Of a stretch of 64,000 nucleotides of DNA, positions 1 through 64,000 are shown in pieces. Each line of letters opens with the position of its first letter. Within the stretch, counting starts at the first letter, position 1. Location: IMG/VR virus record IMGVR_UViG_3300028557_000015, positions 52,206 through 116,205 of that record, one strand, 5' to 3'. Made by a program: the position numbers and the translations under genes. The notes under the pieces are model-generated. The model ran no database searches, was not told the DNA's origin, and saw only the letters and a list, made by a program, of their open reading frames with translations. Source of the DNA: a virus.

Positions 1-1095
1 CATAAACATTTTAATATTTTCTATATTTGTTTTTATTGCAGATCCACCTAAAAATCTGCCAAATTTACCCCCATCTAAATCTATGATAAACGTATCTAAC
101 ATAGTTGCTATTTCTTGTTTTTTAAAGTCAGGTAATTCTTGTAGATTAAATTCATGGCTTTCGTCTAAGCACCATATGGTAAAATTATACCTTAATGATA
201 ATTTTTCTTGTAATAACGTTTTAATTAATTCCACGTAACTATAAACATTAACCCAAGAAATTACACTGTGTATAGACCATTGAACGTTACTTTCTTTAAT
301 AAGTTTTATATTAGCAAGTATGTCTCCCCAAACAGTTCCGTCTCTCCAATATTCTGCTCTTTTACCTTCGGCATCAATGCTTGTTTGTACATGTACACTT
401 TTAAAATGTTTCCAATAATCAAACACTGAATTATTTTTATATGTCAATCTACTAGTATTTGTAGAATATACTAACTCGACATTTTTAGCAGTATCATTAT
501 CAACATAATATTTTAAAATGTTCCAATGTTCTTCTTGCATCATTGGTTCACCACCTGCAAAATATATCCTAGTAACATTAGGATATTGATTTTCTATTTC
601 CGATATTATATTTTTATTTTGAGTAATACCACGTTCCGGTGTTTTGTGAAATCTGTTCAATGAAGTATTTTGTATGTGCTCGACTGCAATAGAACTACTA
701 AACAATGGATTACATGTCCTACATTTAAAATTACAAAGATTGTTAAATCGTAAATCTAAATAATACAATTTAAATTCATCAATTGATCCATCACTATTCG
801 TTGTTGTCCTAACTATGTCCGCAACATCTTTCATTGTGCGATTAGAATTTTGTCTCATTGACTTAAATCCCATATCTTCTTTTTTATAACATGATGAACA
901 TATATCATTTTTTATGCCATTTGTCATGTCTACACGTAATTGTTTCATGGCATCACTGTTCCATGCTTCTGCTAACTTTGCATCCCCGTACTGATTTAAT
1001 GGTTTTCCTACACAACAAGGTGCAATTTTACCATCAGGACCTACATATAAATGTGACCATGGCAATACGCACCATACGTCATCATTGTTTTGCAT
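1..1095 (-). CDS. Radical SAM protein with N-terminal Cys-rich (twitch/SPASM-like) domain, 3' end cut by window edge
   Basis: I translated this frame directly: it begins MQNNDDVWCVLPWSHLYVG and stays open to the left edge, so the C-terminus is missing. The N-terminus has CVLPW, then APCC, then CSSC, an auxiliary iron-sulfur type arrangement placed before the radical-SAM core. The core shows CNFKCRTC (the CxxxCxxC that holds the 4Fe-4S cluster and SAM) and FAGGEPM (the GGE SAM-binding motif). Such enzymes cleave SAM to a 5'-deoxyadenosyl radical; the substrate here is unknown. The start codon overlaps the end of the upstream SDR gene by 14 bases, so the two are co-translated in one operon. It is the last visible member of a run of four related radical-SAM genes. 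Confidence 0.85.
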   Translation of the reverse strand, partial: MQNNDDVWCVLPWSHLYVGPDGKIAPCCVGKPLNQYGDAKLAEAWNSDAMKQLRVDMTNGIKNDICSSCYKKEDMGFKSMRQNSNRTMKDVADIVRTTTNSDGSIDEFKLYYLDLRFNNLCNFKCRTCNPLFSSSIAVEHIQNTSLNRFHKTPERGITQNKNIISEIENQYPNVTRIYFAGGEPMMQEEHWNILKYYVDNDTAKNVELVYSTNTSRLTYKNNSVFDYWKHFKSVHVQTSIDAEGKRAEYWRDGTVWGDILANIKLIKESNVQWSIHSVISWVNVYSYVELIKTLLQEKLSLRYNFTIWCLDESHEFNLQELPDFKKQEIATMLDTFIIDLDGGKFGRFLGGSAIKTNIENIKMFM

Positions 1096-1777
1096 AAACT
1101 ACTTTACCCGGTACGTATGGATTTTCAAATCCATTAAATTGATTTACTATCTTTCCGTTAAAACTATCATCGTGTGTTAAAATATAACTGTAAGTTTGGT
1201 CAAAAATGTGTGAGTACAATTCTGGTTTATCATATAAGAAATAAGGACACATACAACTAAAGGTAATTTCCTTTGTTCTACATCTTGCCATGGTTGATAT
1301 TAAATGCATAGCAAATGATTTGGCGCTAGGATATCCCACTCCTTCTGGATAATTTTCACGTTCATATTGAAATGACATTGTGGAACCCATATATACTACT
1401 TTACTGCCGACAATTAAATTGTCATACAATGATGCAATAATTTGATGAGGAATAGTTACTGCTCTGTTTATTGTTTGAACATACTCAATAGGATTTGGTT
1501 CTTTAAATAGTTGATTTGCTAATCCTGGATAACCTGATCCATTTTGATTAAACAATATAATATCAATTACGGATAGTTCACTGGACAATTCTAAACATTT
1601 ACTTTTAACTTGTTTAGTATCACTATAGTTGATATATCTATCATCTATGTGATTAGTATTGTGATCCTTATATGAAAAATTTATTACACGATTACCATCA
1701 TCTCTGGCTTTTTTCACAAATTGATTTCCAAATTTATCAGGTGTTCCTCCACCCACTACTAAAATATTTTTACTCAT
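1082..1777 (-). CDS. Short-chain dehydrogenase/reductase-like protein (231 aa)
   Basis: The N-terminus ILVVGGGTPDKFGNQ looks like a Rossmann dinucleotide-binding loop following a first beta strand. Further on there is FNQNGSG where the SDR family usually has NNAG, a serine in YMGSTMS, and YPSAK, which fits the catalytic YxxxK of SDR enzymes. The length of 231 aa suits a classical SDR. It would reduce or oxidise a small substrate with NAD(P)H; a sugar or sugar-nucleotide is plausible given the glycosyltransferase neighbours, but this is inference. It overlaps the radical-SAM gene before it by 4 bases and the one after it by 14. The glycine motif is atypical, so the cofactor is uncertain. Confidence 0.7.
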   Translation of the reverse strand: MSKNILVVGGGTPDKFGNQFVKKARDDGNRVINFSYKDHNTNHIDDRYINYSDTKQVKSKCLELSSELSVIDIILFNQNGSGYPGLANQLFKEPNPIEYVQTINRAVTIPHQIIASLYDNLIVGSKVVYMGSTMSFQYERENYPEGVGYPSAKSFAMHLISTMARCRTKEITFSCMCPYFLYDKPELYSHIFDQTYSYILTHDDSFNGKIVNQFNGFENPYVPGKVVYAKQ

Positions 1778-3174
1778 TGTATGCTATCCCACCATGTTAA
1801 TAATTTAGGGTTTCGACTATATATGTTACGCATTGTGACTTTCTCATCACCTCGTATCTTTTCTAAGTGTTCAACCCAACGTTTGCCATTCAATCTTGCA
1901 GTTTTATACTTATCAGGCCATTCTTCTTCATGCGTTTTGCGGCTGTCTTTTAATGCCTGTAAATTGCCAATAAAACTACGTTGTTTCCAAGTAGCACGTG
2001 ATTCGCAATATAAAAGTATGTCATCTACCATTTCATTTAATATTTCACGTGGCCAACTAGTTGGACTCCACATAATATCTGGATGAAATGCAAATGTAAT
2101 CTTTGTAATAATTTCAACATCTAATTCAATGCTTAAATCAAACAACTCTTTTAACGAGAACATTCCGGGTGCGGTAATAGTCAAATCTAACTTCATCTTG
2201 TCTTTACCACCGGGCAATGCTAAACCTTGTTTAAAATTTTCTAACCATTTGTCCCATTTGATTCCAGTACGGATGTATTCTACAATATCACCTGTACCAT
2301 CAATGCTAGCACACATCATCCAATCCTTGTAATGTGGTAGGTAGTCATATAAGTTTTTCTGACCAAATTGAACACGACTTAAATTACTATTATAGCGCAT
2401 ATAGCAATTCTTGGCAGAGCCATTTTTTAACATTTCTTCTAATGTCCACCAATGAACATCATACATCAATGGTTCGCCACCAACCCAATACATTTCTTCT
2501 ACGATACCACGACTTACTGCATCACGAAATTCAGGTTCAACCACATTTTGTTGAAAGTCTTGCATTGCTGATTTAATTTCAGGAACCATAAAGGGTTGAT
2601 TTTTAGGAGTCCACATATTATGAATCTTCTTTTCAGTTTCCCATGTTGAACTTAATTGTTCACCACACATGCGACACTTAAAATTACATAGATTACTAAA
2701 ACGATAATCAAAACTTATTGGCTCCATTGAAGTGAATCCAGTATCGTCTGTAGTATCAAATGCTTGTTGAATTTTATCTTTAAACAATACGCCAGTGAAC
2801 CATCCACGATAGCTTTCACCCTCCATCAATAAGTTTTTATTGCACACATCACATTGAGGTATCTCTTCACCTCGCATTAGTTTTACACGAATATCTTTCA
2901 TGTAGTCACTATTCCAGTGTTCTTTTAAACTTACTGGTTGGTAATCATCCAATGCAGTTTTACTTTCAGTTACAGCGCCATACTTTGAATCGTTACTACT
3001 ATCAATATATTGCTTTTGAAATGAATGTTCTTCTCTGCTAGCACAACACATCCTACGTTCGCTTTGTGGACTGATATAGGTATGTGTCCAGGGTGCCATA
3101 CAAAATACTTTATTGGGGCTATCTGGATGCGGTTTAGCATCTGTTCCCCATATTGGCATTATTTTATTTGTCAT
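1774..3174 (-). CDS. Radical SAM protein with N-terminal auxiliary-cluster domain (466 aa)
   Basis: Residues about 25-120 carry CMAPW, MCCAS and CDVC, resembling the Cys pattern of twitch/SPASM domains but located before the catalytic core. The core begins near residue 160 with CNFKCRMC (CxxxCxxC) and continues with WVGGEPLM. This order fits the N-terminal-twitch radical-SAM group that I recall from phage and bacterial genomes. The product is a predicted SAM-dependent radical enzyme of unknown substrate. It overlaps both neighbours by 4 bases (ATGA type), which points to translational coupling. It is closer in layout to the truncated gene at the left edge than to the two longer radical-SAM genes upstream. 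Confidence 0.85.
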   Translation of the reverse strand: MTNKIMPIWGTDAKPHPDSPNKVFCMAPWTHTYISPQSERRMCCASREEHSFQKQYIDSSNDSKYGAVTESKTALDDYQPVSLKEHWNSDYMKDIRVKLMRGEEIPQCDVCNKNLLMEGESYRGWFTGVLFKDKIQQAFDTTDDTGFTSMEPISFDYRFSNLCNFKCRMCGEQLSSTWETEKKIHNMWTPKNQPFMVPEIKSAMQDFQQNVVEPEFRDAVSRGIVEEMYWVGGEPLMYDVHWWTLEEMLKNGSAKNCYMRYNSNLSRVQFGQKNLYDYLPHYKDWMMCASIDGTGDIVEYIRTGIKWDKWLENFKQGLALPGGKDKMKLDLTITAPGMFSLKELFDLSIELDVEIITKITFAFHPDIMWSPTSWPREILNEMVDDILLYCESRATWKQRSFIGNLQALKDSRKTHEEEWPDKYKTARLNGKRWVEHLEKIRGDEKVTMRNIYSRNPKLLTWWDSIQ

Positions 3175-4697
3175 TGTAAATCTGGATTAACAAACACATC
3201 TTTACTTGGATCTTCAGGCGGATGATCCGGTATTAAATCAACACCTTGACGATAATTTTGTGTGTTAATTTCCTCTGCAGTGGGCAACTCTGTTTGAATA
3301 CTATCATAGAAAGCAACAAACTCTGGCGGGAATGTTGCACGGAAGTTCTTACCACGACGGACATCATACTGAGCATAGAACTGTTTAAAGTCTCTACGAT
3401 TCTGTTCAATGTCTTTAACATTCTTATGAGGAGTCTTAATAACGTCAAGGTAATCAATCAATCGTTGAGTCTGTTCACGTTCAATGCTCATAAGCATTTG
3501 TTTACCATCACTTGTACGGAAATCCATAGCAATCTGATTATCTAACCATACTTGCAATTGGTCTTTATACTTCTGACGAATCTCTGTTGGCAACATAGCA
3601 CAAGATTGGAAGCTAGGGAAGCGCAAGATGTTCAAGCTCATCGTAGGATAAACTGTGTTATGAATCTTTTTGAATTCCATCATCTGATCCATGAACTGAA
3701 CAATACTAGACAAACATAAGCTATTGATAGTCATCATCATGTGTGTCTTTTTGATGTTACCTTCAGTGTGCAATCTACCTAAGTTATGAATCCATTTGTT
3801 CCAATCAAAGCCATCACGTATATATTCAGCGTGAGAACCAAATGCTTCACAGCTTGTATAGACTTCCATGTAGGGGACAAAGTGACTATACTCAATTAAC
3901 TTGTCCATAATATCATCTTTGGGAACTAAGTTACTATTGATAGCATAACGTAATACTTTACCATCTGGACGATTTGTGGCACGTTCTTGATTATTACGGA
4001 ACCATTCAAAAAGCTTCCATACACCAGGAGCCATAAGTGGTTCACCACCTGTAATTCGAATTTCTTCTAAGTTGTCAGCAAGTCCTTCTTCCCACCAACG
4101 CCAGAACGCTTGAATGTATGGGTTAATGTCATCTGGTAATGGCTTAGCATGGTCAGCTTCATTAATAAAGTGACTACGTGCATCACCGTCGATATTACGA
4201 TAAGGACCAAACTTGTGAATATCTTTAACCCATGTTGTGCTGAAACTTGGATTGCAATAACTACAGGCAAAGTTACATGTACGGTCAAAAGAAATCTCTA
4301 ATGTTTTCAACATTGTATTCTCTTGCCAATCAGCTTTAGCAGTTTTAAGAATGTCTGATTCTTCAAATACAGCAGTTTTGTAAACACGGTCACTCATGTT
4401 ATCACGACCAATATCTTCAATCTTCCAACAGTATTCACACTCTTGTGGGCGTTTACCTTCTTGCATCAACTTACGCATATACTTCTTATGTGGAGTATTG
4501 TGAATTGCTGATGGATTAGTGAGTAACTCTGCCGCATCAATTTGATGCCCCAATGGGTGGTGACAACTAGTTGTTTGTCCGTTACCCAACCATATTGTAG
4601 CGTTTAGCCACTTAGCGGCACAATAGCTATCGCTAATAGGGTCAATAAGTCTTGCTTTGTATTGTGCGAATGATTCTTCGTGTTTCTTGCCTGCCAT
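3171..4697 (-). CDS. Radical SAM protein with N-terminal auxiliary-cluster domain (508 aa)
   Basis: The N-terminus has CAAKW, a Cys-His pair in TSCHHP and CEYCW, an auxiliary cluster-like set. The radical-SAM core has CNFACSYC near residue 141 and ITGGEPLM near residue 217. The overall plan is the same as the 521-aa protein encoded just upstream, including the phrases PSAIHNTPHKKY / PSVLHNTPTKIH, so the two are clear paralogues from an old duplication. It lies 8 bases after that gene and overlaps the next by 4, in the middle of the operon. Substrate unknown; by context it may act in making or altering a phage or host glycan. Confidence 0.87.
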   Translation of the reverse strand: MAGKKHEESFAQYKARLIDPISDSYCAAKWLNATIWLGNGQTTSCHHPLGHQIDAAELLTNPSAIHNTPHKKYMRKLMQEGKRPQECEYCWKIEDIGRDNMSDRVYKTAVFEESDILKTAKADWQENTMLKTLEISFDRTCNFACSYCNPSFSTTWVKDIHKFGPYRNIDGDARSHFINEADHAKPLPDDINPYIQAFWRWWEEGLADNLEEIRITGGEPLMAPGVWKLFEWFRNNQERATNRPDGKVLRYAINSNLVPKDDIMDKLIEYSHFVPYMEVYTSCEAFGSHAEYIRDGFDWNKWIHNLGRLHTEGNIKKTHMMMTINSLCLSSIVQFMDQMMEFKKIHNTVYPTMSLNILRFPSFQSCAMLPTEIRQKYKDQLQVWLDNQIAMDFRTSDGKQMLMSIEREQTQRLIDYLDVIKTPHKNVKDIEQNRRDFKQFYAQYDVRRGKNFRATFPPEFVAFYDSIQTELPTAEEINTQNYRQGVDLIPDHPPEDPSKDVFVNPDLQ

Positions 4698-4705
4698 TTT
4701 ATTCC

Positions 4706-6271
4706 TTAATGTTTAGTGTGCGCTTTGATACATTCTCTCCAGTAACTCTTTAGTTCTGGAAATGTTTCTATAAAATTCGTTTGCCTGCGTCTATCATATT
4801 CTGTGATGAACAGGTAGAAGTTCTTTTTATTTAGTAGTAATTGATCCTGGGGTAGAGATTCTTTCATTATAGCAAGGTCTCGCTTGATTTTCAATAGCTC
4901 ATATGGTTTAAAGCCTTCGAATGTTTCCAAATAGTCGTCACCTTGTACATTATCTTCCATGTACTTTAAGCAACGTTCTACTTCATCGATACCATATTGT
5001 CCTGCATTTTGAATACTGAACCAGGGAGGGTATCTTAGTATTGGAATATCAAAGAATACACGTTGATATTTCTTCTGGGTATAAACTTTGTGTACAATGT
5101 CGTTCTCTTTTTCTACCTCAGTTTGTTCGGGTGCAATTTCAAATTCAACTTGACTTCTTCCACCAAACTCTGCTCTTAACTCTAGTACCATCTCCAAGAA
5201 CTTATGTAAGCTAGGAATGGACATGATATTAAATGTATTGATAAAGCTAACAGTACTGTACTTTGTCTCACGCAAGAAGGTTCTAACGTTATCCAACATG
5301 CGTTCAAACTCTAACCCAGTACGCATATATTCTGCTTGCTCGCCAAACCCATCAAGTGATACAAACAACCAAAAGTGTTTAAATCCTTTATCTACGTACC
5401 AGTTATTACCACTATGTACGTTGAAGTTTTCTTTATCCTCGTATGTGCGTAGTTCTTCTAATGCTTTAACTTTCTCGACAAACTTGTCAAATAACTTTTG
5501 ATCCGGAGGACACATGTTACTTGTTATAGATAACTCAAGTTGACCATGTGGATTCTCATTCACATAGTCTAAGACTTTGAAAGTGTTCTTATCCATAAGT
5601 GGCTCACCACCTGTCATTCTGAACACACGTAGTTTACGATAGATTTCAGGGAACCATTGCCAAAATGCTTCAACATAAGGATTGTCTTTATTAGACACTT
5701 TGAGTGGCATCATTCCTTTTTGTTCTAATGCTTCTAAGTTATTATGTGTCATTCCGGTTAATTGATAACCACCGTGCTTCTTAACTTCTTCTTCCCAACT
5801 ACTGGAAAGATGTGGACTACAATACATACATTTAAAGTTACATGCTTGATTGAAATTGACTTCTATATATCGAGGGACAACATCATAGTCAAACTTGTTT
5901 TCAGTGACTTCTTCAAATGTAGGTGCATTCCACCATTCACTACTGCGATAATGTCTGTCACTCATATGACCTTTGGGATCATCACTTTTAGCATCTTCTA
6001 CTTTCCAACAATAGCTACAACCTTCAGGACGTTTACCCTCAAGCATTTGTTTACGTTCGTGTATTTTGGTAGGAGTATTGTGTAGTACACTGGGCTTATC
6101 TTTCAATAACTCCAATGGTATCTTGTGGGTGGGTGGGTGATAACAACTTTGAGTCAATCCACTAGGCAAGTGAATAGATACTTGTTGCCATTTAGCAAGA
6201 CATAGTGATGGACTGACCGCATTTAAGCGGTCACGCATGTCTCTAGCAAACTGGTCGTACTCACCGCTCAT
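4706..6271 (-). CDS. Radical SAM protein with N-terminal auxiliary-cluster domain (521 aa)
   Basis: N-terminal cysteines in SLCLAKW, QSCYHP and CSYCWKVED precede a radical-SAM core with CNFKCMYC near residue 154 and RMTGGEPLM near residue 228. A SIDG-like strand (VSLDGFGEQAEYMRTG) is also conserved among the four cassette members. It is the longest of them and a paralogue of the 508-aa neighbour. Its ATG shares one base with the stop of the upstream glycosyltransferase-like gene (TAATG), so it is probably translated by re-initiation. Substrate unknown. The cluster-binding and GGE motifs are intact, so there is no sign of decay. Confidence 0.87.
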   Translation of the reverse strand: MSGEYDQFARDMRDRLNAVSPSLCLAKWQQVSIHLPSGLTQSCYHPPTHKIPLELLKDKPSVLHNTPTKIHERKQMLEGKRPEGCSYCWKVEDAKSDDPKGHMSDRHYRSSEWWNAPTFEEVTENKFDYDVVPRYIEVNFNQACNFKCMYCSPHLSSSWEEEVKKHGGYQLTGMTHNNLEALEQKGMMPLKVSNKDNPYVEAFWQWFPEIYRKLRVFRMTGGEPLMDKNTFKVLDYVNENPHGQLELSITSNMCPPDQKLFDKFVEKVKALEELRTYEDKENFNVHSGNNWYVDKGFKHFWLFVSLDGFGEQAEYMRTGLEFERMLDNVRTFLRETKYSTVSFINTFNIMSIPSLHKFLEMVLELRAEFGGRSQVEFEIAPEQTEVEKENDIVHKVYTQKKYQRVFFDIPILRYPPWFSIQNAGQYGIDEVERCLKYMEDNVQGDDYLETFEGFKPYELLKIKRDLAIMKESLPQDQLLLNKKNFYLFITEYDRRRQTNFIETFPELKSYWRECIKAHTKH

Positions 6272-7224
6272 TACCAGCCCTGAATCTGACGAATAACTTC
6301 CATCTCTGTTACCAGTGGGCCACGATTGTATTTGTCTGCCCCATAATGACGTTTAAAGAATTTACTTTGTAAGCCATCTAATGTAGCCATAGGTAGTCCT
6401 AGTTTATCATGTAGTGCGGCTCCTAACAATGCTGATTCACGCACAGGATCTCTATTCACATGTTCTTCCCACAATGTGATATAGTTGTCAAACCATTGAA
6501 CATTAGTGTGATCCCATTCTGTAAGCATAGTCATATATGTACCAAGACGAGCACCATATATAGCCCATTCACCATTCTCAACATCCATACCAACATTATG
6601 CCATATGGTCAGATTGTCTAAGTTACGACTTGCCACCGTTTCTTTAAATTGGTCTACAGTAGGGCGTGCACCTCTATCCAAACTCATCTTAACACCTTCA
6701 CGGAAACCTGCACGCCAAGCTTGGAATGGTGTCATGTTTGGATATGTAGTTGAATAACAATCCCACATAGCCCAATACAAGTTGTCATCACCTCCCATAC
6801 AGAAGTCAGCAATACGTGAAACATCTCCGTCTTTCTGATGTTCATGGGTTTTCATGTTAGCCACATATTCTTTAGTCCATGAACTCATGCCACCATTACC
6901 ATAACGCAATCCGTTGATGTTATTGATAGCTTTCCAACGAAACTGCGCTTGTCTAAACTTTTCGTCTTTGCCTGTAAAGTCTAATTGAATGTTGAAAAAA
7001 CTTTCTTCTGGCATGTTGTCGCCATCAATTAGAATGAAGCGTTCTGTATCACTTGCCTCACCTGCGGCTTTGTGTGCGGCATCACTACCTTTAACATTGT
7101 CAACACGTTTTGCCCAAGGCACCATGTGTTTGACTTTAAGCCAAAATTCTTCTTTTTGTGGTTCATCATAGCTAAGATAAATGCAATCTAAGTCTGCTAC
7201 ATCAATAATATCATTCGAGTTCAT
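6271..7224 (-). CDS. Glycosyltransferase-like protein with DGD motif (317 aa)
   Basis: The N-terminal half reads like a GT-A fold: LDCIYLSYDEPQKEEF (first beta strand and nucleotide site), AKRVDNVKG, then FILIDGDNMPEE, where DGD can serve as the metal-binding DxD. I recall this phrase order (LSYDEP, AKRV, VKG, DGDN) from phage-encoded putative glycosyltransferases. It would transfer a sugar from a nucleotide-sugar donor to an unknown acceptor. The C-terminal part (AIYGARLGTYMTML and after) is Trp-rich and unassigned. The gene overlaps its upstream neighbour by 14 bases and touches the radical-SAM gene downstream, which links sugar transfer and radical chemistry in one transcript. Confidence 0.65.
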   Translation of the reverse strand: MNSNDIIDVADLDCIYLSYDEPQKEEFWLKVKHMVPWAKRVDNVKGSDAAHKAAGEASDTERFILIDGDNMPEESFFNIQLDFTGKDEKFRQAQFRWKAINNINGLRYGNGGMSSWTKEYVANMKTHEHQKDGDVSRIADFCMGGDDNLYWAMWDCYSTTYPNMTPFQAWRAGFREGVKMSLDRGARPTVDQFKETVASRNLDNLTIWHNVGMDVENGEWAIYGARLGTYMTMLTEWDHTNVQWFDNYITLWEEHVNRDPVRESALLGAALHDKLGLPMATLDGLQSKFFKRHYGADKYNRGPLVTEMEVIRQIQGW

Positions 7225-7546
7225 AAGTTGTTAATTTCCAATTAATAGTTTTACCTTTGTAGTTTTTATCTACTACAATACTAATATCTTCTTCGGCACA
7301 AATAATACCATCTTCCTTATTGGGCATAAGCTTTGATACAACTGCACTTGTAACTACAGTAGATATTTTCCCGTCAATAATCCTAACGTCCGGTCTACCT
7401 ATTGCATATGTTGTTGCATCGATAACAATGTAATTACCTTCTGGTTTTTCACAGGTATAAAATAATACATTACCTTTATCATCATAATATAACCTGAATT
7501 CAGGTTTAGTGATAGTTGGTGCTTCCCAAAGTATTACGTGTTCCAT
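7211..7546 (-). CDS. Hypothetical protein (111 aa) in glycosyltransferase/radical-SAM operon
   Basis: I do not recognise a family. The protein is a small, probably all-beta polypeptide beginning MEHVILWEAPTITKPEFRLY, with alternating hydrophobic and polar residues and no transmembrane segment or Cys cluster. It overlaps the upstream gene by 13 bases and the downstream one by 14. That arrangement and the lack of any frame break support it as a real gene. It may be an accessory or acceptor protein for the neighbouring transferases, but nothing in the sequence proves this. Confidence 0.6.
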   Translation of the reverse strand: MEHVILWEAPTITKPEFRLYYDDKGNVLFYTCEKPEGNYIVIDATTYAIGRPDVRIIDGKISTVVTSAVVSKLMPNKEDGIICAEEDISIVVDKNYKGKTINWKLTTYELE

Positions 7547-8307
7547 TTGTATTTCTCTATAATTTTATCACTAAAAGACTTTATATGATAGTGAAATGGA
7601 TATTCTTGTACATAAGTATTCACCTTAATTGCGTCAGGTGTACATTCATATACCAAAGTATCAGTCCAATTTTCAGTAAATGTTCCGGTGACAAACTGTT
7701 TCATATGTATCATACAAAATTCGTTAAAATTGGGTAGTGTGGTTTTTTCTACTCCAATTATATGACTTGCAATTGCATAAACCCAATCAGTTGTTGCTTC
7801 TTCTGTGGGATTACATTTTAGTATTGCTTTGTATTCTTCCCAATTTTCAAACACATCTCTAACTATTCTGTAAAACTTTTCTGCTGTATCTGATTTTTTA
7901 AAATATGTAATAGCATTATAGATATCAGGTAAATTGTTATCATCAATAAACTTTCTATAAACTCTTATATCAGAAATTTCACCTTTGTAGTTACGTATCT
8001 TTGTACATAATGTCACATCATTGATTGATAAGATATCAAACCAATGTTCAATACTACGGGGTAAAAATATGTCAGCTTCTAATTTAATTGTTTCATCATA
8101 TGGGCTTGCTTCATATACTTGCCAATCATTTATAAGTTTCCAATCACTGTCTGGTGCTTGATCGCCGTACGGTAACATATCAGTTGTAATGATGGTTACA
8201 TTGGCATCAGGCATAACTCGCTTGATACTTATTTCTAATGCTTTGGCACACTTAACATAGTCAGTTTTTTCTGTGTTCTGCGCCATGATTACAAAACCTC
8301 TAGTCAT
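7534..8307 (-). CDS. Glycosyltransferase-like protein, degenerate DxD (257 aa)
   Basis: This is a paralogue of the 267-aa protein encoded just upstream: both start M(S/T)RGxxxxAxN, both have a (Q)xYExSPYDETxxLxxD segment, and both carry a central FKKS. At the place where the partner has DTD this protein has EAD (IKLEADIFLP), so one of the acidic metal ligands is conservatively replaced. The fold should still be GT-A like. It may use another ligand set, or serve as an inactive partner of the 267-aa enzyme. The 4-base overlap with that gene suggests equal dosage. Confidence 0.6.
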   Translation of the reverse strand: MTRGFVIMAQNTEKTDYVKCAKALEISIKRVMPDANVTIITTDMLPYGDQAPDSDWKLINDWQVYEASPYDETIKLEADIFLPRSIEHWFDILSINDVTLCTKIRNYKGEISDIRVYRKFIDDNNLPDIYNAITYFKKSDTAEKFYRIVRDVFENWEEYKAILKCNPTEEATTDWVYAIASHIIGVEKTTLPNFNEFCMIHMKQFVTGTFTENWTDTLVYECTPDAIKVNTYVQEYPFHYHIKSFSDKIIEKYKWNT

Positions 8308-9107
8308 TCTATTAATTCCATAAAGTTAAGTTTATTCATCACATGAAAATCCATGTCTTTGATTGTTGTATATTCTTTTTTGACTTTACCTCGTTGCCAA
8401 TTATCATATATTATAGTATATTGATTATTAAATTCATTGTCATTATTTCTATAGATATGTACATTCTTTTGACCTAAATGAACTAAATTCCACGGGATAA
8501 AATCTTGGTCAACTGAGGTATGTCCATTAACTATTCTAAGTGCAAGAGTTAATGCATAATCATTTCTAAATGTTCCAGCAACGAATCCATGTAAATTACT
8601 GTAATGTTCAAAGTTTTTCTGAACCATTTCTAAACATTCAAATATTTGTTTAGTACGATTTGATTTTTTAAATGCAACAACAGTAGCCCATAATGTTTCA
8701 AAACTATAAACACTAAGAACTTCTTGTACTAAGCCAGGTTGCATCAAATAACTTGTTTTATTGTGACAACAGAAATCATCATAATAATTAAATATGTCTA
8801 GTATCTTATTTGAGTTGACCATATAGTCAGTATCAAGCAACAATGTTTCATCGTATGGACTTAGTTCATACGCCTGATAGCGACCTTTATTGATCCAAAT
8901 TCCCCAGTCTCTGTTATTGCTTTTGTCAGGTTCAACTAATATTGTGTTATCAAATTTGTAAGGATCGTTAGAAACTGAAGATTCATCTGTCACAACTGTT
9001 ACAGGCATATCTAAAAAGTGATTGATTCGTTTTGCAGTAGCAACTGCCATTTTATAGTAATCAAACTTTGGCGAGTTGAATGCAAATAATATTGCCCCTC
9101 TACTCAT
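8304..9107 (-). CDS. Glycosyltransferase-like protein with DTD motif (267 aa)
   Basis: The sequence starts MSRGAILFAFNSPKFDYYKM, then PVTVVTDES, and has ELSPYDETLLLDTDYMV, where DTD fits the DxD metal site of GT-A enzymes of the family 8-like kind. No signal peptide or membrane segment is seen, so it should act in the cytoplasm of the infected cell. Donor and acceptor are unknown. It overlaps the preceding 101-aa gene by 4 bases and the following paralogue by 4, placing it at the head of the sugar-modifying cassette right after the tail-fibre genes. Confidence 0.65.
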   Translation of the reverse strand: MSRGAILFAFNSPKFDYYKMAVATAKRINHFLDMPVTVVTDESSVSNDPYKFDNTILVEPDKSNNRDWGIWINKGRYQAYELSPYDETLLLDTDYMVNSNKILDIFNYYDDFCCHNKTSYLMQPGLVQEVLSVYSFETLWATVVAFKKSNRTKQIFECLEMVQKNFEHYSNLHGFVAGTFRNDYALTLALRIVNGHTSVDQDFIPWNLVHLGQKNVHIYRNNDNEFNNQYTIIYDNWQRGKVKKEYTTIKDMDFHVMNKLNFMELIE

Positions 9108-9409
9108 CTCTTGTTCTCTATTTCTTTATAATCGTTATACCATGCTAGCATAATAGATGTACGGGTTTCTTTAAGTTTGGTTAAAAGAGTGATTCTATTA
9201 ACGTTAACTGGATTATTAAAATTGTCAATTAAAATCATCTCCTCATCATCTGAAGAATTTAAAAAATTAATTGTTTCCGGGTCGGCTTTCCAAAGCCCAC
9301 CTTGATCGGCTAGTATTAGTTTTCCATCGTATTTGTCTTTTAATTGCGCTTTGGCAGTATTGAGATTGAAGCGGGCTTTAGCCTCGCTGATTAAGGTTTT
9401 GGTATCCAT
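9104..9409 (-). CDS. Conserved phage protein of unknown function (101 aa), possible fibre assembly factor
   Basis: The protein has an N-terminal helix (LISEAKARFNLNTAKAQLKDKY), a beta-rich middle (LILADQGGLWKADPETI) and a charged C-terminal helix ending KEIENKR. I recall similar small proteins next to tail-fibre genes of T4-like marine phages; the function is not known to me. A fibre chaperone role is only inferred from position. The start is well supported: AGGAG stands 7 bases before the ATG, and a late-promoter motif lies about 21 bases upstream. It begins the transcript that continues into the glycosyltransferase and radical-SAM genes. Confidence 0.65.
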   Translation of the reverse strand: MDTKTLISEAKARFNLNTAKAQLKDKYDGKLILADQGGLWKADPETINFLNSSDDEEMILIDNFNNPVNVNRITLLTKLKETRTSIMLAWYNDYKEIENKR

Positions 9410-9430
9410 CTATAACTCCTGACTTAAGAG

Positions 9431-9437
9431 TATTTAG
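9431..9437 (-). promoter_or_regulatory. Putative T4-type late promoter (CTAAATA)
   Basis: On the minus strand CTAAATAC lies 21 bases before the ATG of the 101-aa gene. It is one of a set of matching elements ahead of structural genes in this window and would drive the glycan cassette as late genes. Confidence 0.6.
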
Positions 9438-9460
9438 ATAGATACCAATCTATTGAAAAA

Positions 9461-10414
9461 TTAAGATACTGAAACTGAACCAGCCAATGAGATTGTACCC
9501 CATGTATTGGCTAAATTAGTAACTTCTGGTGGACGAACTGTTAATACTGTTGTTGAACCTGTACCAACTGTTAAGCCGTTTGGAATTTCATCCCAAACTG
9601 TAGTGATTGTAATAACGTTACCAACGTCACCATTACTACCAACTGTACCATTTGTCTTAACAAAGATGTTGATGTTAGTTGATAGATAACCTGCTGGGCC
9701 GGTTGATGCTGTTTGATAGTAAACATTAGCATTACTTGTTGTTAGTGCATAGTAACCGCTGTTAGCACTGATAGTTGGTGAATTTCCACCACCACCTATA
9801 CGTGTGACACCGCTATATGGTGTTCCAGCAATAGTTACTGTACCTGATGTAGGAGCAGACAATACAACTGTACCAACATTAGAACACAAGTTATTTAATA
9901 ATAAATTGATACCGGCAGTATTATTAGCATGTGATACAGTCATTGCTAATTGACCACCTGAATTAAAGAAGTAACGTGCCGCATCTCCGTTTGCAAAAGT
10001 AACTGTTTGCGTAAAGGTTGCAATACTTGTCCAAGTGGCACCGGCTACTACAGTATTTGATGTAGTAGAGCTTTGCGTTGCCGCATTCAATCTACTTGTA
10101 TAAATGGTTGTTAGATTAGTAGGAATAGCAGAAAGATATGTAATTGTTCCACCTGTTGCTGGGGCAGTTACGCTGGTGATAGAAGTACCCTGATGTGTGG
10201 CTGCATTTGCAGTTCTATTTACTAAATTAGCCCAACTTGATGCTAAAATAGTATCACCGGTTGCAACGTTTGCTAATGCAGGTTGACCATAACCAGCTGT
10301 GGTACCACCGGTAGCCCAAACAGTATTCAATGTTCCTGATGCTGTAGCCGGGTTTCCTCCAACTAAAGCATTGTAATCTGCGGCTGCAATTGTTTGATAT
10401 TGTGCGTAACTCAT
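9461..10414 (-). CDS. Putative tail-fibre or virion surface protein (317 aa)
   Basis: The protein is rich in Thr, Ala, Asn and Gly and has no Cys-based or enzymatic motif. It starts MSYAQYQTIAAADYNALVGG and then runs in beta-type repeats (for example VTIAGTPYSGVTRIGGGG). The composition and its position between a fibre-like gene and the glycan cassette point to a virion surface or neck/tail-fibre component. I recall similarly beginning proteins in T4-like cyanophages annotated only as structural. A GGATAA Shine-Dalgarno-like segment precedes the ATG; no promoter of its own was seen, so it is likely co-transcribed with the gene before it. Confidence 0.6.
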   Translation of the reverse strand: MSYAQYQTIAAADYNALVGGNPATASGTLNTVWATGGTTAGYGQPALANVATGDTILASSWANLVNRTANAATHQGTSITSVTAPATGGTITYLSAIPTNLTTIYTSRLNAATQSSTTSNTVVAGATWTSIATFTQTVTFANGDAARYFFNSGGQLAMTVSHANNTAGINLLLNNLCSNVGTVVLSAPTSGTVTIAGTPYSGVTRIGGGGNSPTISANSGYYALTTSNANVYYQTASTGPAGYLSTNINIFVKTNGTVGSNGDVGNVITITTVWDEIPNGLTVGTGSTTVLTVRPPEVTNLANTWGTISLAGSVSVS

Positions 10415-10423
10415 TGTTTATCC

Positions 10424-11656
10424 TTAATTTATTTTAACGAAGGCTTCTACGGCCCCTATTTCATCTGTCAGTTTATCTTCCAATGAACGACCGATAGTGT
10501 TGAATGCAGTTGCCTCACCCTTTTGTGCGGCACGTGCCATACCATTGCCTGCGCTTACTAAACGCTGGCCTTTTTTAACTTTACCTATAACCTTAACTTG
10601 AACTCGTCCACCAACTGCAATTGCAGGATGGGTGTCATCATTACCTGCCATAGCGTTCATCAAGTAACCCGCAGTTGACGATACAACACCAAATACATCT
10701 TCTGATAATTCGTATTGCACCGCAGTAATTTCTTTGTCTCCGCCCATCTCAACAACAGTACCTGCATCATAGAAAGCATCAGCTTCAAAGCGTTCTGCCA
10801 AGTCAGCATAAGTTGACTGTAGTCGTGATCCTGCACTTAGTGTGAAATTACCTGTCATTGTACCGGCTGTTGTATTTGATCCAGTTGTTAATGTTGTTAA
10901 TGTAACAGTTGTTGCAAGAATTGCGCCGTTGTATACTGGTAGAAGTGCTTGTACATTACTATTTGAGTAAGTGCCTCCAAAATTGATATTGGCGCCATTG
11001 GCATAATAATAACCATCTGTTCTAATACCTAAGGGACTACCTACTCCGCCTACCACTAAGTTACCACCAGTAACCCACATACTTGTACCAGCAATGCTAT
11101 TAGCAGTACCTGCACCGTTCTGAGTTAATACACCTGTTAATGTTACTGCGGTTGACTGTGATCCTGCATTGATAGATTGAGTAAACAATGAACCAATATT
11201 ACCAGTACCAATGTTTGCTGTACCTGAACTAATATTTGCTGTAGAACTTACAGAAATATTTGTAAAAATTCCATTTGCGCCTTGAACATTATTAACAGCA
11301 GTAACATTATTTGCTGATAAATTACCGGTAACTTGAACTGAACCAAAAGTAGTTGTGGAGTTTGCTGAACTTACAGCTAATGACACCCACGCATTTGCGT
11401 TTGATAATCCATCTGTAGGGCAAACATACAATGTGTTTGCATTAGTGTTATACCATAATTGACCAGTTAACGGATTAGCTGGTGGTGTTGTATCTGCAAA
11501 ATTTTCTAGTTGGTGAACAAAGTTTGTGTCTAGTGTTTGACCATAACCAGCAAAGTTTCTTCCAGGAAGTCCTACGGAAGTGCTAGTGGTATTTATGGTA
11601 CCGTCAGCGATGGTCGTTAGAACAGTTCCATCACTTTTTACAATTGTATATGCCAT
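10424..11656 (-). CDS. Tail-fibre-like protein with C-terminal G2 peptidase/IMC-like domain (410 aa)
   Basis: Residues about 1-90 (MAYTIVKSDGTVL..., PLTGQLWYNT) look like the conserved attachment end of cyanophage-type fibres. Residues about 95-280 are a Thr/Asn/Gly-rich beta region. The last about 120 residues (YADLAERFEADAFYDAGTVV, EDVFGVVSS, GRVQVKVIGKVKKGQRLVSA, IGRSLE) resemble the Peptidase_G2 / intramolecular-chaperone type ends of phage spikes and fibres, which trimerise and cut themselves. The cleavage residues cannot be named with confidence. The start is supported by CCGGAG 6-8 bases upstream and a late-promoter motif 24 bases upstream. Confidence 0.7.
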   Translation of the reverse strand: MAYTIVKSDGTVLTTIADGTINTTSTSVGLPGRNFAGYGQTLDTNFVHQLENFADTTPPANPLTGQLWYNTNANTLYVCPTDGLSNANAWVSLAVSSANSTTTFGSVQVTGNLSANNVTAVNNVQGANGIFTNISVSSTANISSGTANIGTGNIGSLFTQSINAGSQSTAVTLTGVLTQNGAGTANSIAGTSMWVTGGNLVVGGVGSPLGIRTDGYYYANGANINFGGTYSNSNVQALLPVYNGAILATTVTLTTLTTGSNTTAGTMTGNFTLSAGSRLQSTYADLAERFEADAFYDAGTVVEMGGDKEITAVQYELSEDVFGVVSSTAGYLMNAMAGNDDTHPAIAVGGRVQVKVIGKVKKGQRLVSAGNGMARAAQKGEATAFNTIGRSLEDKLTDEIGAVEAFVKIN

Positions 11657-11680
11657 TTATATTACTCCGGTGTTCTCTTT

Positions 11681-11688
11681 TATTTATC
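11681..11688 (-). promoter_or_regulatory. Putative late promoter (GATAAATA)
   Basis: Minus-strand GATAAATA ends 24 bases before the ATG of the 410-aa fibre-like gene and abuts the stop codon of the preceding gene. Confidence 0.65.
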
Positions 11689-12309
11689 TTATATCGTCAC
11701 TAAGTTCGTTAGTGCTTGGATTCTGACAGTATAATCTATCTGAATTTGTCTATTTAAACTCTTTTGGACTGGGTGAAAAATAACGTGCGTCAATAATCGT
11801 GTAATAACGTTTCCGTTACTATCAGTTCCATAGTTTGCTAATAAACCTAATTCGTCAAAAATATAGCTTGAATCAGTTTGTGTGCTATTATCAAATGCTG
11901 CCTGTCCTGACGGCTCGCCGTAGTCTAGTAAACATTGTACCAAAATGTCTGTATATACACGGCCTGTTGTGTGAGATACAGTCATTTTATTTCTTGTAGG
12001 GTCAAGATTAAAAACACTTGTATCATCTACGATTTTAGCGTAGGTTTGATTGTATAGTGCCGCATTCTGACCTGTTGTATTTGGGGGCAAATAAGTGATA
12101 ACTCCGGTTTCGTCAACTGACGCACCACCATTACCAAATGCCATTTGATAGATTTCTCCGTAGCCACGACTACTTAATGTGTCAGCAATTGCTTCTGACA
12201 TATTTTCATAATTAATGGCATTATGTTTATCCACGAACACTTCCCCGTTATTGGGATCGTAGACTTTCAAAAAGCCTTCAATTTTATATGTTAATTGTAT
12301 TCCTGACAT
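11689..12309 (-). CDS. Putative baseplate/tail structural protein (206 aa)
   Basis: The sequence begins MSGIQLTYKIEGFLKVYDPN and is a mixed alpha/beta protein with no enzymatic motif (YQMAFGNGGASVD, RLLTHVIFHPVQK, QIQIDYTVRIQ). I recall relatives in T4-like marine phages near the baseplate genes, annotated only as structural. Its first about 30 residues match the C-terminal half of the 49-aa product encoded immediately upstream (FLKxxDPNxxEVxV), and the two genes share one base (TAATG). A role in connecting fibres to the baseplate is plausible from position, not shown. Confidence 0.65.
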   Translation of the reverse strand: MSGIQLTYKIEGFLKVYDPNNGEVFVDKHNAINYENMSEAIADTLSSRGYGEIYQMAFGNGGASVDETGVITYLPPNTTGQNAALYNQTYAKIVDDTSVFNLDPTRNKMTVSHTTGRVYTDILVQCLLDYGEPSGQAAFDNSTQTDSSYIFDELGLLANYGTDSNGNVITRLLTHVIFHPVQKSLNRQIQIDYTVRIQALTNLVTI

Positions 12310-12458
12310 TAGTTATCGCCCCGTGTTTGAACCAAAACTTCTTTAGTGTTTGGATCTGTTATTTTTAGAAATGATGAAAAATAGAAACCGCCGGACTCAT
12401 CGGGCTTTGGTCCAACTTCCGGTTTGTCTTCTATTCTATTTTCTTGATTATTATTCAT
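12309..12458 (-). CDS. Small protein (49 aa), truncated copy of the N-terminal motif of the next gene
   Basis: I translated this short frame from the sequence: it starts MNNNQENRIEDKPEVGPKPD and ends EVLVQTRGDN. Its stop shares a base with the ATG of the 206-aa gene, and a late-promoter element ends only 5 bases before its ATG. The second half (SFLKITDPNTKEVLVQ) matches residues about 12-26 of the 206-aa protein (GFLKVYDPNNGEVFVD). The N-terminal half is charged and Pro-rich, probably disordered. It could be a minor virion or assembly protein, or a leader peptide coupling translation of the next gene. The overlap and the homology argue against a chance ORF. Confidence 0.7.
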   Translation of the reverse strand: MNNNQENRIEDKPEVGPKPDESGGFYFSSFLKITDPNTKEVLVQTRGDN

Positions 12459-12463
12459 TTACT

Positions 12464-12471
12464 TATTTATC
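12464..12471 (-). promoter_or_regulatory. Putative late promoter (GATAAATA) directly abutting a start codon
   Basis: Minus-strand GATAAATA is followed by AGTAA and then the ATG of the 49-aa gene. With T4 late-promoter spacing the transcript would begin at or next to the A of the ATG, giving a leaderless mRNA. Confidence 0.6.
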
Positions 12472-12473
12472 TC

Positions 12474-15400
12474 TTATGGAACATCAGCATTTAAGAAATT
12501 AGCACTAAATGTCGTACTAATTTGTAATGGATCACCGTCTACTAGATTATAGTTGTACGAATTCCAAGTAAGTGCGTTATAAACAGTAGGTAGTTTATTA
12601 GATGACAATATACCATAAACTTCAGAATATTTAGGAATAAATGTCTGTTCTCCTGTTCCGTTAGCACCACGTTGCAATCCTGTCACTGTGTTTGTGTCAA
12701 AGTTTACTGTGGTAAATCCAATCTGCTCACCGTTAACATATATCAAATTACCCAATATGACTGTAATTGTTAACAACTCACCTCCAGAAACCCCACCAGT
12801 TATTTTAAGTATCGGAGCTGTTGCCTCAACTGCAATATAATAATCTGCAGGGTCAACAGTCTGAGTAGTGTCATTGTTGTATACAATTACCTGACAAATT
12901 GCCTGTTTGTCACCCTCAAGACCAATGCTTATAATTCCGTCAATCTCAGCAGGAGCAGTTTCATTTTGAATGATAGTTTCTGTAATCATAGTCACATCTT
13001 CTACATAGATAGTATCGTCAGTATCTTGTAGGGTTTCAGTCAACCAAGTTCTTGTTAATGAGTTTGCTCTGTATACAGACGGTACTCCGGTCTTGTTAAC
13101 ATTTTGTAGATATACTGCTTGATTAGGTGTTGCTGTTGGTATCATACTTGTAATAATTACAACATCACCTGGCTCAACTGTTGATAGTATACTTAAATTA
13201 TTATCAGGATTTAATCTCAATGCACTTGATGGAATACGATAACCATTTATAGTTACCCATAGTCTATCAACATTGCCTTGTTCCCACTGTGATACGTTCA
13301 TTGAACCAGTGTCATTAGTCAATGCAAATACATCACCATCACGAACCGCAGTGACTCTAAAGGTTGTTGCAGAAGGTTTATCATATACATAATAAATTGC
13401 AGTAGCAGTTCCTGTACCTGTACCAACTCCTGTTGCAACAAAGTTAGTTCCTACATTATTATTCAATGCACCTATTAGTGTGAAGTCAGTAGTACCTTGA
13501 CTATTGATTTGATATGTATTGCCTTCTGTAAAACTGCCAGCAGTAACTTCAGATTCCAATCCTCCCAATAAGTCAGAACCAGTAAAGATAATTGGTGTTC
13601 CTAATATTAATTCAAGTGAACTAGATACTGTTATTCTGTCATTAGATGCAGTTGTGGCAGTAGCAAGAGTAGTTGTAATTGTGAATGTCTTATCTAACCA
13701 AACATATCCACCACCAGTCCAAGTTGATACTATTGTTACTGGATCGTTAATTGCATTTGCTGTAGGATCATATGCACTATTGTATAACGCAATTTGAGTT
13801 GCACTTATAATTTTAGCATAATATGTATTATTGTTTAGTTGTACAGATCCTAACGTTCCGTCAATTCTAACAATATCATTTTCTGCTAAATTATGCGGTA
13901 CACCAGTTGTAATAGACACAGCAGGATTTCCACTAACTTCAGCTAGAATTGCGCCTGAAGTAGTAACTTGAACCATTACAGGTCCGCTAGGTGTTTCTGA
14001 TATAGTAAAATCAAATCCATTAACTACTGTTTTAATAAAATACACTGTTCCGTCACACAATATATTACCATATGGTGTTGCAGGATTAGAACGCTTAAAC
14101 ATAATTGGTTGTCCAGGAGAGAATCCTATAGTGGAAGAACAAGTAACCACATTAGTAGTAATCGTTGTGCTGGTTATACCAACTGTAATTGGAGCGGTAA
14201 TAAGATTGTCTACTCCTGATATTGGCGCTACTGTTGGTGGATTAGTAATGCCAATCATTGAGCCAAAATCAGTAGTCAATTGTATCGCCGAGCCGCCCGG
14301 TGTTTCTGATACTGCAAATTCAGTCGAGCTAATAATATTTACTACATAATAAGTTTGGTTAGCAACGATGCCACCAAATGTTGTACCAGTAAATGTGATA
14401 GCGTCATTAATATTCAATGAATTTGTGTTACCTGAACTTAAAGTTAAGTAGTCAGGTCCTGGACTATACAATCCGGTGCCGGCTGTTCCAGTTCCGGTGC
14501 CTACACCAGTTGCTGTAAACATAGTTCCTACATTGTTGTCAACTGATCCTATCAATGTAAAGTTTGTTGTACCAACTGTCAATATTTCATAGGTAGCACC
14601 TATAGTAAACGATCCAGCAGTAGTTATTACTCCGCCATCAAAACCAATTGCCGCAGTGCCTGTTCCAGTACCCGCACCACTAGCAGTAAACAAACTTTCA
14701 AGTGAAGTACCTGTTCCTGATCCTATTCCTGTAGCTACAAAAATGTTGTTTAAAGCAGTGCCTGTACCTGTACCAACGCCTGTTGCAACAAATTCCAGAC
14801 CAATTGTATTTGACGATGCACCTATTAATGTAAAATCAGTAGTACCGATTGAATTTATAATATATACATTTCCAATAACAAACGAGCCAGCAGCCACTTG
14901 AGTGGCGCCGATCAATGTAAAGTCAGTAGTACCTAATCCATCAATAGTATATGAAGTGCCTATAACGAACGAGCCGGCATTTATTTGAGTTGAACCAATT
15001 AGGGTGAAGTCCGTCGTTCCAACTTTAGTAATAACATACTCACTACCTACTAAGAATTGTCCGGCGGTTATATTTGCATCATATCCCGGTGTATGAGTTG
15101 TACTACCTATGAAGAATGAATTAGTAGTTGATCCAGAGAAAGTTCCACCATACGTAGTATGTAGATATTGTCTATCAGTTAAGTTATAGCTTGTAACTGC
15201 AACAGTATCGCCTGCACTTGTTCCAAAGTTTAAGCTTAATGTTTCAGTATTGAAATCAATAGTATAGTCAGATGTTTCTACTAAACGTCTACCATTGTGT
15301 TCAACAATAGCATTTTTGGCATTATCGCCACCTACATAATTAGATAACGTAAACTCAGTAACAGCAGTTGTAAGTTCGAATAACTCTACTTCTGGGACTG

Positions 15401-18400
15401 TGTATCCATACTGAACTGGCGCGGTCTCACCAAAAACAGATAATACAACAAAGTCATTTGCTTGAGTATATTGATTAGCGAAAACAATCTTTGCTGTTAT
15501 ACCCTCATCTGCAATAGCTATTGCATAGTCATTTGTAACGCATAATGCTATACCAGTTGCATTAGCTAATGTTACATTTGTTCCACTTGATGTTAATGAT
15601 ACAGTAAACTCATTACCAACAATAGAAGTAATATAATATTGTTGCTGTGCTATTAGTCCAGACGAAACGAATGATCCAGTATCTATCGCATCACTGAACA
15701 CAATTGTGTCACCTACCTCATAATGATCGGTACTATTAACAACAATAGTATTTGTTCCACTATTTGTTTCTGAAACAATACCCTGTTCGCCTAATACTAA
15801 ATTAGTGCCGTTGTGAATAAGTATAGGATCCGTCCAAACTAATCCATTTGTTGATTGGATGTTTACAAGCATTATTCCAGTAGCAGATGTAACATCAAAT
15901 GTAGGGCCTGCTATACCACCTGACACAGATGCAGATATAGTTATTTTGTTAGTTATGTAACTTATTGTCTTTATCCAATATGTAGTACCGGATACTATTC
16001 CACCAAACACTGCACCTTGGAATGTTATAGGTGCATTTACCGCAAAATAATCTACTGACTCGCATACGATGCCATTATCAATCGCATCCGTTTCGATTGC
16101 GTTAACTGATTTTGGATCAGTATTTGGTCGTATTACTCCGGAGCCATTAAATCTATCAGCAGAATAATTACAGTTCAATGGCATCTCAACAAAACCAGTC
16201 GAGATATTATCAACGAACGGTATAGTTTGCGAATTGGCTTTAACTAGTTGATTACCATTGCCTACTTCGTATACATCTAGTCGTAGTGTATGGTCTACTG
16301 CTAATGCTGTTCCGATAGTAACTACTTTATTCACCCAGTCAACAGTAAAATCATAAATTCTTATACTAGTATTTGTTGCAGTTGTAATATCAAACAATGA
16401 TATATTTGCCGGGTTCTCTACAACACCTTCAAATGAGAACTCTGTTTGACCAGAGTCTGGTACTATTTCAGTAGAGACAACATTGTAACCAGCATGTCCG
16501 TATATTGACGTATCCCAATCAGTGCCAGGTCTTGTTGTGACAATCATTGTTAAATTATCAGATACTACCCCAGGAACTAATTCTTCTGGACCATAACCTG
16601 CAGTGAATGCATCTCCTTGTACATCGTATACAGTAGGTGCAGTTTCAAACACAGATGAACTAATCCAAGTATTTCCATTATTTGTACTTGTAATGATAGC
16701 GTTATCATCACCTACTACTATCCATTCACCATCAATACTGTTATATGTTATACCATTTAAATCTTTTGTTGTACCTGACGTTTTAATCGTCCAAGTATAT
16801 CCATCAGATGATGTTTTAATAGTACCTGTATTACCCACAGCCATAAACAATGAGTTAGCATACAACACATCATTTAATGTAGGACCTGTTGGGTAGATGT
16901 ACATAAATGTAGTTGAAGGTGGATTAGTTGCATTCAATGTAATTGGAGATCCACCTGATGTAGTGCTTACTTTAAGTTGTGTAGAAGAAGTAACATCAAC
17001 TACATAGTAAGTTGTACCGGATGAAATCACATTAAATGACTGAGTAAATCTTACTGTATTACCTACTTGGAATCCAGTAGTACTGCCAACGTTAATAACG
17101 TTAGTGCTTGCGTTTACACTAATAATGTTAGATTCATTTAGTCCAAACCAATTAGTGCCGTTCAATGATGTATATATTACACCATCCTCACCAACAGCAA
17201 CAATCATTGAACTGCTTGATGTAACACCGTTAAATCCTTTGTATGATACAATAGGAAGTGTAGTCCAAACGTATCCATCAGAACTGATTTTAATAACACT
17301 TGTTCCTTGTGTAGATCCGGATATTATCTCTTGACCATTACCAACAGATATAAAACCTACATAGCTAGGTATGTTTACATACGTTACACTGTTTAAATTA
17401 TTTACTAATCCATTAGTAAATGTGTCTACTTGTGCCCATGAGAACGTATCAGTTGATAATACAATGTTTTCTCCTACTGCAATCCAAATAGCATTTCCAT
17501 AAGCAACACTTGATAGTGAAGTAGATTCTACAGATAATAAAGTAGAATCGTAATTATTTATAGAATAGGGTGTAGCATCATAGGGTGTGAAGGCTCCGCC
17601 GGCAGTAGTAAACACTATACCATCAGTACTTGTGTAAATAGGTGTAGTTGCACTTTCACAAACTATTACGAACAATCCATTAGCATAGATTATGTCAGAA
17701 GCATTAACTGGAATATTTACTAATTTGTTTATTGCCCAACTTGATGCATCTACGCTTAACAGTGATGCAGAATATTCAGGTGTATTTGCGGCTGCAACAT
17801 ATGTTGTACCGTTCCAAGAAATAGCAACAGTATCTACACTTGTTGGGTAGAATGGTTGGTCTTGCAATATAGTATCTAATGTATATTGATCTTCCGGAGC
17901 AAATGCATTATCTAAATATGTACTATTTGGATAAGTAATGCCTTCAATCAATTGTGTTAAATCTACACCAGGCATATTAACTGTAGGGTCATAGTAACCA
18001 ATGATACGATCCAACTCGTTGAGTTTTCTACTACCACTATTTAATAATTCCCATTTACCTATAATGAATTCATTATCATTGTTACTGATAATACATTGCC
18101 ATACTTGGTTGTTATACTTAACAATACTTTGATTGAAGTAGAATGGCTCTGGTAAAAAAACATAATCACCCAATGTGTATTCTGTTTCTAATACTAGACC
18201 ATTTACCGGGACATTTAATAAAGGATTAGCATATACTTCACATTGTGTTGCAGAAATTACTTTTAAGTAATATTGACGTACTATACCTGCAGGAGTACCA
18301 GAACCAATTACACTTGTAACGTTTCCGTCTGATTCTACTGGTAATAAGAAATCATAATTTGGATTAGTGTTAGCGACTATTACATCAATTCCACTAACAG

Positions 18401-21400
18401 TTAATACCAAATCATTTAATGGACTTGTTCCACCTAAATCAGTTCCAGAAATAGTGATAGTGTTATCAAACGTGTATCCTGAACCCGGATTTACTATATC
18501 AATGGTATATCCACCTAATTTCTTACCAACATTGAATGTTGGCGAAGATATTGGATCTTGCGTAAAGACTGTTTCTAGTATTTCATCCGTTAATCCGATT
18601 GCAGGATCACCTAATGTGTCTGTCAATGTGATATAAGGGTTATCCGCTGTTAATGTCATCTGACCATTGTCAGTAGTTAATACAAGGTCACTGCCTCCTA
18701 TTGTATCAGTAATAGTAAACGTGTCGCCACCTAAATCATAGCTATTGATAAAATATGTTACTAATGCAACTACATTACCAAATACCGCACCAGAGAATGA
18801 TATTGGCATGCCAATATAGAATCCGGTTGTTAGTGTGCCTGAGGCTAATGTATATTCATTAGTAGATGAAGATGAGCTTGCCACTTCAACAGCTAATGCA
18901 CCGTTAGATACTACATAGTATGTGTCACCTGCAGTTAATCCGCCGATGCTTTCAGACAATACAAACGGTAAGTTGTTGTATATGTTTGTTAATCCACCGC
19001 TTAGATATCTCAAATATAAATAATCACCGTTGCTTGTAGCGGCTACTGTATCTCTTGTTACTAAATTACCATTAGTTCCTGATACACCAGTACCTACACT
19101 AGCTACAGTTGGGTAGAACGTAAACAATTGACCAGTAACTTGTCCTGGGCTTACTGGTAGTCCAACGTTCATTGTCATTGAACCTGTTGCAGTTGTTAGT
19201 TGTACCGCAGTAGTTTGGCTAGTTAATGTGCAACTACCTGTTGCAGTACTCAATGTTGTGACCGGTCCGTTGATAGTAGATGACAATGTAATTTGTGTAC
19301 CATTGTAAATGCTTGCAACATAATAAATTTGACCTGCAACAAGACCACCAAACATAGTTCCAGTAAAGATTATCGGGTCATTCACACTTAATTCTAACGT
19401 AGAACCAACTGTTACTAAGTTAGTTGTTACAGTAGTGTTAGTTGCTGTTAATATTAAAGGATCATTTGTTGTTGATATAGTAAATGTTTCACTATCTATA
19501 ACAGTTATGATATAGTAAGTTTCATTTTCAATGATACCACCAAATACATTTCCAACAAAGTATACAGGTAGACCAACATAGAAGCCACTAGTTCCCGCAG
19601 TACCTGTTGGTAGTGTTGGAGTTGTAATGAAGTTGGTTGTTAATTCTGTTGCTGTTACATCTAATATACCAGGATATGCAATTGTAACAATAGCTGTGTT
19701 AGTTACTTCACCGGCGTAGCAAGACAAGCCGGCTGCGGTAACGGTGTAGTCAGTTAATGGCAGTACTGAACCACTAACTGTAGTTGATATTGAGAAGTCA
19801 CTCTCATTTATAACTTCAGCTACATAGTAGGTAGTATTATTTGTAATTACTGGACCTACTGCGCCAACAAATTTAACTGGCATTCCAACATAGAAACCAA
19901 TTGTTGATCCGGAAGCATTTGGTTGGGTACTGTCGTAAGTTAATCTCACTGCATCATTTGCGGCTACTGTTTCACCTACTTGACGGATAAATGATGACCA
20001 TGTAAGCACTTGGTCATTTGTAATATCTTGTATTTCAAATGTTGCACCTTGTGCGCTTGCCAAAATATCATTAACCGGTGGCTGAGTTTGTTCTAATGTA
20101 ATAGCAGAACTTGCAATTCTTGTGCTGTTATTAAATAAACCAGCATAAAAGCTACCATAAAAATTGTCAGGTGCCCACTCAGTTACTTGAGAATCATATG
20201 TAGTTCTATCAAATCGTAATGTAATGATATTTTCTCTAGTTGGTAAAGAAGTTGAAACACAACTTGCTCTGGCACTTACTGCAATATTATTATTACTTCC
20301 GGTTCCAGTATTAGTTAGTACGACTCTATCATGGTCTTGTAATGCATTTGCGTAACTAGTATACAATGCAACAACATAGAAAGGAGTATTTTCTAATACT
20401 GCTAGATAATAATATTGACCATCATCTAATCCACCCACCGCAGTGGTATCAGTACCTACATAGTATTGTATTAAATCACCTGTTTGTACAAATTGAGTTT
20501 GTAATGTAATTGTGTTTGTTAGTACATCAACATCGGTACTAGCAAATGTTACAATCTCACTCGGATCAATTCGAATTTCTGGCAATACTTGATAACCTTC
20601 ACCTGGATCGATTACATCAATTCGTAGAATCGTATCTAAGTTCATCACAGGTTGTAATATAGCCGCACGTCTTGGTGCTGGATATATAGTTGTATCAATA
20701 TATGCAGTGACCTTTGGTGGTTCAGCATAACCTCTACCGCCATTTAATAACAACACAGGAGGTAAGTCAATGATAATTTGTTCACCGGGGAGATGATTTG
20801 TTATGGTAGTACCGTTAACTCCACGAGTCAATCCACTCAATGTGCTATATGCTCTATCAACACTACTGTATGCAATTTCCTCTTCACCTATTAATATAAC
20901 ACCTGTAGTTGGGAAGCCGTATACATTATCAACAACCATTGATATGCTATTCAATGTCAAATATGATAATAATAAAGTGATTGGATAATCATTTACCCCG
21001 GTGATGCTTAAGCCTTGATTATTGAACCAATTGATATATGGTTGAGTTTGCCAGATAGGGTCAGTTGGCAAGTATTGATTGATACTACTTGGATTAGCGT
21101 ATACTAATTCAGGAGTGATATACTGTTGAAACTGTGTGTTATATTGTGCAGGTAAATCAAAATCAGTTATCTCACCTTCGTACACATTAGTGCCAGTGTA
21201 TTTAAATAAGAAGTCTTTGATTACCACATGATAAGGTTTAGCTTCATTTAAATAACCTGCTAAGAATTCTTGGTTATCACTTTGGAATACTTCTAATGGT
21301 AATAATTCACGTATGGTATGTGCAACATCTATGAATGACGTTTTGTTTAACCATGGTAAATAATTTTGACTCTCAATTGTTTCACTAACAATATAATTGA

Positions 21401-24400
21401 ACATCAAAATTAATGATTTATTTCTAAACAATAATAAATTGCTAGGTAATTCTTCATTTACTGCACGAATAATACTACGTGTTTCTTCACTTGGGAAGGT
21501 ATCAAAAGGTGTCGTGTCAAAAAAGTTATCACCAAATCCTATTCGTGCTTCTGCATAATCCCATAATGAACTACTAAACTGTATTGTACCATTTTGCAAT
21601 CCAATACGGACCCACTCAATGCCATCATACACATATGTTTCTTGTAATCCGTCACCATTCTTATTAACAGTAACAATTAGTCCAAGTTGAGCATTGATTG
21701 GAGCTAAATCATAATATGATTCCACTAACATAGCAGACTTAGTATTATCATTATATCCAGGTGCCCACCAGTTAATTAATTCCCAGTAATCTTGTGTGTT
21801 GTAGAATAATTCTGGTGCACCAGGCCAATTTGGGTTATCAACTGTAGAAGGATTGATTGCACCTTCTGTGAATAAGAATTTCAAACTGCTTGTTTCAGCT
21901 AATGGATATTGTGCTAATACTGTGTTATAGAATTGCAAATAGTTTTCTAATGCTTTAAATCTATTGTAGAAGAAACTTTGACGAGGACGTACTAATATAC
22001 CACTCTGTACTGGTTTTGGTAAGAACGGATCAGGAACAACAGCGCCGGTTTGATTGACACCACTGAAACTCTCAAGCATTCTGTTATACAATGATTCCGG
22101 TACTACTGTATCTCCTATGCCAGGTAGTCCTGGTAAGAAATCATCAGCATAATTAGAACGTATTAAACTGTACACACTATGCGAAACATCGTCATTTGTT
22201 CCTGTAGCAAAGCCAATATGCAATGCAGTATCAGTCGCATTGATATTACTACCGCAATTATATAAACCAAATACATTTGGTTGTATTGCTGCCATATATG
22301 AAATACCTGTAGACAATGGGGTAGCTATATATGATTCACATATAGTATCTGATAATGTTTTTCCTATTTGGTTAAACACAATGTTTGTATTTCTTACCCA
22401 ATAGTAATATACAGGTACAAGAGCTCCTGTGCTATTCAATCTATATTCAATTGCATAGTCATCAATACTACGAGGTGTGCCTGGTCCTTGATATACGATT
22501 GGTTCAACGTCACTGGTAACCCAACTATATACTTTAACGTCACTGCCTGGGAATACTCTACCCCACCATTTACTATTATAAACAACATCATCACTTTGAT
22601 GATAGTTTACAAATCGTGTAGTGCTTGTATCGAACCATAACTTACCTAATTGTCCCGGACCCCATACGGTAGAACCTTTATTCGTTGCATCAGGACTATT
22701 GTAATTTGCAGGATCAGTGTTAGATACTATGTCTAAATTCTCACGTACTGCGCCCAATAATTTACCTTGCAACGGATCAATATAATCTAAATTGTCTAAT
22801 GTATTGTTAGTTGATACACTATATAACTGAACGTTTTGTATAGCATCAGTATCAACGATTGGTGCAGAATTACGATACACTATCCAATCAGATTCACCTG
22901 AACTATTGTTATAAATCACTACTTGACCATTATCATATCCAGGTCTAAAGTTAGGTGTACCAATGATAACGCTGTTATTATTAAAATCTAACGCTGTACC
23001 ATAATATGGTTGGCTACCATAATCTTCATTCAGTGCATTAACGCTTTGAGCATATACATATGCACCAGAATTATTTACATTTTCATTGTAAACAGGCAAG
23101 TAATCGTACATATACACTGCGCCTGCATTAACAAAACTATCTATGAACTGTGTTGTATTGTTATCAAACAATGTATCATTGTCATAGTTTTCATCATCAC
23201 TTGCATCAAACGTTGTTTCTGCATATCGTGCTGATGCCGGAGCACTTACTACAAATGAACCACTAGAGTTAAATTTAATAGTAGAACCAAATTGTGTTCT
23301 ACCTTGACTATGCGGGTCATTGATTAATTGTGTTTGTGTATATAACTGTATACCCAATTGGTCTAATACATCAGCATCTAAAACAGACACAGTTAACTTA
23401 GCATTGATAAACGCTAAATCTACACTGATAACTTGAATAGTTAAAATGTTATTTGAAGCAGATGCAGTAACGTTTGTGATGTTTGCAGAAGTAATAGCAT
23501 TGGCAGCTGCCGTTGCATTTCCTGCAGGAATATTTACAGCATAACCATTTACTAATATTGTAGTAGCCGCAGTTACGTTGCACTCAGTAGTGCCGGTAAC
23601 TATACCATAACTGCTACCTCCATATGTATAACGATAAACAGCACCTTCAGCATTTTGACTGTTAATTTCAAACGGTGCGCCAATCAATAATTCATTTGCA
23701 TAAGTGTCTACATCTAAGCTATAACCAAAGTTTGTTCCAACTTCAGGATTAGCATCTACTGATGTGAATTCTTGTGTTAATACAAATTCAGAACCGCTTA
23801 CAGTAATGATATCACCTGCAGTTAATGATTGGTAAACATTAATATTTGTTCCAACAACACCGTATTCATTATCATCAATCAATGTCCCATTAACGCTTAC
23901 AAAGATTGGTTCAGTTTGTTGAACAGCGGACATTGAACCAGTGTCGGTAATTAATTGTAATGTTGAACCACCTCGTTCAGTAGATACAGTGAAAGTAGTT
24001 CCTGATGGTTTAGCCAATACATAATAAACTGTGTTTAATGATACTCCACCAAATACAGTTCCAGTAAACACGATAGGATAACCAACTGTTAGAACAGAAC
24101 TGTCAGTACACGTAAAACGGTCAGTACCTGCGTTAGTATCAGTGACCGTCACTGGTGTTGTGATTGGTGTAAATATCAAACTAAACGTTTGTGGGGCAAA
24201 CGGTGAGCTTGTAAATGGTGCCTCAAACGTTTGTACTAACCTTTCAAAAGAGTAAGCAGTACCTAAATCAGCAACAACGGTATCATTTTCTGGCGCACTA
24301 ACAGCTACAATATTACCATAATAGTTTGTGGCAATAGAATAACCAAAACTATCACCTGCACTTAATCCGGCAACTGTAATCGTGTCAGATAATTCATATA

Positions 24401-27400
24401 AAGTAGTTAAATCAGATTTACGATAGACATAAACTAAATTCTGTTCATATGCAGAGATGTATAGCCAATTTTGGTCACCAGATAATGCGATTGAAGAACC
24501 CCAGTTGGTTACAGAATCGTCATCAGGTGATTCAATTACTTGTACTTCTTGCAATTCGTTAAGTAAATTGTTAATTACTAAATCGTAAATATAAACTTTT
24601 CTGTCAGTATAGGCTGCACCAGTTGGTTGTGATATTACAAATAAATTATCTGAATATGCAATCGTAGAACCAAAAGATATACCCTCAGTAATTGTTTGAA
24701 CAATACTATAAGAATCAAAAACCGAGCTATAAGAATAACGATATGCAACACCGGTCTCTGCGTCACTAATCAAATAACCTAAATTACTTGTTTGTGCAAC
24801 TGCACTACCATATGTTAATGAATTAGTTTTTAATAATTCATCTTCATATACATAGTTTAAACTCTTACGATATACAGCCCAAGAGCCATCATCATTTTCA
24901 TCAACCCAAACTTTGTTCTTTACAAATTCACTGTCAAGTAAAGGCAAGTTATTAATATCACTTGGTGTAGCTACACGTTGAGATGAGAATTTCATCGCAA
25001 CACCTTCACCGGTGATTGTTGTCAATGCCGATGATAAACTTAATAGAATAGTTACTCTAAATGGATCTACTACTGTTGCAACAATTCTGTAACCATCAAT
25101 ATTACTATTAAAATTAATAATAGCAAATGGTTGATATTTTGTTAAATTGTGCGGTGTTGCAAACTGTAGTGTGACAGTTCCATTTAAGTTATTGATTGCA
25201 CCCACTACTTGTCCGGCACTTGTTGGAGTATATACTTGCCAAGTGCTATTATAATCAGCTAACCATACGTATTCATTTACATATAAATGTGATAGAGGAG
25301 TTGTTGCAGTATTCAATCCATTATAATAGTACGATGAGATTTTAACATCATTAAAGTTAGTATAACCTGCATCCGGGAACACTCTATTTGGTGTATCTGA
25401 CGGTAATGTGGGTAATACATTTGGATTATTTATAGGTCTTCCATAATTAAAAACTGAATATAACGGTACTTCTTGTTCTACACCATCAGTATACACACCG
25501 GTAGTAAGTCCAACAATAGATGGATTACCTGTTAATTGATTTTGATTTAATCTAAAATCAACAAAGTTATTGTTTAATACACCACCAAACTCGCCGGTCT
25601 TAATAGCCCAGTTTTCATACACATCATAATCAATACCACCTTGTGGTAAGTTTAATCCTTTAAAACTATTTGCCGCAATTCGTGTACCTTTTTCTTTGAT
25701 AAGATTTTTATAAACATTAACCTGTGTTATGTCTGTCAAATCAGCTAATGCTAAGTAATCACGTGGTCTATATCCAATCAATGACCAACTTAGTAGGTCA
25801 CTATCTTGGTCTAAATTAGTTTTGTTTGTATCATAAAACAATGTTGCTTCATATGAACGTGTTGAACTGTTAGGCAGTAACCCTTTCTGAATCTCATTAT
25901 AATCAGTTTCTTTCCAATACTGTTCTTCAAATATTTCCTTTGCATTTAATACTTTTAATGCAAACCAATATTTGTTTTTATACTTAACAATACTGCCTCT
26001 TGTATACTTTTGATTAGTACTCCATTCTTCAATATTATTTTGGTTAAGAATAAAGCCTTGTGCATCAATAGTACCATTCCAATCAGCAGACTTTGTGCCT
26101 CTGGTTAAGATACGATTTTGTCTTAAGCCAGTTACTAAATTATACAATACGTCATTGAACACAGTAACATTATCAAACACAATACCGTGTTCAAAGTTAC
26201 TAATGTTAAACTGACCATACGCAACAGTATCACCTTCATTTAATGGTGTTGCACTAAAGAACGTACTATCACGTGTTACTGATAATTCATTACTTTGTAT
26301 TGGGTAGAAGTTTTGATTTAAAATAAAGTTTTGTCTTTGTAGTGTTAGAGGTTGAACTATATGACTATCTTTATTAATAGTAATCAAATTAGCGGCTGGA
26401 TTTAAGTTAATTAAACTTCCTGTTTCCCAACCACTCTGTGCCCAGTATAATAATTCCGTAACCATTTGACGCCAGTTAACATCTATACCAGATTCTATTT
26501 GGTCAAATAATACACCTTGTGTTAATAAATATCTTCCATAGTTAGCTATAAATTGACTTAGTGATTGTAAGTCAAGAAACTCAGTTCCGTATGGTACAAT
26601 ATTAGTTTTGTTTTCAGTATAGTCATTTGCTAGTTGAACTGATATATTACCCACTGTAACTTTATTGTAGTTTCCATTAATCTTAGGAGTTACCGTAGTG
26701 AAGTATGCGGTATCTTGTGAGTTACCAAATACTTTCCAACCAGCGTTTGTGCTTTGCACAACAACGCCGCTATAAATTACAGTGGTTATAGGTACATTAT
26801 CATACAATACTACACTATAACTTTCGTCTGGAATTAGTAATGATGCATTTCTACTGTTTGGTGTTCCCTTTTCAACATAGAAACCAAGCAAACTCTTATC
26901 ACTAAATCCTGCCAATCTATAAATCAATCTTACATCTAAATTATCAAATAAGTCTGTAATATTTTGTGTGGCATTAATACCAACTTGCTTTTCATAATCA
27001 ACTATCCAGTTTATATAACTTGTTTTTGCCGTTCCATTACCATATATGGCAACATCACTAATCACTAAGTGACTGCGATTATTAACTAGATATTGATTAA
27101 ACTCCGTACTAAATTTGTAGTTGTCTACATCAAAACCCAAGTTAAAGAATTTTGCAGGTTTAGTAAGAGCAAGAATCTTCATTAAGTCGAAAGGCCAACT
27201 ACTGCTTCTGCGGTATGAGAATTCAACTGGGCCTACATCTCCTACAGCCCATTCATTTCTAAATGTTCTGAAATTATAGTTACCCATCACTGCATCAAAC
27301 GGGGATAATAAATTACCTGCACCATCTACTGGTATTACACTTAATAATTCTTCTCTAATAAATTCAGGCAAGACAATTGGATCACCGTTATTCCAGTTGA

Positions 27401-30400
27401 TGCCCGCAGCCATATCTCCCCATAATACCAAGTTATCACTTGTGTATGGTGCGGCGCCGTATCTATCAGTCCACCAAGTTGGTTGATTTGTAAAGCCAAT
27501 CATTTCCCAAGGTGTGGTGTTTGGAGTACTTGTATCATAGAAGTACTCATATATACCTCTCCAGAATCCTTGTGGAATTGGTTGTCCATTAATTCTATTA
27601 CCGGACTGGGTGTAATTATAACTAAACTGGTCATTGGGTTGATAAAATTGTTTCTTATATTCAATGCGATTCTGCCCAACCCAATTTAAGAAATACTGAC
27701 TGTATATTTGTAAGACTTCATCATATGAGTAGTTGGTTGTTCTAAAGAATCCCGGAATAACATCATATTCAGTAATAGGAACTATGTCTGTTAATTTAAG
27801 ATTATTATAAACACGTGATTCAAATTCCAATAGTGCTTGGTCTCTAAAGTCAACTAAATTTCCATCAATATATTCTCCATATAATTTAGTATATGAACCA
27901 TCATGTCCTTGAATAAAATATGTAGGTTGAGAATAATTACTATCTAATACAACTCCGGGAATAAATGAGGGGTATAATCCTAATTTAGTAGGAGTGTTTG
28001 GTACATAACTTCCAAAAGTCTGATTGTATTCTTTAATTGTTACAATGTCTCCAGCAGATAAGTCTTTTGTAATAGTCAATGATGGAGTATCTGTACTTAC
28101 TGTATAATCCTGATTAACAATCAATTGTTGTGTTGATGTAAAGTTATCTACTGTTGTAGTCAAATAAACTAATACGCCATAATAATTTGCGGTATCAAAA
28201 TTATAAATTCTTGTTAAAGGGTAGATACTTGTATCTAATGAGTTAGCAAAAGTATATGTATTAGTAGCATATGCCGCTTTACTTGGCAACATATCACTCC
28301 AGAAAAAAGGTTCTGATTCTGTTTTGTTTTGGGTAATTTGATCCAATGCATCATCTAAAATAGTTGCAGGAGTCTGATATATGTTATATTCAGTTCTATC
28401 TATAGTATAAACCAATAACGACCTAAAAGTAATATACTGCTGACTGTTATACTGCAAAGAATTAATAAGATTATTATTTTGTGACCTTAACAACGATCCA
28501 GGTAATGCTAAACTTGCACTATTTTGAATAATCTTATTTCCCCAAGGCACAAGATTACCTAAGTCACGATAATTGTTTGAGCCAAAAACGTCGCCGGTTG
28601 TGTTTGGGTTGTTATAGAAAATACTTTGATATTGACCGCGAATGTCACCTACGTTAACAACAGATACATCATCATTGAACGGATTGTTTTGTAAGTTGAT
28701 AGGTATTTGATAGTATGCAGTTGGACTTACCTGATCGCTTAATAATGTGATTTCAACTACTGTATCAATCAGTGGATTAGGTACAGTGAAATTTACAACT
28801 GTAGTATTATCTGTAATGGTAAAAGTATAAGTTGATGTATCTTGTAATACGTTATTAACGTAAACTTGAATATTAGGCCATACTGTATTTGTTGAGGCAG
28901 CTATATCACAAGTATAGGTTGTAGTTGCTTCAGATGCAACATAGTTAAAAGAAAATATTTGATACTGACGACTTTCTGCAACAGCGGTTTGCCATCCTAA
29001 TTGTCTAACAACAGTTGTTCCAGATGTGTAATTATATACATAACCTGTATTAACTTTTTGTGTAATTGGATTAGTACCACTTACATAATTAAATGTTTCA
29101 CTGTTTAATGGTACGTCAAAACTGATATCACCTACGTTATTAACTGCACTATAACGTAGTGGGAATCCTAGTACAATATCTTTAATTCCAGAACCAATTC
29201 CATAACTGAATAATTTATTGCCAGCAAATGATGTACCTACATATACATCGGTGTTGCCAAAACTAATGCCATCATTATCAAATATATCAAAGTATGGTGC
29301 TTGATTAACTGTTGTTTTTTGTTGTGCTATTAACCATTCAATACCATCAAAGTAAAAATCTTTACCTTCATTATTATATCCCTTAAATGCAAAGGTGCAT
29401 TCCAACGGTAATACTAATCCGTCACTTGCTTCAGTAAGAGTAATTACCGGCGTGCCTGTACCTTGTATATCAGAAAATCTTACAACATATATTTTGTTTC
29501 TAACATTTTCATTTGTATCGGCAGAAAAAACAATTCTTGCACCATCATATAATGAATAATTATCATTTGATAAATCATTTGCTACCAATGATGAACCTGT
29601 AGTGGCAGGAATCGTTGTAGAAGTATCCCAAGTCACAGTAAGTGTTAAGGTTGACGTACCTGTAATAGTAGTAATTTGAGTATTTCTAGGTAAGACATTT
29701 GTAGTATCACTTATGTATTGCCCAACCTGAAATGTGCCGGTAACATCTGATGCGGCAATAGTAATTGTCGTACTTGTTCCAGTAACACCTGCAATAGTTG
29801 CAGTATAAGCAGTATATGTTTCAACGTCTGGCCAATAATTTTCTTGACCGGCTACAAGTGTAAATGCATCAGTTGTTCTATCATCAAAGAAATCAATTGG
29901 ATCTTTGCCAACGACACCATTATTAAATAACCTTAAATTAGGATAAAACTCAATGATTGGGCGTTTAGCTTTATTGTCCTGTGTTGCATATATTGTTGCA
30001 ATCGCAGGATTATTATTATAGGTAGCAGTTGCATTGATAACATCAATGTGGAACCAACGGTTGCTTCTTGACCAAGCATTTTTATCTATACTGTTTCGTG
30101 CAATCGTAATATAATCTTGATACACAGGGATGTATAGTGTGCTATCATAGTTACCTATATCATATGGCAATGAATCAAATGGGGTGTATGCACCTTCAGT
30201 AAAAGGTTCCGGTGTAATAAGGTCTGCTACGTTTAATAATTCAATTGCTGTACCAACACCTTCTACATAATATTCACCATCTTTATAGCTTGTAGGAAAA
30301 ATATCACCACTGAAACTTACTTTAAGACCATTAGTAAACACTACACCATTTGGACTTGTATATTGTTGTTGACCTAATATTTCAGTAATATCTATTTGAT

Positions 30401-31688
30401 TAGTTGAATTGCTTTCAATCAATCTAATGATACCAACCTTGTTAGCACTTGTGCCGTCTTGGTAATACAATGTATCTAATATAGCACTTAGATATGGTAC
30501 AAGATTAATAGATCCACTAGTGTTGCGGAAAAAGTTTCGTGCTTTCCATTCTGTGCCATAGTTTGCAGTAATCTTTTCATTTGTTGGAATGTTACTTGCA
30601 GGAACTAATCTTAATACAGGATCAGATGGGTCACCTACATAAGTTATTGTGTAGAATGTAGCAGATACATCCGTATAAAAGCCACCTTCAAAATTATTGA
30701 AATCAGCACTAGTGCCAGGTGGTGTGTAGCTCGCACCACCATCTTCATCAAATAATGTAGTATCATAAAACTTAGAAGTAAATCCTTGTTCATCAACAAC
30801 TCCGGTATTGTAAAACATAACAGTAAGACCTTCAAGTCCTGTCACGCCATCAATGTTGCCTACATCACTTAACAACTGACCATTGATTTGGTCGAACGGT
30901 GTAGTAGACACAACGTCTACTAAATTATTACCCGGGAAGTTATATTCATCTTGTGCATTTTTATATGGTACTGTAAATATAACGACACCGGTAGTCGTGC
31001 CATTATTTTCAACACCCAATACATCACGTGTTTGTAAATTAAGTTGTTGTGGATCATATCCAGTAATACCCGGTTTACCTTGAATCCAAAATTCAGTAGG
31101 CTGATTTACAGTAAACGTATATGTGCCACCACGAATCAATGTTAATGTGGGATTGGTTGTGCCGGCTGGATTAACGTCACTCGATATATTATAACCATTA
31201 GGTAGACTTCTAACTGTGTAGTCTGTGGCAGTATAAACAATATCTGTGGAAATATTAACAGATGGTGCACCTGTTGGCAACCAATAATATTGATTAAAGT
31301 TAATTATTTTATCTAAGTTAGTAAAGCTATCCCAAGAATAAAATTCACTGTTGAATAATCTATCATTGTTATCTGTTAATGCACCTTCTAATTTTAATGC
31401 ATCTATGATACCGGGATAACTGATAAAATCTTTAGCAGTATTTGTATTTGTTTTGGTAAAAACAACTCCAGGATCTAATTGATAATCTCTGCGAACTTTT
31501 GTAGGTTCTACTACGTAATTATCTTTAGCGTTAATACCATAACCAAATTTACTACCAATATAACCCTCAATCCTCATCGTATTGGGTTGGTCAACGATTT
31601 GATCCAGTGTTGCCCCCAAGAATTGACTATTAGTAGGTGTTTGGAATATCTCTGGTAAAAAATTTAGTGTTCTAATTCGTGCTGCCAT
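12474..31688 (-). CDS. Giant tail/baseplate structural protein (6404 aa) with nested repeats and beta-propeller-like regions
   Basis: One unbroken frame of 19.2 kb, nearly a third of the window. It follows gp6, where T4 has gp7 and gp8, but is about six times longer than gp7 (about 1030 aa). The start MAARIRTLNFLPEIFQTPTN is typical of baseplate proteins of marine T4-like phages. Residues about 2300-2930 hold FG-GAP/integrin-like propeller repeats (VYVYRKSD, YGxSxA, VVSAP). About 2530-2590 and 3890-6130 hold at least eleven copies of a FTGxxFGG...TYYVxxI...FTIS...TGSM module. About 4600-5020 hold BNR/sialidase-like blades (SSDGYxW, TSTNNGNTW) without visible catalytic residues. About 5540-6100 hold recursively nested GTTDFTLIG modules. 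Near residues 3230-3430 a non-repetitive region (NWWAPGYND, AKPYHVVIKDFLF) may be the structural core. It probably forms a large baseplate appendage or receptor-binding structure; the role is inferred. Confidence 0.85.
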   Translation of the reverse strand: MAARIRTLNFLPEIFQTPTNSQFLGATLDQIVDQPNTMRIEGYIGSKFGYGINAKDNYVVEPTKVRRDYQLDPGVVFTKTNTNTAKDFISYPGIIDALKLEGALTDNNDRLFNSEFYSWDSFTNLDKIINFNQYYWLPTGAPSVNISTDIVYTATDYTVRSLPNGYNISSDVNPAGTTNPTLTLIRGGTYTFTVNQPTEFWIQGKPGITGYDPQQLNLQTRDVLGVENNGTTTGVVIFTVPYKNAQDEYNFPGNNLVDVVSTTPFDQINGQLLSDVGNIDGVTGLEGLTVMFYNTGVVDEQGFTSKFYDTTLFDEDGGASYTPPGTSADFNNFEGGFYTDVSATFYTITYVGDPSDPVLRLVPASNIPTNEKITANYGTEWKARNFFRNTSGSINLVPYLSAILDTLYYQDGTSANKVGIIRLIESNSTNQIDITEILGQQQYTSPNGVVFTNGLKVSFSGDIFPTSYKDGEYYVEGVGTAIELLNVADLITPEPFTEGAYTPFDSLPYDIGNYDSTLYIPVYQDYITIARNSIDKNAWSRSNRWFHIDVINATATYNNNPAIATIYATQDNKAKRPIIEFYPNLRLFNNGVVGKDPIDFFDDRTTDAFTLVAGQENYWPDVETYTAYTATIAGVTGTSTTITIAASDVTGTFQVGQYISDTTNVLPRNTQITTITGTSTLTLTVTWDTSTTIPATTGSSLVANDLSNDNYSLYDGARIVFSADTNENVRNKIYVVRFSDIQGTGTPVITLTEASDGLVLPLECTFAFKGYNNEGKDFYFDGIEWLIAQQKTTVNQAPYFDIFDNDGISFGNTDVYVGTSFAGNKLFSYGIGSGIKDIVLGFPLRYSAVNNVGDISFDVPLNSETFNYVSGTNPITQKVNTGYVYNYTSGTTVVRQLGWQTAVAESRQYQIFSFNYVASEATTTYTCDIAASTNTVWPNIQVYVNNVLQDTSTYTFTITDNTTVVNFTVPNPLIDTVVEITLLSDQVSPTAYYQIPINLQNNPFNDDVSVVNVGDIRGQYQSIFYNNPNTTGDVFGSNNYRDLGNLVPWGNKIIQNSASLALPGSLLRSQNNNLINSLQYNSQQYITFRSLLVYTIDRTEYNIYQTPATILDDALDQITQNKTESEPFFWSDMLPSKAAYATNTYTFANSLDTSIYPLTRIYNFDTANYYGVLVYLTTTVDNFTSTQQLIVNQDYTVSTDTPSLTITKDLSAGDIVTIKEYNQTFGSYVPNTPTKLGLYPSFIPGVVLDSNYSQPTYFIQGHDGSYTKLYGEYIDGNLVDFRDQALLEFESRVYNNLKLTDIVPITEYDVIPGFFRTTNYSYDEVLQIYSQYFLNWVGQNRIEYKKQFYQPNDQFSYNYTQSGNRINGQPIPQGFWRGIYEYFYDTSTPNTTPWEMIGFTNQPTWWTDRYGAAPYTSDNLVLWGDMAAGINWNNGDPIVLPEFIREELLSVIPVDGAGNLLSPFDAVMGNYNFRTFRNEWAVGDVGPVEFSYRRSSSWPFDLMKILALTKPAKFFNLGFDVDNYKFSTEFNQYLVNNRSHLVISDVAIYGNGTAKTSYINWIVDYEKQVGINATQNITDLFDNLDVRLIYRLAGFSDKSLLGFYVEKGTPNSRNASLLIPDESYSVVLYDNVPITTVIYSGVVVQSTNAGWKVFGNSQDTAYFTTVTPKINGNYNKVTVGNISVQLANDYTENKTNIVPYGTEFLDLQSLSQFIANYGRYLLTQGVLFDQIESGIDVNWRQMVTELLYWAQSGWETGSLINLNPAANLITINKDSHIVQPLTLQRQNFILNQNFYPIQSNELSVTRDSTFFSATPLNEGDTVAYGQFNISNFEHGIVFDNVTVFNDVLYNLVTGLRQNRILTRGTKSADWNGTIDAQGFILNQNNIEEWSTNQKYTRGSIVKYKNKYWFALKVLNAKEIFEEQYWKETDYNEIQKGLLPNSSTRSYEATLFYDTNKTNLDQDSDLLSWSLIGYRPRDYLALADLTDITQVNVYKNLIKEKGTRIAANSFKGLNLPQGGIDYDVYENWAIKTGEFGGVLNNNFVDFRLNQNQLTGNPSIVGLTTGVYTDGVEQEVPLYSVFNYGRPINNPNVLPTLPSDTPNRVFPDAGYTNFNDVKISSYYYNGLNTATTPLSHLYVNEYVWLADYNSTWQVYTPTSAGQVVGAINNLNGTVTLQFATPHNLTKYQPFAIINFNSNIDGYRIVATVVDPFRVTILLSLSSALTTITGEGVAMKFSSQRVATPSDINNLPLLDSEFVKNKVWVDENDDGSWAVYRKSLNYVYEDELLKTNSLTYGSAVAQTSNLGYLISDAETGVAYRYSYSSVFDSYSIVQTITEGISFGSTIAYSDNLFVISQPTGAAYTDRKVYIYDLVINNLLNELQEVQVIESPDDDSVTNWGSSIALSGDQNWLYISAYEQNLVYVYRKSDLTTLYELSDTITVAGLSAGDSFGYSIATNYYGNIVAVSAPENDTVVADLGTAYSFERLVQTFEAPFTSSPFAPQTFSLIFTPITTPVTVTDTNAGTDRFTCTDSSVLTVGYPIVFTGTVFGGVSLNTVYYVLAKPSGTTFTVSTERGGSTLQLITDTGSMSAVQQTEPIFVSVNGTLIDDNEYGVVGTNINVYQSLTAGDIITVSGSEFVLTQEFTSVDANPEVGTNFGYSLDVDTYANELLIGAPFEINSQNAEGAVYRYTYGGSSYGIVTGTTECNVTAATTILVNGYAVNIPAGNATAAANAITSANITNVTASASNNILTIQVISVDLAFINAKLTVSVLDADVLDQLGIQLYTQTQLINDPHSQGRTQFGSTIKFNSSGSFVVSAPASARYAETTFDASDDENYDNDTLFDNNTTQFIDSFVNAGAVYMYDYLPVYNENVNNSGAYVYAQSVNALNEDYGSQPYYGTALDFNNNSVIIGTPNFRPGYDNGQVVIYNNSSGESDWIVYRNSAPIVDTDAIQNVQLYSVSTNNTLDNLDYIDPLQGKLLGAVRENLDIVSNTDPANYNSPDATNKGSTVWGPGQLGKLWFDTSTTRFVNYHQSDDVVYNSKWWGRVFPGSDVKVYSWVTSDVEPIVYQGPGTPRSIDDYAIEYRLNSTGALVPVYYYWVRNTNIVFNQIGKTLSDTICESYIATPLSTGISYMAAIQPNVFGLYNCGSNINATDTALHIGFATGTNDDVSHSVYSLIRSNYADDFLPGLPGIGDTVVPESLYNRMLESFSGVNQTGAVVPDPFLPKPVQSGILVRPRQSFFYNRFKALENYLQFYNTVLAQYPLAETSSLKFLFTEGAINPSTVDNPNWPGAPELFYNTQDYWELINWWAPGYNDNTKSAMLVESYYDLAPINAQLGLIVTVNKNGDGLQETYVYDGIEWVRIGLQNGTIQFSSSLWDYAEARIGFGDNFFDTTPFDTFPSEETRSIIRAVNEELPSNLLLFRNKSLILMFNYIVSETIESQNYLPWLNKTSFIDVAHTIRELLPLEVFQSDNQEFLAGYLNEAKPYHVVIKDFLFKYTGTNVYEGEITDFDLPAQYNTQFQQYITPELVYANPSSINQYLPTDPIWQTQPYINWFNNQGLSITGVNDYPITLLLSYLTLNSISMVVDNVYGFPTTGVILIGEEEIAYSSVDRAYSTLSGLTRGVNGTTITNHLPGEQIIIDLPPVLLLNGGRGYAEPPKVTAYIDTTIYPAPRRAAILQPVMNLDTILRIDVIDPGEGYQVLPEIRIDPSEIVTFASTDVDVLTNTITLQTQFVQTGDLIQYYVGTDTTAVGGLDDGQYYYLAVLENTPFYVVALYTSYANALQDHDRVVLTNTGTGSNNNIAVSARASCVSTSLPTRENIITLRFDRTTYDSQVTEWAPDNFYGSFYAGLFNNSTRIASSAITLEQTQPPVNDILASAQGATFEIQDITNDQVLTWSSFIRQVGETVAANDAVRLTYDSTQPNASGSTIGFYVGMPVKFVGAVGPVITNNTTYYVAEVINESDFSISTTVSGSVLPLTDYTVTAAGLSCYAGEVTNTAIVTIAYPGILDVTATELTTNFITTPTLPTGTAGTSGFYVGLPVYFVGNVFGGIIENETYYIITVIDSETFTISTTNDPLILTATNTTVTTNLVTVGSTLELSVNDPIIFTGTMFGGLVAGQIYYVASIYNGTQITLSSTINGPVTTLSTATGSCTLTSQTTAVQLTTATGSMTMNVGLPVSPGQVTGQLFTFYPTVASVGTGVSGTNGNLVTRDTVAATSNGDYLYLRYLSGGLTNIYNNLPFVLSESIGGLTAGDTYYVVSNGALAVEVASSSSSTNEYTLASGTLTTGFYIGMPISFSGAVFGNVVALVTYFINSYDLGGDTFTITDTIGGSDLVLTTDNGQMTLTADNPYITLTDTLGDPAIGLTDEILETVFTQDPISSPTFNVGKKLGGYTIDIVNPGSGYTFDNTITISGTDLGGTSPLNDLVLTVSGIDVIVANTNPNYDFLLPVESDGNVTSVIGSGTPAGIVRQYYLKVISATQCEVYANPLLNVPVNGLVLETEYTLGDYVFLPEPFYFNQSIVKYNNQVWQCIISNNDNEFIIGKWELLNSGSRKLNELDRIIGYYDPTVNMPGVDLTQLIEGITYPNSTYLDNAFAPEDQYTLDTILQDQPFYPTSVDTVAISWNGTTYVAAANTPEYSASLLSVDASSWAINKLVNIPVNASDIIYANGLFVIVCESATTPIYTSTDGIVFTTAGGAFTPYDATPYSINNYDSTLLSVESTSLSSVAYGNAIWIAVGENIVLSTDTFSWAQVDTFTNGLVNNLNSVTYVNIPSYVGFISVGNGQEIISGSTQGTSVIKISSDGYVWTTLPIVSYKGFNGVTSSSSMIVAVGEDGVIYTSLNGTNWFGLNESNIISVNASTNVINVGSTTGFQVGNTVRFTQSFNVISSGTTYYVVDVTSSTQLKVSTTSGGSPITLNATNPPSTTFMYIYPTGPTLNDVLYANSLFMAVGNTGTIKTSSDGYTWTIKTSGTTKDLNGITYNSIDGEWIVVGDDNAIITSTNNGNTWISSSVFETAPTVYDVQGDAFTAGYGPEELVPGVVSDNLTMIVTTRPGTDWDTSIYGHAGYNVVSTEIVPDSGQTEFSFEGVVENPANISLFDITTATNTSIRIYDFTVDWVNKVVTIGTALAVDHTLRLDVYEVGNGNQLVKANSQTIPFVDNISTGFVEMPLNCNYSADRFNGSGVIRPNTDPKSVNAIETDAIDNGIVCESVDYFAVNAPITFQGAVFGGIVSGTTYWIKTISYITNKITISASVSGGIAGPTFDVTSATGIMLVNIQSTNGLVWTDPILIHNGTNLVLGEQGIVSETNSGTNTIVVNSTDHYEVGDTIVFSDAIDTGSFVSSGLIAQQQYYITSIVGNEFTVSLTSSGTNVTLANATGIALCVTNDYAIAIADEGITAKIVFANQYTQANDFVVLSVFGETAPVQYGYTVPEVELFELTTAVTEFTLSNYVGGDNAKNAIVEHNGRRLVETSDYTIDFNTETLSLNFGTSAGDTVAVTSYNLTDRQYLHTTYGGTFSGSTTNSFFIGSTTHTPGYDANITAGQFLVGSEYVITKVGTTDFTLIGSTQINAGSFVIGTSYTIDGLGTTDFTLIGATQVAAGSFVIGNVYIINSIGTTDFTLIGASSNTIGLEFVATGVGTGTGTALNNIFVATGIGSGTGTSLESLFTASGAGTGTGTAAIGFDGGVITTAGSFTIGATYEILTVGTTNFTLIGSVDNNVGTMFTATGVGTGTGTAGTGLYSPGPDYLTLSSGNTNSLNINDAITFTGTTFGGIVANQTYYVVNIISSTEFAVSETPGGSAIQLTTDFGSMIGITNPPTVAPISGVDNLITAPITVGITSTTITTNVVTCSSTIGFSPGQPIMFKRSNPATPYGNILCDGTVYFIKTVVNGFDFTISETPSGPVMVQVTTSGAILAEVSGNPAVSITTGVPHNLAENDIVRIDGTLGSVQLNNNTYYAKIISATQIALYNSAYDPTANAINDPVTIVSTWTGGGYVWLDKTFTITTTLATATTASNDRITVSSSLELILGTPIIFTGSDLLGGLESEVTAGSFTEGNTYQINSQGTTDFTLIGALNNNVGTNFVATGVGTGTGTATAIYYVYDKPSATTFRVTAVRDGDVFALTNDTGSMNVSQWEQGNVDRLWVTINGYRIPSSALRLNPDNNLSILSTVEPGDVVIITSMIPTATPNQAVYLQNVNKTGVPSVYRANSLTRTWLTETLQDTDDTIYVEDVTMITETIIQNETAPAEIDGIISIGLEGDKQAICQVIVYNNDTTQTVDPADYYIAVEATAPILKITGGVSGGELLTITVILGNLIYVNGEQIGFTTVNFDTNTVTGLQRGANGTGEQTFIPKYSEVYGILSSNKLPTVYNALTWNSYNYNLVDGDPLQISTTFSANFLNADVP
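13391..13542 (-). repeat. GTTDFTLIG module inserted inside an FTG...YYV module
   Basis: Residues about 6050-6100 of the giant protein read AGSFTEGNTYQINSQGTTDF, then TLIGA, then FVATGVGTGTGTA. On its left is the first half of the other repeat (IIFTGSDLLGGLESE) and on its right the second half (IYYVYDKPSATTFRV). One module therefore sits inside the other. Confidence 0.7.
14476..14620 (-). repeat. Complete GTTNFTLIG module (reference copy)
   Basis: Residues about 5690-5738 give an uninterrupted copy: opening AGSFTIGATYEILTVGTTNF, then TLIGSVDNNVG, then closing MFTATGVGTGTGTA. This copy defines the opening and closing halves used to read the nested block next to it. Confidence 0.75.
14640..15070 (-). 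repeat. Triply nested GTTDFTLIG block (three openings followed by three closings)
   Basis: Residues about 5540-5683. Three opening halves follow one another (AGQFLVGSEYVITKVGTTDF, AGSFVIGTSYTIDGLGTTDF, AGSFVIGNVYIINSIGTTDF, each followed by TLIG), and then three closing halves (FVATGVGTGTGTA, FVATGIGSGTGTS, FTASGAGTGTGTA). Compared with the complete copy, this is what repeated insertion of the module into its own centre would produce. Confidence 0.75.
16640..17880 (-). repeat. BNR/sialidase-like propeller repeats within the giant protein
   Basis: Residues about 4603-5017 contain repeated units of the form YxNGLFVxV..., (S/T)SDGxxW and STNNGNTW, spaced about 40-60 residues apart, as in BNR beta-propellers. 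I see no set of catalytic Arg/Tyr/Glu residues of a sialidase, so binding rather than hydrolysis is more likely. Confidence 0.6.
22900..24800 (-). repeat. FG-GAP/integrin-like propeller region, interrupted by inserted modules
   Basis: Residues about 2297-2930 show repeated ISDAETGVAYRYSY, FGSTIAYSDNLFVIS, WGSSIALSGDQNWLYIS, FGYSIATNYYGNIVAVSAP and FGSTIKFNSSGSFVVSAP phrases. An FTGTVFGG...TGSM module (near 24110-23920) and an Ala/Thr-rich segment (near 23610-23340) interrupt the series between blades. Confidence 0.6.
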
Positions 31689-31709
31689 TATAACTCTCTA
31701 GTTGTTATA

Positions 31710-31717
31710 TACTTATC
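31710..31717 (-). promoter_or_regulatory. Weak late-promoter-like element (GATAAGTA) before the giant gene
   Basis: Minus-strand GATAAGTA, one base off the common octamer, lies 21 bases before the ATG of the giant gene and overlaps the stop codon of gp6. The spacing matches the other late-promoter candidates. Confidence 0.4.
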
Positions 31718-34700
31718 TTATTTGTAATTGCACTGGTGTTAAAGCCGCAATCACAACTACATCACTTGCAGTTGCACCATTCACAAAAATTTCATAAGGT
31801 GCTGATTTGATTTCATACAAATCTCCAAAGCTCATAGTTGGATCGTTTGGTACAAGTACAACTGAACTTACAAGGTCTCCCAGTTGTGCGTGTAAATATG
31901 CTCCTAATTCACTAAAATAAAATGTGTCTCCAAAGCTCCAGTTATTAATATTAAAATAACTATTCATTGCAGATAATACTGCGCTACGTATTTCACTATC
32001 ACTTGCGTTAGTTGATGGTGACTTGATTACCTTAACTGTTCCTTGCAATTGTGCAGGGGCTTTTGTTCCAAACAAAGGAAGGAAGCGAACACTATTTGGT
32101 ATGACACTATCGGTTAACATTTTATAATCATCTAAATTACCATATGCTTGCTGTAATTCATTAATGGTAGGGACATCTGGTTTAGGTACTGTACCGGTAG
32201 TATCTTGTATCCAATTTGTGTAGGCTGTATAGTATGCCTGTGTTACCAAATATAAATCAATAATGTTTGTAGTAGCAGGATCAATACGTGTTGTATTGTT
32301 ACTGTTATGCCTATACTGATATAATATTGCTTGTCTTCCAGGCTGCATACTATATTGCGGTTGTTCAACTACTAGATAATAAGGAGTTGTTACACTTGTA
32401 TCTTGTACAGTAGTATAAAATACATTTTCGCTGAATGCATAGAATACTTGGCCTAATGGATATTCATATTTAATTACTTCAATATTTGTTAATGTTGGGT
32501 ACTGGTATATTATATCACTCGTAGCAATTAATTGGTAACGTGATAAATTAACAGCATCTTCAATTAATTCAAAGAATGTGTAGATACCTGTATTACTAGA
32601 ACCAGTTACATAACCAGTTACTGTTTGGAAGAAGTCAGGGTCAACAACAATTTCATTGTTGTTTATATCTATACTTGCTACTTCAACTTCAAAATCATTT
32701 ACATAGCCATCACTCTCAACAGTTTGTCCAATTACATTCATTTGTACTGGTCTTGCTAATGGTGCATTACTATTTGGTTGTGTATTTGAAGGTAGTACTT
32801 TAACAAAATCAGCTAATATTTTACCAGTAAATGGGTCATATACTAATTTACCACTCTCATACCAGAAGCGTGTATCTGCGACACTACCAAAATAATATCT
32901 TAATGACTTATACTCAATTTGATATCTGTTATTACCAACACTGTTAAAGTTTACAAACCAACCAGTAGCGTTATATGCATCAATACTCCAACGGTCTTGT
33001 GTAATCAATAATGCGTTGTTAAATAACAAACTGAAACTTTGATTTAATTCCATTCTGATAACACATTCATTAATAACTGCTGTAGGAAGAGTGTTACCAA
33101 ATGATGGTATAACCTGTGTGATAATTGCTCCAGTTGGAATATATCCGTTTAGTGTAACTGGACCTGAGCCGTTGCTGAAATTACCTTCACCATTATTATA
33201 ACCATCACCAATAACATTTAATACAGTAGTCCAAAAGTATGTGGTATCGCTTGCACTTGCAATACCATAAACTAATCGATTGTTATCATCAAAGTATGCA
33301 CCGTTTGGTGCAGTAACTTTAATTAATGCGCTTTTAGTTACATACTTCATATTATGTGTGTTGTATGTTCCAGTAGCAATAGGAGTATTTGCTGAACCAT
33401 CAATGTTATAAAAATAACCAGTGATGCTATTTGCGTCAGTTGTGCTTGTGTTCCAATATACAGTGCCATCACCTGAAGCATTGTTAATATTATAGCGTGG
33501 ATAATTTTGTAGATAATATTGTCTTGCTCTATTGTCAGCTAACGCTAATGCTAAGTTATCAGTTAAGAACTTAATAATATCGCCAGTGTTAGTTATAGTC
33601 AATAACAAATTACCGTTATCGCTATTTTGATATAATCCACCATCACTTGCAAATGAATTCGTGCTGGAGTATTTTCCTGTAGGATCAAGTAGGTCTAAGT
33701 TTTTAGACACGCCAATAGAACTGCGATTAATAGCGGCACTTTTAATAATTGAACTGTATAATGTATATGGGAAATTTGTATAATCTTCACCATTAACCAT
33801 TCTGTTCTGTGTATAATATCGAGCAGGAGCACGTAGTTTAATGTTTGCTAATGATTCTCTGGCTTGCGCTGTTGAAGCTGGTGTTTGTAATGCTAATCCT
33901 ATAGTGAGTGCTTCTGTTCGTCCTGCTCTGCTAATATACTGTATTGTTACTTGAATTCCTTGCATTTCAGTTTGGTCAATAGTATATGTCAATGCATTAC
34001 CTGCACGTACATATGCTCTAAATGTTCCAACTGGTGCTTCGGAAAATACTCCATCACCGAAAGTATAACTAACTTGGTCATTGAATCTGGAAACAACTGA
34101 GAATACTTTCTTATAACTAGTTTCCGTTTGTAAATTAGCATTAGCGTAAACACTATCTACTAATCTCCATAATGTTCTACCACCATTGCTAGCATTTATT
34201 TGATATAACCATGTATCTGTGTTATTAATACCCTGAATATCAATATCAACTACCTGATTACTAATCTGTTGAGCTAAATTGAAATCGTAAGTCTGTAATG
34301 TTCCTTGTTTAAAATAAAAGAAGAAACCTGTATTTGGACTACCGTAACCTAATCTATCGTTACGATACATCATATTCATCTTGCCGCTTGGTGCCGGCGG
34401 TATCTCATAAACATAATCTTCATCTAAACTAGTGGCACTAACTAATTCAAAATTCATATTGATAGTATCTACTGTACTTGTAAATGGTACAATAGGTAAA
34501 CTAGCAGGTGGAATATTAATACTATATTCATCAGTCTTAACTCCTAACAAATCAGCACTATTTCCAGGACGACCTACTCGTTGACTATTAATTAATGTGG
34601 CATTTACAACTGTATTGAACTGCTCTAACCAGTTAGCATTTGCAGGATCATTCCAAAGAATTGTTTGATTACTTAGATTAACACCATTAATGTCGGTGAT

Positions 34701-35084
34701 ATTCTCAGTTGTACTAATATTAGTTACTTTTAAATAACCCTGTCCTGCATTATTACGCTTTGGGTTATAGCTTACTAAGTTGGCTAGTTTAACAACACTG
34801 TCTCTACGTTCGGCAGTATCAATGAAGTTTTCACGTGTATTTAAATCGTTGCGGAAAGCAAGACCTTGACCCATAAACGCAATAACGTCAAGTAAAGCAA
34901 TAAATTCGCTAGACTCAATGTAATCGTTAAACGTTTCAGGATAATACACTCGCAGATAATCTATAAAACTCTTACGCAGAGTTTCATAATCATAGCTTTT
35001 AAAATCTGCTTCTCGGAAGGTTTGGTAAATGGCCTGCCAATTTTGCACACCAAATATTGCTGATTGTCTTGAACTTGTAGCCAT
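31713..35084 (-). CDS. 6: Baseplate wedge protein gp6-like (1123 aa)
   Basis: The N-terminus (NWQAIYQTFREADFKSYDYE, FIDYLRVYYPETFNDYIESS, FIALLDVIAFMGQGLAFRND, NTRENFIDTAERRDSVVKLA) is the conserved start of gp6 of T4-like phages, a baseplate J-related wedge protein that joins neighbouring wedges into the ring. It is about 460 residues longer than T4 gp6 (660 aa), as is usual in cyanophage-type relatives. The C-terminal third (PNSVRFLPLFGTKAPAQL, FSELGAYLHAQLGDLVSSVV) fits the J-like domain. It sits after gp25 and before the giant protein, the T4 wedge order. A late-promoter motif stands 17 bases before the ATG. Confidence 0.9.
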   Translation of the reverse strand: MATSSRQSAIFGVQNWQAIYQTFREADFKSYDYETLRKSFIDYLRVYYPETFNDYIESSEFIALLDVIAFMGQGLAFRNDLNTRENFIDTAERRDSVVKLANLVSYNPKRNNAGQGYLKVTNISTTENITDINGVNLSNQTILWNDPANANWLEQFNTVVNATLINSQRVGRPGNSADLLGVKTDEYSINIPPASLPIVPFTSTVDTINMNFELVSATSLDEDYVYEIPPAPSGKMNMMYRNDRLGYGSPNTGFFFYFKQGTLQTYDFNLAQQISNQVVDIDIQGINNTDTWLYQINASNGGRTLWRLVDSVYANANLQTETSYKKVFSVVSRFNDQVSYTFGDGVFSEAPVGTFRAYVRAGNALTYTIDQTEMQGIQVTIQYISRAGRTEALTIGLALQTPASTAQARESLANIKLRAPARYYTQNRMVNGEDYTNFPYTLYSSIIKSAAINRSSIGVSKNLDLLDPTGKYSSTNSFASDGGLYQNSDNGNLLLTITNTGDIIKFLTDNLALALADNRARQYYLQNYPRYNINNASGDGTVYWNTSTTDANSITGYFYNIDGSANTPIATGTYNTHNMKYVTKSALIKVTAPNGAYFDDNNRLVYGIASASDTTYFWTTVLNVIGDGYNNGEGNFSNGSGPVTLNGYIPTGAIITQVIPSFGNTLPTAVINECVIRMELNQSFSLLFNNALLITQDRWSIDAYNATGWFVNFNSVGNNRYQIEYKSLRYYFGSVADTRFWYESGKLVYDPFTGKILADFVKVLPSNTQPNSNAPLARPVQMNVIGQTVESDGYVNDFEVEVASIDINNNEIVVDPDFFQTVTGYVTGSSNTGIYTFFELIEDAVNLSRYQLIATSDIIYQYPTLTNIEVIKYEYPLGQVFYAFSENVFYTTVQDTSVTTPYYLVVEQPQYSMQPGRQAILYQYRHNSNNTTRIDPATTNIIDLYLVTQAYYTAYTNWIQDTTGTVPKPDVPTINELQQAYGNLDDYKMLTDSVIPNSVRFLPLFGTKAPAQLQGTVKVIKSPSTNASDSEIRSAVLSAMNSYFNINNWSFGDTFYFSELGAYLHAQLGDLVSSVVLVPNDPTMSFGDLYEIKSAPYEIFVNGATASDVVVIAALTPVQLQIR

Positions 35085-35101
35085 AGTTATTCTCTTTTAA
35101 G

Positions 35102-35109
35102 TATTTATC
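35102..35109 (-). promoter_or_regulatory. Putative late promoter (GATAAATA) for gp6
   Basis: Minus-strand GATAAATAC ends 17 bases before the gp6 ATG, in the 46-base gap between gp25 and gp6; AAAGAG follows as a ribosome-binding site. Confidence 0.65.
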
Positions 35110-35130
35110 TTAAAGGAAACCACTGTTTTG

Positions 35131-35580
35131 TTATTGAATCGTTGCTGTATTAGTTAAATTATTGAAGAATACATTCAATATTTCAGCATTGTTAAAGGGT
35201 GCGATAGCTAATTCTACTTCAAGTAATATGCCATTTTCCTGAGAATAACTTTTTACAGTATTAATTATCAATCTAGGATCACCATTGGCAATTCTACGAA
35301 TTTCATTTTCAAGTCTAAATTGAGTCTGTGGATCATTGGGCTCAAAAACAAAGCTCCAAATAGTAGAACCATATCCAGGATTACCAACTTTTTGTCCTTG
35401 TTGAATATTCAATGCATTTATAAAGTCTCTTACCACTAAAGCTTCATCTACTAAACGATACTTTTTACCCGGGATAGTTGGTTGTAATACACCACCTGTA
35501 CCACCATCTATACCGGTACTAGCATTAGTTGTCTTTGGTTCATTCGCCCCGATTGTTGAAAATCCTATATATGTTGGCAT
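35131..35580 (-). CDS. 25: Baseplate wedge protein gp25-like (149 aa)
   Basis: The central and C-terminal parts (LVVRDFINALNIQQGQKVGN, TIWSFVFEPND, RLENEIRRIANGDPRLIINT) match the GPW/gp25 family. gp25 is a wedge component that contacts the sheath and helps start its assembly. The family core is about 110-130 residues; here about 40 additional N-terminal residues carry a Gly/Thr-rich stretch. It lies directly between the gp5-like spike gene and gp6, as in other T4-like baseplate clusters. Its promoter element overlaps the stop codon of the gp5-like gene, so it can be transcribed separately. Confidence 0.9.
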   Translation of the reverse strand: MPTYIGFSTIGANEPKTTNASTGIDGGTGGVLQPTIPGKKYRLVDEALVVRDFINALNIQQGQKVGNPGYGSTIWSFVFEPNDPQTQFRLENEIRRIANGDPRLIINTVKSYSQENGILLEVELAIAPFNNAEILNVFFNNLTNTATIQ

Positions 35581-35597
35581 ATTTTTATCCTATAATG

Positions 35598-35604
35598 TAT
35601 TTAG
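35598..35604 (-). promoter_or_regulatory. Putative late promoter (CTAAATA) for gp25, overlapping upstream stop codon
   Basis: Minus-strand CTAAATACATTATAGGA lies 17 bases before the gp25 ATG and includes the stop of the gp5-like gene. The 15-base core AAATACATTATAGGA recurs exactly upstream of the 74-aa gene near 55550. Confidence 0.65.
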
Positions 35605-38600
35605 ATAAGTTTATTAGCATCGGAAGCTAATTCAGTCGATTTCTTTAATAACGCTAACATTTTTACTTGTTGTGCAATATATTCTTGTTTTGCAGTTTCA
35701 ATTCCCGGATCTCCTGCAGGCAAATCTTCTGTCGCTTTGCGTAGAGCCAATGTTGCCGTAGATACTACCTCCTTTTGTACATCAATTTCAGCCGTTATAT
35801 CATTAAGTTGTTTTAATTTTTCTTGTAATTTATTTACTGCCACAGTACCTGAAGTTTCCCCTGTCGTTGCAGGATTGCCGGCGTAGTTTGGTGTAGGTAT
35901 TTTACTGCTACCAAATAAATTCTCTAGTTGACTTGCTAAAGCAGGGCGAGTATTATCAGTTCTAGTACCTATATTTGGTAATGTTATTGGCACTGACCCA
36001 CCCGAACTTAATGATGCTATTGAACTATTCAATTTAGCAGCCAATGCAGGACTTAGTCCAATACTCGCTAATGCTTGTAATGATGCGCCGGGTAATTTTA
36101 GTTGATTGATTAAACTACTTGCACCACCTGGTAATGAGCCTATATTTACAGCCGCATTAACTTGTCCCAAAGCGGCTGTTATTCCAGCAGTTCCAGGTAT
36201 TAGATTTACCGCACCTTTAGCATTATCTATAATATTTGATACAGCACTTTGTGCTCCCGGTAATCCACTTAGTCCAGTCGATGCACTTGCTGGTAATGTT
36301 GCTTTAGCCGCATTTACTGCATTTTCTGCGGCTGATGCTAAATTAGTAGAAGCTCCTAAACCAGTAGTAACTGCTGTTGTAACACTTGCTAGTCCATTAG
36401 TAGCTGATGAGGCTGCTCCTGAGGCAATACTTGCGGCATCTATTCCTGAGTTTGCAGCCGCAGATTTTAGTACTCCTGCAACATCGCTAGCTTCTGTACC
36501 AGACGCTTGTACATCTGCTGTAGCCTTATCAGCAATTTGTTTTAAGTTTTGCGGAACGCCTGCCTTGAGAGTTGGAAATCCTTTAGTAATTGCGGCAAAC
36601 GCACTACCAGCAACACCTTTAGCACTATCTAATAACCCACTTAGTCCGCCACCTAGTTTTGTTAAACCACCTAATGATGTTGCAATAGAACCTAATCCAC
36701 CTGTTACAACTGAAGTTAAGTTGGCTGCAAAATTACCAGAAGATATTGCACCAGTTACACTACCTAACATTGTGTTGACTGCTCCACCTGCCTTACCCAC
36801 TATTCCAGAAACTCCGCCGACACCTAATGCACCTGATGCTGTTTTTAAATAATTAACAGTACTAGCTAAACCAACACTGGCAGTAGCAGTAACTAGTCCG
36901 GCAATTTGACCAGATGCTTCTTTGCCTGTTATAACGCCTGCTTGTGTAAGTTGTGTTTGTGCTTGTTGGAAGTTACTAACTTGTGTTTGAACCTGTGCTG
37001 TAGGATTATTAATATAAGTTGCGATGTTTTCTGCTCCCGGCTTTCCTGTAAAAATAGCCGAAGGCATCGCCTGTTCAATTGTTTTACCTGAACTAATTAA
37101 TGCATTTACTAATGTGGCTGATCCAGGTTTAATTACACCAGCCGCTTCAAGTTGTTGCGTAGATTGTGCCATTTTACCTATTACAGCAGTACCGTCTACC
37201 ACTCCTGCTCCTAGTTTAACTGCGGCAGCGGCTTTTCCAGTCTGTGCCGCTGTTGCAACAGCACCAACCATACCGGTTGTAGTATTTGTATCTAGTGCTT
37301 TACTGATTGCCCCAGTCACTGGAACAGTTGATGCTACACTAGGTGCAACCGGTGCACTAGGTGTACTTGGTACAGAAGCATTAGTGGCTGCAACAGCCGC
37401 TGAGGGTGCGCTTGGGAAGTTTGCACTAGCATTGTTATCTACTTTTACATCAACACCTTGATTTGCACTAGCCCAAGGACTATGTGCAGGTGCTCTACTT
37501 ACAATGCTTACTAATGCTCCCGGTGCTGCCGCCCAACCTTTTGTAGCATCGTATAGTGTATCAGTGTGTGCCACTCTAGTTAGTGGTTTGACTACCTGAG
37601 GAACTGTACCTGATGAACCTGTGTTCAAGTTAATCTTACTACCATTGATATATGTTGTATTCTGACTTGCAAAACTTGCTTCACCACCTGATTTAAAACT
37701 CATTTGGTAATCAGTTTTTAATGTGTATTTACCTAATGTATAAGTTGAGAAATCTGTGCCCGCTTTGATTTCCATCTTTTTGTCAGTCTCAATATTAATA
37801 TTCTCTGCTGAGATTTTTAAATCTTTTTTAGCATTTATATTAATATTGTTATCAGCGTGTAGATTTAAATCACCCTGTGTTCGTATGTTAACTGAGTTAG
37901 TAGCGTACATATCAATTGTACCTTCTTTACCTAACTCTATCCAACTTTGTCCGTTAGCGTGAATAATGAACAAACATTGTCCGTCATCACTCATTAATAT
38001 CTGATGACCTAAGCTACTACGTAATCTTACTAATTGGTCTCTACCTAATAGATCACCATCATCCATTACAATACTGTGACCAACTCTACGTGAAGTTATT
38101 TTTAAACTACTTTGTTGTCCTGTTCCAGTTGCGGCATCTGCAATCGTTTCATCTGTAAATCCACCTTCATATATAGGTCTACCTGGTGTATTAACTCCCC
38201 AACCAACACGACTAGGACTTTCACGTTGACTACTGGTTCCTATAGTACCACGTATTGTATCTCTTATTAGACCTTGTTGATTTAATACGCCTGCAAGATA
38301 ACTGTTAACTGGTTTAGGTTCATTATAAAAAGCAGGACTATTATTGATTGCATCGTTATTAGTATTGATATTAGTTACTGGAAGTTTCTTTGCACCACCG
38401 TAACTATTTGCTTCACTAGGATTTAATACAGCAGTTTCAGTTGATCCGTTAGCTGGCACCATGTATAATGCTTCTGGCTCAGGTACACAACCAATCCAAT
38501 AACCATAGTTAGGATCACCATTAATAAAAATACATATAACAGTTGTGCCTATATCCGGTGGACTATTCCACACACCATAACTAATTGGATTTTGCAAATA

Positions 38601-38861
38601 TGTGCCATACCCTGTCTTGTCACCTGTACCCTCAGTCAAGCCATAGAATGAAGTCATATAGTTGACGGTTACCCAACTATTGGCATCATCTGGATCTGTA
38701 CCGCCCATATCACTTAGGTATACACGTAATCTACCCGAACGTATAGGGTCGATGTTATCTTTTACTATTCCAAATACAGGTACAGGACTAACTACTGCAC
38801 CACCTGCACCTAGTTTATTTGCGCTTGTTGCGCCTTTGGGTTTAAAGATATTATTTGCCAT
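35601..38861 (-). CDS. 5: Baseplate hub/spike protein gp5-like without lysozyme domain, long Ala/Gly-rich tail (1086 aa)
   Basis: Residues about 20-130 (VFGIVKDNIDPIRSGRLRVY, PPDIGTTVICIFINGDPNYG, YWIGCVPE) form the gp5/VgrG-type OB-fold. Residues about 240-420 (SSLGHQILMSDDGQCLFIIH, DLNLHADNNININAKKDLKI) form the triple-stranded beta-helix needle that pierces the outer membrane. T4 gp5 has a lysozyme domain between these two; no lysozyme-like stretch is seen here. Instead, about 600 residues rich in Ala, Gly and Ser follow the needle and end in a coiled-coil-like segment (KLQEKLKQLNDITAEIDVQK). In T4 the needle is the tip, so this tail is unusual; it may pack along the needle or be a separate hub part. 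It overlaps the upstream hub-like gene by one base. Confidence 0.8.
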   Translation of the reverse strand: MANNIFKPKGATSANKLGAGGAVVSPVPVFGIVKDNIDPIRSGRLRVYLSDMGGTDPDDANSWVTVNYMTSFYGLTEGTGDKTGYGTYLQNPISYGVWNSPPDIGTTVICIFINGDPNYGYWIGCVPEPEALYMVPANGSTETAVLNPSEANSYGGAKKLPVTNINTNNDAINNSPAFYNEPKPVNSYLAGVLNQQGLIRDTIRGTIGTSSQRESPSRVGWGVNTPGRPIYEGGFTDETIADAATGTGQQSSLKITSRRVGHSIVMDDGDLLGRDQLVRLRSSLGHQILMSDDGQCLFIIHANGQSWIELGKEGTIDMYATNSVNIRTQGDLNLHADNNININAKKDLKISAENINIETDKKMEIKAGTDFSTYTLGKYTLKTDYQMSFKSGGEASFASQNTTYINGSKINLNTGSSGTVPQVVKPLTRVAHTDTLYDATKGWAAAPGALVSIVSRAPAHSPWASANQGVDVKVDNNASANFPSAPSAAVAATNASVPSTPSAPVAPSVASTVPVTGAISKALDTNTTTGMVGAVATAAQTGKAAAAVKLGAGVVDGTAVIGKMAQSTQQLEAAGVIKPGSATLVNALISSGKTIEQAMPSAIFTGKPGAENIATYINNPTAQVQTQVSNFQQAQTQLTQAGVITGKEASGQIAGLVTATASVGLASTVNYLKTASGALGVGGVSGIVGKAGGAVNTMLGSVTGAISSGNFAANLTSVVTGGLGSIATSLGGLTKLGGGLSGLLDSAKGVAGSAFAAITKGFPTLKAGVPQNLKQIADKATADVQASGTEASDVAGVLKSAAANSGIDAASIASGAASSATNGLASVTTAVTTGLGASTNLASAAENAVNAAKATLPASASTGLSGLPGAQSAVSNIIDNAKGAVNLIPGTAGITAALGQVNAAVNIGSLPGGASSLINQLKLPGASLQALASIGLSPALAAKLNSSIASLSSGGSVPITLPNIGTRTDNTRPALASQLENLFGSSKIPTPNYAGNPATTGETSGTVAVNKLQEKLKQLNDITAEIDVQKEVVSTATLALRKATEDLPAGDPGIETAKQEYIAQQVKMLALLKKSTELASDANKLI

Positions 38862-41476
38862 TATGCGCCTTCACCCGGTCTTGCACCAGTAAGTAATGTT
38901 GTGTTTTCTGTTTCTCTACCTGCATCCGGACTTTGAGAATTAGCAATACCGGATTGTGTTTGACCTGCATTTTGAACGCTATCGTCATTTGCTACACCTT
39001 GATTTGTGCTTTCTGTTGTAGTTGTAGTTGGAGTATCGGCATAGTCATATGATAAATTTTCTGGCTGTTGAATTGCCGCTTGAACAGCGACTGCCTCAGC
39101 TACACCAGTTGCGTCATCTTGCGTAAACCCAGTTGATGCCGATGTGCTACTTCCACTACTTGGTGTTGATCCATTTCCTCCTTCGCTTGTGCTAGTGCGT
39201 ACATCTGAACTTGATAAATCAATTCTTCTAGGATCATTTGCCGCAAATGTTGCCCTTGCATTGGCAGCAGTTTCAGTAGTTAATGCTACGCCCGTTCTTG
39301 CGGCTGTAGCATCTGTTACATTTGCTCTTCCACCAAGTGCCGCCGCCGGTGTTCCTACTACGCCCGGGAAATCATTGATGGTACAATTTAATACTTGCTC
39401 AAACTTGCCACCTCTAAAATTATGTTCTATATCAAGAACCATAAAGCTAACACCCTTAACCTTATTAGCTACTGCGGCAGGATAGTTCCAAAAGTATATA
39501 GATTCGTTGATGTTTAATAAACCGTCACTATTTGTGTAATCCACTGCTTCTTTAAAATCTATCTCAATAAAAACTTGTCCACCGTTAGGATTAATAGTAA
39601 ACCCATCACTACCGTAAAACTGATTATAAACTTGATTAACACTTGCCGGTGTTTCTTGCACCAGATAATCAGGATCACCTAATATAGTAACTTTGGCTTT
39701 AGTATATGAACCTGGATCAAACAGACTAGTCATATATGCGTTTTGTGCTTCCATACCCACATCTTGTCTTCCCTGTGTATCTTGGTTTTGTTTTTTATTA
39801 GGAAATGTAGGTATGTTTGCCCCTCCGCCTTGACTTGCTGGATCGCCATTAGGTGTTAGTGCCACATTCATAAATGTATTATCCATAGTCTGTTCATATG
39901 ATATAACTTCACTGTTCTTGCCAGTAAACCAATATTCATATCGTTTGTGCGGACCATAATACTTACTAGATTTTGTGTATGGTGAGGATGCAGCCGGAGT
40001 TTCATATGGTTGTATTACATATGTAATTTCATATGCAAAATCACCTACTTTAGTATCAAAACCTAATGCTTTAACTTCAGTGCTTAAATTATACCATTTA
40101 ACAGGAGGTATATCTTTTTTTGTAACAACTTCTGGACTGTTCGTGTCAGGGTCAGGTTCTTCACTAGCAACAAATATAACTTTAAGCGCATCTTCCATAT
40201 ATGAACTTTGCTTAATAATATTATTAATAGCTTGAGGAATAGGTGTACCTTTATCAATTTGAATTAATCTTTTAGTAGTGTCAGGTACCGATTTAACGCT
40301 TGTCCCTTCAGTTACTTCATTTGAGTTATCTGCCCTACTCATTGGTTGTTTTTTTCTATCAGGATCTGCTTTGCTAACAAGACTTGCATTTTGTATAAGA
40401 CTAGTATCACCTATAAATCTAACTTTATACACATTTGGTATTTCAACTGAACCTTGTGTTTTTAGTGTTTGTTGATTTTCATTTAATGTTTTTAGTAAAC
40501 TAGTAATACCATCACCTTCACCATCTAATGCTTCTTTAACCGTTCCAGCAACAATTGGTACTTTATTATCTGCTGTTCCTCTAGCAATACCCATTCCTAC
40601 GTTAGTAGCTATAACGTTAGCTGTTATATTATAAGTTGTAGCACCACCATTAATTTTAAACTTCATTGCAGTTATAACAATGTCATAAAATCTTTCATAT
40701 ACACCACTAGCATCAGGACTAGTATTAAGTGTATCACTAGCAAATACTTCACTTGCATTTGCAATGTTTCCATTTTTGTCATAACCTTGAAAACGTATAC
40801 CTAAAACAAAAAACTGTCTGCTTGCGTTAGCCGATTTATCGTAGTTTTTTAATTTACTATTTTTTCTTAATGCATCACTTGCTCTTTTTAGTTTAGTGAT
40901 AAACGAAAAGCCATACGGTTCATAAATGTTAAATGTAAGTCCAGTAACATTAGATGCAGTTTGAGTATTTTTTCCATTGATAGCTGATTTAATTTTTAAA
41001 TCGTCTATATAATAATCCAATTCAAATCCAGGTGCTCGTTTACTTGTTTTGTTATTGATGCCACCAGATTGTGCAATTAAGAATGCACCACCGTTCGTTG
41101 ATTGACCACTAGCATCAGTCTGACTTAGTGCATTAATATTTTTTCTACCTGATAATTGAAAAGCATCATATGCATCGGGGGTAATCATATACAAACTTAA
41201 TTGATATGTGTAACTACTAAAATTTCCTAAGGGGTTTTGTAATCTGCTACCAGGTTTAGGTGACTTGCCTACCCCTTTATCTACTACACTATTTCCTGCA
41301 GGCTTTTGAGCTTGGCCGGCTTGAGTTTGACCTGCAAAACTTTCATTAAGAGTTTCCATCTCATTACTACCAGTTGCAGTAGCATTGCTTTCCATTGCGG
41401 CAACTCTAGCGGCATAATCAATATCATAAGTTATATCACCGTCTGACGGAGTACCACCTAAATTATTAGTTGCCAT
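38861..41476 (-). CDS. Large baseplate/hub-like structural protein (871 aa), possible gp27 analogue
   Basis: I do not recognise this protein firmly. The first about 85 residues are polar and probably flexible. The body is beta-rich (SSYTYQLSLYMITPDAYDAF, GLTFNIYEPYGFSFITKLKR, RQFFVLGIRFQGYDKNGN, VTILGDPDYLVQE, GGQVFIEIDFKEAVDYTNSD), and the last about 150 residues are Thr/Ser/Ala/Gln-rich with little order. It lies between gp53 and the gp5-like spike, so a gp27-like hub role, adapting the tube to the spike, is the likeliest guess. There is no enzymatic motif. Structure prediction and comparison with T4 gp27 would settle the call. Confidence 0.6.
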   Translation of the reverse strand: MATNNLGGTPSDGDITYDIDYAARVAAMESNATATGSNEMETLNESFAGQTQAGQAQKPAGNSVVDKGVGKSPKPGSRLQNPLGNFSSYTYQLSLYMITPDAYDAFQLSGRKNINALSQTDASGQSTNGGAFLIAQSGGINNKTSKRAPGFELDYYIDDLKIKSAINGKNTQTASNVTGLTFNIYEPYGFSFITKLKRASDALRKNSKLKNYDKSANASRQFFVLGIRFQGYDKNGNIANASEVFASDTLNTSPDASGVYERFYDIVITAMKFKINGGATTYNITANVIATNVGMGIARGTADNKVPIVAGTVKEALDGEGDGITSLLKTLNENQQTLKTQGSVEIPNVYKVRFIGDTSLIQNASLVSKADPDRKKQPMSRADNSNEVTEGTSVKSVPDTTKRLIQIDKGTPIPQAINNIIKQSSYMEDALKVIFVASEEPDPDTNSPEVVTKKDIPPVKWYNLSTEVKALGFDTKVGDFAYEITYVIQPYETPAASSPYTKSSKYYGPHKRYEYWFTGKNSEVISYEQTMDNTFMNVALTPNGDPASQGGGANIPTFPNKKQNQDTQGRQDVGMEAQNAYMTSLFDPGSYTKAKVTILGDPDYLVQETPASVNQVYNQFYGSDGFTINPNGGQVFIEIDFKEAVDYTNSDGLLNINESIYFWNYPAAVANKVKGVSFMVLDIEHNFRGGKFEQVLNCTINDFPGVVGTPAAALGGRANVTDATAARTGVALTTETAANARATFAANDPRRIDLSSSDVRTSTSEGGNGSTPSSGSSTSASTGFTQDDATGVAEAVAVQAAIQQPENLSYDYADTPTTTTTESTNQGVANDDSVQNAGQTQSGIANSQSPDAGRETENTTLLTGARPGEGA

Positions 41477-41477
41477 A

Positions 41478-41789
41478 TTATATACCTAATACTTGTTTTA
41501 GTGTTGACGCTTCTGGTAAATAGATGCTAGTGCCGGTAGTAAAATCAAAAAACGGATCTGATAATGCATTAGGGTTTCTGCTAGCAAAGACCCACCATAA
41601 CTTAGGATTAGCATATAAGTCATATGCTAACATATCCGGACGTAAATTATAGGTTGTTGTTATTTCCCAATATCTATCACTACCTAATTTAGGTATAGGT
41701 CTATCAACTAGTGTATCTAAAAATCTACCATTCACTACACCGGTAGCGTAATACGGACTTGATGCAGGATATAAACTATTACTAGGCAT
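41478..41789 (-). CDS. 53: Baseplate wedge protein gp53-like (103 aa)
   Basis: The segment RYWEITTTYNLRPDMLAYDL followed by YANPKLWWVFASRNPN and then FDFTTGTSIYLPE is characteristic of the gp53 baseplate wedge family, with a LysM-like pattern. T4 gp53 is 196 aa; this version keeps mainly the conserved half. In T4, gp53 joins adjacent wedges around the hub. It shares a base with the end of the upstream gp48/54-like gene and is followed one base later by the hub-like gene, consistent with co-translation of baseplate parts. Confidence 0.8.
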   Translation of the reverse strand: MPSNSLYPASSPYYATGVVNGRFLDTLVDRPIPKLGSDRYWEITTTYNLRPDMLAYDLYANPKLWWVFASRNPNALSDPFFDFTTGTSIYLPEASTLKQVLGI

Positions 41790-43069
41790 TACCAGATACC
41801 TCCACCTGATCGTTTGCTTCCGCGTAACAATTGACCGGTAGCGTATTCTTTGAGACTGAACTTGTTACTGATATCATTTCTAGTAACGATCGGAATACAA
41901 GTGATTTGTAATTGTAATTTTGTAGGTACATAGGTTGCTTCAGAGTTAATTAGTGAATTTTGTGTTGAAAAGTTTGGTGGCCTTGGATTCAATCCATTAT
42001 TTGCCCTTCTAAATACACTTGCAACAAAAGTATTTACTATTGTATTTTGTTGTGCTACATTTACTCCGGGTTGATTTGTCTGACTACCTGCACGTATATA
42101 ATCTACTTCAGTTGGAGTATTATATGTAAAATTAGTAACAACTAATGGATGAGCATCAAACGTGTAAGCACCAAAGCCACTCAAATAACATAACGGGGGA
42201 GGTACACCATTATTGGGGTTCTGATCCTGACCATAGAACATCTTAGTTACACTACGGAAAAAATGTATTACAGCTAATAAGTAGTTTGCTTCTGTTGTAT
42301 CTTGTGCTGTAAAATCAGCCGTGATTGAAACGGTATCTACACTACTACCCTTATACTGATAAACTTTATAGTTGCTATGAACTAAATCACTTGGATCATA
42401 ACCTGCACTATATGTTACTGATATGCCAGGTGTATATGGAAAGATTACCCCGTCTGTTGCTTGTAGTGGTGCTAATATTCCCGCTTGTCCTTTTGGCACA
42501 TTATACAAATAATTTGAATTTGGTGCTAGACTTAATCTTGCTCGCCAATCTGGTTTCTGTTGAAAATTAGCTGTATCTTGTTTTGTAGCAGTACTACGTG
42601 TATTGTTTACTGCTGTTGATATACCTTGTCCACTGCCACCGGCTGTTGGATCAAATACACTTTCAGTAACCTCTTGTCTAGGATCAAATACACTTTCAGT
42701 AACCTCTTGTCTAGGATCAAATACGTTTTCTGTTATAGAGTTGGGTGATGTTACTGTTTGTCCTTCTTCACCAATATTTGTGTTGGGGTCACTGGCAAGA
42801 CTTATTGTTTGTTGGGCTTGAGGTATTTCTTGATTTTGTGCTTCTTCACCAATATTTGTATTAGGATCTGATGCGACTAATAGGTTGTTCAACTCATTCT
42901 GAAGCTGAATTAGTGTATTTCTTGCTGTTGCTAACTGTCTTTCTATATCAGCAATTACAGCAGGATCAGGTTGTGGAGAACCGGAAGCCGCATCTAATTG
43001 AAGTTCTAATGATGCTATTTCAGCTTGGGTTGATGCAATATCAGCGTCTAGTTGAGCTTGTGATGCCAT
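41789..43069 (-). CDS. Baseplate tail-tube cap/initiator protein gp48/gp54-like (426 aa)
   Basis: Residues about 175-400 (WRARLSLAPNSNYLYN, ILAPLQATDGVIFPYTPGIS, SAGYDPSDLVHSNYKVYQYK, ANYLLAVIHFFRSVTKMFYG, LSGFGAYTFDAHPLVVTNFT) match the gp48/gp54 group that caps the hub and starts tail-tube polymerisation. The two T4 proteins share a fold, so I do not choose between them. The first about 170 residues are extra: a coiled-coil-like start, a duplicated ASDPNTNIGEE motif and an 11-residue tandem repeat. It is the first gene of the long minus-strand run, with a late promoter 22 bases before the ATG. Confidence 0.8.
   Translation of the reverse strand: MASQAQLDADIASTQAEIASLELQLDAASGSPQPDPAVIADIERQLATARNTLIQLQNELNNLLVASDPNTNIGEEAQNQEIPQAQQTISLASDPNTNIGEEGQTVTSPNSITENVFDPRQEVTESVFDPRQEVTESVFDPTAGGSGQGISTAVNNTRSTATKQDTANFQQKPDWRARLSLAPNSNYLYNVPKGQAGILAPLQATDGVIFPYTPGISVTYSAGYDPSDLVHSNYKVYQYKGSSVDTVSITADFTAQDTTEANYLLAVIHFFRSVTKMFYGQDQNPNNGVPPPLCYLSGFGAYTFDAHPLVVTNFTYNTPTEVDYIRAGSQTNQPGVNVAQQNTIVNTFVASVFRRANNGLNPRPPNFSTQNSLINSEATYVPTKLQLQITCIPIVTRNDISNKFSLKEYATGQLLRGSKRSGGGIW
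42648..42730 (-). repeat. 33-base in-frame tandem repeat in the gp48/54-like gene
   Basis: Two identical 33-base units (42648-42680 and 42681-42713) and a partial third encode VFDPRQEVTES repeats. The length is a multiple of three, so the reading frame is kept. The nearby ASDPNTNIGEE duplication is older and more diverged in DNA. Confidence 0.85.
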
Positions 43070-43091
43070 AATATGTTGTTATCCTTACACA

Positions 43092-43099
43092 TATTTATC
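43092..43099 (-). promoter_or_regulatory. Putative late promoter (GATAAATA) for the baseplate operon
   Basis: Minus-strand GATAAATAT ends 22 bases before the ATG of the gp48/54-like gene, in the divergent gap with gp55. Confidence 0.65.
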
Positions 43100-43141
43100 G
43101 CTAAATAAAAGTGCTGTTTTTACCCTTTCCCTCACAAAATC

Positions 43142-43171
43142 GTTGCTTTTCAGCAACAATAATGCTATAAT
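43142..43171 (+). promoter_or_regulatory. Host-type sigma70 promoter for gp55, with hairpin over the -35 box
   Basis: TTGCTT (43143-43148), a 17-base spacer and TATAAT (43166-43171) form a near-consensus sigma70 promoter, with TSS expected about 20 bases before the gp55 ATG and a GGAGAA ribosome-binding site. GTTGCT/AGCAAC (43142-43157) can form a 6-bp hairpin across the -35 box, possibly an operator-like palindrome. Confidence 0.7.
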
Positions 43172-43196
43172 CATTACAACATAATAACGGAGAAAT

Positions 43197-44105
43197 ATGT
43201 CCTTACCATCAAGAAAACCTGTCAACTATTTAAATAATAAAGACATTCTAAAAGAAATACACGAAAGCAAAAACGCATACTGCTACTTTACAGATCCAAG
43301 TTATCATCGCTATGATTTTATTGTAGATATGCCACAATCAAGTATTGAGGATAGTTTAGAATATGCTTTCAAGCCAGAAACTATACAGCAAGCAAAAGAA
43401 ACTCGGGCACTACGATTAAGTTTAGAACAGGGTAGTAAGGATGCAGTTAGCCCAGATTCTATCCCCGTTACAGATTTAGTATTTCGTGTAATGAATTGGG
43501 ATCACGTTCCGGTCGCACCAAAACAACCCCGCAAAACAGTTAAAAAGAAAACAGCAAAAGATATCTTTGAGTTTGAGGAACCAAATCCAGATGAGATTTT
43601 TGCCGACTTAGAAGATAATACAACCAAAGCTGAAGTGGATGACATGGTTCACGTTAAAGTTAACTTCCCACCATTCCAACATTATAAAATTGATGAAAAT
43701 AATACATTCTATTGTGTGGGTAAAAGTCATTGGGAAGGTGATTTGGAAACAGGCAATTTCAATAAAGACCACGGCAAAATCACAAACAAGCTTGCCCGTA
43801 TGTACATTATGATGTGTGAAAAATATGCAATGAAATACAATTGGCGTGGATACACATACAATGACGAAATGCGTAATAGTGCTATCTTACAATTAACTTA
43901 TGTTGGTCTACGTTTCAATGAAGCTAAAAGTGCAAACCCATTCGCTTACTACACAGCCGCTATCACTAATAGTTTCTGCAGGGTATTGAATACAGAAAAA
44001 CGTAATCAAAACATACGTGATGATATTTTAGAAATCAATGGTCTAAACCCAAGTTGGAGTAGACAGGGTTCGGGTGGAACTGTATCCACTGTGTACGAAG
44101 AATAA
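43197..44105 (+). CDS. 55: Late-transcription sigma factor gp55-like (302 aa)
   Basis: The C-terminal about 110 residues (KYNWRGYTYNDEMRNSAILQ, YVGLRFNEAKSANPFAYYTA, ITNSFCRVLNTEKRNQNIRD) correspond to sigma region 2, which recognises the -10-type octamer of T4 late promoters. The N-terminal extension (PVNYLNNKDILKEIHESKNA, TDLVFRVMNWDHVP) makes it longer than T4 gp55 (185 aa); I recall the same plan in cyanophages. It would bind host RNA polymerase core and direct it to the GATAAATA / CTAAATA sites listed here. It is driven by a host-type promoter and heads the replication/recombination operon. Confidence 0.88.
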   Translation: MSLPSRKPVNYLNNKDILKEIHESKNAYCYFTDPSYHRYDFIVDMPQSSIEDSLEYAFKPETIQQAKETRALRLSLEQGSKDAVSPDSIPVTDLVFRVMNWDHVPVAPKQPRKTVKKKTAKDIFEFEEPNPDEIFADLEDNTTKAEVDDMVHVKVNFPPFQHYKIDENNTFYCVGKSHWEGDLETGNFNKDHGKITNKLARMYIMMCEKYAMKYNWRGYTYNDEMRNSAILQLTYVGLRFNEAKSANPFAYYTAAITNSFCRVLNTEKRNQNIRDDILEINGLNPSWSRQGSGGTVSTVYEE

Positions 44106-44112
44106 TTTAACC

Positions 44113-44139
44113 AAAGCCGTTGCTATATGTGACGGCTTT
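44113..44139 (+). terminator. Hairpin after gp55 (possible weak terminator)
   Basis: AAAGCCGT (44113-44120) pairs with ACGGCTTT (44132-44139) around an 11-base loop. The following bases are AT-rich but not a U-run, so it may attenuate, or shield the gp47 start, rather than terminate fully. A TATAAT follows at 44144-44149. Confidence 0.45.
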
Positions 44140-44155
44140 ATTATATAATAGACAA

Positions 44156-45172
44156 ATGAGTAACCTTTTTAAAAAAGCCGCTGTGTTCACTGATATTCAT
44201 TTTGGATTGAAGTCAAACAGCCTACAACACAACCAAGACTGTTCCGATTTCGTAGATTGGTTCATTAAAAAAGCAAAGAGTGAAGGGTGTGAAACTTGTT
44301 TCTTCTTGGGCGATTATAATCATCATCGTGCAAGTATTAACATTCACACATTACAATTTGGATTACAAGCATTGGAGAAACTAAGTGCTAACTTTGATAC
44401 TGTATATTTTATACCAGGCAATCACGATCTTTATTATCGTGACCGTAGGGACATTCATAGTGTTGAGTGGGCTAAACATTTACCAAATGTTAAAATCATC
44501 AACAACTTCTTCCAAGAAGGAGATGTAGTTATTGCACCTTGGCTAGTACAAGATGATTACAAGAAATTACAAAAGATGAGTGGCAAATATATGTTTGGTC
44601 ATTTTGAGTTGCCCAGATTCTATATGAACGCAATGGTTGAGATGCCCGATCACGGTGAAATTAATGAAAATCATATGACTGGCTTTGAAAAAGTATTCAG
44701 TGGTCACTTTCATAAACGTCAAGCACGTAAGAACATTTGGTATATTGGTAATGCTTTCCCACATAACTATGCTGATGCAGGTGATGATGCACGTGGTATG
44801 ATGATATTAGAATGGGGCAATGAACCAGAGTTTTATACTTGGCCTAGACAACCTGTATTTCGTGTTCATAAATTAAGTAATATTTTAGAAAACCCTGAGG
44901 GATTGCTATTGATTGATAGTTATGTTAGAGTACATCTTGACATTGAAATCTCATATGAAGAAGCAAACTTCTTACGTGAGACATGGATACCAGAACATAA
45001 ACTAAGAGAGATGGCACTAATTCCTATGAAGGTAGAAACAAATGAGAATGGTCAAACGGCGGACGGACTTAAGTTTGAATCCGTAGACCAAATTATTATT
45101 GACCAAATTAACAGTATTGAATCAAATAATTTTGATAAGAAGATTCTTTTGGACATTTACAACAATCTATGA
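44156..45172 (+). CDS. 47: Recombination endonuclease subunit gp47-like (Mre11 family, 338 aa)
   Basis: Calcineurin-like phosphoesterase motifs are in order: FTDIHFG (DxH), LGDYNHHR (GDxxH), IPGNHD (GNHD) and GHFHKR (GHxH), which hold two Mn ions. With gp46 it forms the SbcCD/Mre11-Rad50-like nuclease that prepares DNA ends for recombination-dependent replication. I chose the ATG at 44156 (MSNLFKKAAVF) because the frame can be extended only by a TTG at 44120 within the preceding hairpin. There is no clear Shine-Dalgarno sequence, and TATAAT stands 6 bases upstream, so a leaderless start is possible. The stop overlaps the gp46 ATG by 4 bases. Confidence 0.9.
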   Translation: MSNLFKKAAVFTDIHFGLKSNSLQHNQDCSDFVDWFIKKAKSEGCETCFFLGDYNHHRASINIHTLQFGLQALEKLSANFDTVYFIPGNHDLYYRDRRDIHSVEWAKHLPNVKIINNFFQEGDVVIAPWLVQDDYKKLQKMSGKYMFGHFELPRFYMNAMVEMPDHGEINENHMTGFEKVFSGHFHKRQARKNIWYIGNAFPHNYADAGDDARGMMILEWGNEPEFYTWPRQPVFRVHKLSNILENPEGLLLIDSYVRVHLDIEISYEEANFLRETWIPEHKLREMALIPMKVETNENGQTADGLKFESVDQIIIDQINSIESNNFDKKILLDIYNNL

Positions 45173-47244
45173 TTACATTACAAGACATTACATTACGAAA
45201 TTTTTTATCTATCGGTGCAGTAACACAAGCAGTAGACTTTGACAAGAAAGACTTAACACTTATTCTAGGTGAGAATTTAGACTTAGGTGGTGACGGTGCT
45301 CGTAATGGCACAGGTAAAACTACATTGATTCAAGGATTATCCTATGCATTGTTTGGTACACCCATTAATAACATTCGTAAAGATAATTTAGTTAATCGTA
45401 CAAATGGTAAGGGTATGCTAGTCACTCTTACTTTTAATGTTAATGGAACAAACTATAAAATAGAGCGTGGTCGTAAGCCAAACATTCTGAAATTTTACGT
45501 GAATGATATCCAAGATAAAGCTACTGAGGATCAACAAGGTGAGAACAAAGAAACGCAGGCATCAATTGAAAAAGTTATCAATATGTCAGCCGACATGTTC
45601 CGCCACATTGTTGTATTGAATACATACAGCGAACCGTTCTTAGCATTAAAGAATAATGAGCAGAAAGATATCATTGAACAACTAATGGGTATCACGTTGC
45701 TATCTGAGAAGGCTGAAGTCATTAAAGAAATGATTCGTAAAAGCAAAGATGATATTCAACAGGAAGAATTTCGTGTTAAAGCCATTGAAGAAGCTAACAA
45801 ACGTGTCAAGGAACAAATTGACGCATTGAAGCGCAGACAAACATTGTGGTTGAAGAAACATGATGAAGATTTAACCAGTCTTGCACTACAGTACGATGAA
45901 CTAAGCAAGATTAACATTGAAGCAGAGTTACAAGCACATAAAGATTTGAACGTTTGGACTAAGCAAAAAGAGGCACAAGACACATACAATGCGTTAGTTG
46001 CTCGTTCAACTGCTTGGCAACAAAAACATGACACAGATGTTTCAATAGCACATAAGGCTTACTCACTTAAAAATGAGTATGACATTGAAGCTGAACTTAA
46101 AACGTGGGGTGATTTAAAAGATTGGCTACGTGATGAGGCTGAACAAAAATCAATAGCAACAATAATTGATACCCTAACCAAAAGTATCACAAAAGAAAAA
46201 AAATTAATAGATAAACTGGTTCGGGAAGTTAAAGAACTTGAGGATCATAAGTGTTATGCTTGTGGGCAAGACTTCCATGATAATAAGCATTTAGAAGTTA
46301 CATTAGAAAAGACTACAGTACTTGAGAATGCCCGTGCAGAGTTGGCTGAACTTGAAAGTCAAATGTCAATCAATCAGTCATTGGTTACTGATTTAGGGAC
46401 AAAGCCTACTCCATCATACAAAACAGAAGCAGAAGCTATTCGTCACAGTGGTGATGTGTCTAATCTGAAGAAAGTATGGGAAGATAAGAAACAAGAATCT
46501 AATCCTTTTAGTGAACAATTAAATGAGTTAACTCCTAAGGATTCCTTAGGACTTCAACCTGTCACTCACTACGATACAGAAGCAGAAGCAATCAAACATT
46601 CAAGTGAGGTTGCTAACATTCTTAATCAAATTGATAACAAGTCACAAGAAACTGATCCATACAGTGAACAAGTAGTTGAGATGGAAACACAAGCACTACA
46701 AGCTATTGACTTTGAAGCTATCAATAGATTAACAAGAACAATGGAACATCAAAAGTTCTTGTTAGATTTGTTAACTAGCAAAGATAGTTTTGTTCGTAAG
46801 AAGATTATTGATCAGAACTTGAGTTATCTAAACGCACGATTGACACATTACTTAGATAAGATTGGTCTACCACATCAGGTTATCTTTAAGAATGACTTGC
46901 AGGTTGAGATTACAGAGTTAGGTCGTGAACTTGACTTTGATAACTTAAGTCGTGGTGAACGCAATAGATTGATTCTTGGTTTATCGTTTGCTTTCCGTGA
47001 TGTATGGGAATCATTGTATAGCCCTATCAATACATTGTTCATTGACGAATTGATTGATTCAGGTCTTGACACGATGGGTGTTGAGAACAGTCTAGCAATT
47101 CTCAAAGATATGAGTCGTAGACGACAGAAAAGTATTTGGCTTGTTTCACATAGAGAAGAACTAGCAGGTCGTGTACCTAATGTATTGAAAGTTGTTAAAG
47201 AGAATGGCTTCACCAGTTATAACACAGCAGTAGATATAGAATAA
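45169..47244 (+). CDS. 46: Recombination endonuclease subunit gp46-like (Rad50/SbcC family, 691 aa)
   Basis: The Walker A motif GARNGTGKTT is at residues 43-52, the zinc-hook CYACGQ is near residue 361 between two long coiled-coil arms, the ABC signature LSRGERNR is near residue 592 and Walker B LFIDE near residue 623. This is the complete Rad50 architecture, of ordinary gp46 size but with an obvious zinc hook. It uses ATP to control the gp47 nuclease. The zinc-hook CxxC should dimerise the complex. The 4-base overlap with gp47 and the TAATG link with the following radical-SAM gene place all three in one operon. Confidence 0.93.
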   Translation: MITLQDITLRNFLSIGAVTQAVDFDKKDLTLILGENLDLGGDGARNGTGKTTLIQGLSYALFGTPINNIRKDNLVNRTNGKGMLVTLTFNVNGTNYKIERGRKPNILKFYVNDIQDKATEDQQGENKETQASIEKVINMSADMFRHIVVLNTYSEPFLALKNNEQKDIIEQLMGITLLSEKAEVIKEMIRKSKDDIQQEEFRVKAIEEANKRVKEQIDALKRRQTLWLKKHDEDLTSLALQYDELSKINIEAELQAHKDLNVWTKQKEAQDTYNALVARSTAWQQKHDTDVSIAHKAYSLKNEYDIEAELKTWGDLKDWLRDEAEQKSIATIIDTLTKSITKEKKLIDKLVREVKELEDHKCYACGQDFHDNKHLEVTLEKTTVLENARAELAELESQMSINQSLVTDLGTKPTPSYKTEAEAIRHSGDVSNLKKVWEDKKQESNPFSEQLNELTPKDSLGLQPVTHYDTEAEAIKHSSEVANILNQIDNKSQETDPYSEQVVEMETQALQAIDFEAINRLTRTMEHQKFLLDLLTSKDSFVRKKIIDQNLSYLNARLTHYLDKIGLPHQVIFKNDLQVEITELGRELDFDNLSRGERNRLILGLSFAFRDVWESLYSPINTLFIDELIDSGLDTMGVENSLAILKDMSRRRQKSIWLVSHREELAGRVPNVLKVVKENGFTSYNTAVDIE

Positions 47245-48125
47245 TGCCAGATATTTTTCGTTTTCAGAATGTAAAGATTGTACATTTAGAGCCTACTACT
47301 AATTGTAATGCGGCTTGTCCTCAATGCCTGCGTACTAGAACTGAATTTGAACCCAATGAATTAAGTTTAGAAGATGTAAAGTTATTGTTTACTCCAGATG
47401 TATTAATGCAATTAGAAAAAATATATATGTGCGGTAATTATGGTGACCCTGCAAGTGCCAGACAGACATTAGAGATGTATGAATATTTTAGGTCTGTTAA
47501 TACTAATTTAACTTTAGGAATGAATACCAATGGTGGGATAAGATTTCCTGATTGGTGGACTAGACTAGCAAAGGTAATGAATAAACCAAATGATTATGTT
47601 GTGTTCAGTATAGATGGTTTAGAAGATACTAACCATTTATATCGTAGAAATGTTCGTTGGTCTAAAGTAATGGATAATGCAAAAGCATTTATTGATGCTG
47701 GTGGTAAAGCACACTGGGACATGTTAGTGTTTGAACATAACAAACATCAGGTAGATGAAGCACATAAACTAGCAAAAGATATGGGATTCAATTGGTTCCG
47801 TGCTAAAGTTAGCAGACGATTTAATCGTTTCCCCGTAGATGGAATTTCACAACCAATTGAGTTTAATGATACAAAAGTACTTGAAGGACATATAGAATGT
47901 TCTGCTATGAAAGAGAATAGTATTTTCGTAGACGCTTCAGGAAAAGTATTTCCTTGTTGCTGGCAAGTTGAAGGTAATTATCAACCAAATATTGTACAAT
48001 GGTTTTATGACTTATCAGAAAATTGGAATAATAATCCTGATACAGTGTGTAAGAAATCTTGTTTAAAGAATAATACAGGTACTACATTTAGTAATCAATG
48101 GTATCGAGAAGTAGAAATAAAATAA
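47244..48125 (+). CDS. Radical SAM/SPASM-like protein (293 aa) linked to gp46-gp47
   Basis: The core motif CNAACPQC stands at residues about 21-28. MCGNYGDP occupies the place of the usual GGEP (an altered SAM-binding loop), and VFSIDGL is present. The C-terminal half has FPCCWQ and CKKSC, which fit a SPASM/twitch auxiliary cluster after the core. This order, core then auxiliary domain, differs from the four cassette members at the left. Its ATG overlaps the gp46 stop (TAATG). The substrate is unknown; the link with DNA-end processing genes may mean early expression rather than a shared function. Confidence 0.82.
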   Translation: MPDIFRFQNVKIVHLEPTTNCNAACPQCLRTRTEFEPNELSLEDVKLLFTPDVLMQLEKIYMCGNYGDPASARQTLEMYEYFRSVNTNLTLGMNTNGGIRFPDWWTRLAKVMNKPNDYVVFSIDGLEDTNHLYRRNVRWSKVMDNAKAFIDAGGKAHWDMLVFEHNKHQVDEAHKLAKDMGFNWFRAKVSRRFNRFPVDGISQPIEFNDTKVLEGHIECSAMKENSIFVDASGKVFPCCWQVEGNYQPNIVQWFYDLSENWNNNPDTVCKKSCLKNNTGTTFSNQWYREVEIK

Positions 48126-48141
48126 TTTATACAGTAATGTT

Positions 48142-48720
48142 ATGATAAGTAATAGTATGCCAAGTCCACAAAAAGCAAAAGGTTCAGGTTTTGAACGAGA
48201 AATTGCTAAATATCTTTCAGAGAAGTACAGTGAATCATTCATTCGTGCTCCCGGCTCAGGTGCTTATATTGGTGGAAAGAATCAATCAAGAACTCAAATA
48301 CTACATGAAGGTCAGATTAGAAGTTTTAAAGGGGATATAGTTCCTGGACAGACTTTTACTAAGATGAACGTAGAGTGTAAGTTCTATGCTGATTTTCCGT
48401 TTCATCTATTACTTTCAGGGGAATGCAAAGTAATAGATGGTTGGCTAGAACAACTCATGGATGTAGCTGATCCGGACGATTGTAACATTCTTTTTATGAA
48501 GTTCAATCGTAAAGGTCGTTATATTGCTGTACAAAGCAAACTAACATGGGTTACTGACAATTTCTTGTATTATACAAGTCCTAAATTAGGAGATTGGATA
48601 ATTATGGAATTTGACAGCTTCTTCTTAAACAACAGTACATTATTAAAAGCATATTCAGGCTCAACAGACACCACGTCAAATCAAACTGTTACAAAAAACA
48701 TCCTCACAATAGAAAATTAA
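48142..48720 (+). CDS. PD-(D/E)XK nuclease, Holliday-junction-resolvase-like (192 aa)
   Basis: The order KGSGFEREIAKYL, FIRAPGSGAY, KGDIVP and NVECKFY matches the Hjc/RecB-like PD-(D/E)XK fold: a Glu in the first helix, Asp in GDI, and Glu and Lys in ECK for metal and catalysis. It would cut branched or damaged DNA during recombination, fitting its place behind gp46-gp47. The ATG at 48142 is the longest choice; 48157 (MPSPQKAK) is an alternative, as Hjc-like proteins often begin with KAKGSxxER. The last about 30 residues are Ser/Thr-rich and not part of the fold. Confidence 0.72.
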   Translation: MISNSMPSPQKAKGSGFEREIAKYLSEKYSESFIRAPGSGAYIGGKNQSRTQILHEGQIRSFKGDIVPGQTFTKMNVECKFYADFPFHLLLSGECKVIDGWLEQLMDVADPDDCNILFMKFNRKGRYIAVQSKLTWVTDNFLYYTSPKLGDWIIMEFDSFFLNNSTLLKAYSGSTDTTSNQTVTKNILTIEN

Positions 48721-48730
48721 TTAAAATAAA

Positions 48731-49225
48731 AATGTGTCGTCCTGGTTGCAGGACCTCCTTGAGTTTGTACAGATTGTGCTGTGCTGACGGATCTGGAGTA
48801 AGCGTGTATAGCGATATATACGGAATACCGAGAAGGCAATCGACAAAGCGAACCTTCAACAAGTCTATGACAACTTTATTTCTGCGTCATAGAATGTGCG
48901 TTGCTGGATGAAACACAGAGTGTGCGTAAATTCAACTACAGTCCCATAAACTTTACAGAGCAACCGGTAGCATTTAATAGCATCAAATAGCTAATTAAGT
49001 GGGGAAGAAATAACAACGGATGACGGGCGTGCAAACAACCTTTACTATTGGTAGTGCTGAATAGCACTACCATGGCTTCAAAGCGGCAATATAGTCCTTA
49101 TTAGATTAACAGTAAAATAGAATAGATAACCGTAAAATATAAGAACGAACGAAGTGAGTTCTTAGATGAACGAAGTTCATCTTTACAAGAGATGACCCGA
49201 TGTGATAAATGAACAGTTACGGGTT
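48731..49225 (+). ncRNA. Candidate large structured RNA (about 0.5 kb), class undetermined
   Basis: No convincing reading frame exists on either strand from 48721 to 49228, the longest non-coding stretch in the window, and it looks richer in G+C than its surroundings. It can form at least seven strong stems: 48739-48744/48749-48754; 48803-48810/48815-48822 with a GCGA (GNRA) loop, extended by GUA/UAC beyond an AG/GAA internal loop; 48864-48871/48886-48893; 49049-49058/49063-49072 (10 bp); 49141-49146/49158-49163 enclosing a tandem GA/GA mismatch; 49164-49171/49175-49182 with a GAA loop; and 49195-49199/49220-49224. GNRA and GAA loops favour plus-strand transcription. Size and setting recall the large ornate phage RNAs (GOLLD, ROOL), but I cannot match a family from memory. 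Confidence 0.6.
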
Positions 49226-49228
49226 TGA

Positions 49229-49459
49229 TTAGAAGAATGGCATCTGTGATTTCTTAGTGACTTCCAGATTACTATCAATAATTTTCTTAATTTCATCTCT
49301 TTCATCAGAGGACATGTTTAATATATCTTCATATGTTACACCACCTCTCATGTACCAACTCATACTAAGAGCATTTTTCTTAATAGCGGCACACTCAAGT
49401 TCCATATCATCTATCAGCTTCTTTACACCCTCGTGGTCAAGGTGTAGAAGCTTTATCCG
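49229..49459 (-). CDS. Frameshift extension of gp26 (76 codons, -1 frame), tail-assembly-chaperone-like
   Basis: I translated this open frame directly: RIKLLHLDHEGVKKLIDDME, then LECAAIKKNALSMSWYMRGG and on to a C-terminus of KKSQMPFF. It has no ATG near its beginning; the first in-frame ATG is at codon 19. A stop lies just upstream in its own frame. It is reached exactly by a -1 slip at the heptamer in the last codons of gp26. The fusion would be 351 aa (275 + 76). The helical, charged sequence looks like real protein, not chance. Alternatively an internal ATG (MELECAAIKK) could give a 58-aa protein. It resembles the G/GT arrangement of other phage tail chaperones. Confidence 0.7.
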   Translation of the reverse strand, partial: RIKLLHLDHEGVKKLIDDMELECAAIKKNALSMSWYMRGGVTYEDILNMSSDERDEIKKIIDSNLEVTKKSQMPFF

Positions 49460-50283
49460 AAAAAATCAGATGTGTTCAGTGTAAATTGTTGACTATATTC
49501 ATTTTGGCAATGTATACATTTAATTTTTAATGGTTTAATTTCAGTCTGTGCCTTTAATTCAGCATTATAGTCTCTGATAGAAACATATGTATCTCTATCA
49601 CAATTCTTTAAAAAATCTAAAATATATTCACGTTCTTCTACATATGCGCTAGGAGTTCTTATATGAGTAATAGTCTGTGATAGTATTCTCATAGTTACAT
49701 CAGTAATAAATTTTAGTGCCTCTTGAGTTCTACTTGCACGTATTGCCTCATTTTCTTCTTTTTCTAATGTTAGAAAAATACGTTGTGCTTCAAGTTGAGT
49801 AGTTCCAGCTTCATTCATTTCTTTGTAAGTCAATGGTCTAAACTTAATAGATAAGTCATTTATAGTTAATTCTTTTTCATAATCGGCTGCTTTAAGCTGA
49901 CTTAGTATACCTACTAGATTTACAGCGTAGTCAGCTATTTCTTTACAACTTGGGCATTCAGATGAAATAGACATATCGTTTCCACCTGCCGCTGAACGAA
50001 TAGCAATCAACACAGCATCTAAGTCAATACTATTAATAGCCCAAGGATCTTTAATATCCGGTATACAACTTTTAATAATATCAGCCATAGCAGTACCGTT
50101 ATACAACGCATCCGGTGTTTTTGCACTAATCTCGTCAATTGCTGTCATGGGATATACAGGTAATTCACCAGACTCTGGAATAGTTACTACACCTGGTGGA
50201 TACAACTTACCACCGCTAGGTAGTTTCAAATAAATTGAAGGTCTACGGAAATATTGCTTTAATGGGTTGTTTTGGATAGTCAT
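49453..50283 (-). CDS. 26: Baseplate hub assembly protein gp26-like (276 aa)
   Basis: The start (PLKQYFRRPSIYLKLPSGGK, YPMTAIDEISAKTPDALYNG, IIKSCIPDIKDPWAINSIDL, AVLIAIRSAAGG) is characteristic of the T4 gp26-type baseplate hub protein family in marine phages. Cys110/Cys113 (CPSC) and Cys256/Cys259 (CIHC) can form a zinc ribbon joining the two ends of the protein. In T4, gp26 and gp51 act in hub assembly and lie near the tape-measure gene. Here the tape measure is the divergent neighbour. The gene ends SDFFG-stop through T TTT TTC, a -1 slippery heptamer, so a longer form is expected. Confidence 0.82.
   Translation of the reverse strand: MTIQNNPLKQYFRRPSIYLKLPSGGKLYPPGVVTIPESGELPVYPMTAIDEISAKTPDALYNGTAMADIIKSCIPDIKDPWAINSIDLDAVLIAIRSAAGGNDMSISSECPSCKEIADYAVNLVGILSQLKAADYEKELTINDLSIKFRPLTYKEMNEAGTTQLEAQRIFLTLEKEENEAIRASRTQEALKFITDVTMRILSQTITHIRTPSAYVEEREYILDFLKNCDRDTYVSIRDYNAELKAQTEIKPLKIKCIHCQNEYSQQFTLNTSDFFG
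49459..49465 (-). other. Putative -1 ribosomal frameshift heptamer (U UUU UUC)
   Basis: In gp26 frame the codons read GAT TTT TTC GGA TAA, so T TTT TTC forms an X XXY YYZ heptamer two codons before the stop. Slipping back one base gives CGG ATA AAG and enters the 76-codon open frame. The six-T run was counted twice. Confidence 0.65.
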
Positions 50284-50319
50284 TGTTGTCCTTGATATAA
50301 AATGGGTGTTTGCCTGATA

Positions 50320-50341
50320 CTAAATACTACATAATATTTAG
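50320..50341. promoter_or_regulatory. Divergent late promoters in an inverted repeat (CTAAATA ... TATTTAG)
   Basis: Plus-strand CTAAATA (50320-50326) is 27 bases before the tape-measure ATG, and minus-strand CTAAATA (50341-50335) is 51 bases before the gp26 ATG. The two arms form a perfect 7-base inverted repeat, a compact bidirectional late promoter. Confidence 0.6.
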
Positions 50342-50353
50342 TGGGTAAAAAAC

Positions 50354-53083
50354 ATGGCAGAAAATTTAGATCCGGAATCGATTAGACAATTCAATGAATC
50401 AATGCGTGAGTTGAATAATGTCATGCCGGCACTTATTACCGGTTTAGGACAATTAACAGGAGTTGCATCAGGTTCTACTAAAGTTCAAGACGCACTAAAC
50501 AAACACGCTAATGCTGTTAAAGGCATGACTGAGTTAGAACAATCTTATATTAACGCACAGAAGAAAAAAGCCGCCGCCGACGCTAACAGGGCTACCGCTG
50601 ATGCCTCGGCTGTATCAGCACTAAAAGATTTTACTAGTGCGATGATGAATACATCCACTGAGTTTGGTAAGTTCAACGGGGCATTAGGTAATGCAGGTGA
50701 TGCCGCATTAGCTTTAGGTAAAAACTTTGGCGCAGTTGGATTAATCATTGGTGGATTAATTAAAGGTGCAACCAAAGTAGCACAATTAGCTACAGTTCAA
50801 GCAGATAACGCCCTTAAGGTAACTGATGAATTTAACAAGATGGGTTCTGCTGGAGCCTTCACTGCTAAACAAATAGCAGAGATGAGCATCAGTATTGGCT
50901 TGAGTAATGAACAGTGGAATTTACTACCAAAAGCATTACGTAAAGCCGGCGATGGAATTGTTGGTTTGGGAACTACAACTGCTAAAGGACAAGAATCTTT
51001 TGCTAAGTTATTAGCTGTAACAAACAGCGAACGTGAAGCATTTCAGAGATTAGGTATAAGTCAAGAAGAATTAATGGGTAAGCAAGCTGAATACATTGCC
51101 TTGCAAGGTATGTCAGGTAAGTCACTAGTTACTCAAGCAAAAGATGCAGATAAATTACGTAAATCATCATTAGAATATACTGAAAACTTATTACGATTAA
51201 GTGCATTAACGGGCAAAGATGCTGATAAAATTGCAAAGGATCAGCAACTTGCTAAGATGCAATATGAAGAAGTTGTCAGAACTAGAGTTGAAGATGACAA
51301 GATTCGTCAATTAACACAAGAAGGTAGACTAGCAGAGGCTCAGGCATTAAAAGATGAGCAAAAAGCTAGGGAACAGTTTATCACAGATGCAACAGCACGA
51401 TTTGGTGAAGAGACAGGTTTACAATTAGCAAAAGTAGCACGAACCGGTGCATACGATGAATCTACTAAAGGAATTGCACAATTAGGTATAGATGCAACTG
51501 AACTTGCGGCTAAACTTAAGAAAGCAAAACCAGGAGAAGAGGTTGCTGATTTATTCAATAACACTGCGGAAACTGTAAAAACAAAAGTAACTGAAAAATT
51601 AGGTAACTTTGAAACTAGTTTACAGTTTGGTGGAGAAGAATTAGGAAAAACATTAGGTCTAAACAAAGAACTAATATTAAATACAGGTCGTGTTGTTGAG
51701 AGAAACGAAAAAGAAGCTGAAGCTGCCGCTAAAAGAGGGATAGCTAAACCAAGTGAAGGTAAGACAGGTGAAACCACTGCAGAAGATCCTGCACAAAAAG
51801 CTAGAAACGCAGTAACAACTACAACTATTGAGTTTAACAAAGCATTAGAGAGAGGATTAGTTGCAGTCAATCCTTTATTGTCTGGATTTAATAGTTTAAC
51901 AACAGCGGTAACTGCATTAACCGTAGCCGCATTAGCTGCCGCAGCCGCATTAGCAGCCATTGGCGCTAAAGGTGCAATAGGAAAAGTATTAGGTACATCT
52001 ACTATGCCTGATAGTGACGGTGGTAAAGGTAAAGGTAAACCGAGTGTTCTTAAAAGACTTGGTGGAGGTGTAGCAGGTGCGGTAGCTGGATACACACTTG
52101 GTAAAGGTGCAGAATATGCTAATGAAAAAGGTTACGAGAAAACAGGTACGGCACTAGACGTAGCAAGTTCGGCAGCAACTGGTGCGGGTATGGGAGCCAT
52201 GCTAGGACCTGTTGGAGCCGCAGTAGGCGGATTAGTAGGCACCGGTGTGGGTATATATCAAAATAGAGAAAAAATATTTAGTAGTAGTTCTGCGCCAGCG
52301 GCAACTCCAGTAGCAATGGGTAATGAAGGTAATAGAGGAGCAAAACCAACGCCACAACCACCGGAAGGTTCTGAAGATAAAACTGCGTCAGCAAAAGCAG
52401 TCGATCTAGGTAAAATACTAAAGTTTGGAACTGGCTCCGGAAGTAAAGAGAATTTTGAAGGATTAGATTCTACTTTTAAAGATGCAGTAATTGCAGCCGC
52501 TACTGAATATAATGCGGTTACTGGCAATATGATAATGATTAATAGTGCAAAAAGAGCATCAGAGGATCAGCAAAGACTATATGACGAAACAGTAGCAGCC
52601 GGCAGACCTGGACGAGGCCCTACTGGAATGGCTGTAGGTAAACCCGGCCGTAGTCTTCACGAAAAAGGTCAAGCAGTTGATATTCAAAACTATAAAGATC
52701 CAATTGCTGTTGCCGCATTTAATAAACAAGGGTTATCACAAAAAGTTCCAGGTGACCCGGTTCACTTTCAAGCTAGAAACGGAGCTATGGTTAGTGGGCC
52801 GTCTTCTGGATACCCAGTAGAAGCGACATTTCATGGACCTGAAATAGTAGCACCGTTGGATCCTGACTCTATCCTTACTAAGTTATCTAAAACTTCAGTG
52901 TCAGATATGGCAAAAGAATTTAATACATCTACTAATAATTCAACTACAGAAAATATAATTTCTTCAAATGCTGAAATGATTGAGTTGATGAAAATGTTCG
53001 TAGAAAAAATGGATAACTTCATTGATGCCCAATCCGATAGCAATAGCATACAAAGTGAATTATTACAGTATTCAAAAGCTTAA
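50354..53083 (+). CDS. Tape-measure-like protein with C-terminal M15 peptidase domain (909 aa)
   Basis: The long helical body (residues about 1-480), the hydrophobic Ala-rich helix (VAALAAAAALAAIGAKGAIG, near 530) and the glycine-zipper segment (GAMLGPVGAAVGGLVGTGVG, near 620) fit a tail-length protein that enters the host membrane. Residues about 720-815 carry SLHEKGQAVD (SxHxxGxAxD) and DPVHFQ, the zinc ligands of VanY/M15 peptidases, which cut peptidoglycan cross-links. The end (SSGYPVEATFHGPEIVAPLD) is typical of phage tape measures. With the lysozyme absent from the gp5-like spike, this domain is a likely wall-opening activity of the tail. It is divergent from gp26 and upstream of the portal gene. 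Confidence 0.78.
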   Translation: MAENLDPESIRQFNESMRELNNVMPALITGLGQLTGVASGSTKVQDALNKHANAVKGMTELEQSYINAQKKKAAADANRATADASAVSALKDFTSAMMNTSTEFGKFNGALGNAGDAALALGKNFGAVGLIIGGLIKGATKVAQLATVQADNALKVTDEFNKMGSAGAFTAKQIAEMSISIGLSNEQWNLLPKALRKAGDGIVGLGTTTAKGQESFAKLLAVTNSEREAFQRLGISQEELMGKQAEYIALQGMSGKSLVTQAKDADKLRKSSLEYTENLLRLSALTGKDADKIAKDQQLAKMQYEEVVRTRVEDDKIRQLTQEGRLAEAQALKDEQKAREQFITDATARFGEETGLQLAKVARTGAYDESTKGIAQLGIDATELAAKLKKAKPGEEVADLFNNTAETVKTKVTEKLGNFETSLQFGGEELGKTLGLNKELILNTGRVVERNEKEAEAAAKRGIAKPSEGKTGETTAEDPAQKARNAVTTTTIEFNKALERGLVAVNPLLSGFNSLTTAVTALTVAALAAAAALAAIGAKGAIGKVLGTSTMPDSDGGKGKGKPSVLKRLGGGVAGAVAGYTLGKGAEYANEKGYEKTGTALDVASSAATGAGMGAMLGPVGAAVGGLVGTGVGIYQNREKIFSSSSAPAATPVAMGNEGNRGAKPTPQPPEGSEDKTASAKAVDLGKILKFGTGSGSKENFEGLDSTFKDAVIAAATEYNAVTGNMIMINSAKRASEDQQRLYDETVAAGRPGRGPTGMAVGKPGRSLHEKGQAVDIQNYKDPIAVAAFNKQGLSQKVPGDPVHFQARNGAMVSGPSSGYPVEATFHGPEIVAPLDPDSILTKLSKTSVSDMAKEFNTSTNNSTTENIISSNAEMIELMKMFVEKMDNFIDAQSDSNSIQSELLQYSKA

Positions 53084-53090
53084 CTAAATA
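53084..53090 (+). promoter_or_regulatory. Putative late promoter (CTAAATA) for portal gp20
   Basis: CTAAATAC begins right after the tape-measure stop codon and ends 17 bases before the gp20 ATG. Confidence 0.6.
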
Positions 53091-53107
53091 CTGAATAGAC
53101 CTATATT

Positions 53108-54901
53108 ATGACATACAAAAAACACTTTACTAGAGTTAATCAATCGGGACAGATGAGCCCATTAGGTGGCGGTAGTGTCACTGGCGCTTGGAATGGTCCT
53201 GGACAAAATTCAGCTACCAACTATAGCAATCAAGACTTTGGTTACAAAAACTATGGTAGTCGTTTACCAGAAGTATATACGGGTCACCCAAATCGTATTG
53301 AACGTTATAATCAATATGAAATGATGGATGTAGACGCTGAAATTAATGCTTGTTTAGATATTATTTCAGAATTCAGTACACAAAAGAATGAACATAATAA
53401 GACACCATTCAGTTTAGAATGGCGTGAAGAACCCACTCCACACGAAGTAGATTTATTAAAAACTCAACTACAACAATGGTGTAAGTTGAATGAAATGGAA
53501 ACACGTATCTTTAAAATCTTTAGGAACTGTTTAAAGTACGGGGATCAGGTTTTTGTTCGTGACCCAGAAAACTTTAAATTATACTGGGTTGATATGACCA
53601 AAGTTATTAAAGTTATTGTTAACGAAAGTGAAGGTAAAAAGCCTGAACAATATGTTATCAAAGACTTAAACATTAACTTAGAAAACTTAGTTGTAGCACA
53701 GAAAACAAATACAGACTTTGCCGCTAATCCAGCAACTGGATTAGGTGGTACAGGTGGTGGCGGAACTGGCGGAGGTGGTGGATATACTGTTCCAAGTATG
53801 CCTTATAATACAACTGGTAGTCGTTTCAGTTTAGGATTTAATGAAGCCGCTATTGATTCTAAACACGTTGTTCATTTAAGTTTAACAGAAGGTTTGGATC
53901 GTTTTTGGCCTTTTGGACAAAGTATTTTAGAGAACATTTTTAAAGTTTATAAGCAAAAAGAACTATTAGAAGACGCGGTTCTTATCTATCGTGTACAACG
54001 AGCACCTGAACGTAGAGTGTTTAAGATTGACGTTGGTAATATGCCAAGTCATATGGCTATGGCATTCGTTGAACGTATTAAGAATGAAATTCATCAAAGA
54101 CGTATCCCAAGCACACACGGTGGTGGCAGTATGGTTGATGCAACATACAATCCATTAAGTATGAACGAAGATTACTTCTTCCCAGTTACTGCTGATGGTC
54201 GTGGTTCAAGTGTTGATTTACTACCCGGTGGACAGAATTTGGGTGAGATTGATGACTTGCGTTATTTCAATAATAGATTAGCACGTGGACTACGTGTTCC
54301 AAGTAGTTATTTACCTACTGGTCCTGATGACAATGTTACTCCTATGAGTGATGGTCGTGTTGGTACCGCTATGATTCAAGAGTTCCGTTTCAATCAATAT
54401 TGCGAACGATTACAGAATTATATGGTTAGAAAACTTGATGAAGAATTCAAGTTATTCTTACGCTGGAGAGGATTGAATATTGACAGTGGATTGTTTAACT
54501 TAACATTTAATCCACCACAAAACTTTGCAGCCTATCGTCAAAGTGAACTAGATACAGCACGTATGGGTTCATTTACAGCAGTTGAAGCTTATCCATATAT
54601 CAGTAAACGTTTTGCTATGGAACGCTTCTTGGGACTAACTGAAGAAGAAATCGCTAAAAACGAAAAAATGTGGCGTGAAGAAAATGACAAAGAGATTAAC
54701 ATTGAACCACAAGGTAGTGATTTACGTGGAATTGGTGTATCGGTTGGGGATATTGAAACTGATATGCAAACAGGTGAAGATGCTACTGCCGCAGAAGAAA
54801 TGCCAATGGATCCATCACTAGCGGCAGCCGGTCAAGTACCAGTACCAGGACAAGCTCAACCAGGACAGAATATGCCAGCGCCAGGTGGCACGGGCATGTA
54901 A
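53108..54901 (+). CDS. 20: Portal vertex protein gp20-like (597 aa)
   Basis: Long stretches are diagnostic for T4-type portals: SRLPEVYTGHPNRIERYNQY, MMDVDAEINACLDIISEFST, FRNCLKYGDQVFVRDPENFK, RFWPFGQSILENIFKVYKQK, VLIYRVQRAPERRVFKIDVG and SVDLLPGGQNLGEIDDLRYF. The dodecameric portal sits at one capsid vertex, starts prohead assembly and is the DNA entry channel. It is about 70 residues longer than T4 gp20 (524 aa); the additions are a Gly-rich insert near residue 215 (TGGGGTGGGGGY) and a Pro/Gln/Gly-rich end. Its stop abuts the stop of the GIY-YIG gene on the other strand with no base between. Confidence 0.95.
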   Translation: MTYKKHFTRVNQSGQMSPLGGGSVTGAWNGPGQNSATNYSNQDFGYKNYGSRLPEVYTGHPNRIERYNQYEMMDVDAEINACLDIISEFSTQKNEHNKTPFSLEWREEPTPHEVDLLKTQLQQWCKLNEMETRIFKIFRNCLKYGDQVFVRDPENFKLYWVDMTKVIKVIVNESEGKKPEQYVIKDLNINLENLVVAQKTNTDFAANPATGLGGTGGGGTGGGGGYTVPSMPYNTTGSRFSLGFNEAAIDSKHVVHLSLTEGLDRFWPFGQSILENIFKVYKQKELLEDAVLIYRVQRAPERRVFKIDVGNMPSHMAMAFVERIKNEIHQRRIPSTHGGGSMVDATYNPLSMNEDYFFPVTADGRGSSVDLLPGGQNLGEIDDLRYFNNRLARGLRVPSSYLPTGPDDNVTPMSDGRVGTAMIQEFRFNQYCERLQNYMVRKLDEEFKLFLRWRGLNIDSGLFNLTFNPPQNFAAYRQSELDTARMGSFTAVEAYPYISKRFAMERFLGLTEEEIAKNEKMWREENDKEINIEPQGSDLRGIGVSVGDIETDMQTGEDATAAEEMPMDPSLAAAGQVPVPGQAQPGQNMPAPGGTGM

Positions 54902-55471
54902 TTAGATAAGTTTCCAACCACCGCAGTGTTTATATTTACCGCTGAATACTTTACTTAGATTACCTAAATTTAAATTATATTTTTTTGCTAAATTATATCT
55001 AGTAGAGAATTCAAGTTGATTAGTTTGTATATTTTCAAATTTATATATAGTTGGATCATATCTAGAATTTTTTGGTCCTCTTTTGTCACATTCTTTGTTA
55101 TGATGATTAGTTAAATCATAACCATTCTTTTTAGTATAATGATTTTGTCCACTAACCTTTTCCTTCATATTACTTGATTGTGTTGTCCCGGTTCTAGTAG
55201 CCCCGCCGCTACCCTCTTCAGGTCTCATGTTAGCCCAATTTGGGTCATCAACTACATTCCATAAATTACTGTAATACAAACCCCAATATTTTACTTCATC
55301 ATTAGTTTGACATTCTTTAATGATTTCAGTAGTGACATCATACCCATGTTTTTTGATATGTGAAACCCAATAGTCACCTGATCCTTTATATTTGAATGGA
55401 TCTTTTGTTGTTTTGCCTAAATACTGTAACTCGGTTATGTTGTGAGTTTTCTTATATAGATAAATATTCAT
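54902..55471 (-). CDS. GIY-YIG homing endonuclease (189 aa)
   Basis: The N-terminal domain reads NIYLYKKTHNITELQYLGKT, then FKYKGSGDYWVSHIKKHG and TTEIIKECQTNDEVKYWG, the Seg/GIY-YIG pattern in which the first Tyr is part of NIYLY and YLG stands for YIG. The C-terminus (NLGNLSKVFSGKYKHCGGWK) looks like a modular DNA-binding motif. It is a free-standing endonuclease, opposite in direction to its neighbours, inserted between portal and prohead-core genes. I chose the ATG at 55471 because AAAAGAG precedes it by about 8 bases; an ATG at 55492 is also in frame. It probably promotes its own spread to related phages by cutting near the portal gene. Confidence 0.85.
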   Translation of the reverse strand: MNIYLYKKTHNITELQYLGKTTKDPFKYKGSGDYWVSHIKKHGYDVTTEIIKECQTNDEVKYWGLYYSNLWNVVDDPNWANMRPEEGSGGATRTGTTQSSNMKEKVSGQNHYTKKNGYDLTNHHNKECDKRGPKNSRYDPTIYKFENIQTNQLEFSTRYNLAKKYNLNLGNLSKVFSGKYKHCGGWKLI

Positions 55472-55496
55472 ACTGATTGCTCTTTTAAGCATTAGA

Positions 55497-55533
55497 GTAG
55501 TTGGGCCTGCCAGCCGCGAACTACACTTTTATT
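55497..55533 (+). terminator. Possible terminator for the portal transcript
   Basis: GTAGTT (55497-55502) pairs with AACTAC (55519-55524), with an inner GGC/GCC stem, followed by TTTTATTTATT. On the plus strand it lies past the antisense endonuclease, so it may have been separated from the portal gene by that insertion. Confidence 0.4.
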
Positions 55534-55546
55534 TATTCATTTCGGT

Positions 55547-55554
55547 GATAAATA
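55547..55554 (+). promoter_or_regulatory. Putative late promoter (GATAAATA) for the 74-aa gene
   Basis: GATAAATAC ends 18 bases before the ATG. The following bases repeat the gp25 leader exactly (AAATACATTATAGGA). Confidence 0.65.
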
Positions 55555-55572
55555 CATTATAGGAAATACCAA

Positions 55573-55797
55573 ATGAAACTGTTTGAAATGTTCGATCCAG
55601 CTACAGCAGGTTATCAAGACGTAAGTGCTGATAACAGTCAACCAAAGTGGAGAGAAAGCCGTAAAACAAAGTTAACATTAAAACAGATTCGCAAATTACG
55701 TAAGATGAATGATGTACGTAATTATGAAAAAGTCAATTATCTTAAAAAGATACATCAACAATATGCACCCAAAGCAGAAGGTGCACCAACAGTTTAA
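55573..55797 (+). CDS. Small basic protein (74 aa) in the gp67 position of the head cluster
   Basis: The sequence MKLFEMFDPATAGYQDVSAD is followed by a strongly basic helix (RKTKLTLKQIRKLRKMNDVR). In T4 the gene after portal gp20 is gp67, a small acidic prohead core protein of 80 aa. This product has the size and position of gp67, but the opposite charge, so I do not transfer the name. A role in the prohead core, pairing with the very acidic 272-aa product encoded next, is a reasonable guess. It has its own promoter motif and is closed by a strong terminator. Confidence 0.7.
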   Translation: MKLFEMFDPATAGYQDVSADNSQPKWRESRKTKLTLKQIRKLRKMNDVRNYEKVNYLKKIHQQYAPKAEGAPTV

Positions 55798-55820
55798 CGA
55801 GTAGTTTAAACAAAAACGTA

Positions 55821-55851
55821 AAAAAATAGCACTTATTGTGCTATTTTTTTT
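55821..55851 (+). terminator. Strong rho-independent terminator, possibly bidirectional
   Basis: AAAAAATAGCAC pairs with GTGCTATTTTTT around TTATT, with A and T tracts on both sides. It separates the 74-aa gene from the next late unit. Confidence 0.9.
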
Positions 55852-55859
55852 GATACCCA

Positions 55860-55866
55860 CTAAATA
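55860..55866 (+). promoter_or_regulatory. Putative late promoter (CTAAATA) for the prohead core-protease-scaffold-capsid unit
   Basis: CTAAATAA lies 35 bases before the ATG of the 272-aa gene; AGGAGA follows 8 bases before the ATG. No further promoter motif is seen before gp21, gp22 or gp23, so this may drive all four. Confidence 0.55.
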
Positions 55867-55901
55867 ACTCTACAAAGCCATTTACATTCAGGAGACAAAC
55901 A

Positions 55902-56720
55902 ATGGACAATAAAAAATTTGAACAACTTATTGATTTAATTATCAATGAGAATGAAGAACAAGCACGTGCATTATTTCACGATATCGTAGTTGAGAAAAGC
56001 CGCGAAATCTATGAGGGAATGATGGATGATGAAATGGGTGAAGGCATGGGCGGTCAAGTAGGTGATCTACTTGACGAGATCGATGTTGAAGAACAAGGTA
56101 TGGCTGAAGGTGAAGATGACGACTTAGAGTTTGATTCTGATGAAGATGAAGTAATCGACATTGAAGCCGGTGAAGATGATATGGATGGTGAAGAAGATTT
56201 AGAAGACCGTGTTGTTGACCTAGAAGATAAATTAGACCAATTAATGGCTGAATTTGAAGATATCATGGCTGGTGATGACGATGAAGTTGAAGCTGACGAT
56301 GACATGGCTGACGCTGAAGATGATATGTCTGATGCTGACGCTGACTTTGGTGCAGCCGATGATGAAGAAGATGCAATGATGGAAGCTATCACATTGAAGA
56401 AAGTTTCTGTTACTCACGGTGACAATGGTGTTCAAAATAAGAGCACAGTAGACGCTAACAGCGGTCAAGCTGGAATGGATTCTAGACCAGTTAAGTTCAG
56501 TGGTTCTAGTGAATCAGTTCCAACAGGACCAAAAGGCCCTAGTAATGCATACACTAAAGGTGAATCATCTGTAAAAGATGCTAACAAGTGGAAAAATGCA
56601 CCAGCACAAAACAATGCAGACTTAACAGCCGCACCTAAGCCAGTCACTAAAGACGAAGCAGGTAAAGTTCGTAGTCCAGTAGCAGAGTCACGTAGAACTA
56701 CTACTAAAAGACGCATTTAA
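55902..56720 (+). CDS. Acidic prohead core protein (gp67/gp68-like, 272 aa)
   Basis: The N-terminal helix (KFEQLIDLIINENEEQARAL) resembles the beginning of T4-type prohead core proteins. Residues about 45-165 are extremely rich in Asp and Glu, and the end is basic (ESRRTTTKRRI). It lies just before the protease gene, as gp68 does in T4. Core proteins fill the prohead and are degraded by gp21 during maturation. The length is larger than T4 gp67 (80 aa) or gp68 (about 140 aa), so a fused or expanded core protein is possible. The acidic tract may be used to pair with basic partners such as the 74-aa product. Confidence 0.75.
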   Translation: MDNKKFEQLIDLIINENEEQARALFHDIVVEKSREIYEGMMDDEMGEGMGGQVGDLLDEIDVEEQGMAEGEDDDLEFDSDEDEVIDIEAGEDDMDGEEDLEDRVVDLEDKLDQLMAEFEDIMAGDDDEVEADDDMADAEDDMSDADADFGAADDEEDAMMEAITLKKVSVTHGDNGVQNKSTVDANSGQAGMDSRPVKFSGSSESVPTGPKGPSNAYTKGESSVKDANKWKNAPAQNNADLTAAPKPVTKDEAGKVRSPVAESRRTTTKRRI

Positions 56721-56735
56721 GGAATCTGAGAGAAA

Positions 56736-57377
56736 ATGGCTTATCTTAAAGAGCACTTGACATTTGACCGCGCAGGTATGGTGGTTGAGTCTGTCAGTGA
56801 AGGCGACAAGAAGAACCTTTATATGAAGGGAATCTTCATTCAGGGTGGGGTAAAGAACGCTAATGAGCGTGTTTACCCCGTATCTGAAATTGAAACTGCC
56901 GTCGGTACTCTTAACGAACAAATTACAAGTGGCTACTCAGTATTAGGTGAAGTAGATCACCCAGACGATTTAAAGATTAACTTAGACCGTGTATCACATA
57001 TGATTACATCTATGTGGATGGACGGAGCTAATGGCTTCGGCAAATTAAAGATTTTACCAACTCCAATGGGTGAATTAGTTAAAACTATGTTGGAGAGTGG
57101 TGTGAAACTCGGCGTATCAAGTCGTGGAAGCGGAAACGTTGACGACATGAACGGCAAAGTAAGTGACTTTGAAATAGTCACCGTGGATATTGTTGCACAA
57201 CCTAGCGCACCAAATGCGTATCCTAAAGCAATCTATGAAGGTATGATGAATATGCGTCATGGTCATAAATTGTTGGATATTGCAAAGGACGCAAGAGGCG
57301 ACAAGAAAGTAGAGAAGTACTTGAAAGAGGAAGTAATGCGCCTTATCAAGGATCTCAAAATTAACAAAGGGGAATAA
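56736..57377 (+). CDS. 21: Prohead maturation protease gp21-like (213 aa)
   Basis: The family motifs are present: VKNANERVYP near residue 40, GEVDHP with His75 and GVSSRGSG with Ser128 or Ser129 as the catalytic pair, and VTVDIVAQPSAPNAY after them. This is the serine protease of the T4 gp21/herpes assemblin type that cuts core, scaffold and capsid proteins, usually after an (L/I)xE sequence. The size equals T4 gp21 (212 aa). It stands 15 bases after the core gene and two bases before gp22. Confidence 0.93.
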   Translation: MAYLKEHLTFDRAGMVVESVSEGDKKNLYMKGIFIQGGVKNANERVYPVSEIETAVGTLNEQITSGYSVLGEVDHPDDLKINLDRVSHMITSMWMDGANGFGKLKILPTPMGELVKTMLESGVKLGVSSRGSGNVDDMNGKVSDFEIVTVDIVAQPSAPNAYPKAIYEGMMNMRHGHKLLDIAKDARGDKKVEKYLKEEVMRLIKDLKINKGE

Positions 57378-57379
57378 GC

Positions 57380-58483
57380 ATGTTTGATGCTATCAAGCCA
57401 TTACTTGACAGTGGACTAATCAATGAAGATATTGGGCAACAGTTAAATGAAGCCTGGGAATCTAAATTGAATGAAGCCCGCCAGCAAGTCCGTGCAGAAT
57501 TACACGAAGAATTCGCACAACGTTATGAACATGACAGAAGCGTAATGGTAGAAGCCCTTGACAAGATGGTTACAGAAAGCCTATCAGAAGAAATTGAAGA
57601 ATTTCACTCTGAGAAGCAAGCAATGAACGAAGACCGTGTGAAAGCACAAATGAAACTACGTGAATCTGCTACAAAATTCAATGATTTTATGGTTACTAAA
57701 CTAGCCGAAGAAATCCGTGAACTACGTTCAGACCGTATGATCGCTAAAGAAAGTCAACAGAAGCTAGAACAATTTATTGTTCACGCACTAGCCCGTGAAA
57801 TCAAAGAGTTCGCTCAAGATAAACAGGCAGTTGTTGAAGCTAAGGTTAAGTTAGTTGCTGAAGGTCGTAAACAATTAGAAGCATTGAAAGCACGTTTTGT
57901 TGCTGAATCTGCTAAGAAATTGTCTATCGCTGTAGCAGGACAGTTAAAGGGTGAATTAAGCCAGTTGAAAGAAGATATTAAAGTTGCTAAAGAAAATAAC
58001 TTTGGTCGCAGAATTTTTGAAAGCTTTGCAGGTGAATTTTCAGTTACTCATTTAAATGATAAAGCTGAGACAAGAAAACTAATGCAAAAACTAGAAGATA
58101 AAGAACGTCAACTAGCTGAATCTATTACACAAATCAACAACACTAAAAAGTTAGTTGAATCAAAAGAACGTGAAGTTCGTATTATTAAAGAGTCTAATAT
58201 TCGTGAGAAAACTATGACTGAGTTACTTTCTACTCTAAATGAGGAAAAAGCAACAGTAATGCAGGACTTACTAGAAAGTGTGCAAACAGGTAAACTGCAA
58301 GCTACTTTCGATAAGTATCTACCAGCCGTACTAAACACTGGCTCTACTAAGAAGGCTGTAAAGTCTAGCTTAACTGAGTCAAAGATGATTAGTGAAGTTA
58401 CAGGGGATAAAGCTGCCAAACAAGAAGTTGATATGGAACAACGTGATAACGTTATAGATATCAAGCGTCTGGCAGGGCTTTAA
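57380..58483 (+). CDS. 22: Prohead core scaffold protein gp22-like (367 aa)
   Basis: The protein is almost wholly helical and charged, with long coiled-coil stretches (EFHSEKQAMNEDRVKAQMKL, EIRELRSDRMIAKESQQKLE, KLMQKLEDKERQLAESITQI). The segment FGRRIFESFAGEFSVTHLND is a conserved feature of gp22-type scaffolds. It builds the inner core around which gp23 assembles and is then destroyed by gp21. T4 gp22 is 269 aa, so this one is longer by nearly 100 residues, mainly in the coiled coil. It lies between gp21 and gp23 in the standard T4 order. Confidence 0.9.
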   Translation: MFDAIKPLLDSGLINEDIGQQLNEAWESKLNEARQQVRAELHEEFAQRYEHDRSVMVEALDKMVTESLSEEIEEFHSEKQAMNEDRVKAQMKLRESATKFNDFMVTKLAEEIRELRSDRMIAKESQQKLEQFIVHALAREIKEFAQDKQAVVEAKVKLVAEGRKQLEALKARFVAESAKKLSIAVAGQLKGELSQLKEDIKVAKENNFGRRIFESFAGEFSVTHLNDKAETRKLMQKLEDKERQLAESITQINNTKKLVESKEREVRIIKESNIREKTMTELLSTLNEEKATVMQDLLESVQTGKLQATFDKYLPAVLNTGSTKKAVKSSLTESKMISEVTGDKAAKQEVDMEQRDNVIDIKRLAGL

Positions 58484-58513
58484 TTAAAAAGACATAGATT
58501 AGGAGAAATATAA

Positions 58514-59710
58514 ATGTCAAAAGTTCTATTAGAAAGCCGTTGGGACGAGACCAAGGAAGCTCTGTTAGAAGGCTTAAAGGGCACTCGCCGCTCAACTATG
58601 GGTGTTATCTTAGAAAATACTAAGAAACAACTACTTGCTGAATCTTCAGCAGGAACAACTACTGCTGGTAACATCGCTACATTAAACCGTGTGATTCTTC
58701 CAGTTATCCGTCGTGTTATGCCAACTGTTATTGCTAACGAGTTGGTTGGCGTTCAGCCAATGACTGGCCCAGTAGGTCAGATCCATACACTACGTGTACG
58801 TTATGCACAAAACTTAGTGGACAACTCTGCCGCTCAGACTAGCGTTACTGCTGGTCAAGAAGCATTGAGCCCATTCACTATTGCTCAAGCATATTCACGT
58901 CAGCCATCTAATGATGCAACTGCAACAGGTTACACAGGTAACAACACTGCGGCTCTTGAAGGTAACGGAGGTCGTCAGATTTCTGTTCAAATCTTGCGTC
59001 AAGCCGTTGAAGCTAAGTCACGTAAGTTGCAAGCACGTTGGACATTTGAGGCAGCACAAGATGCACAGTCTCAACATGGTATTGACGTAGAAGCAGAAAT
59101 CATGGCAGCTCTTGCACAAGAGATTACTGCTGAGATTGACCAAGAGATTCTATTGTCATTGCGTACATTAGCATCTACAGAGTATACATACAACCAAGCT
59201 ACTGTATCAGGTACAGCTACTTACGTTGGTGACGAACACGCTGCCTTAGCTGTTCTTATCAACCGTGTTGCTAACTTGATTGCCCAACGTACACGTCGTG
59301 GCGCAGGTAACTGGGCTGTTGTTTCTAGCGCCGCATTGACAGTATTGCAATCTGCAACTACTTCAGCGTTTGCTCGTACAACAGAAGGTACTTTCGAAGC
59401 TCCAACTAACACTAAGTTCGTTGGTACATTGAACGGCGCTATGCGTGTGTTCGTTGACTCTTATGCTCCTGATACTACACCAGTATTAGTTGGCTATAAA
59501 GGTTCAAGCGAAACTGACGCGGCAGCATTCTATTGCCCATACATTCCATTGATGAGCAGTGGTGTTGTTCTAGATCCATCAACATTCGAACCAGTCGTAT
59601 CATTTATGACACGTTATGGTTATATCGAATTAACTAACACTGCATCATCTTTCGGTAATGCGGCTGATTACGTTGGGGAAATAGCAGTACAAAATCTTAC
59701 TTTTCAGTGA
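58514..59710 (+). CDS. 23: Major capsid protein gp23-like (398 aa)
   Basis: Residues about 55-80 (ATLNRVILPVIRRVMPTVIA) continue into VGVQPMTGPVGQIHTLRVRY, the hallmark of T4-type capsid proteins, and ILRQAVEAKSRKLQARWTFE is also diagnostic. It is shorter than T4 gp23 (521 aa), lacking much of the insertion domain, as in marine relatives. KKQLLAE-SSAG at residues 38-47 offers an LxE site, so gp21 probably cuts after Glu43. Codon use looks more biased than in neighbours (many GCT, CGT and AAC), as expected for the most abundant virion protein. AGGAG precedes the ATG by 8 bases, and a strong terminator follows. Confidence 0.95.
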   Translation: MSKVLLESRWDETKEALLEGLKGTRRSTMGVILENTKKQLLAESSAGTTTAGNIATLNRVILPVIRRVMPTVIANELVGVQPMTGPVGQIHTLRVRYAQNLVDNSAAQTSVTAGQEALSPFTIAQAYSRQPSNDATATGYTGNNTAALEGNGGRQISVQILRQAVEAKSRKLQARWTFEAAQDAQSQHGIDVEAEIMAALAQEITAEIDQEILLSLRTLASTEYTYNQATVSGTATYVGDEHAALAVLINRVANLIAQRTRRGAGNWAVVSSAALTVLQSATTSAFARTTEGTFEAPTNTKFVGTLNGAMRVFVDSYAPDTTPVLVGYKGSSETDAAAFYCPYIPLMSSGVVLDPSTFEPVVSFMTRYGYIELTNTASSFGNAADYVGEIAVQNLTFQ

Positions 59711-59751
59711 AATTGGGTACATCCGATTGTCTTTAGGGACAATCACCAATC

Positions 59752-59777
59752 AAAAGAGTGCTTCGGCACTCTTTTTT
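59752..59777 (+). terminator. Rho-independent terminator after gp23
   Basis: AAAAGAGTGC pairs with GCACTCTTTT around a TTCG tetraloop and continues in a T-run. Confidence 0.92.
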
Positions 59778-59807
59778 ATGATATAATAGTGGAATGTCAA
59801 GTATTGG

Positions 59808-59815
59808 CATAAATA
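59808..59815 (+). promoter_or_regulatory. Late-promoter-like element (CATAAATA) abutting the HNH start codon
   Basis: CATAAATA is followed by CTATT and ATG at 59821, the same 5-base gap as before the 49-aa gene. It also lies in an AGTATT/AATACT inverted repeat. A TATAAT at 59782-59787 could be an alternative host-type -10 box. Confidence 0.45.
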
Positions 59816-59820
59816 CTATT

Positions 59821-60582
59821 ATGTTCACAAATAAATTCTATTCCAAAGTATACTTCTCAACTATTGAGAAAGCAGTTCAACGAGGCTGGAAAAAAGCCCG
59901 AGGTAGAGAACGGCATCATATTATTCCTCAATCATTAGGAGGAAGTAATGATAAAAGTAATCTAGTATATTTGTCTTGTAGAGAACATTTTCTTTGTCAT
60001 TGGCTATTAGTAAAAATGACTGAGGGTGAATACTATCATAAGATGGTGTATGCTCTAATGGGGATGAGGGCAGAAAATGAACACCAAGAAAGATATCAAA
60101 CTATTTTTACTGCAAGAGTTTATGAAAAATATAGAATAGAACACGCGGAGTATCATTCTAAACTAATGAAGTCTAAGAACCTTGTTCCTTGGAATAAAGG
60201 TGGAGTAGAGATAACAGATGAACATAGAGAAAATCTAAGAAATGCCGCATTACAAAGAGCACCTAAGTCAGAAGAAACAATTACAAAATGGAAAGAAAGT
60301 AGAGCAGGTTATACACATAGTGAAGAAACTAGACAAAAACAAAGTTTAGCTTCAACGGGAAAACCTAAAGGTCCTATGAGTGAAGAAGAAAAGATTAAAC
60401 GGTCAGTAAAACAAAAAGGTGTAGCAAAAGTTAAAACACACGGAGCTAATGTAGCCAACGCAGTATTAGGCAACATAAGTATCAACAAAGACAATACCGA
60501 GAAGAAAGTAAAGAAAGACACACTACACAGTTACTTAGATGATGGTTGGCAACTTGGTGGCAAAAAGCGTAAGATAGCATAA
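59821..60582 (+). CDS. HNH homing endonuclease (253 aa)
   Basis: ERHHIIPQSLGGSNDKSNLV, then YLSCREHFLCHWLLVKM, is the HNH motif of phage homing endonucleases (HH ... N ... H). The C-terminal half has NUMOD3-like DNA-binding units (SEETRQKQSLASTGKPKG, SEEEKIKRSVKQKG) and a basic end. I chose the ATG at 59821 (MFTNKFYSKVYF) since relatives I recall begin with a similar NKFYxxY phrase; an upstream in-frame ATG at 59794 would add nine residues. It is inserted behind the capsid gene, between two UUCG-type terminators, so it is a self-contained unit. It probably targets the gp23 region of related phages. Confidence 0.88.
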   Translation: MFTNKFYSKVYFSTIEKAVQRGWKKARGRERHHIIPQSLGGSNDKSNLVYLSCREHFLCHWLLVKMTEGEYYHKMVYALMGMRAENEHQERYQTIFTARVYEKYRIEHAEYHSKLMKSKNLVPWNKGGVEITDEHRENLRNAALQRAPKSEETITKWKESRAGYTHSEETRQKQSLASTGKPKGPMSEEEKIKRSVKQKGVAKVKTHGANVANAVLGNISINKDNTEKKVKKDTLHSYLDDGWQLGGKKRKIA

Positions 60583-60616
60583 ATACAATATCTCAACGGG
60601 ATGGGAAGTTACAATC

Positions 60617-60640
60617 AAGCACTCTTCGGGGTGCTTTTTT
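60617..60640 (+). terminator. Rho-independent terminator after the HNH gene
   Basis: AAGCACTC pairs with GGGTGCTT around a TTCG tetraloop (one T-G pair), followed by four more T. Confidence 0.9.
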
Positions 60641-60646
60641 GTTGGT

Positions 60647-60654
60647 GATAAATA
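60647..60654 (+). promoter_or_regulatory. Putative late promoter (GATAAATA) almost touching the desaturase start
   Basis: GATAAATA is followed by TCTA and the ATG at 60659. The spacing allows essentially no 5' leader. Confidence 0.55.
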
Positions 60655-60658
60655 TCTA

Positions 60659-61366
60659 ATGAACGAATTATTATATACCTTAATAGTTACACACATCACT
60701 ATAGTATGTGTTACTCTATTCTTACATAGAGGTCAAGCACATAAAGCAATACAATTTAATCCTATACTCAGTCACTTTATGCGATTCTGGTTGTGGTTGA
60801 CAACCGGTATGGTTACTAAACAATGGGTAGCAATACATCGCAAACATCATAGATATAGTGATGTTGAGGGAGATCCACATACACCTCACGTTTTTGGAAT
60901 ATACAATGTATTGTTCAAAGGAGCATTGTTATACCATACTGCTAGTAAAGATAAAACAATGGTAAATTCATATGGTGTAGGAACACCTGATGATTGGGTG
61001 GAACAAAATGTATACAGTAAGCATAGTCGTTTAGGAATTGTTTTGTTATTGCTTGTAAATTTACTTTGTTTTTCATGGTGGGGAATACTAATTTGGGCTA
61101 TACAAATGATATGGATTCCATTCTGGGCAGCCGGCGTAATCAATGGCATAGGACATTGGATAGGGTATCGTAATGGAGAGACTAAAGACCATAGTCGTAA
61201 TATCAGTCCTTGGGGAATAATAATAGGTGGAGAAGAACTACATAACAATCATCATTTAGAACCAGCAAATCCTAAGCTAAGTAGAAAATGGTTTGAGTTT
61301 GATATGGGTTATATGTGGTTATCAATCTTTAAATTTTTTAGGCTAGCTAAAATACGTACTATATAA
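60659..61366 (+). CDS. Membrane fatty acid desaturase-like protein (235 aa)
   Basis: Three histidine boxes are intact: HRGQAH (HxxxxH, near residue 23), HRKHH (HxxHH, near 60) and HNNHH (HxxHH, near 198), the di-iron site of acyl desaturases. Hydrophobic segments flank them (YTLIVTHITIVCVTLFL; LGIVLLLLVNLLCFSWWGIL, then IWAIQMIWIPFW), so it should lie in the host membrane. It would put a double bond into fatty acyl chains, changing membrane fluidity. At 235 aa it is shorter than typical family members (around 300 aa). It is an auxiliary metabolic gene, transcribed with the next gene. No Shine-Dalgarno sequence precedes the ATG. Confidence 0.82.
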   Translation: MNELLYTLIVTHITIVCVTLFLHRGQAHKAIQFNPILSHFMRFWLWLTTGMVTKQWVAIHRKHHRYSDVEGDPHTPHVFGIYNVLFKGALLYHTASKDKTMVNSYGVGTPDDWVEQNVYSKHSRLGIVLLLLVNLLCFSWWGILIWAIQMIWIPFWAAGVINGIGHWIGYRNGETKDHSRNISPWGIIIGGEELHNNHHLEPANPKLSRKWFEFDMGYMWLSIFKFFRLAKIRTI

Positions 61367-61370
61367 ACGT

Positions 61371-61748
61371 ATGATTGTACTTGCTCCAATATCAGTAGGT
61401 GAACTGATTGACAAAATTACCATACTAAAAATTAAATCAAAGCTTATCAAAGATAAAGATAAGTTGGTTAACATTGAAAAAGAACTTCAATCATTAGAAG
61501 AACTTAAAGATGAGTTAAACTTAGATTTGAATAATGTAGATCCACTGCAACAACAACTATACAAAGTCAATGTAGAGCTTTGGCATATTGAAAACTACAA
61601 ACGCCAATCTGAAAAAGAACAATTATTTGATGATGCGTTTATTAATGCCGCAAGACAAGTCTATCTTAAAAACGATTTGCGTTCCAGTCTTAAAAAACAA
61701 ATCAACAAACTTGTAGGTAGCACGATTGTTGAGGAAAAAAGCTATTAA
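61371..61748 (+). CDS. DUF6165-like protein (125 aa)
   Basis: The start IVLAPISVGELIDKITILKI and the following LIKDKDKLVNIEKELQSLEE match my memory of the DUF6165 family, small helical proteins often found near glycosyltransferase genes in bacteria. The function is unknown. The middle (LYKVNVELWHIENYKRQSEK) is helical and charged. It begins 4 bases after the desaturase stop and is therefore in the same transcript. Its end overlaps by 4 bases the end of the opposing HNH gene. Confidence 0.7.
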   Translation: MIVLAPISVGELIDKITILKIKSKLIKDKDKLVNIEKELQSLEELKDELNLDLNNVDPLQQQLYKVNVELWHIENYKRQSEKEQLFDDAFINAARQVYLKNDLRSSLKKQINKLVGSTIVEEKSY

Positions 61749-62110
61749 ATAGTATAATCAGTGTCGCTTGTAATATCCAAAATACTTTTACGTTTTTCTT
61801 TTAGTTTTTTCTGATGTAATCTATTACAGTTGGCACACAATGTTTTTAGATTGCGTTTATCTTTATTCTTCTTGTTATCATCTTTATAGATAACATCAAG
61901 TTGGCATTTGTCTTCTGGTACAAAGCCACACTTCTCACACTTATCTTTCTTGTGTAGTAAGTAACCAAACTTACTGTTATATGCACCCTTAGCACAATCA
62001 ACACAGTACTTGTGCCACTTGGTAAAGCCGTGTTTACTCACACCATTGGGTTTTGCCAATGATACATTGCAATTTATACATAGGGGTCTGTTTGGCTGTC
62101 TTATAAGCAT
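61745..62110 (-). CDS. Small zinc-binding HNH endonuclease (121 aa)
   Basis: Two CxxC pairs at the front (CINC, CVDC) form a zinc knuckle. A second set, CEKCGF, then CQLDVIYKDD and NLKTLCANCNRLH, gives the HNH fold held by CxxC/CxxC. It is a free-standing endonuclease on the strand opposite to its neighbours, probably homing. I start it at the ATG at 62110 (MLIRQPNRPL); a TTG one codon earlier is the only extension. Together with the larger HNH gene it brackets the desaturase and DUF6165-like genes, which may have moved in with such elements. Confidence 0.82.
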   Translation of the reverse strand: MLIRQPNRPLCINCNVSLAKPNGVSKHGFTKWHKYCVDCAKGAYNSKFGYLLHKKDKCEKCGFVPEDKCQLDVIYKDDNKKNKDKRNLKTLCANCNRLHQKKLKEKRKSILDITSDTDYTI

Positions 62111-62120
62111 CAACTATTTA

Positions 62121-62147
62121 ATAAAAAGCACACCTGGGTGTTTTTTT
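62121..62147 (+). terminator. Terminator in the gap before the tail fibre
   Basis: ACAC (62130-62133) pairs with GTGT (62138-62141) around CTGG, with AAAAA before and seven T after. The short stem is strengthened by the A/T tracts. Confidence 0.65.
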
Positions 62148-62171
62148 CTATGGTATTCATTCAGATTTATT

Positions 62172-62179
62172 GATAAATA
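62172..62179 (+). promoter_or_regulatory. Putative late promoter (GATAAATA) for the tail fibre
   Basis: GATAAATAA ends 27 bases before the ATG at 62207; TAGGA serves as ribosome-binding site 7 bases before the ATG. Confidence 0.65.
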
Positions 62180-62206
62180 ATATATCACATAAATTTAGGA
62201 TGAACA

Positions 62207-64000
62207 ATGGCATTTGAACCTTTTGGTTTAGTTGGTGGATTATCAGTAGGCATACCACCAATAGTAGTTATAGATGATAACGGCATAGCCACCCTAAACG
62301 GTTTAACAGTCACCGGTATAACAAATTTAGGCCCAACTGGTAATATTATTATTACCGGTGGCGAGAACGGATACTTCTTACAAACAGATGGTGAAGGCAG
62401 ATTAACTTGGGCACCCGGTGGCAATGGCGGTGGTGGTAACGGTAGTCCAGGTGGCTCTAATACACAGGTTCAATATAACAACGCTGGCAACTTTGGCGGT
62501 GATGCTGGATTTACCTATGACAGTATAAACAATATTTTATCTGTATCAGGTAACATTGTATCTAATAATTTCATTGGCACCGGTAACATAACTATTGCTA
62601 GAATTACCGCATCCGGTAATATTACAGCAAATTATTTAATAGGTAACGGTAGTCAGTTAACTGGTATCTCAGCTACAACTGCTAATTTTGCCAACTATGC
62701 CGGTAATGTAACTGTAAGTAGTCAACCAAATATTACCAGTGTTGGTACATTAACTAGTTTAAGTGTTGCAGGAAATGTTACAGCAGGTAATGCTAATTTA
62801 GGAAACAGTGCTGTTGCAAACTTCTTTACAGGTAGATTTTACGGAAATGCAAATACAGCAGGGACAGTTACAACAAATGCTCAACCAAACATTACATCAG
62901 TTGGTACATTAGCCAATTTAAGTGTTACTGGAAATATAACAGCAGGTAATACTAATTTAGGAAACAGTGCAACAGCTAATTTCTATTTTGGTAATGGTGC
63001 ATTCTTAACTGGTGTAGGTAATGCAAATTACAGTCCATTAGCAAACTTTGCAAACTATGCCGGTAATGTAACTGTAAGCAGTCAACCAAATATTACAAGT
63101 GTTGGTACACTACTTAACGTAGATACTTCGGGTAATGTTACAGCAACAGCCAATATTATTGGTGCTAATGTTACTGCAAATCAATTCTTCAATGCACTAA
63201 ATGCTAATATAACAGGGTCTACTAATTTATCAGGTATAGTTACTGTAACTAATACAGGTACTATTACTTCTCTTGGTAACGTAAACTTTACGGCTGCACC
63301 AAATGTTACATTAGGTACTGTAGCTAATTTACATATCAGTGGCGGTGTTGCCGGATATTTCTTACGCACGGACGGTGCAGGAAATTTAAGTTGGAGTGCA
63401 GGTGGAGGTGGCGGGAATGGTACACCAGGTGGTAATACAACTGAGATTCAATTTAATGATAATGGTGTATTTGGCGCAAGCGCAAACCTCACGTTTAATC
63501 CATTCAGTTATGTATTAGCGGTACCTACTATTAACACAACCACTGTTTCTATTTCAAACGTATTAACAGTCAACACTACTGCAAATTTATACACAACTAA
63601 TATCACTGGAGTACTAACAGCATCAAGTAATATTAATGCAACAATGTCTCCAAATATAAATTTAGGTTCAGTATCTAATTTACATATTCAGGGTGGAACA
63701 AATGGTTATGTATTAGCAACTGATGGTGCAGGTAATTTAAGTTGGACAGCAGGTGGAGGTGGCGGTGGAAATGGAACACCTGGTGGTTCTAATACACAAG
63801 TACAATACAATGACCAGGGCGTGTTTAATGGTAGTTCTTTCTTTACATTTAATGAAAACACCAACAATGTTCAGGTCGCTGGTAATTTAATTGCGAATGC
63901 ATTAACGTTGGGATCAGGTGTTTACGCTTTTTCTCGGTCTAATGTATTCTTTGCGATAACAAGTAGCAACGCAACACAAGAGTTGTATTCTATTGAAGCG
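62207..64000 (+). CDS. Tail-fibre/adhesin protein, N-terminal 598 residues, truncated by window edge
   Basis: I translated this frame directly; it starts MAFEPFGLVGGLSVGIPPIV and runs open to the edge. It is built of repeats: three copies of a GYxLxTDGxGxLxWxxGG unit followed by a G-run, then GxPGGxxTxxQ(Y/F)N; several copies of QPNITSVGTL; and GNxTAGNxNLGNSAxANF. There are no Cys residues and many Asn, Thr, Gly and Ala, as in trimeric phage fibres with beta-helical shafts. The receptor-binding end is outside the window. It is a separate late unit with its own promoter and ribosome-binding site. Confidence 0.85.
   Translation, partial: MAFEPFGLVGGLSVGIPPIVVIDDNGIATLNGLTVTGITNLGPTGNIIITGGENGYFLQTDGEGRLTWAPGGNGGGGNGSPGGSNTQVQYNNAGNFGGDAGFTYDSINNILSVSGNIVSNNFIGTGNITIARITASGNITANYLIGNGSQLTGISATTANFANYAGNVTVSSQPNITSVGTLTSLSVAGNVTAGNANLGNSAVANFFTGRFYGNANTAGTVTTNAQPNITSVGTLANLSVTGNITAGNTNLGNSATANFYFGNGAFLTGVGNANYSPLANFANYAGNVTVSSQPNITSVGTLLNVDTSGNVTATANIIGANVTANQFFNALNANITGSTNLSGIVTVTNTGTITSLGNVNFTAAPNVTLGTVANLHISGGVAGYFLRTDGAGNLSWSAGGGGGNGTPGGNTTEIQFNDNGVFGASANLTFNPFSYVLAVPTINTTTVSISNVLTVNTTANLYTTNITGVLTASSNINATMSPNINLGSVSNLHIQGGTNGYVLATDGAGNLSWTAGGGGGGNGTPGGSNTQVQYNDQGVFNGSSFFTFNENTNNVQVAGNLIANALTLGSGVYAFSRSNVFFAITSSNATQELYSIEA

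Follow-up and report, generated by a model that had tools for sequence, protein, structure and literature searches.

The locus

The DNA analysed here (the window, 64 kb) forms the right-hand end of an IMG/VR virus record of 116,205 bases from a T4-related phage. Genes for a late sigma factor, an SbcD/gp47-like protein, an SbcC/gp46-like protein, a radical SAM protein and a PDDEXK Holliday-junction resolvase follow one another, and the resolvase gene is the end of this operon. The radical SAM gene (47244-48125, plus strand) sits inside the recombination operon, immediately 5' of the resolvase. Next comes the element discussed in this work. Beyond it, on the opposite strand, are a 58-aa gene, for which no protein-family match was found, and a T4-type baseplate-hub gene, then tape measure and T4-type portal genes. 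ARAGORN finds no tRNA genes in the 64 kb. One minus-strand ORF of 6404 aa (12474-31688) is of a size exceptional even among jumbo phages.

The element fills a gap of 508 nt (48721-49228) flanked exactly by the stops of the resolvase gene and the 58-aa gene (Table 1). A preliminary description of this DNA spoke of about 500 bases without a convincing ORF, and this agrees with what we find: the gap has no ORF of 60 aa or more, and no ORF shared among relatives of the element was seen. We considered AUGGCUUCAAAGCGGCAA as a mini-ORF and rejected it; the reading frame is lost among relatives. The structural details in that description can also be located. Its stems of up to 10 bp include a 10-bp hairpin at 49049-49072, its GCGA loop lies at 48811-48814 and is a GNRA loop in 102/140 relatives, and the two consecutive hairpins with AACGAAGU have GAA triloops kept in 112/140 and 103/140 relatives. 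The GA/GA tandem mismatch is retained in 130/140, and the other stems and the AG/GAA internal loop are present in the window.

Table 1. Positions in the window of the type A RNA, its predicted parts and the adjoining genes
Feature	Position	Strand	Evidence or remark
PDDEXK Holliday-junction resolvase, upstream gene	48142..48720	+	PHROG 244 E 2.5e-19; PF24608 E 8.5e-23
Type A RNA, whole conserved unit	48731..49222	+	ends taken from conservation; 5' block TAAAAATTNGTTG, 3' block GATAAATGAAYAGTTACGG
P1, possible terminal helix, 48733-48738 with 49208-49213	48733..49213	+	canonical in 76-98%, no significant covariation; tentative
P2 hairpin	48739..48754	+	4/6 pairs covary significantly
P3 arm with invariant CUCCUUGA, closed by CUCC/GGAG	48755..48798	+	4/12 pairs covary, others mostly invariant
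P4 hairpin, GNRA loop (GCGA in window)	48803..48822	+	6/8 pairs covary; GNRA 102/140
P5 (ACCG/CGGU), 48826-48830 with 48965-48969, closes multibranch core	48826..48969	+	four invariant pairs, one strongly covarying
P6 arm, 48832-48836/48853-48857 and 48840-48842/48849-48851	48832..48857	+	outer pairs 4/5 covary; 3 inner invariant
P7 hairpin, loop engaged in PK1	48859..48897	+	8/11 pairs covary
PK1, UUAUUU 48876-48881 with AAAUAA 49008-49013	48876..49013	+	6 pairs, 95-100% canonical, min p 2.8e-6
P8 core helix GUUGC/GCAAC, 48900-48905 with 48959-48964	48900..48964	+	3/6 pairs covary
P9 hairpin	48906..48934	+	6/9 pairs covary
PK2, UCCC 48942-48945 with GGGA 49002-49005	48942..49005	+	4 pairs, 91-100% canonical, min p 2.9e-5
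P10 hairpin	48971..49001	+	9/11 pairs covary
P11 hairpin GGUAGUGC-N-GCACUACC, near-invariant	49045..49075	+	1 significant pair
A/U-rich linker, variable length	49088..49140	+	low conservation, length changes
3' module, tandem G.A mismatch hairpin 49141-49163 then GAA-triloop hairpin 49164-49182	49141..49182	+	4/8 pairs covary in each
58-aa gene, convergent with RNA	49229..49405	-	43-100% identity across relatives
T4-type baseplate hub gene	49453..50283	-	PHROG 150, PF12322

Relatives and distribution

The first relatives came from scans with the two flanking proteins, which gave 160 loci. The distance from the resolvase stop to the stop of the small gene is readable in 139 of them, with 90 distinct gaps, nearly all of 410-560 nt. 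When IMG/VR was scanned blind with a DNA pattern of the RNA core, at least 120 matches came back, and a profile search of all collected loci yielded at least 240 full-length instances, comprising 140 distinct sequences with a mean pairwise identity of 71% and a minimum of 55%. We call this form of the RNA type A. Its relatives are phage sequences from environmental DNA, in the hundreds. Their neighbouring genes are the same ones wherever these can be read, and the length and ends of the RNA are constant in the at least 240 instances, even where the next gene has changed. Each of the 11 large type A records searched (137-525 kb) contains exactly one copy.

Against 50,697 phage records, blastn with the window RNA, and likewise with two RNAs of the sister type described below, gave chance-level matches only. 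Scanning 84,980 genomes of bacteria and archaea for the pattern gave a sole match, in Pandoraea, which we take as chance because the type A profile and the covariance models R1 and R2 failed to match that locus. The Rfam models recover nothing above chance by cmscan, either in the window at gathering scores or in 48500-49500 at E up to 10. The window RNA is absent in this form from Rfam; an uncurated earlier listing in viral candidate-RNA catalogues is possible.

Two further observations concern the neighbouring genes. In four loci (L003, L006, L007, L011) the resolvase is 95-99% and the RNA about 88-91% identical to the window, and the small gene and hub only 55-59%. We place a probable recombination breakpoint immediately downstream of the RNA in these loci because identity falls there to 55-59%. 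In L149 and L150 (locus 2897-4819) the hub gene is duplicated in tandem beside the RNA.

Evidence for a fold and for its strand

Folding energy alone is mildly unusual, with z -2.8 on the plus strand (1/100 shuffles as good) and z -1.9 on the minus strand. It is the comparative evidence, not energy, that raises the element far above chance. The RNAalifold consensus of the 140 sequences reaches -193 kcal/mol on the plus strand versus -178 kcal/mol on the minus strand. Significant covariation is found in 54 of the 121 pairs (two-set E<0.05) against a tree-simulated null without structure, versus 0-10 pairs in slid controls, where one strand was shifted by 1-3 columns. The test is our own implementation, a G-test with APC and an AliSim null, and is distinct from R-scape. 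The counts reported here come from the two-set test applied to the pairs of the RNAalifold structure. Because this structure and the tested pairs stem from one alignment, the slid controls and the G-U asymmetry given below matter. A structure-free test of all column pairs leaves 13 beyond the null maximum, 9 of them at least 85% canonical. The pseudoknots PK1 and PK2 surfaced in a covariation scan outside the nested fold, and both have compensatory changes. P11 covaries little because its sequence hardly varies. We did not accept a CCGUAA/UUACGG pairing around the 3' hairpins, perfect in 66/113 sequences, because it is mostly one unchanging sequence with no compensatory change.

Among the pairs common to both strand models there are 430 G-U cells versus 185 A-C cells, and 41 of the 56 informative pairs lean to G-U (sign test p 7e-4). 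This excess argues for an RNA on the plus strand. The preliminary description had left strand and ends open; the plus strand is now favoured, and the conserved unit spans about 48731-49222. It had also proposed a large structured RNA, to be abandoned if homologues broke the pairing or revealed a decayed protein gene. The homologues keep the pairing: compensatory changes are extensive, two pseudoknots covary, and no common ORF was seen. We regard it as nearly certain, from these comparisons, that the element is a structured RNA. The alignment shows a predicted, covarying multibranch core with two pseudoknots, then a linker and a pair of 3' hairpins, on the plus strand and kept over wide divergence.

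In type A the RNA starts 0-60 nt after the resolvase stop. At its other end, GATAAATGAAYAGTTACGG remains terminal to the RNA where an extra minus-strand gene precedes the small gene (L068, L079, L210, L192). It keeps its place despite the inserted gene and therefore belongs to the RNA unit. At the window RNA there is no sigma-70 promoter above chance and no intrinsic terminator above chance, nor a T-run terminator. We rejected the idea of a late promoter of T4 type in the 5' block (TAAAAATT); the enriched upstream motif of the window, [CA]TAAATA, is absent there.

A sister RNA at the same locus

With more distant resolvases as queries we found a second form, type B, in a gap similar in place and size with a different core. 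It adjoins the same genes in more distant phages and has the same 3' tandem hairpins after a divergent core. Many of the listed matches from a blind scan for the type B motif adjoin the small and hub genes. Covariation is significant in 20 of its 54 pairs, with 0-5 in slid controls. A GUUGN/NCAACCG helix covaries in both types, and by its sequence the type A counterpart is P8; the core covariance models R1 and R2 make no cross-match.

The 3' module is common to both types. The type A profile finds it in more than 25 type B loci (E down to 5e-5), mostly 140-290 nt past the core motif with strand and order preserved, and the type B profile matches type A 3' ends with E down to 4e-9. The 5' domain with the P3 arm is common to type A and some type B RNAs: it is found in L319 (E 8e-8), L437, L482 and L386 (E about 7e-5), always between positions -173 and -104 relative to the core motif, and is missing from most type B loci. 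These comparisons show a sister type in which core and 5' modules appear to have been exchanged. L319 is a hybrid, with the 5' domain of type A and the core of type B, which suggests module exchange by recombination.

Among the type B matches listed, the upstream gene is on the strand of the RNA in 102 of 104 loci. It encodes a GIY-YIG SegE-like nuclease in 69 of those listed, a PDDEXK resolvase in 17 and other proteins in the rest; these loci are related to each other, so the counts are not independent. Since the upstream gene is almost always on the same strand, an operon transcript probably ends with this RNA. That the same-strand genes vary argues for co-transcription and against a regulator of one particular mRNA.

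The Rfam family Polynucleobacter-1 (RF01718, cut-off 37 bits) matches six type B RNAs: L334 (109 bits), L309 (106), L332 (87), L313 (64), L344 (62) and L350 (39). The match covers the first 135-160 nt, and for this reason RF01718 appears to represent the 5' portion of certain members of the group, a piece of a phage RNA that is about 450-700 nt long in full. The window RNA and the 11 type A records searched have no RF01718 match. The suggestion that the window RNA is possibly unclassified therefore stands for its own sequence, which has no Rfam family, and has to be qualified for the locus, where the sister type contains a curated family in its 5' part.

Comparison with known RNAs

Polynucleobacter-1 was described as a candidate structured RNA of Burkholderiales and of fresh water and estuaries (PMC2864571). 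Type B at the same locus matches it, and type B shares with the window RNA the 3' module, the GUUG/CAACCG helix and sometimes the 5' domain. However, the Rfam model has 141 nt, just the 5' part of the longer RNA, and type A has a different domain there.

Many GOLLD members exceed 800 nt, and the window RNA is shorter. GOLLD and ROOL are large, ornate, phage-encoded RNAs with multiple pseudoknots, a variable linker and unknown function (PMC12286853), and all of these features of form and origin recur in the window RNA. tRNA islands are often close to them (PMC12286853); in the window there is no tRNA, and its RNA, without an Rfam match, lies between recombination and baseplate genes. A homo-oligomeric cage is a further characteristic of GOLLD and ROOL. 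The preliminary description had named GOLLD, ROOL, introns and tmRNA as families to check, and none of them matches by cmscan or ARAGORN; group I and II introns and tmRNA are thus rejected as identities. HEARO and the transposon-associated guide RNAs are similar in that a structured RNA adjoins a nuclease gene. They differ in that the window RNA has no Rfam match and that the neighbouring nuclease is PDDEXK, GIY-YIG or absent, so there is no fixed pair of RNA and nuclease. OLE RNA is bacterial, mostly from Bacillota, whereas the window RNA is phage-encoded and without an Rfam match. OLE RNA is about 600 nt long, highly structured and RNP-forming (PMC12054373, PMC12286853). We see the likeness to GOLLD, ROOL and OLE as one of style, not of membership, and would treat these RNAs as unrelated to ours.

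Cultured phages

Two cultured phages have structured stretches beside their resolvase genes. Pseudomonas phage PA5oct has 1.5 kb with tiny ORFs only and z -9.3 (L163 3668-5180; NC_071039.1 75667-77179), which in PA5oct and its relatives is represented by 11 records that are 99.5-100% identical. At 75798-75826 PA5oct has an exact TTGACA-N17-TATAAT, which is the sigma-70 promoter consensus; a terminator-like hairpin follows downstream, and there is a tandem-hairpin module on the plus strand. We consider this stretch a candidate noncoding RNA of about 1 kb. Sinorhizobium phage Phosso has an unannotated gap of 1014 nt with a fold z of -6.7 (L164 3760-4773; PV764938.1 229759-230772). GAA-triloop and GCGAAG hairpins resembling the 3' module are seen on the minus strand of this gap. 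When the Phosso resolvase alone served as query, no relatives came up.

Covariance models of two core parts find no homologue in Atu_ph07, PA5oct, Phosso or SCTP-2. A relation of these four loci to ours is suggested only by the 3' hairpin motif and strong folding, and the Phosso and PA5oct gaps are leads, not members. In Agrobacterium phage Atu_ph07 (L162 5307-5807; NC_042013.1) the resolvase match overlaps two hypothetical proteins annotated on opposite strands. This annotation is probably wrong, since a single open frame (5313-5807, plus strand) covers the resolvase match.

What the RNA might do

The element is most likely a noncoding RNA gene, about 480-490 nt long and present in single copy, of T4-related phages that in many cases are jumbo-sized. 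Just 5' of it, on the same strand, there is a gene that usually encodes a nuclease, and baseplate-hub genes are nearby. The constant length and ends, the single copy and the resolvase stop 0-60 nt upstream count for a gene-like, operon-terminal unit. That the upstream gene can be PDDEXK, GIY-YIG or another counts for independence from one protein, and modularity is indicated by type B loci in which the 5' and 3' domains of type A recur at fixed places. The reading we favour, at about even odds, is that the RNA is processed out of the operon's transcript and works in trans as a scaffold, of an RNP or of RNA alone. It would be made as the 3' part of the upstream operon's transcript, and its own fold would stabilise or trim it. 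During infection it would then supply, in trans, the folded core of an assembly that is either an RNP or RNA only. This core would serve as scaffold, with P11 and the tandem 3' hairpins as putative binding sites, in the manner of GOLLD, ROOL and OLE.

The main rival to a trans scaffold is a role in cis in the 3' UTR, which would equally explain the position at the end of the operon. The RNA would be a 3' untranslated element of the recombination operon that works only as part of its mRNA: its fold would bar 3' exonucleases, stop transcription facing the convergent hub genes, or sense a ligand. It does come directly after a same-strand stop codon in type A and in 102/104 type B loci among the matches listed, the genes downstream are convergent in type A, and the 3' hairpins are near the end. 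However, the upstream genes are not homologous to one another, so no single mRNA would be regulated; with its two pseudoknots and about 370 nt the fold far exceeds the needs of a terminator, and a T-run terminator was not found at the window RNA. We judge a cis role possible and somewhat unlikely.

A role in replication or recombination, for example as a pre-primer forming an R-loop at an origin beside the recombination genes, seems to us improbable. ColE1 RNAII is an origin R-loop pre-primer of about 550 nt. The gp46/gp47-like, HJR or GIY-YIG nuclease neighbours, the one copy per record and the convergent arrangement of genes would all fit such a role, but conservation sits in the folded parts with a variable linker before the 3' hairpins, and the hub genes are equally constant neighbours. 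Another idea is a particle or motor RNA, like the pRNA of phi29, that would cooperate with the products of tail or head genes in the vicinity. The hub, tape-measure and portal genes are constantly close, but position alone is weak evidence and T4-type motors are not known to require RNA; we hold this idea very improbable. That there is no functional RNA at all, and that we see a decayed gene, a palindromic site in DNA or chance stems, could appeal to the near-perfect palindrome of P11 and to a minus strand that covaries nearly as much (RNAalifold -178 versus -193), as with any DNA palindrome, but the long-range pseudoknots, the excess of G-U over A-C on one strand, the lack of a shared ORF and the exactly conserved length and ends make it the least credible reading of all, one that covariation, pseudoknots and G-U asymmetry already contradict.

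Significance

The role of this RNA is evidently important. Few phage RNAs of such size and complexity are known, and those that are, GOLLD and ROOL, are without a function. Types A and B offer a widespread group with deep alignments, a pseudoknotted fold and a constant genomic position. They provide a probable parent for an orphan Rfam fragment, Polynucleobacter-1, described in 2010, and the RF01718 entry could be extended over the longer type B RNA. The structured gaps at the matching locus in PA5oct and Phosso would allow knock-out and structural tests in cultured phages. As a tentative picture, which we hold loosely, T4-related and jumbo phages may share a modular RNA machine at one locus, old and near-universal, its 5', core and 3' modules exchanged, with Polynucleobacter-1 as its only catalogued piece and with a reach that extends to PA5oct and Phosso. 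Such a machine might be a phage-specific ribozyme or an RNA-only assembly needed for infection.
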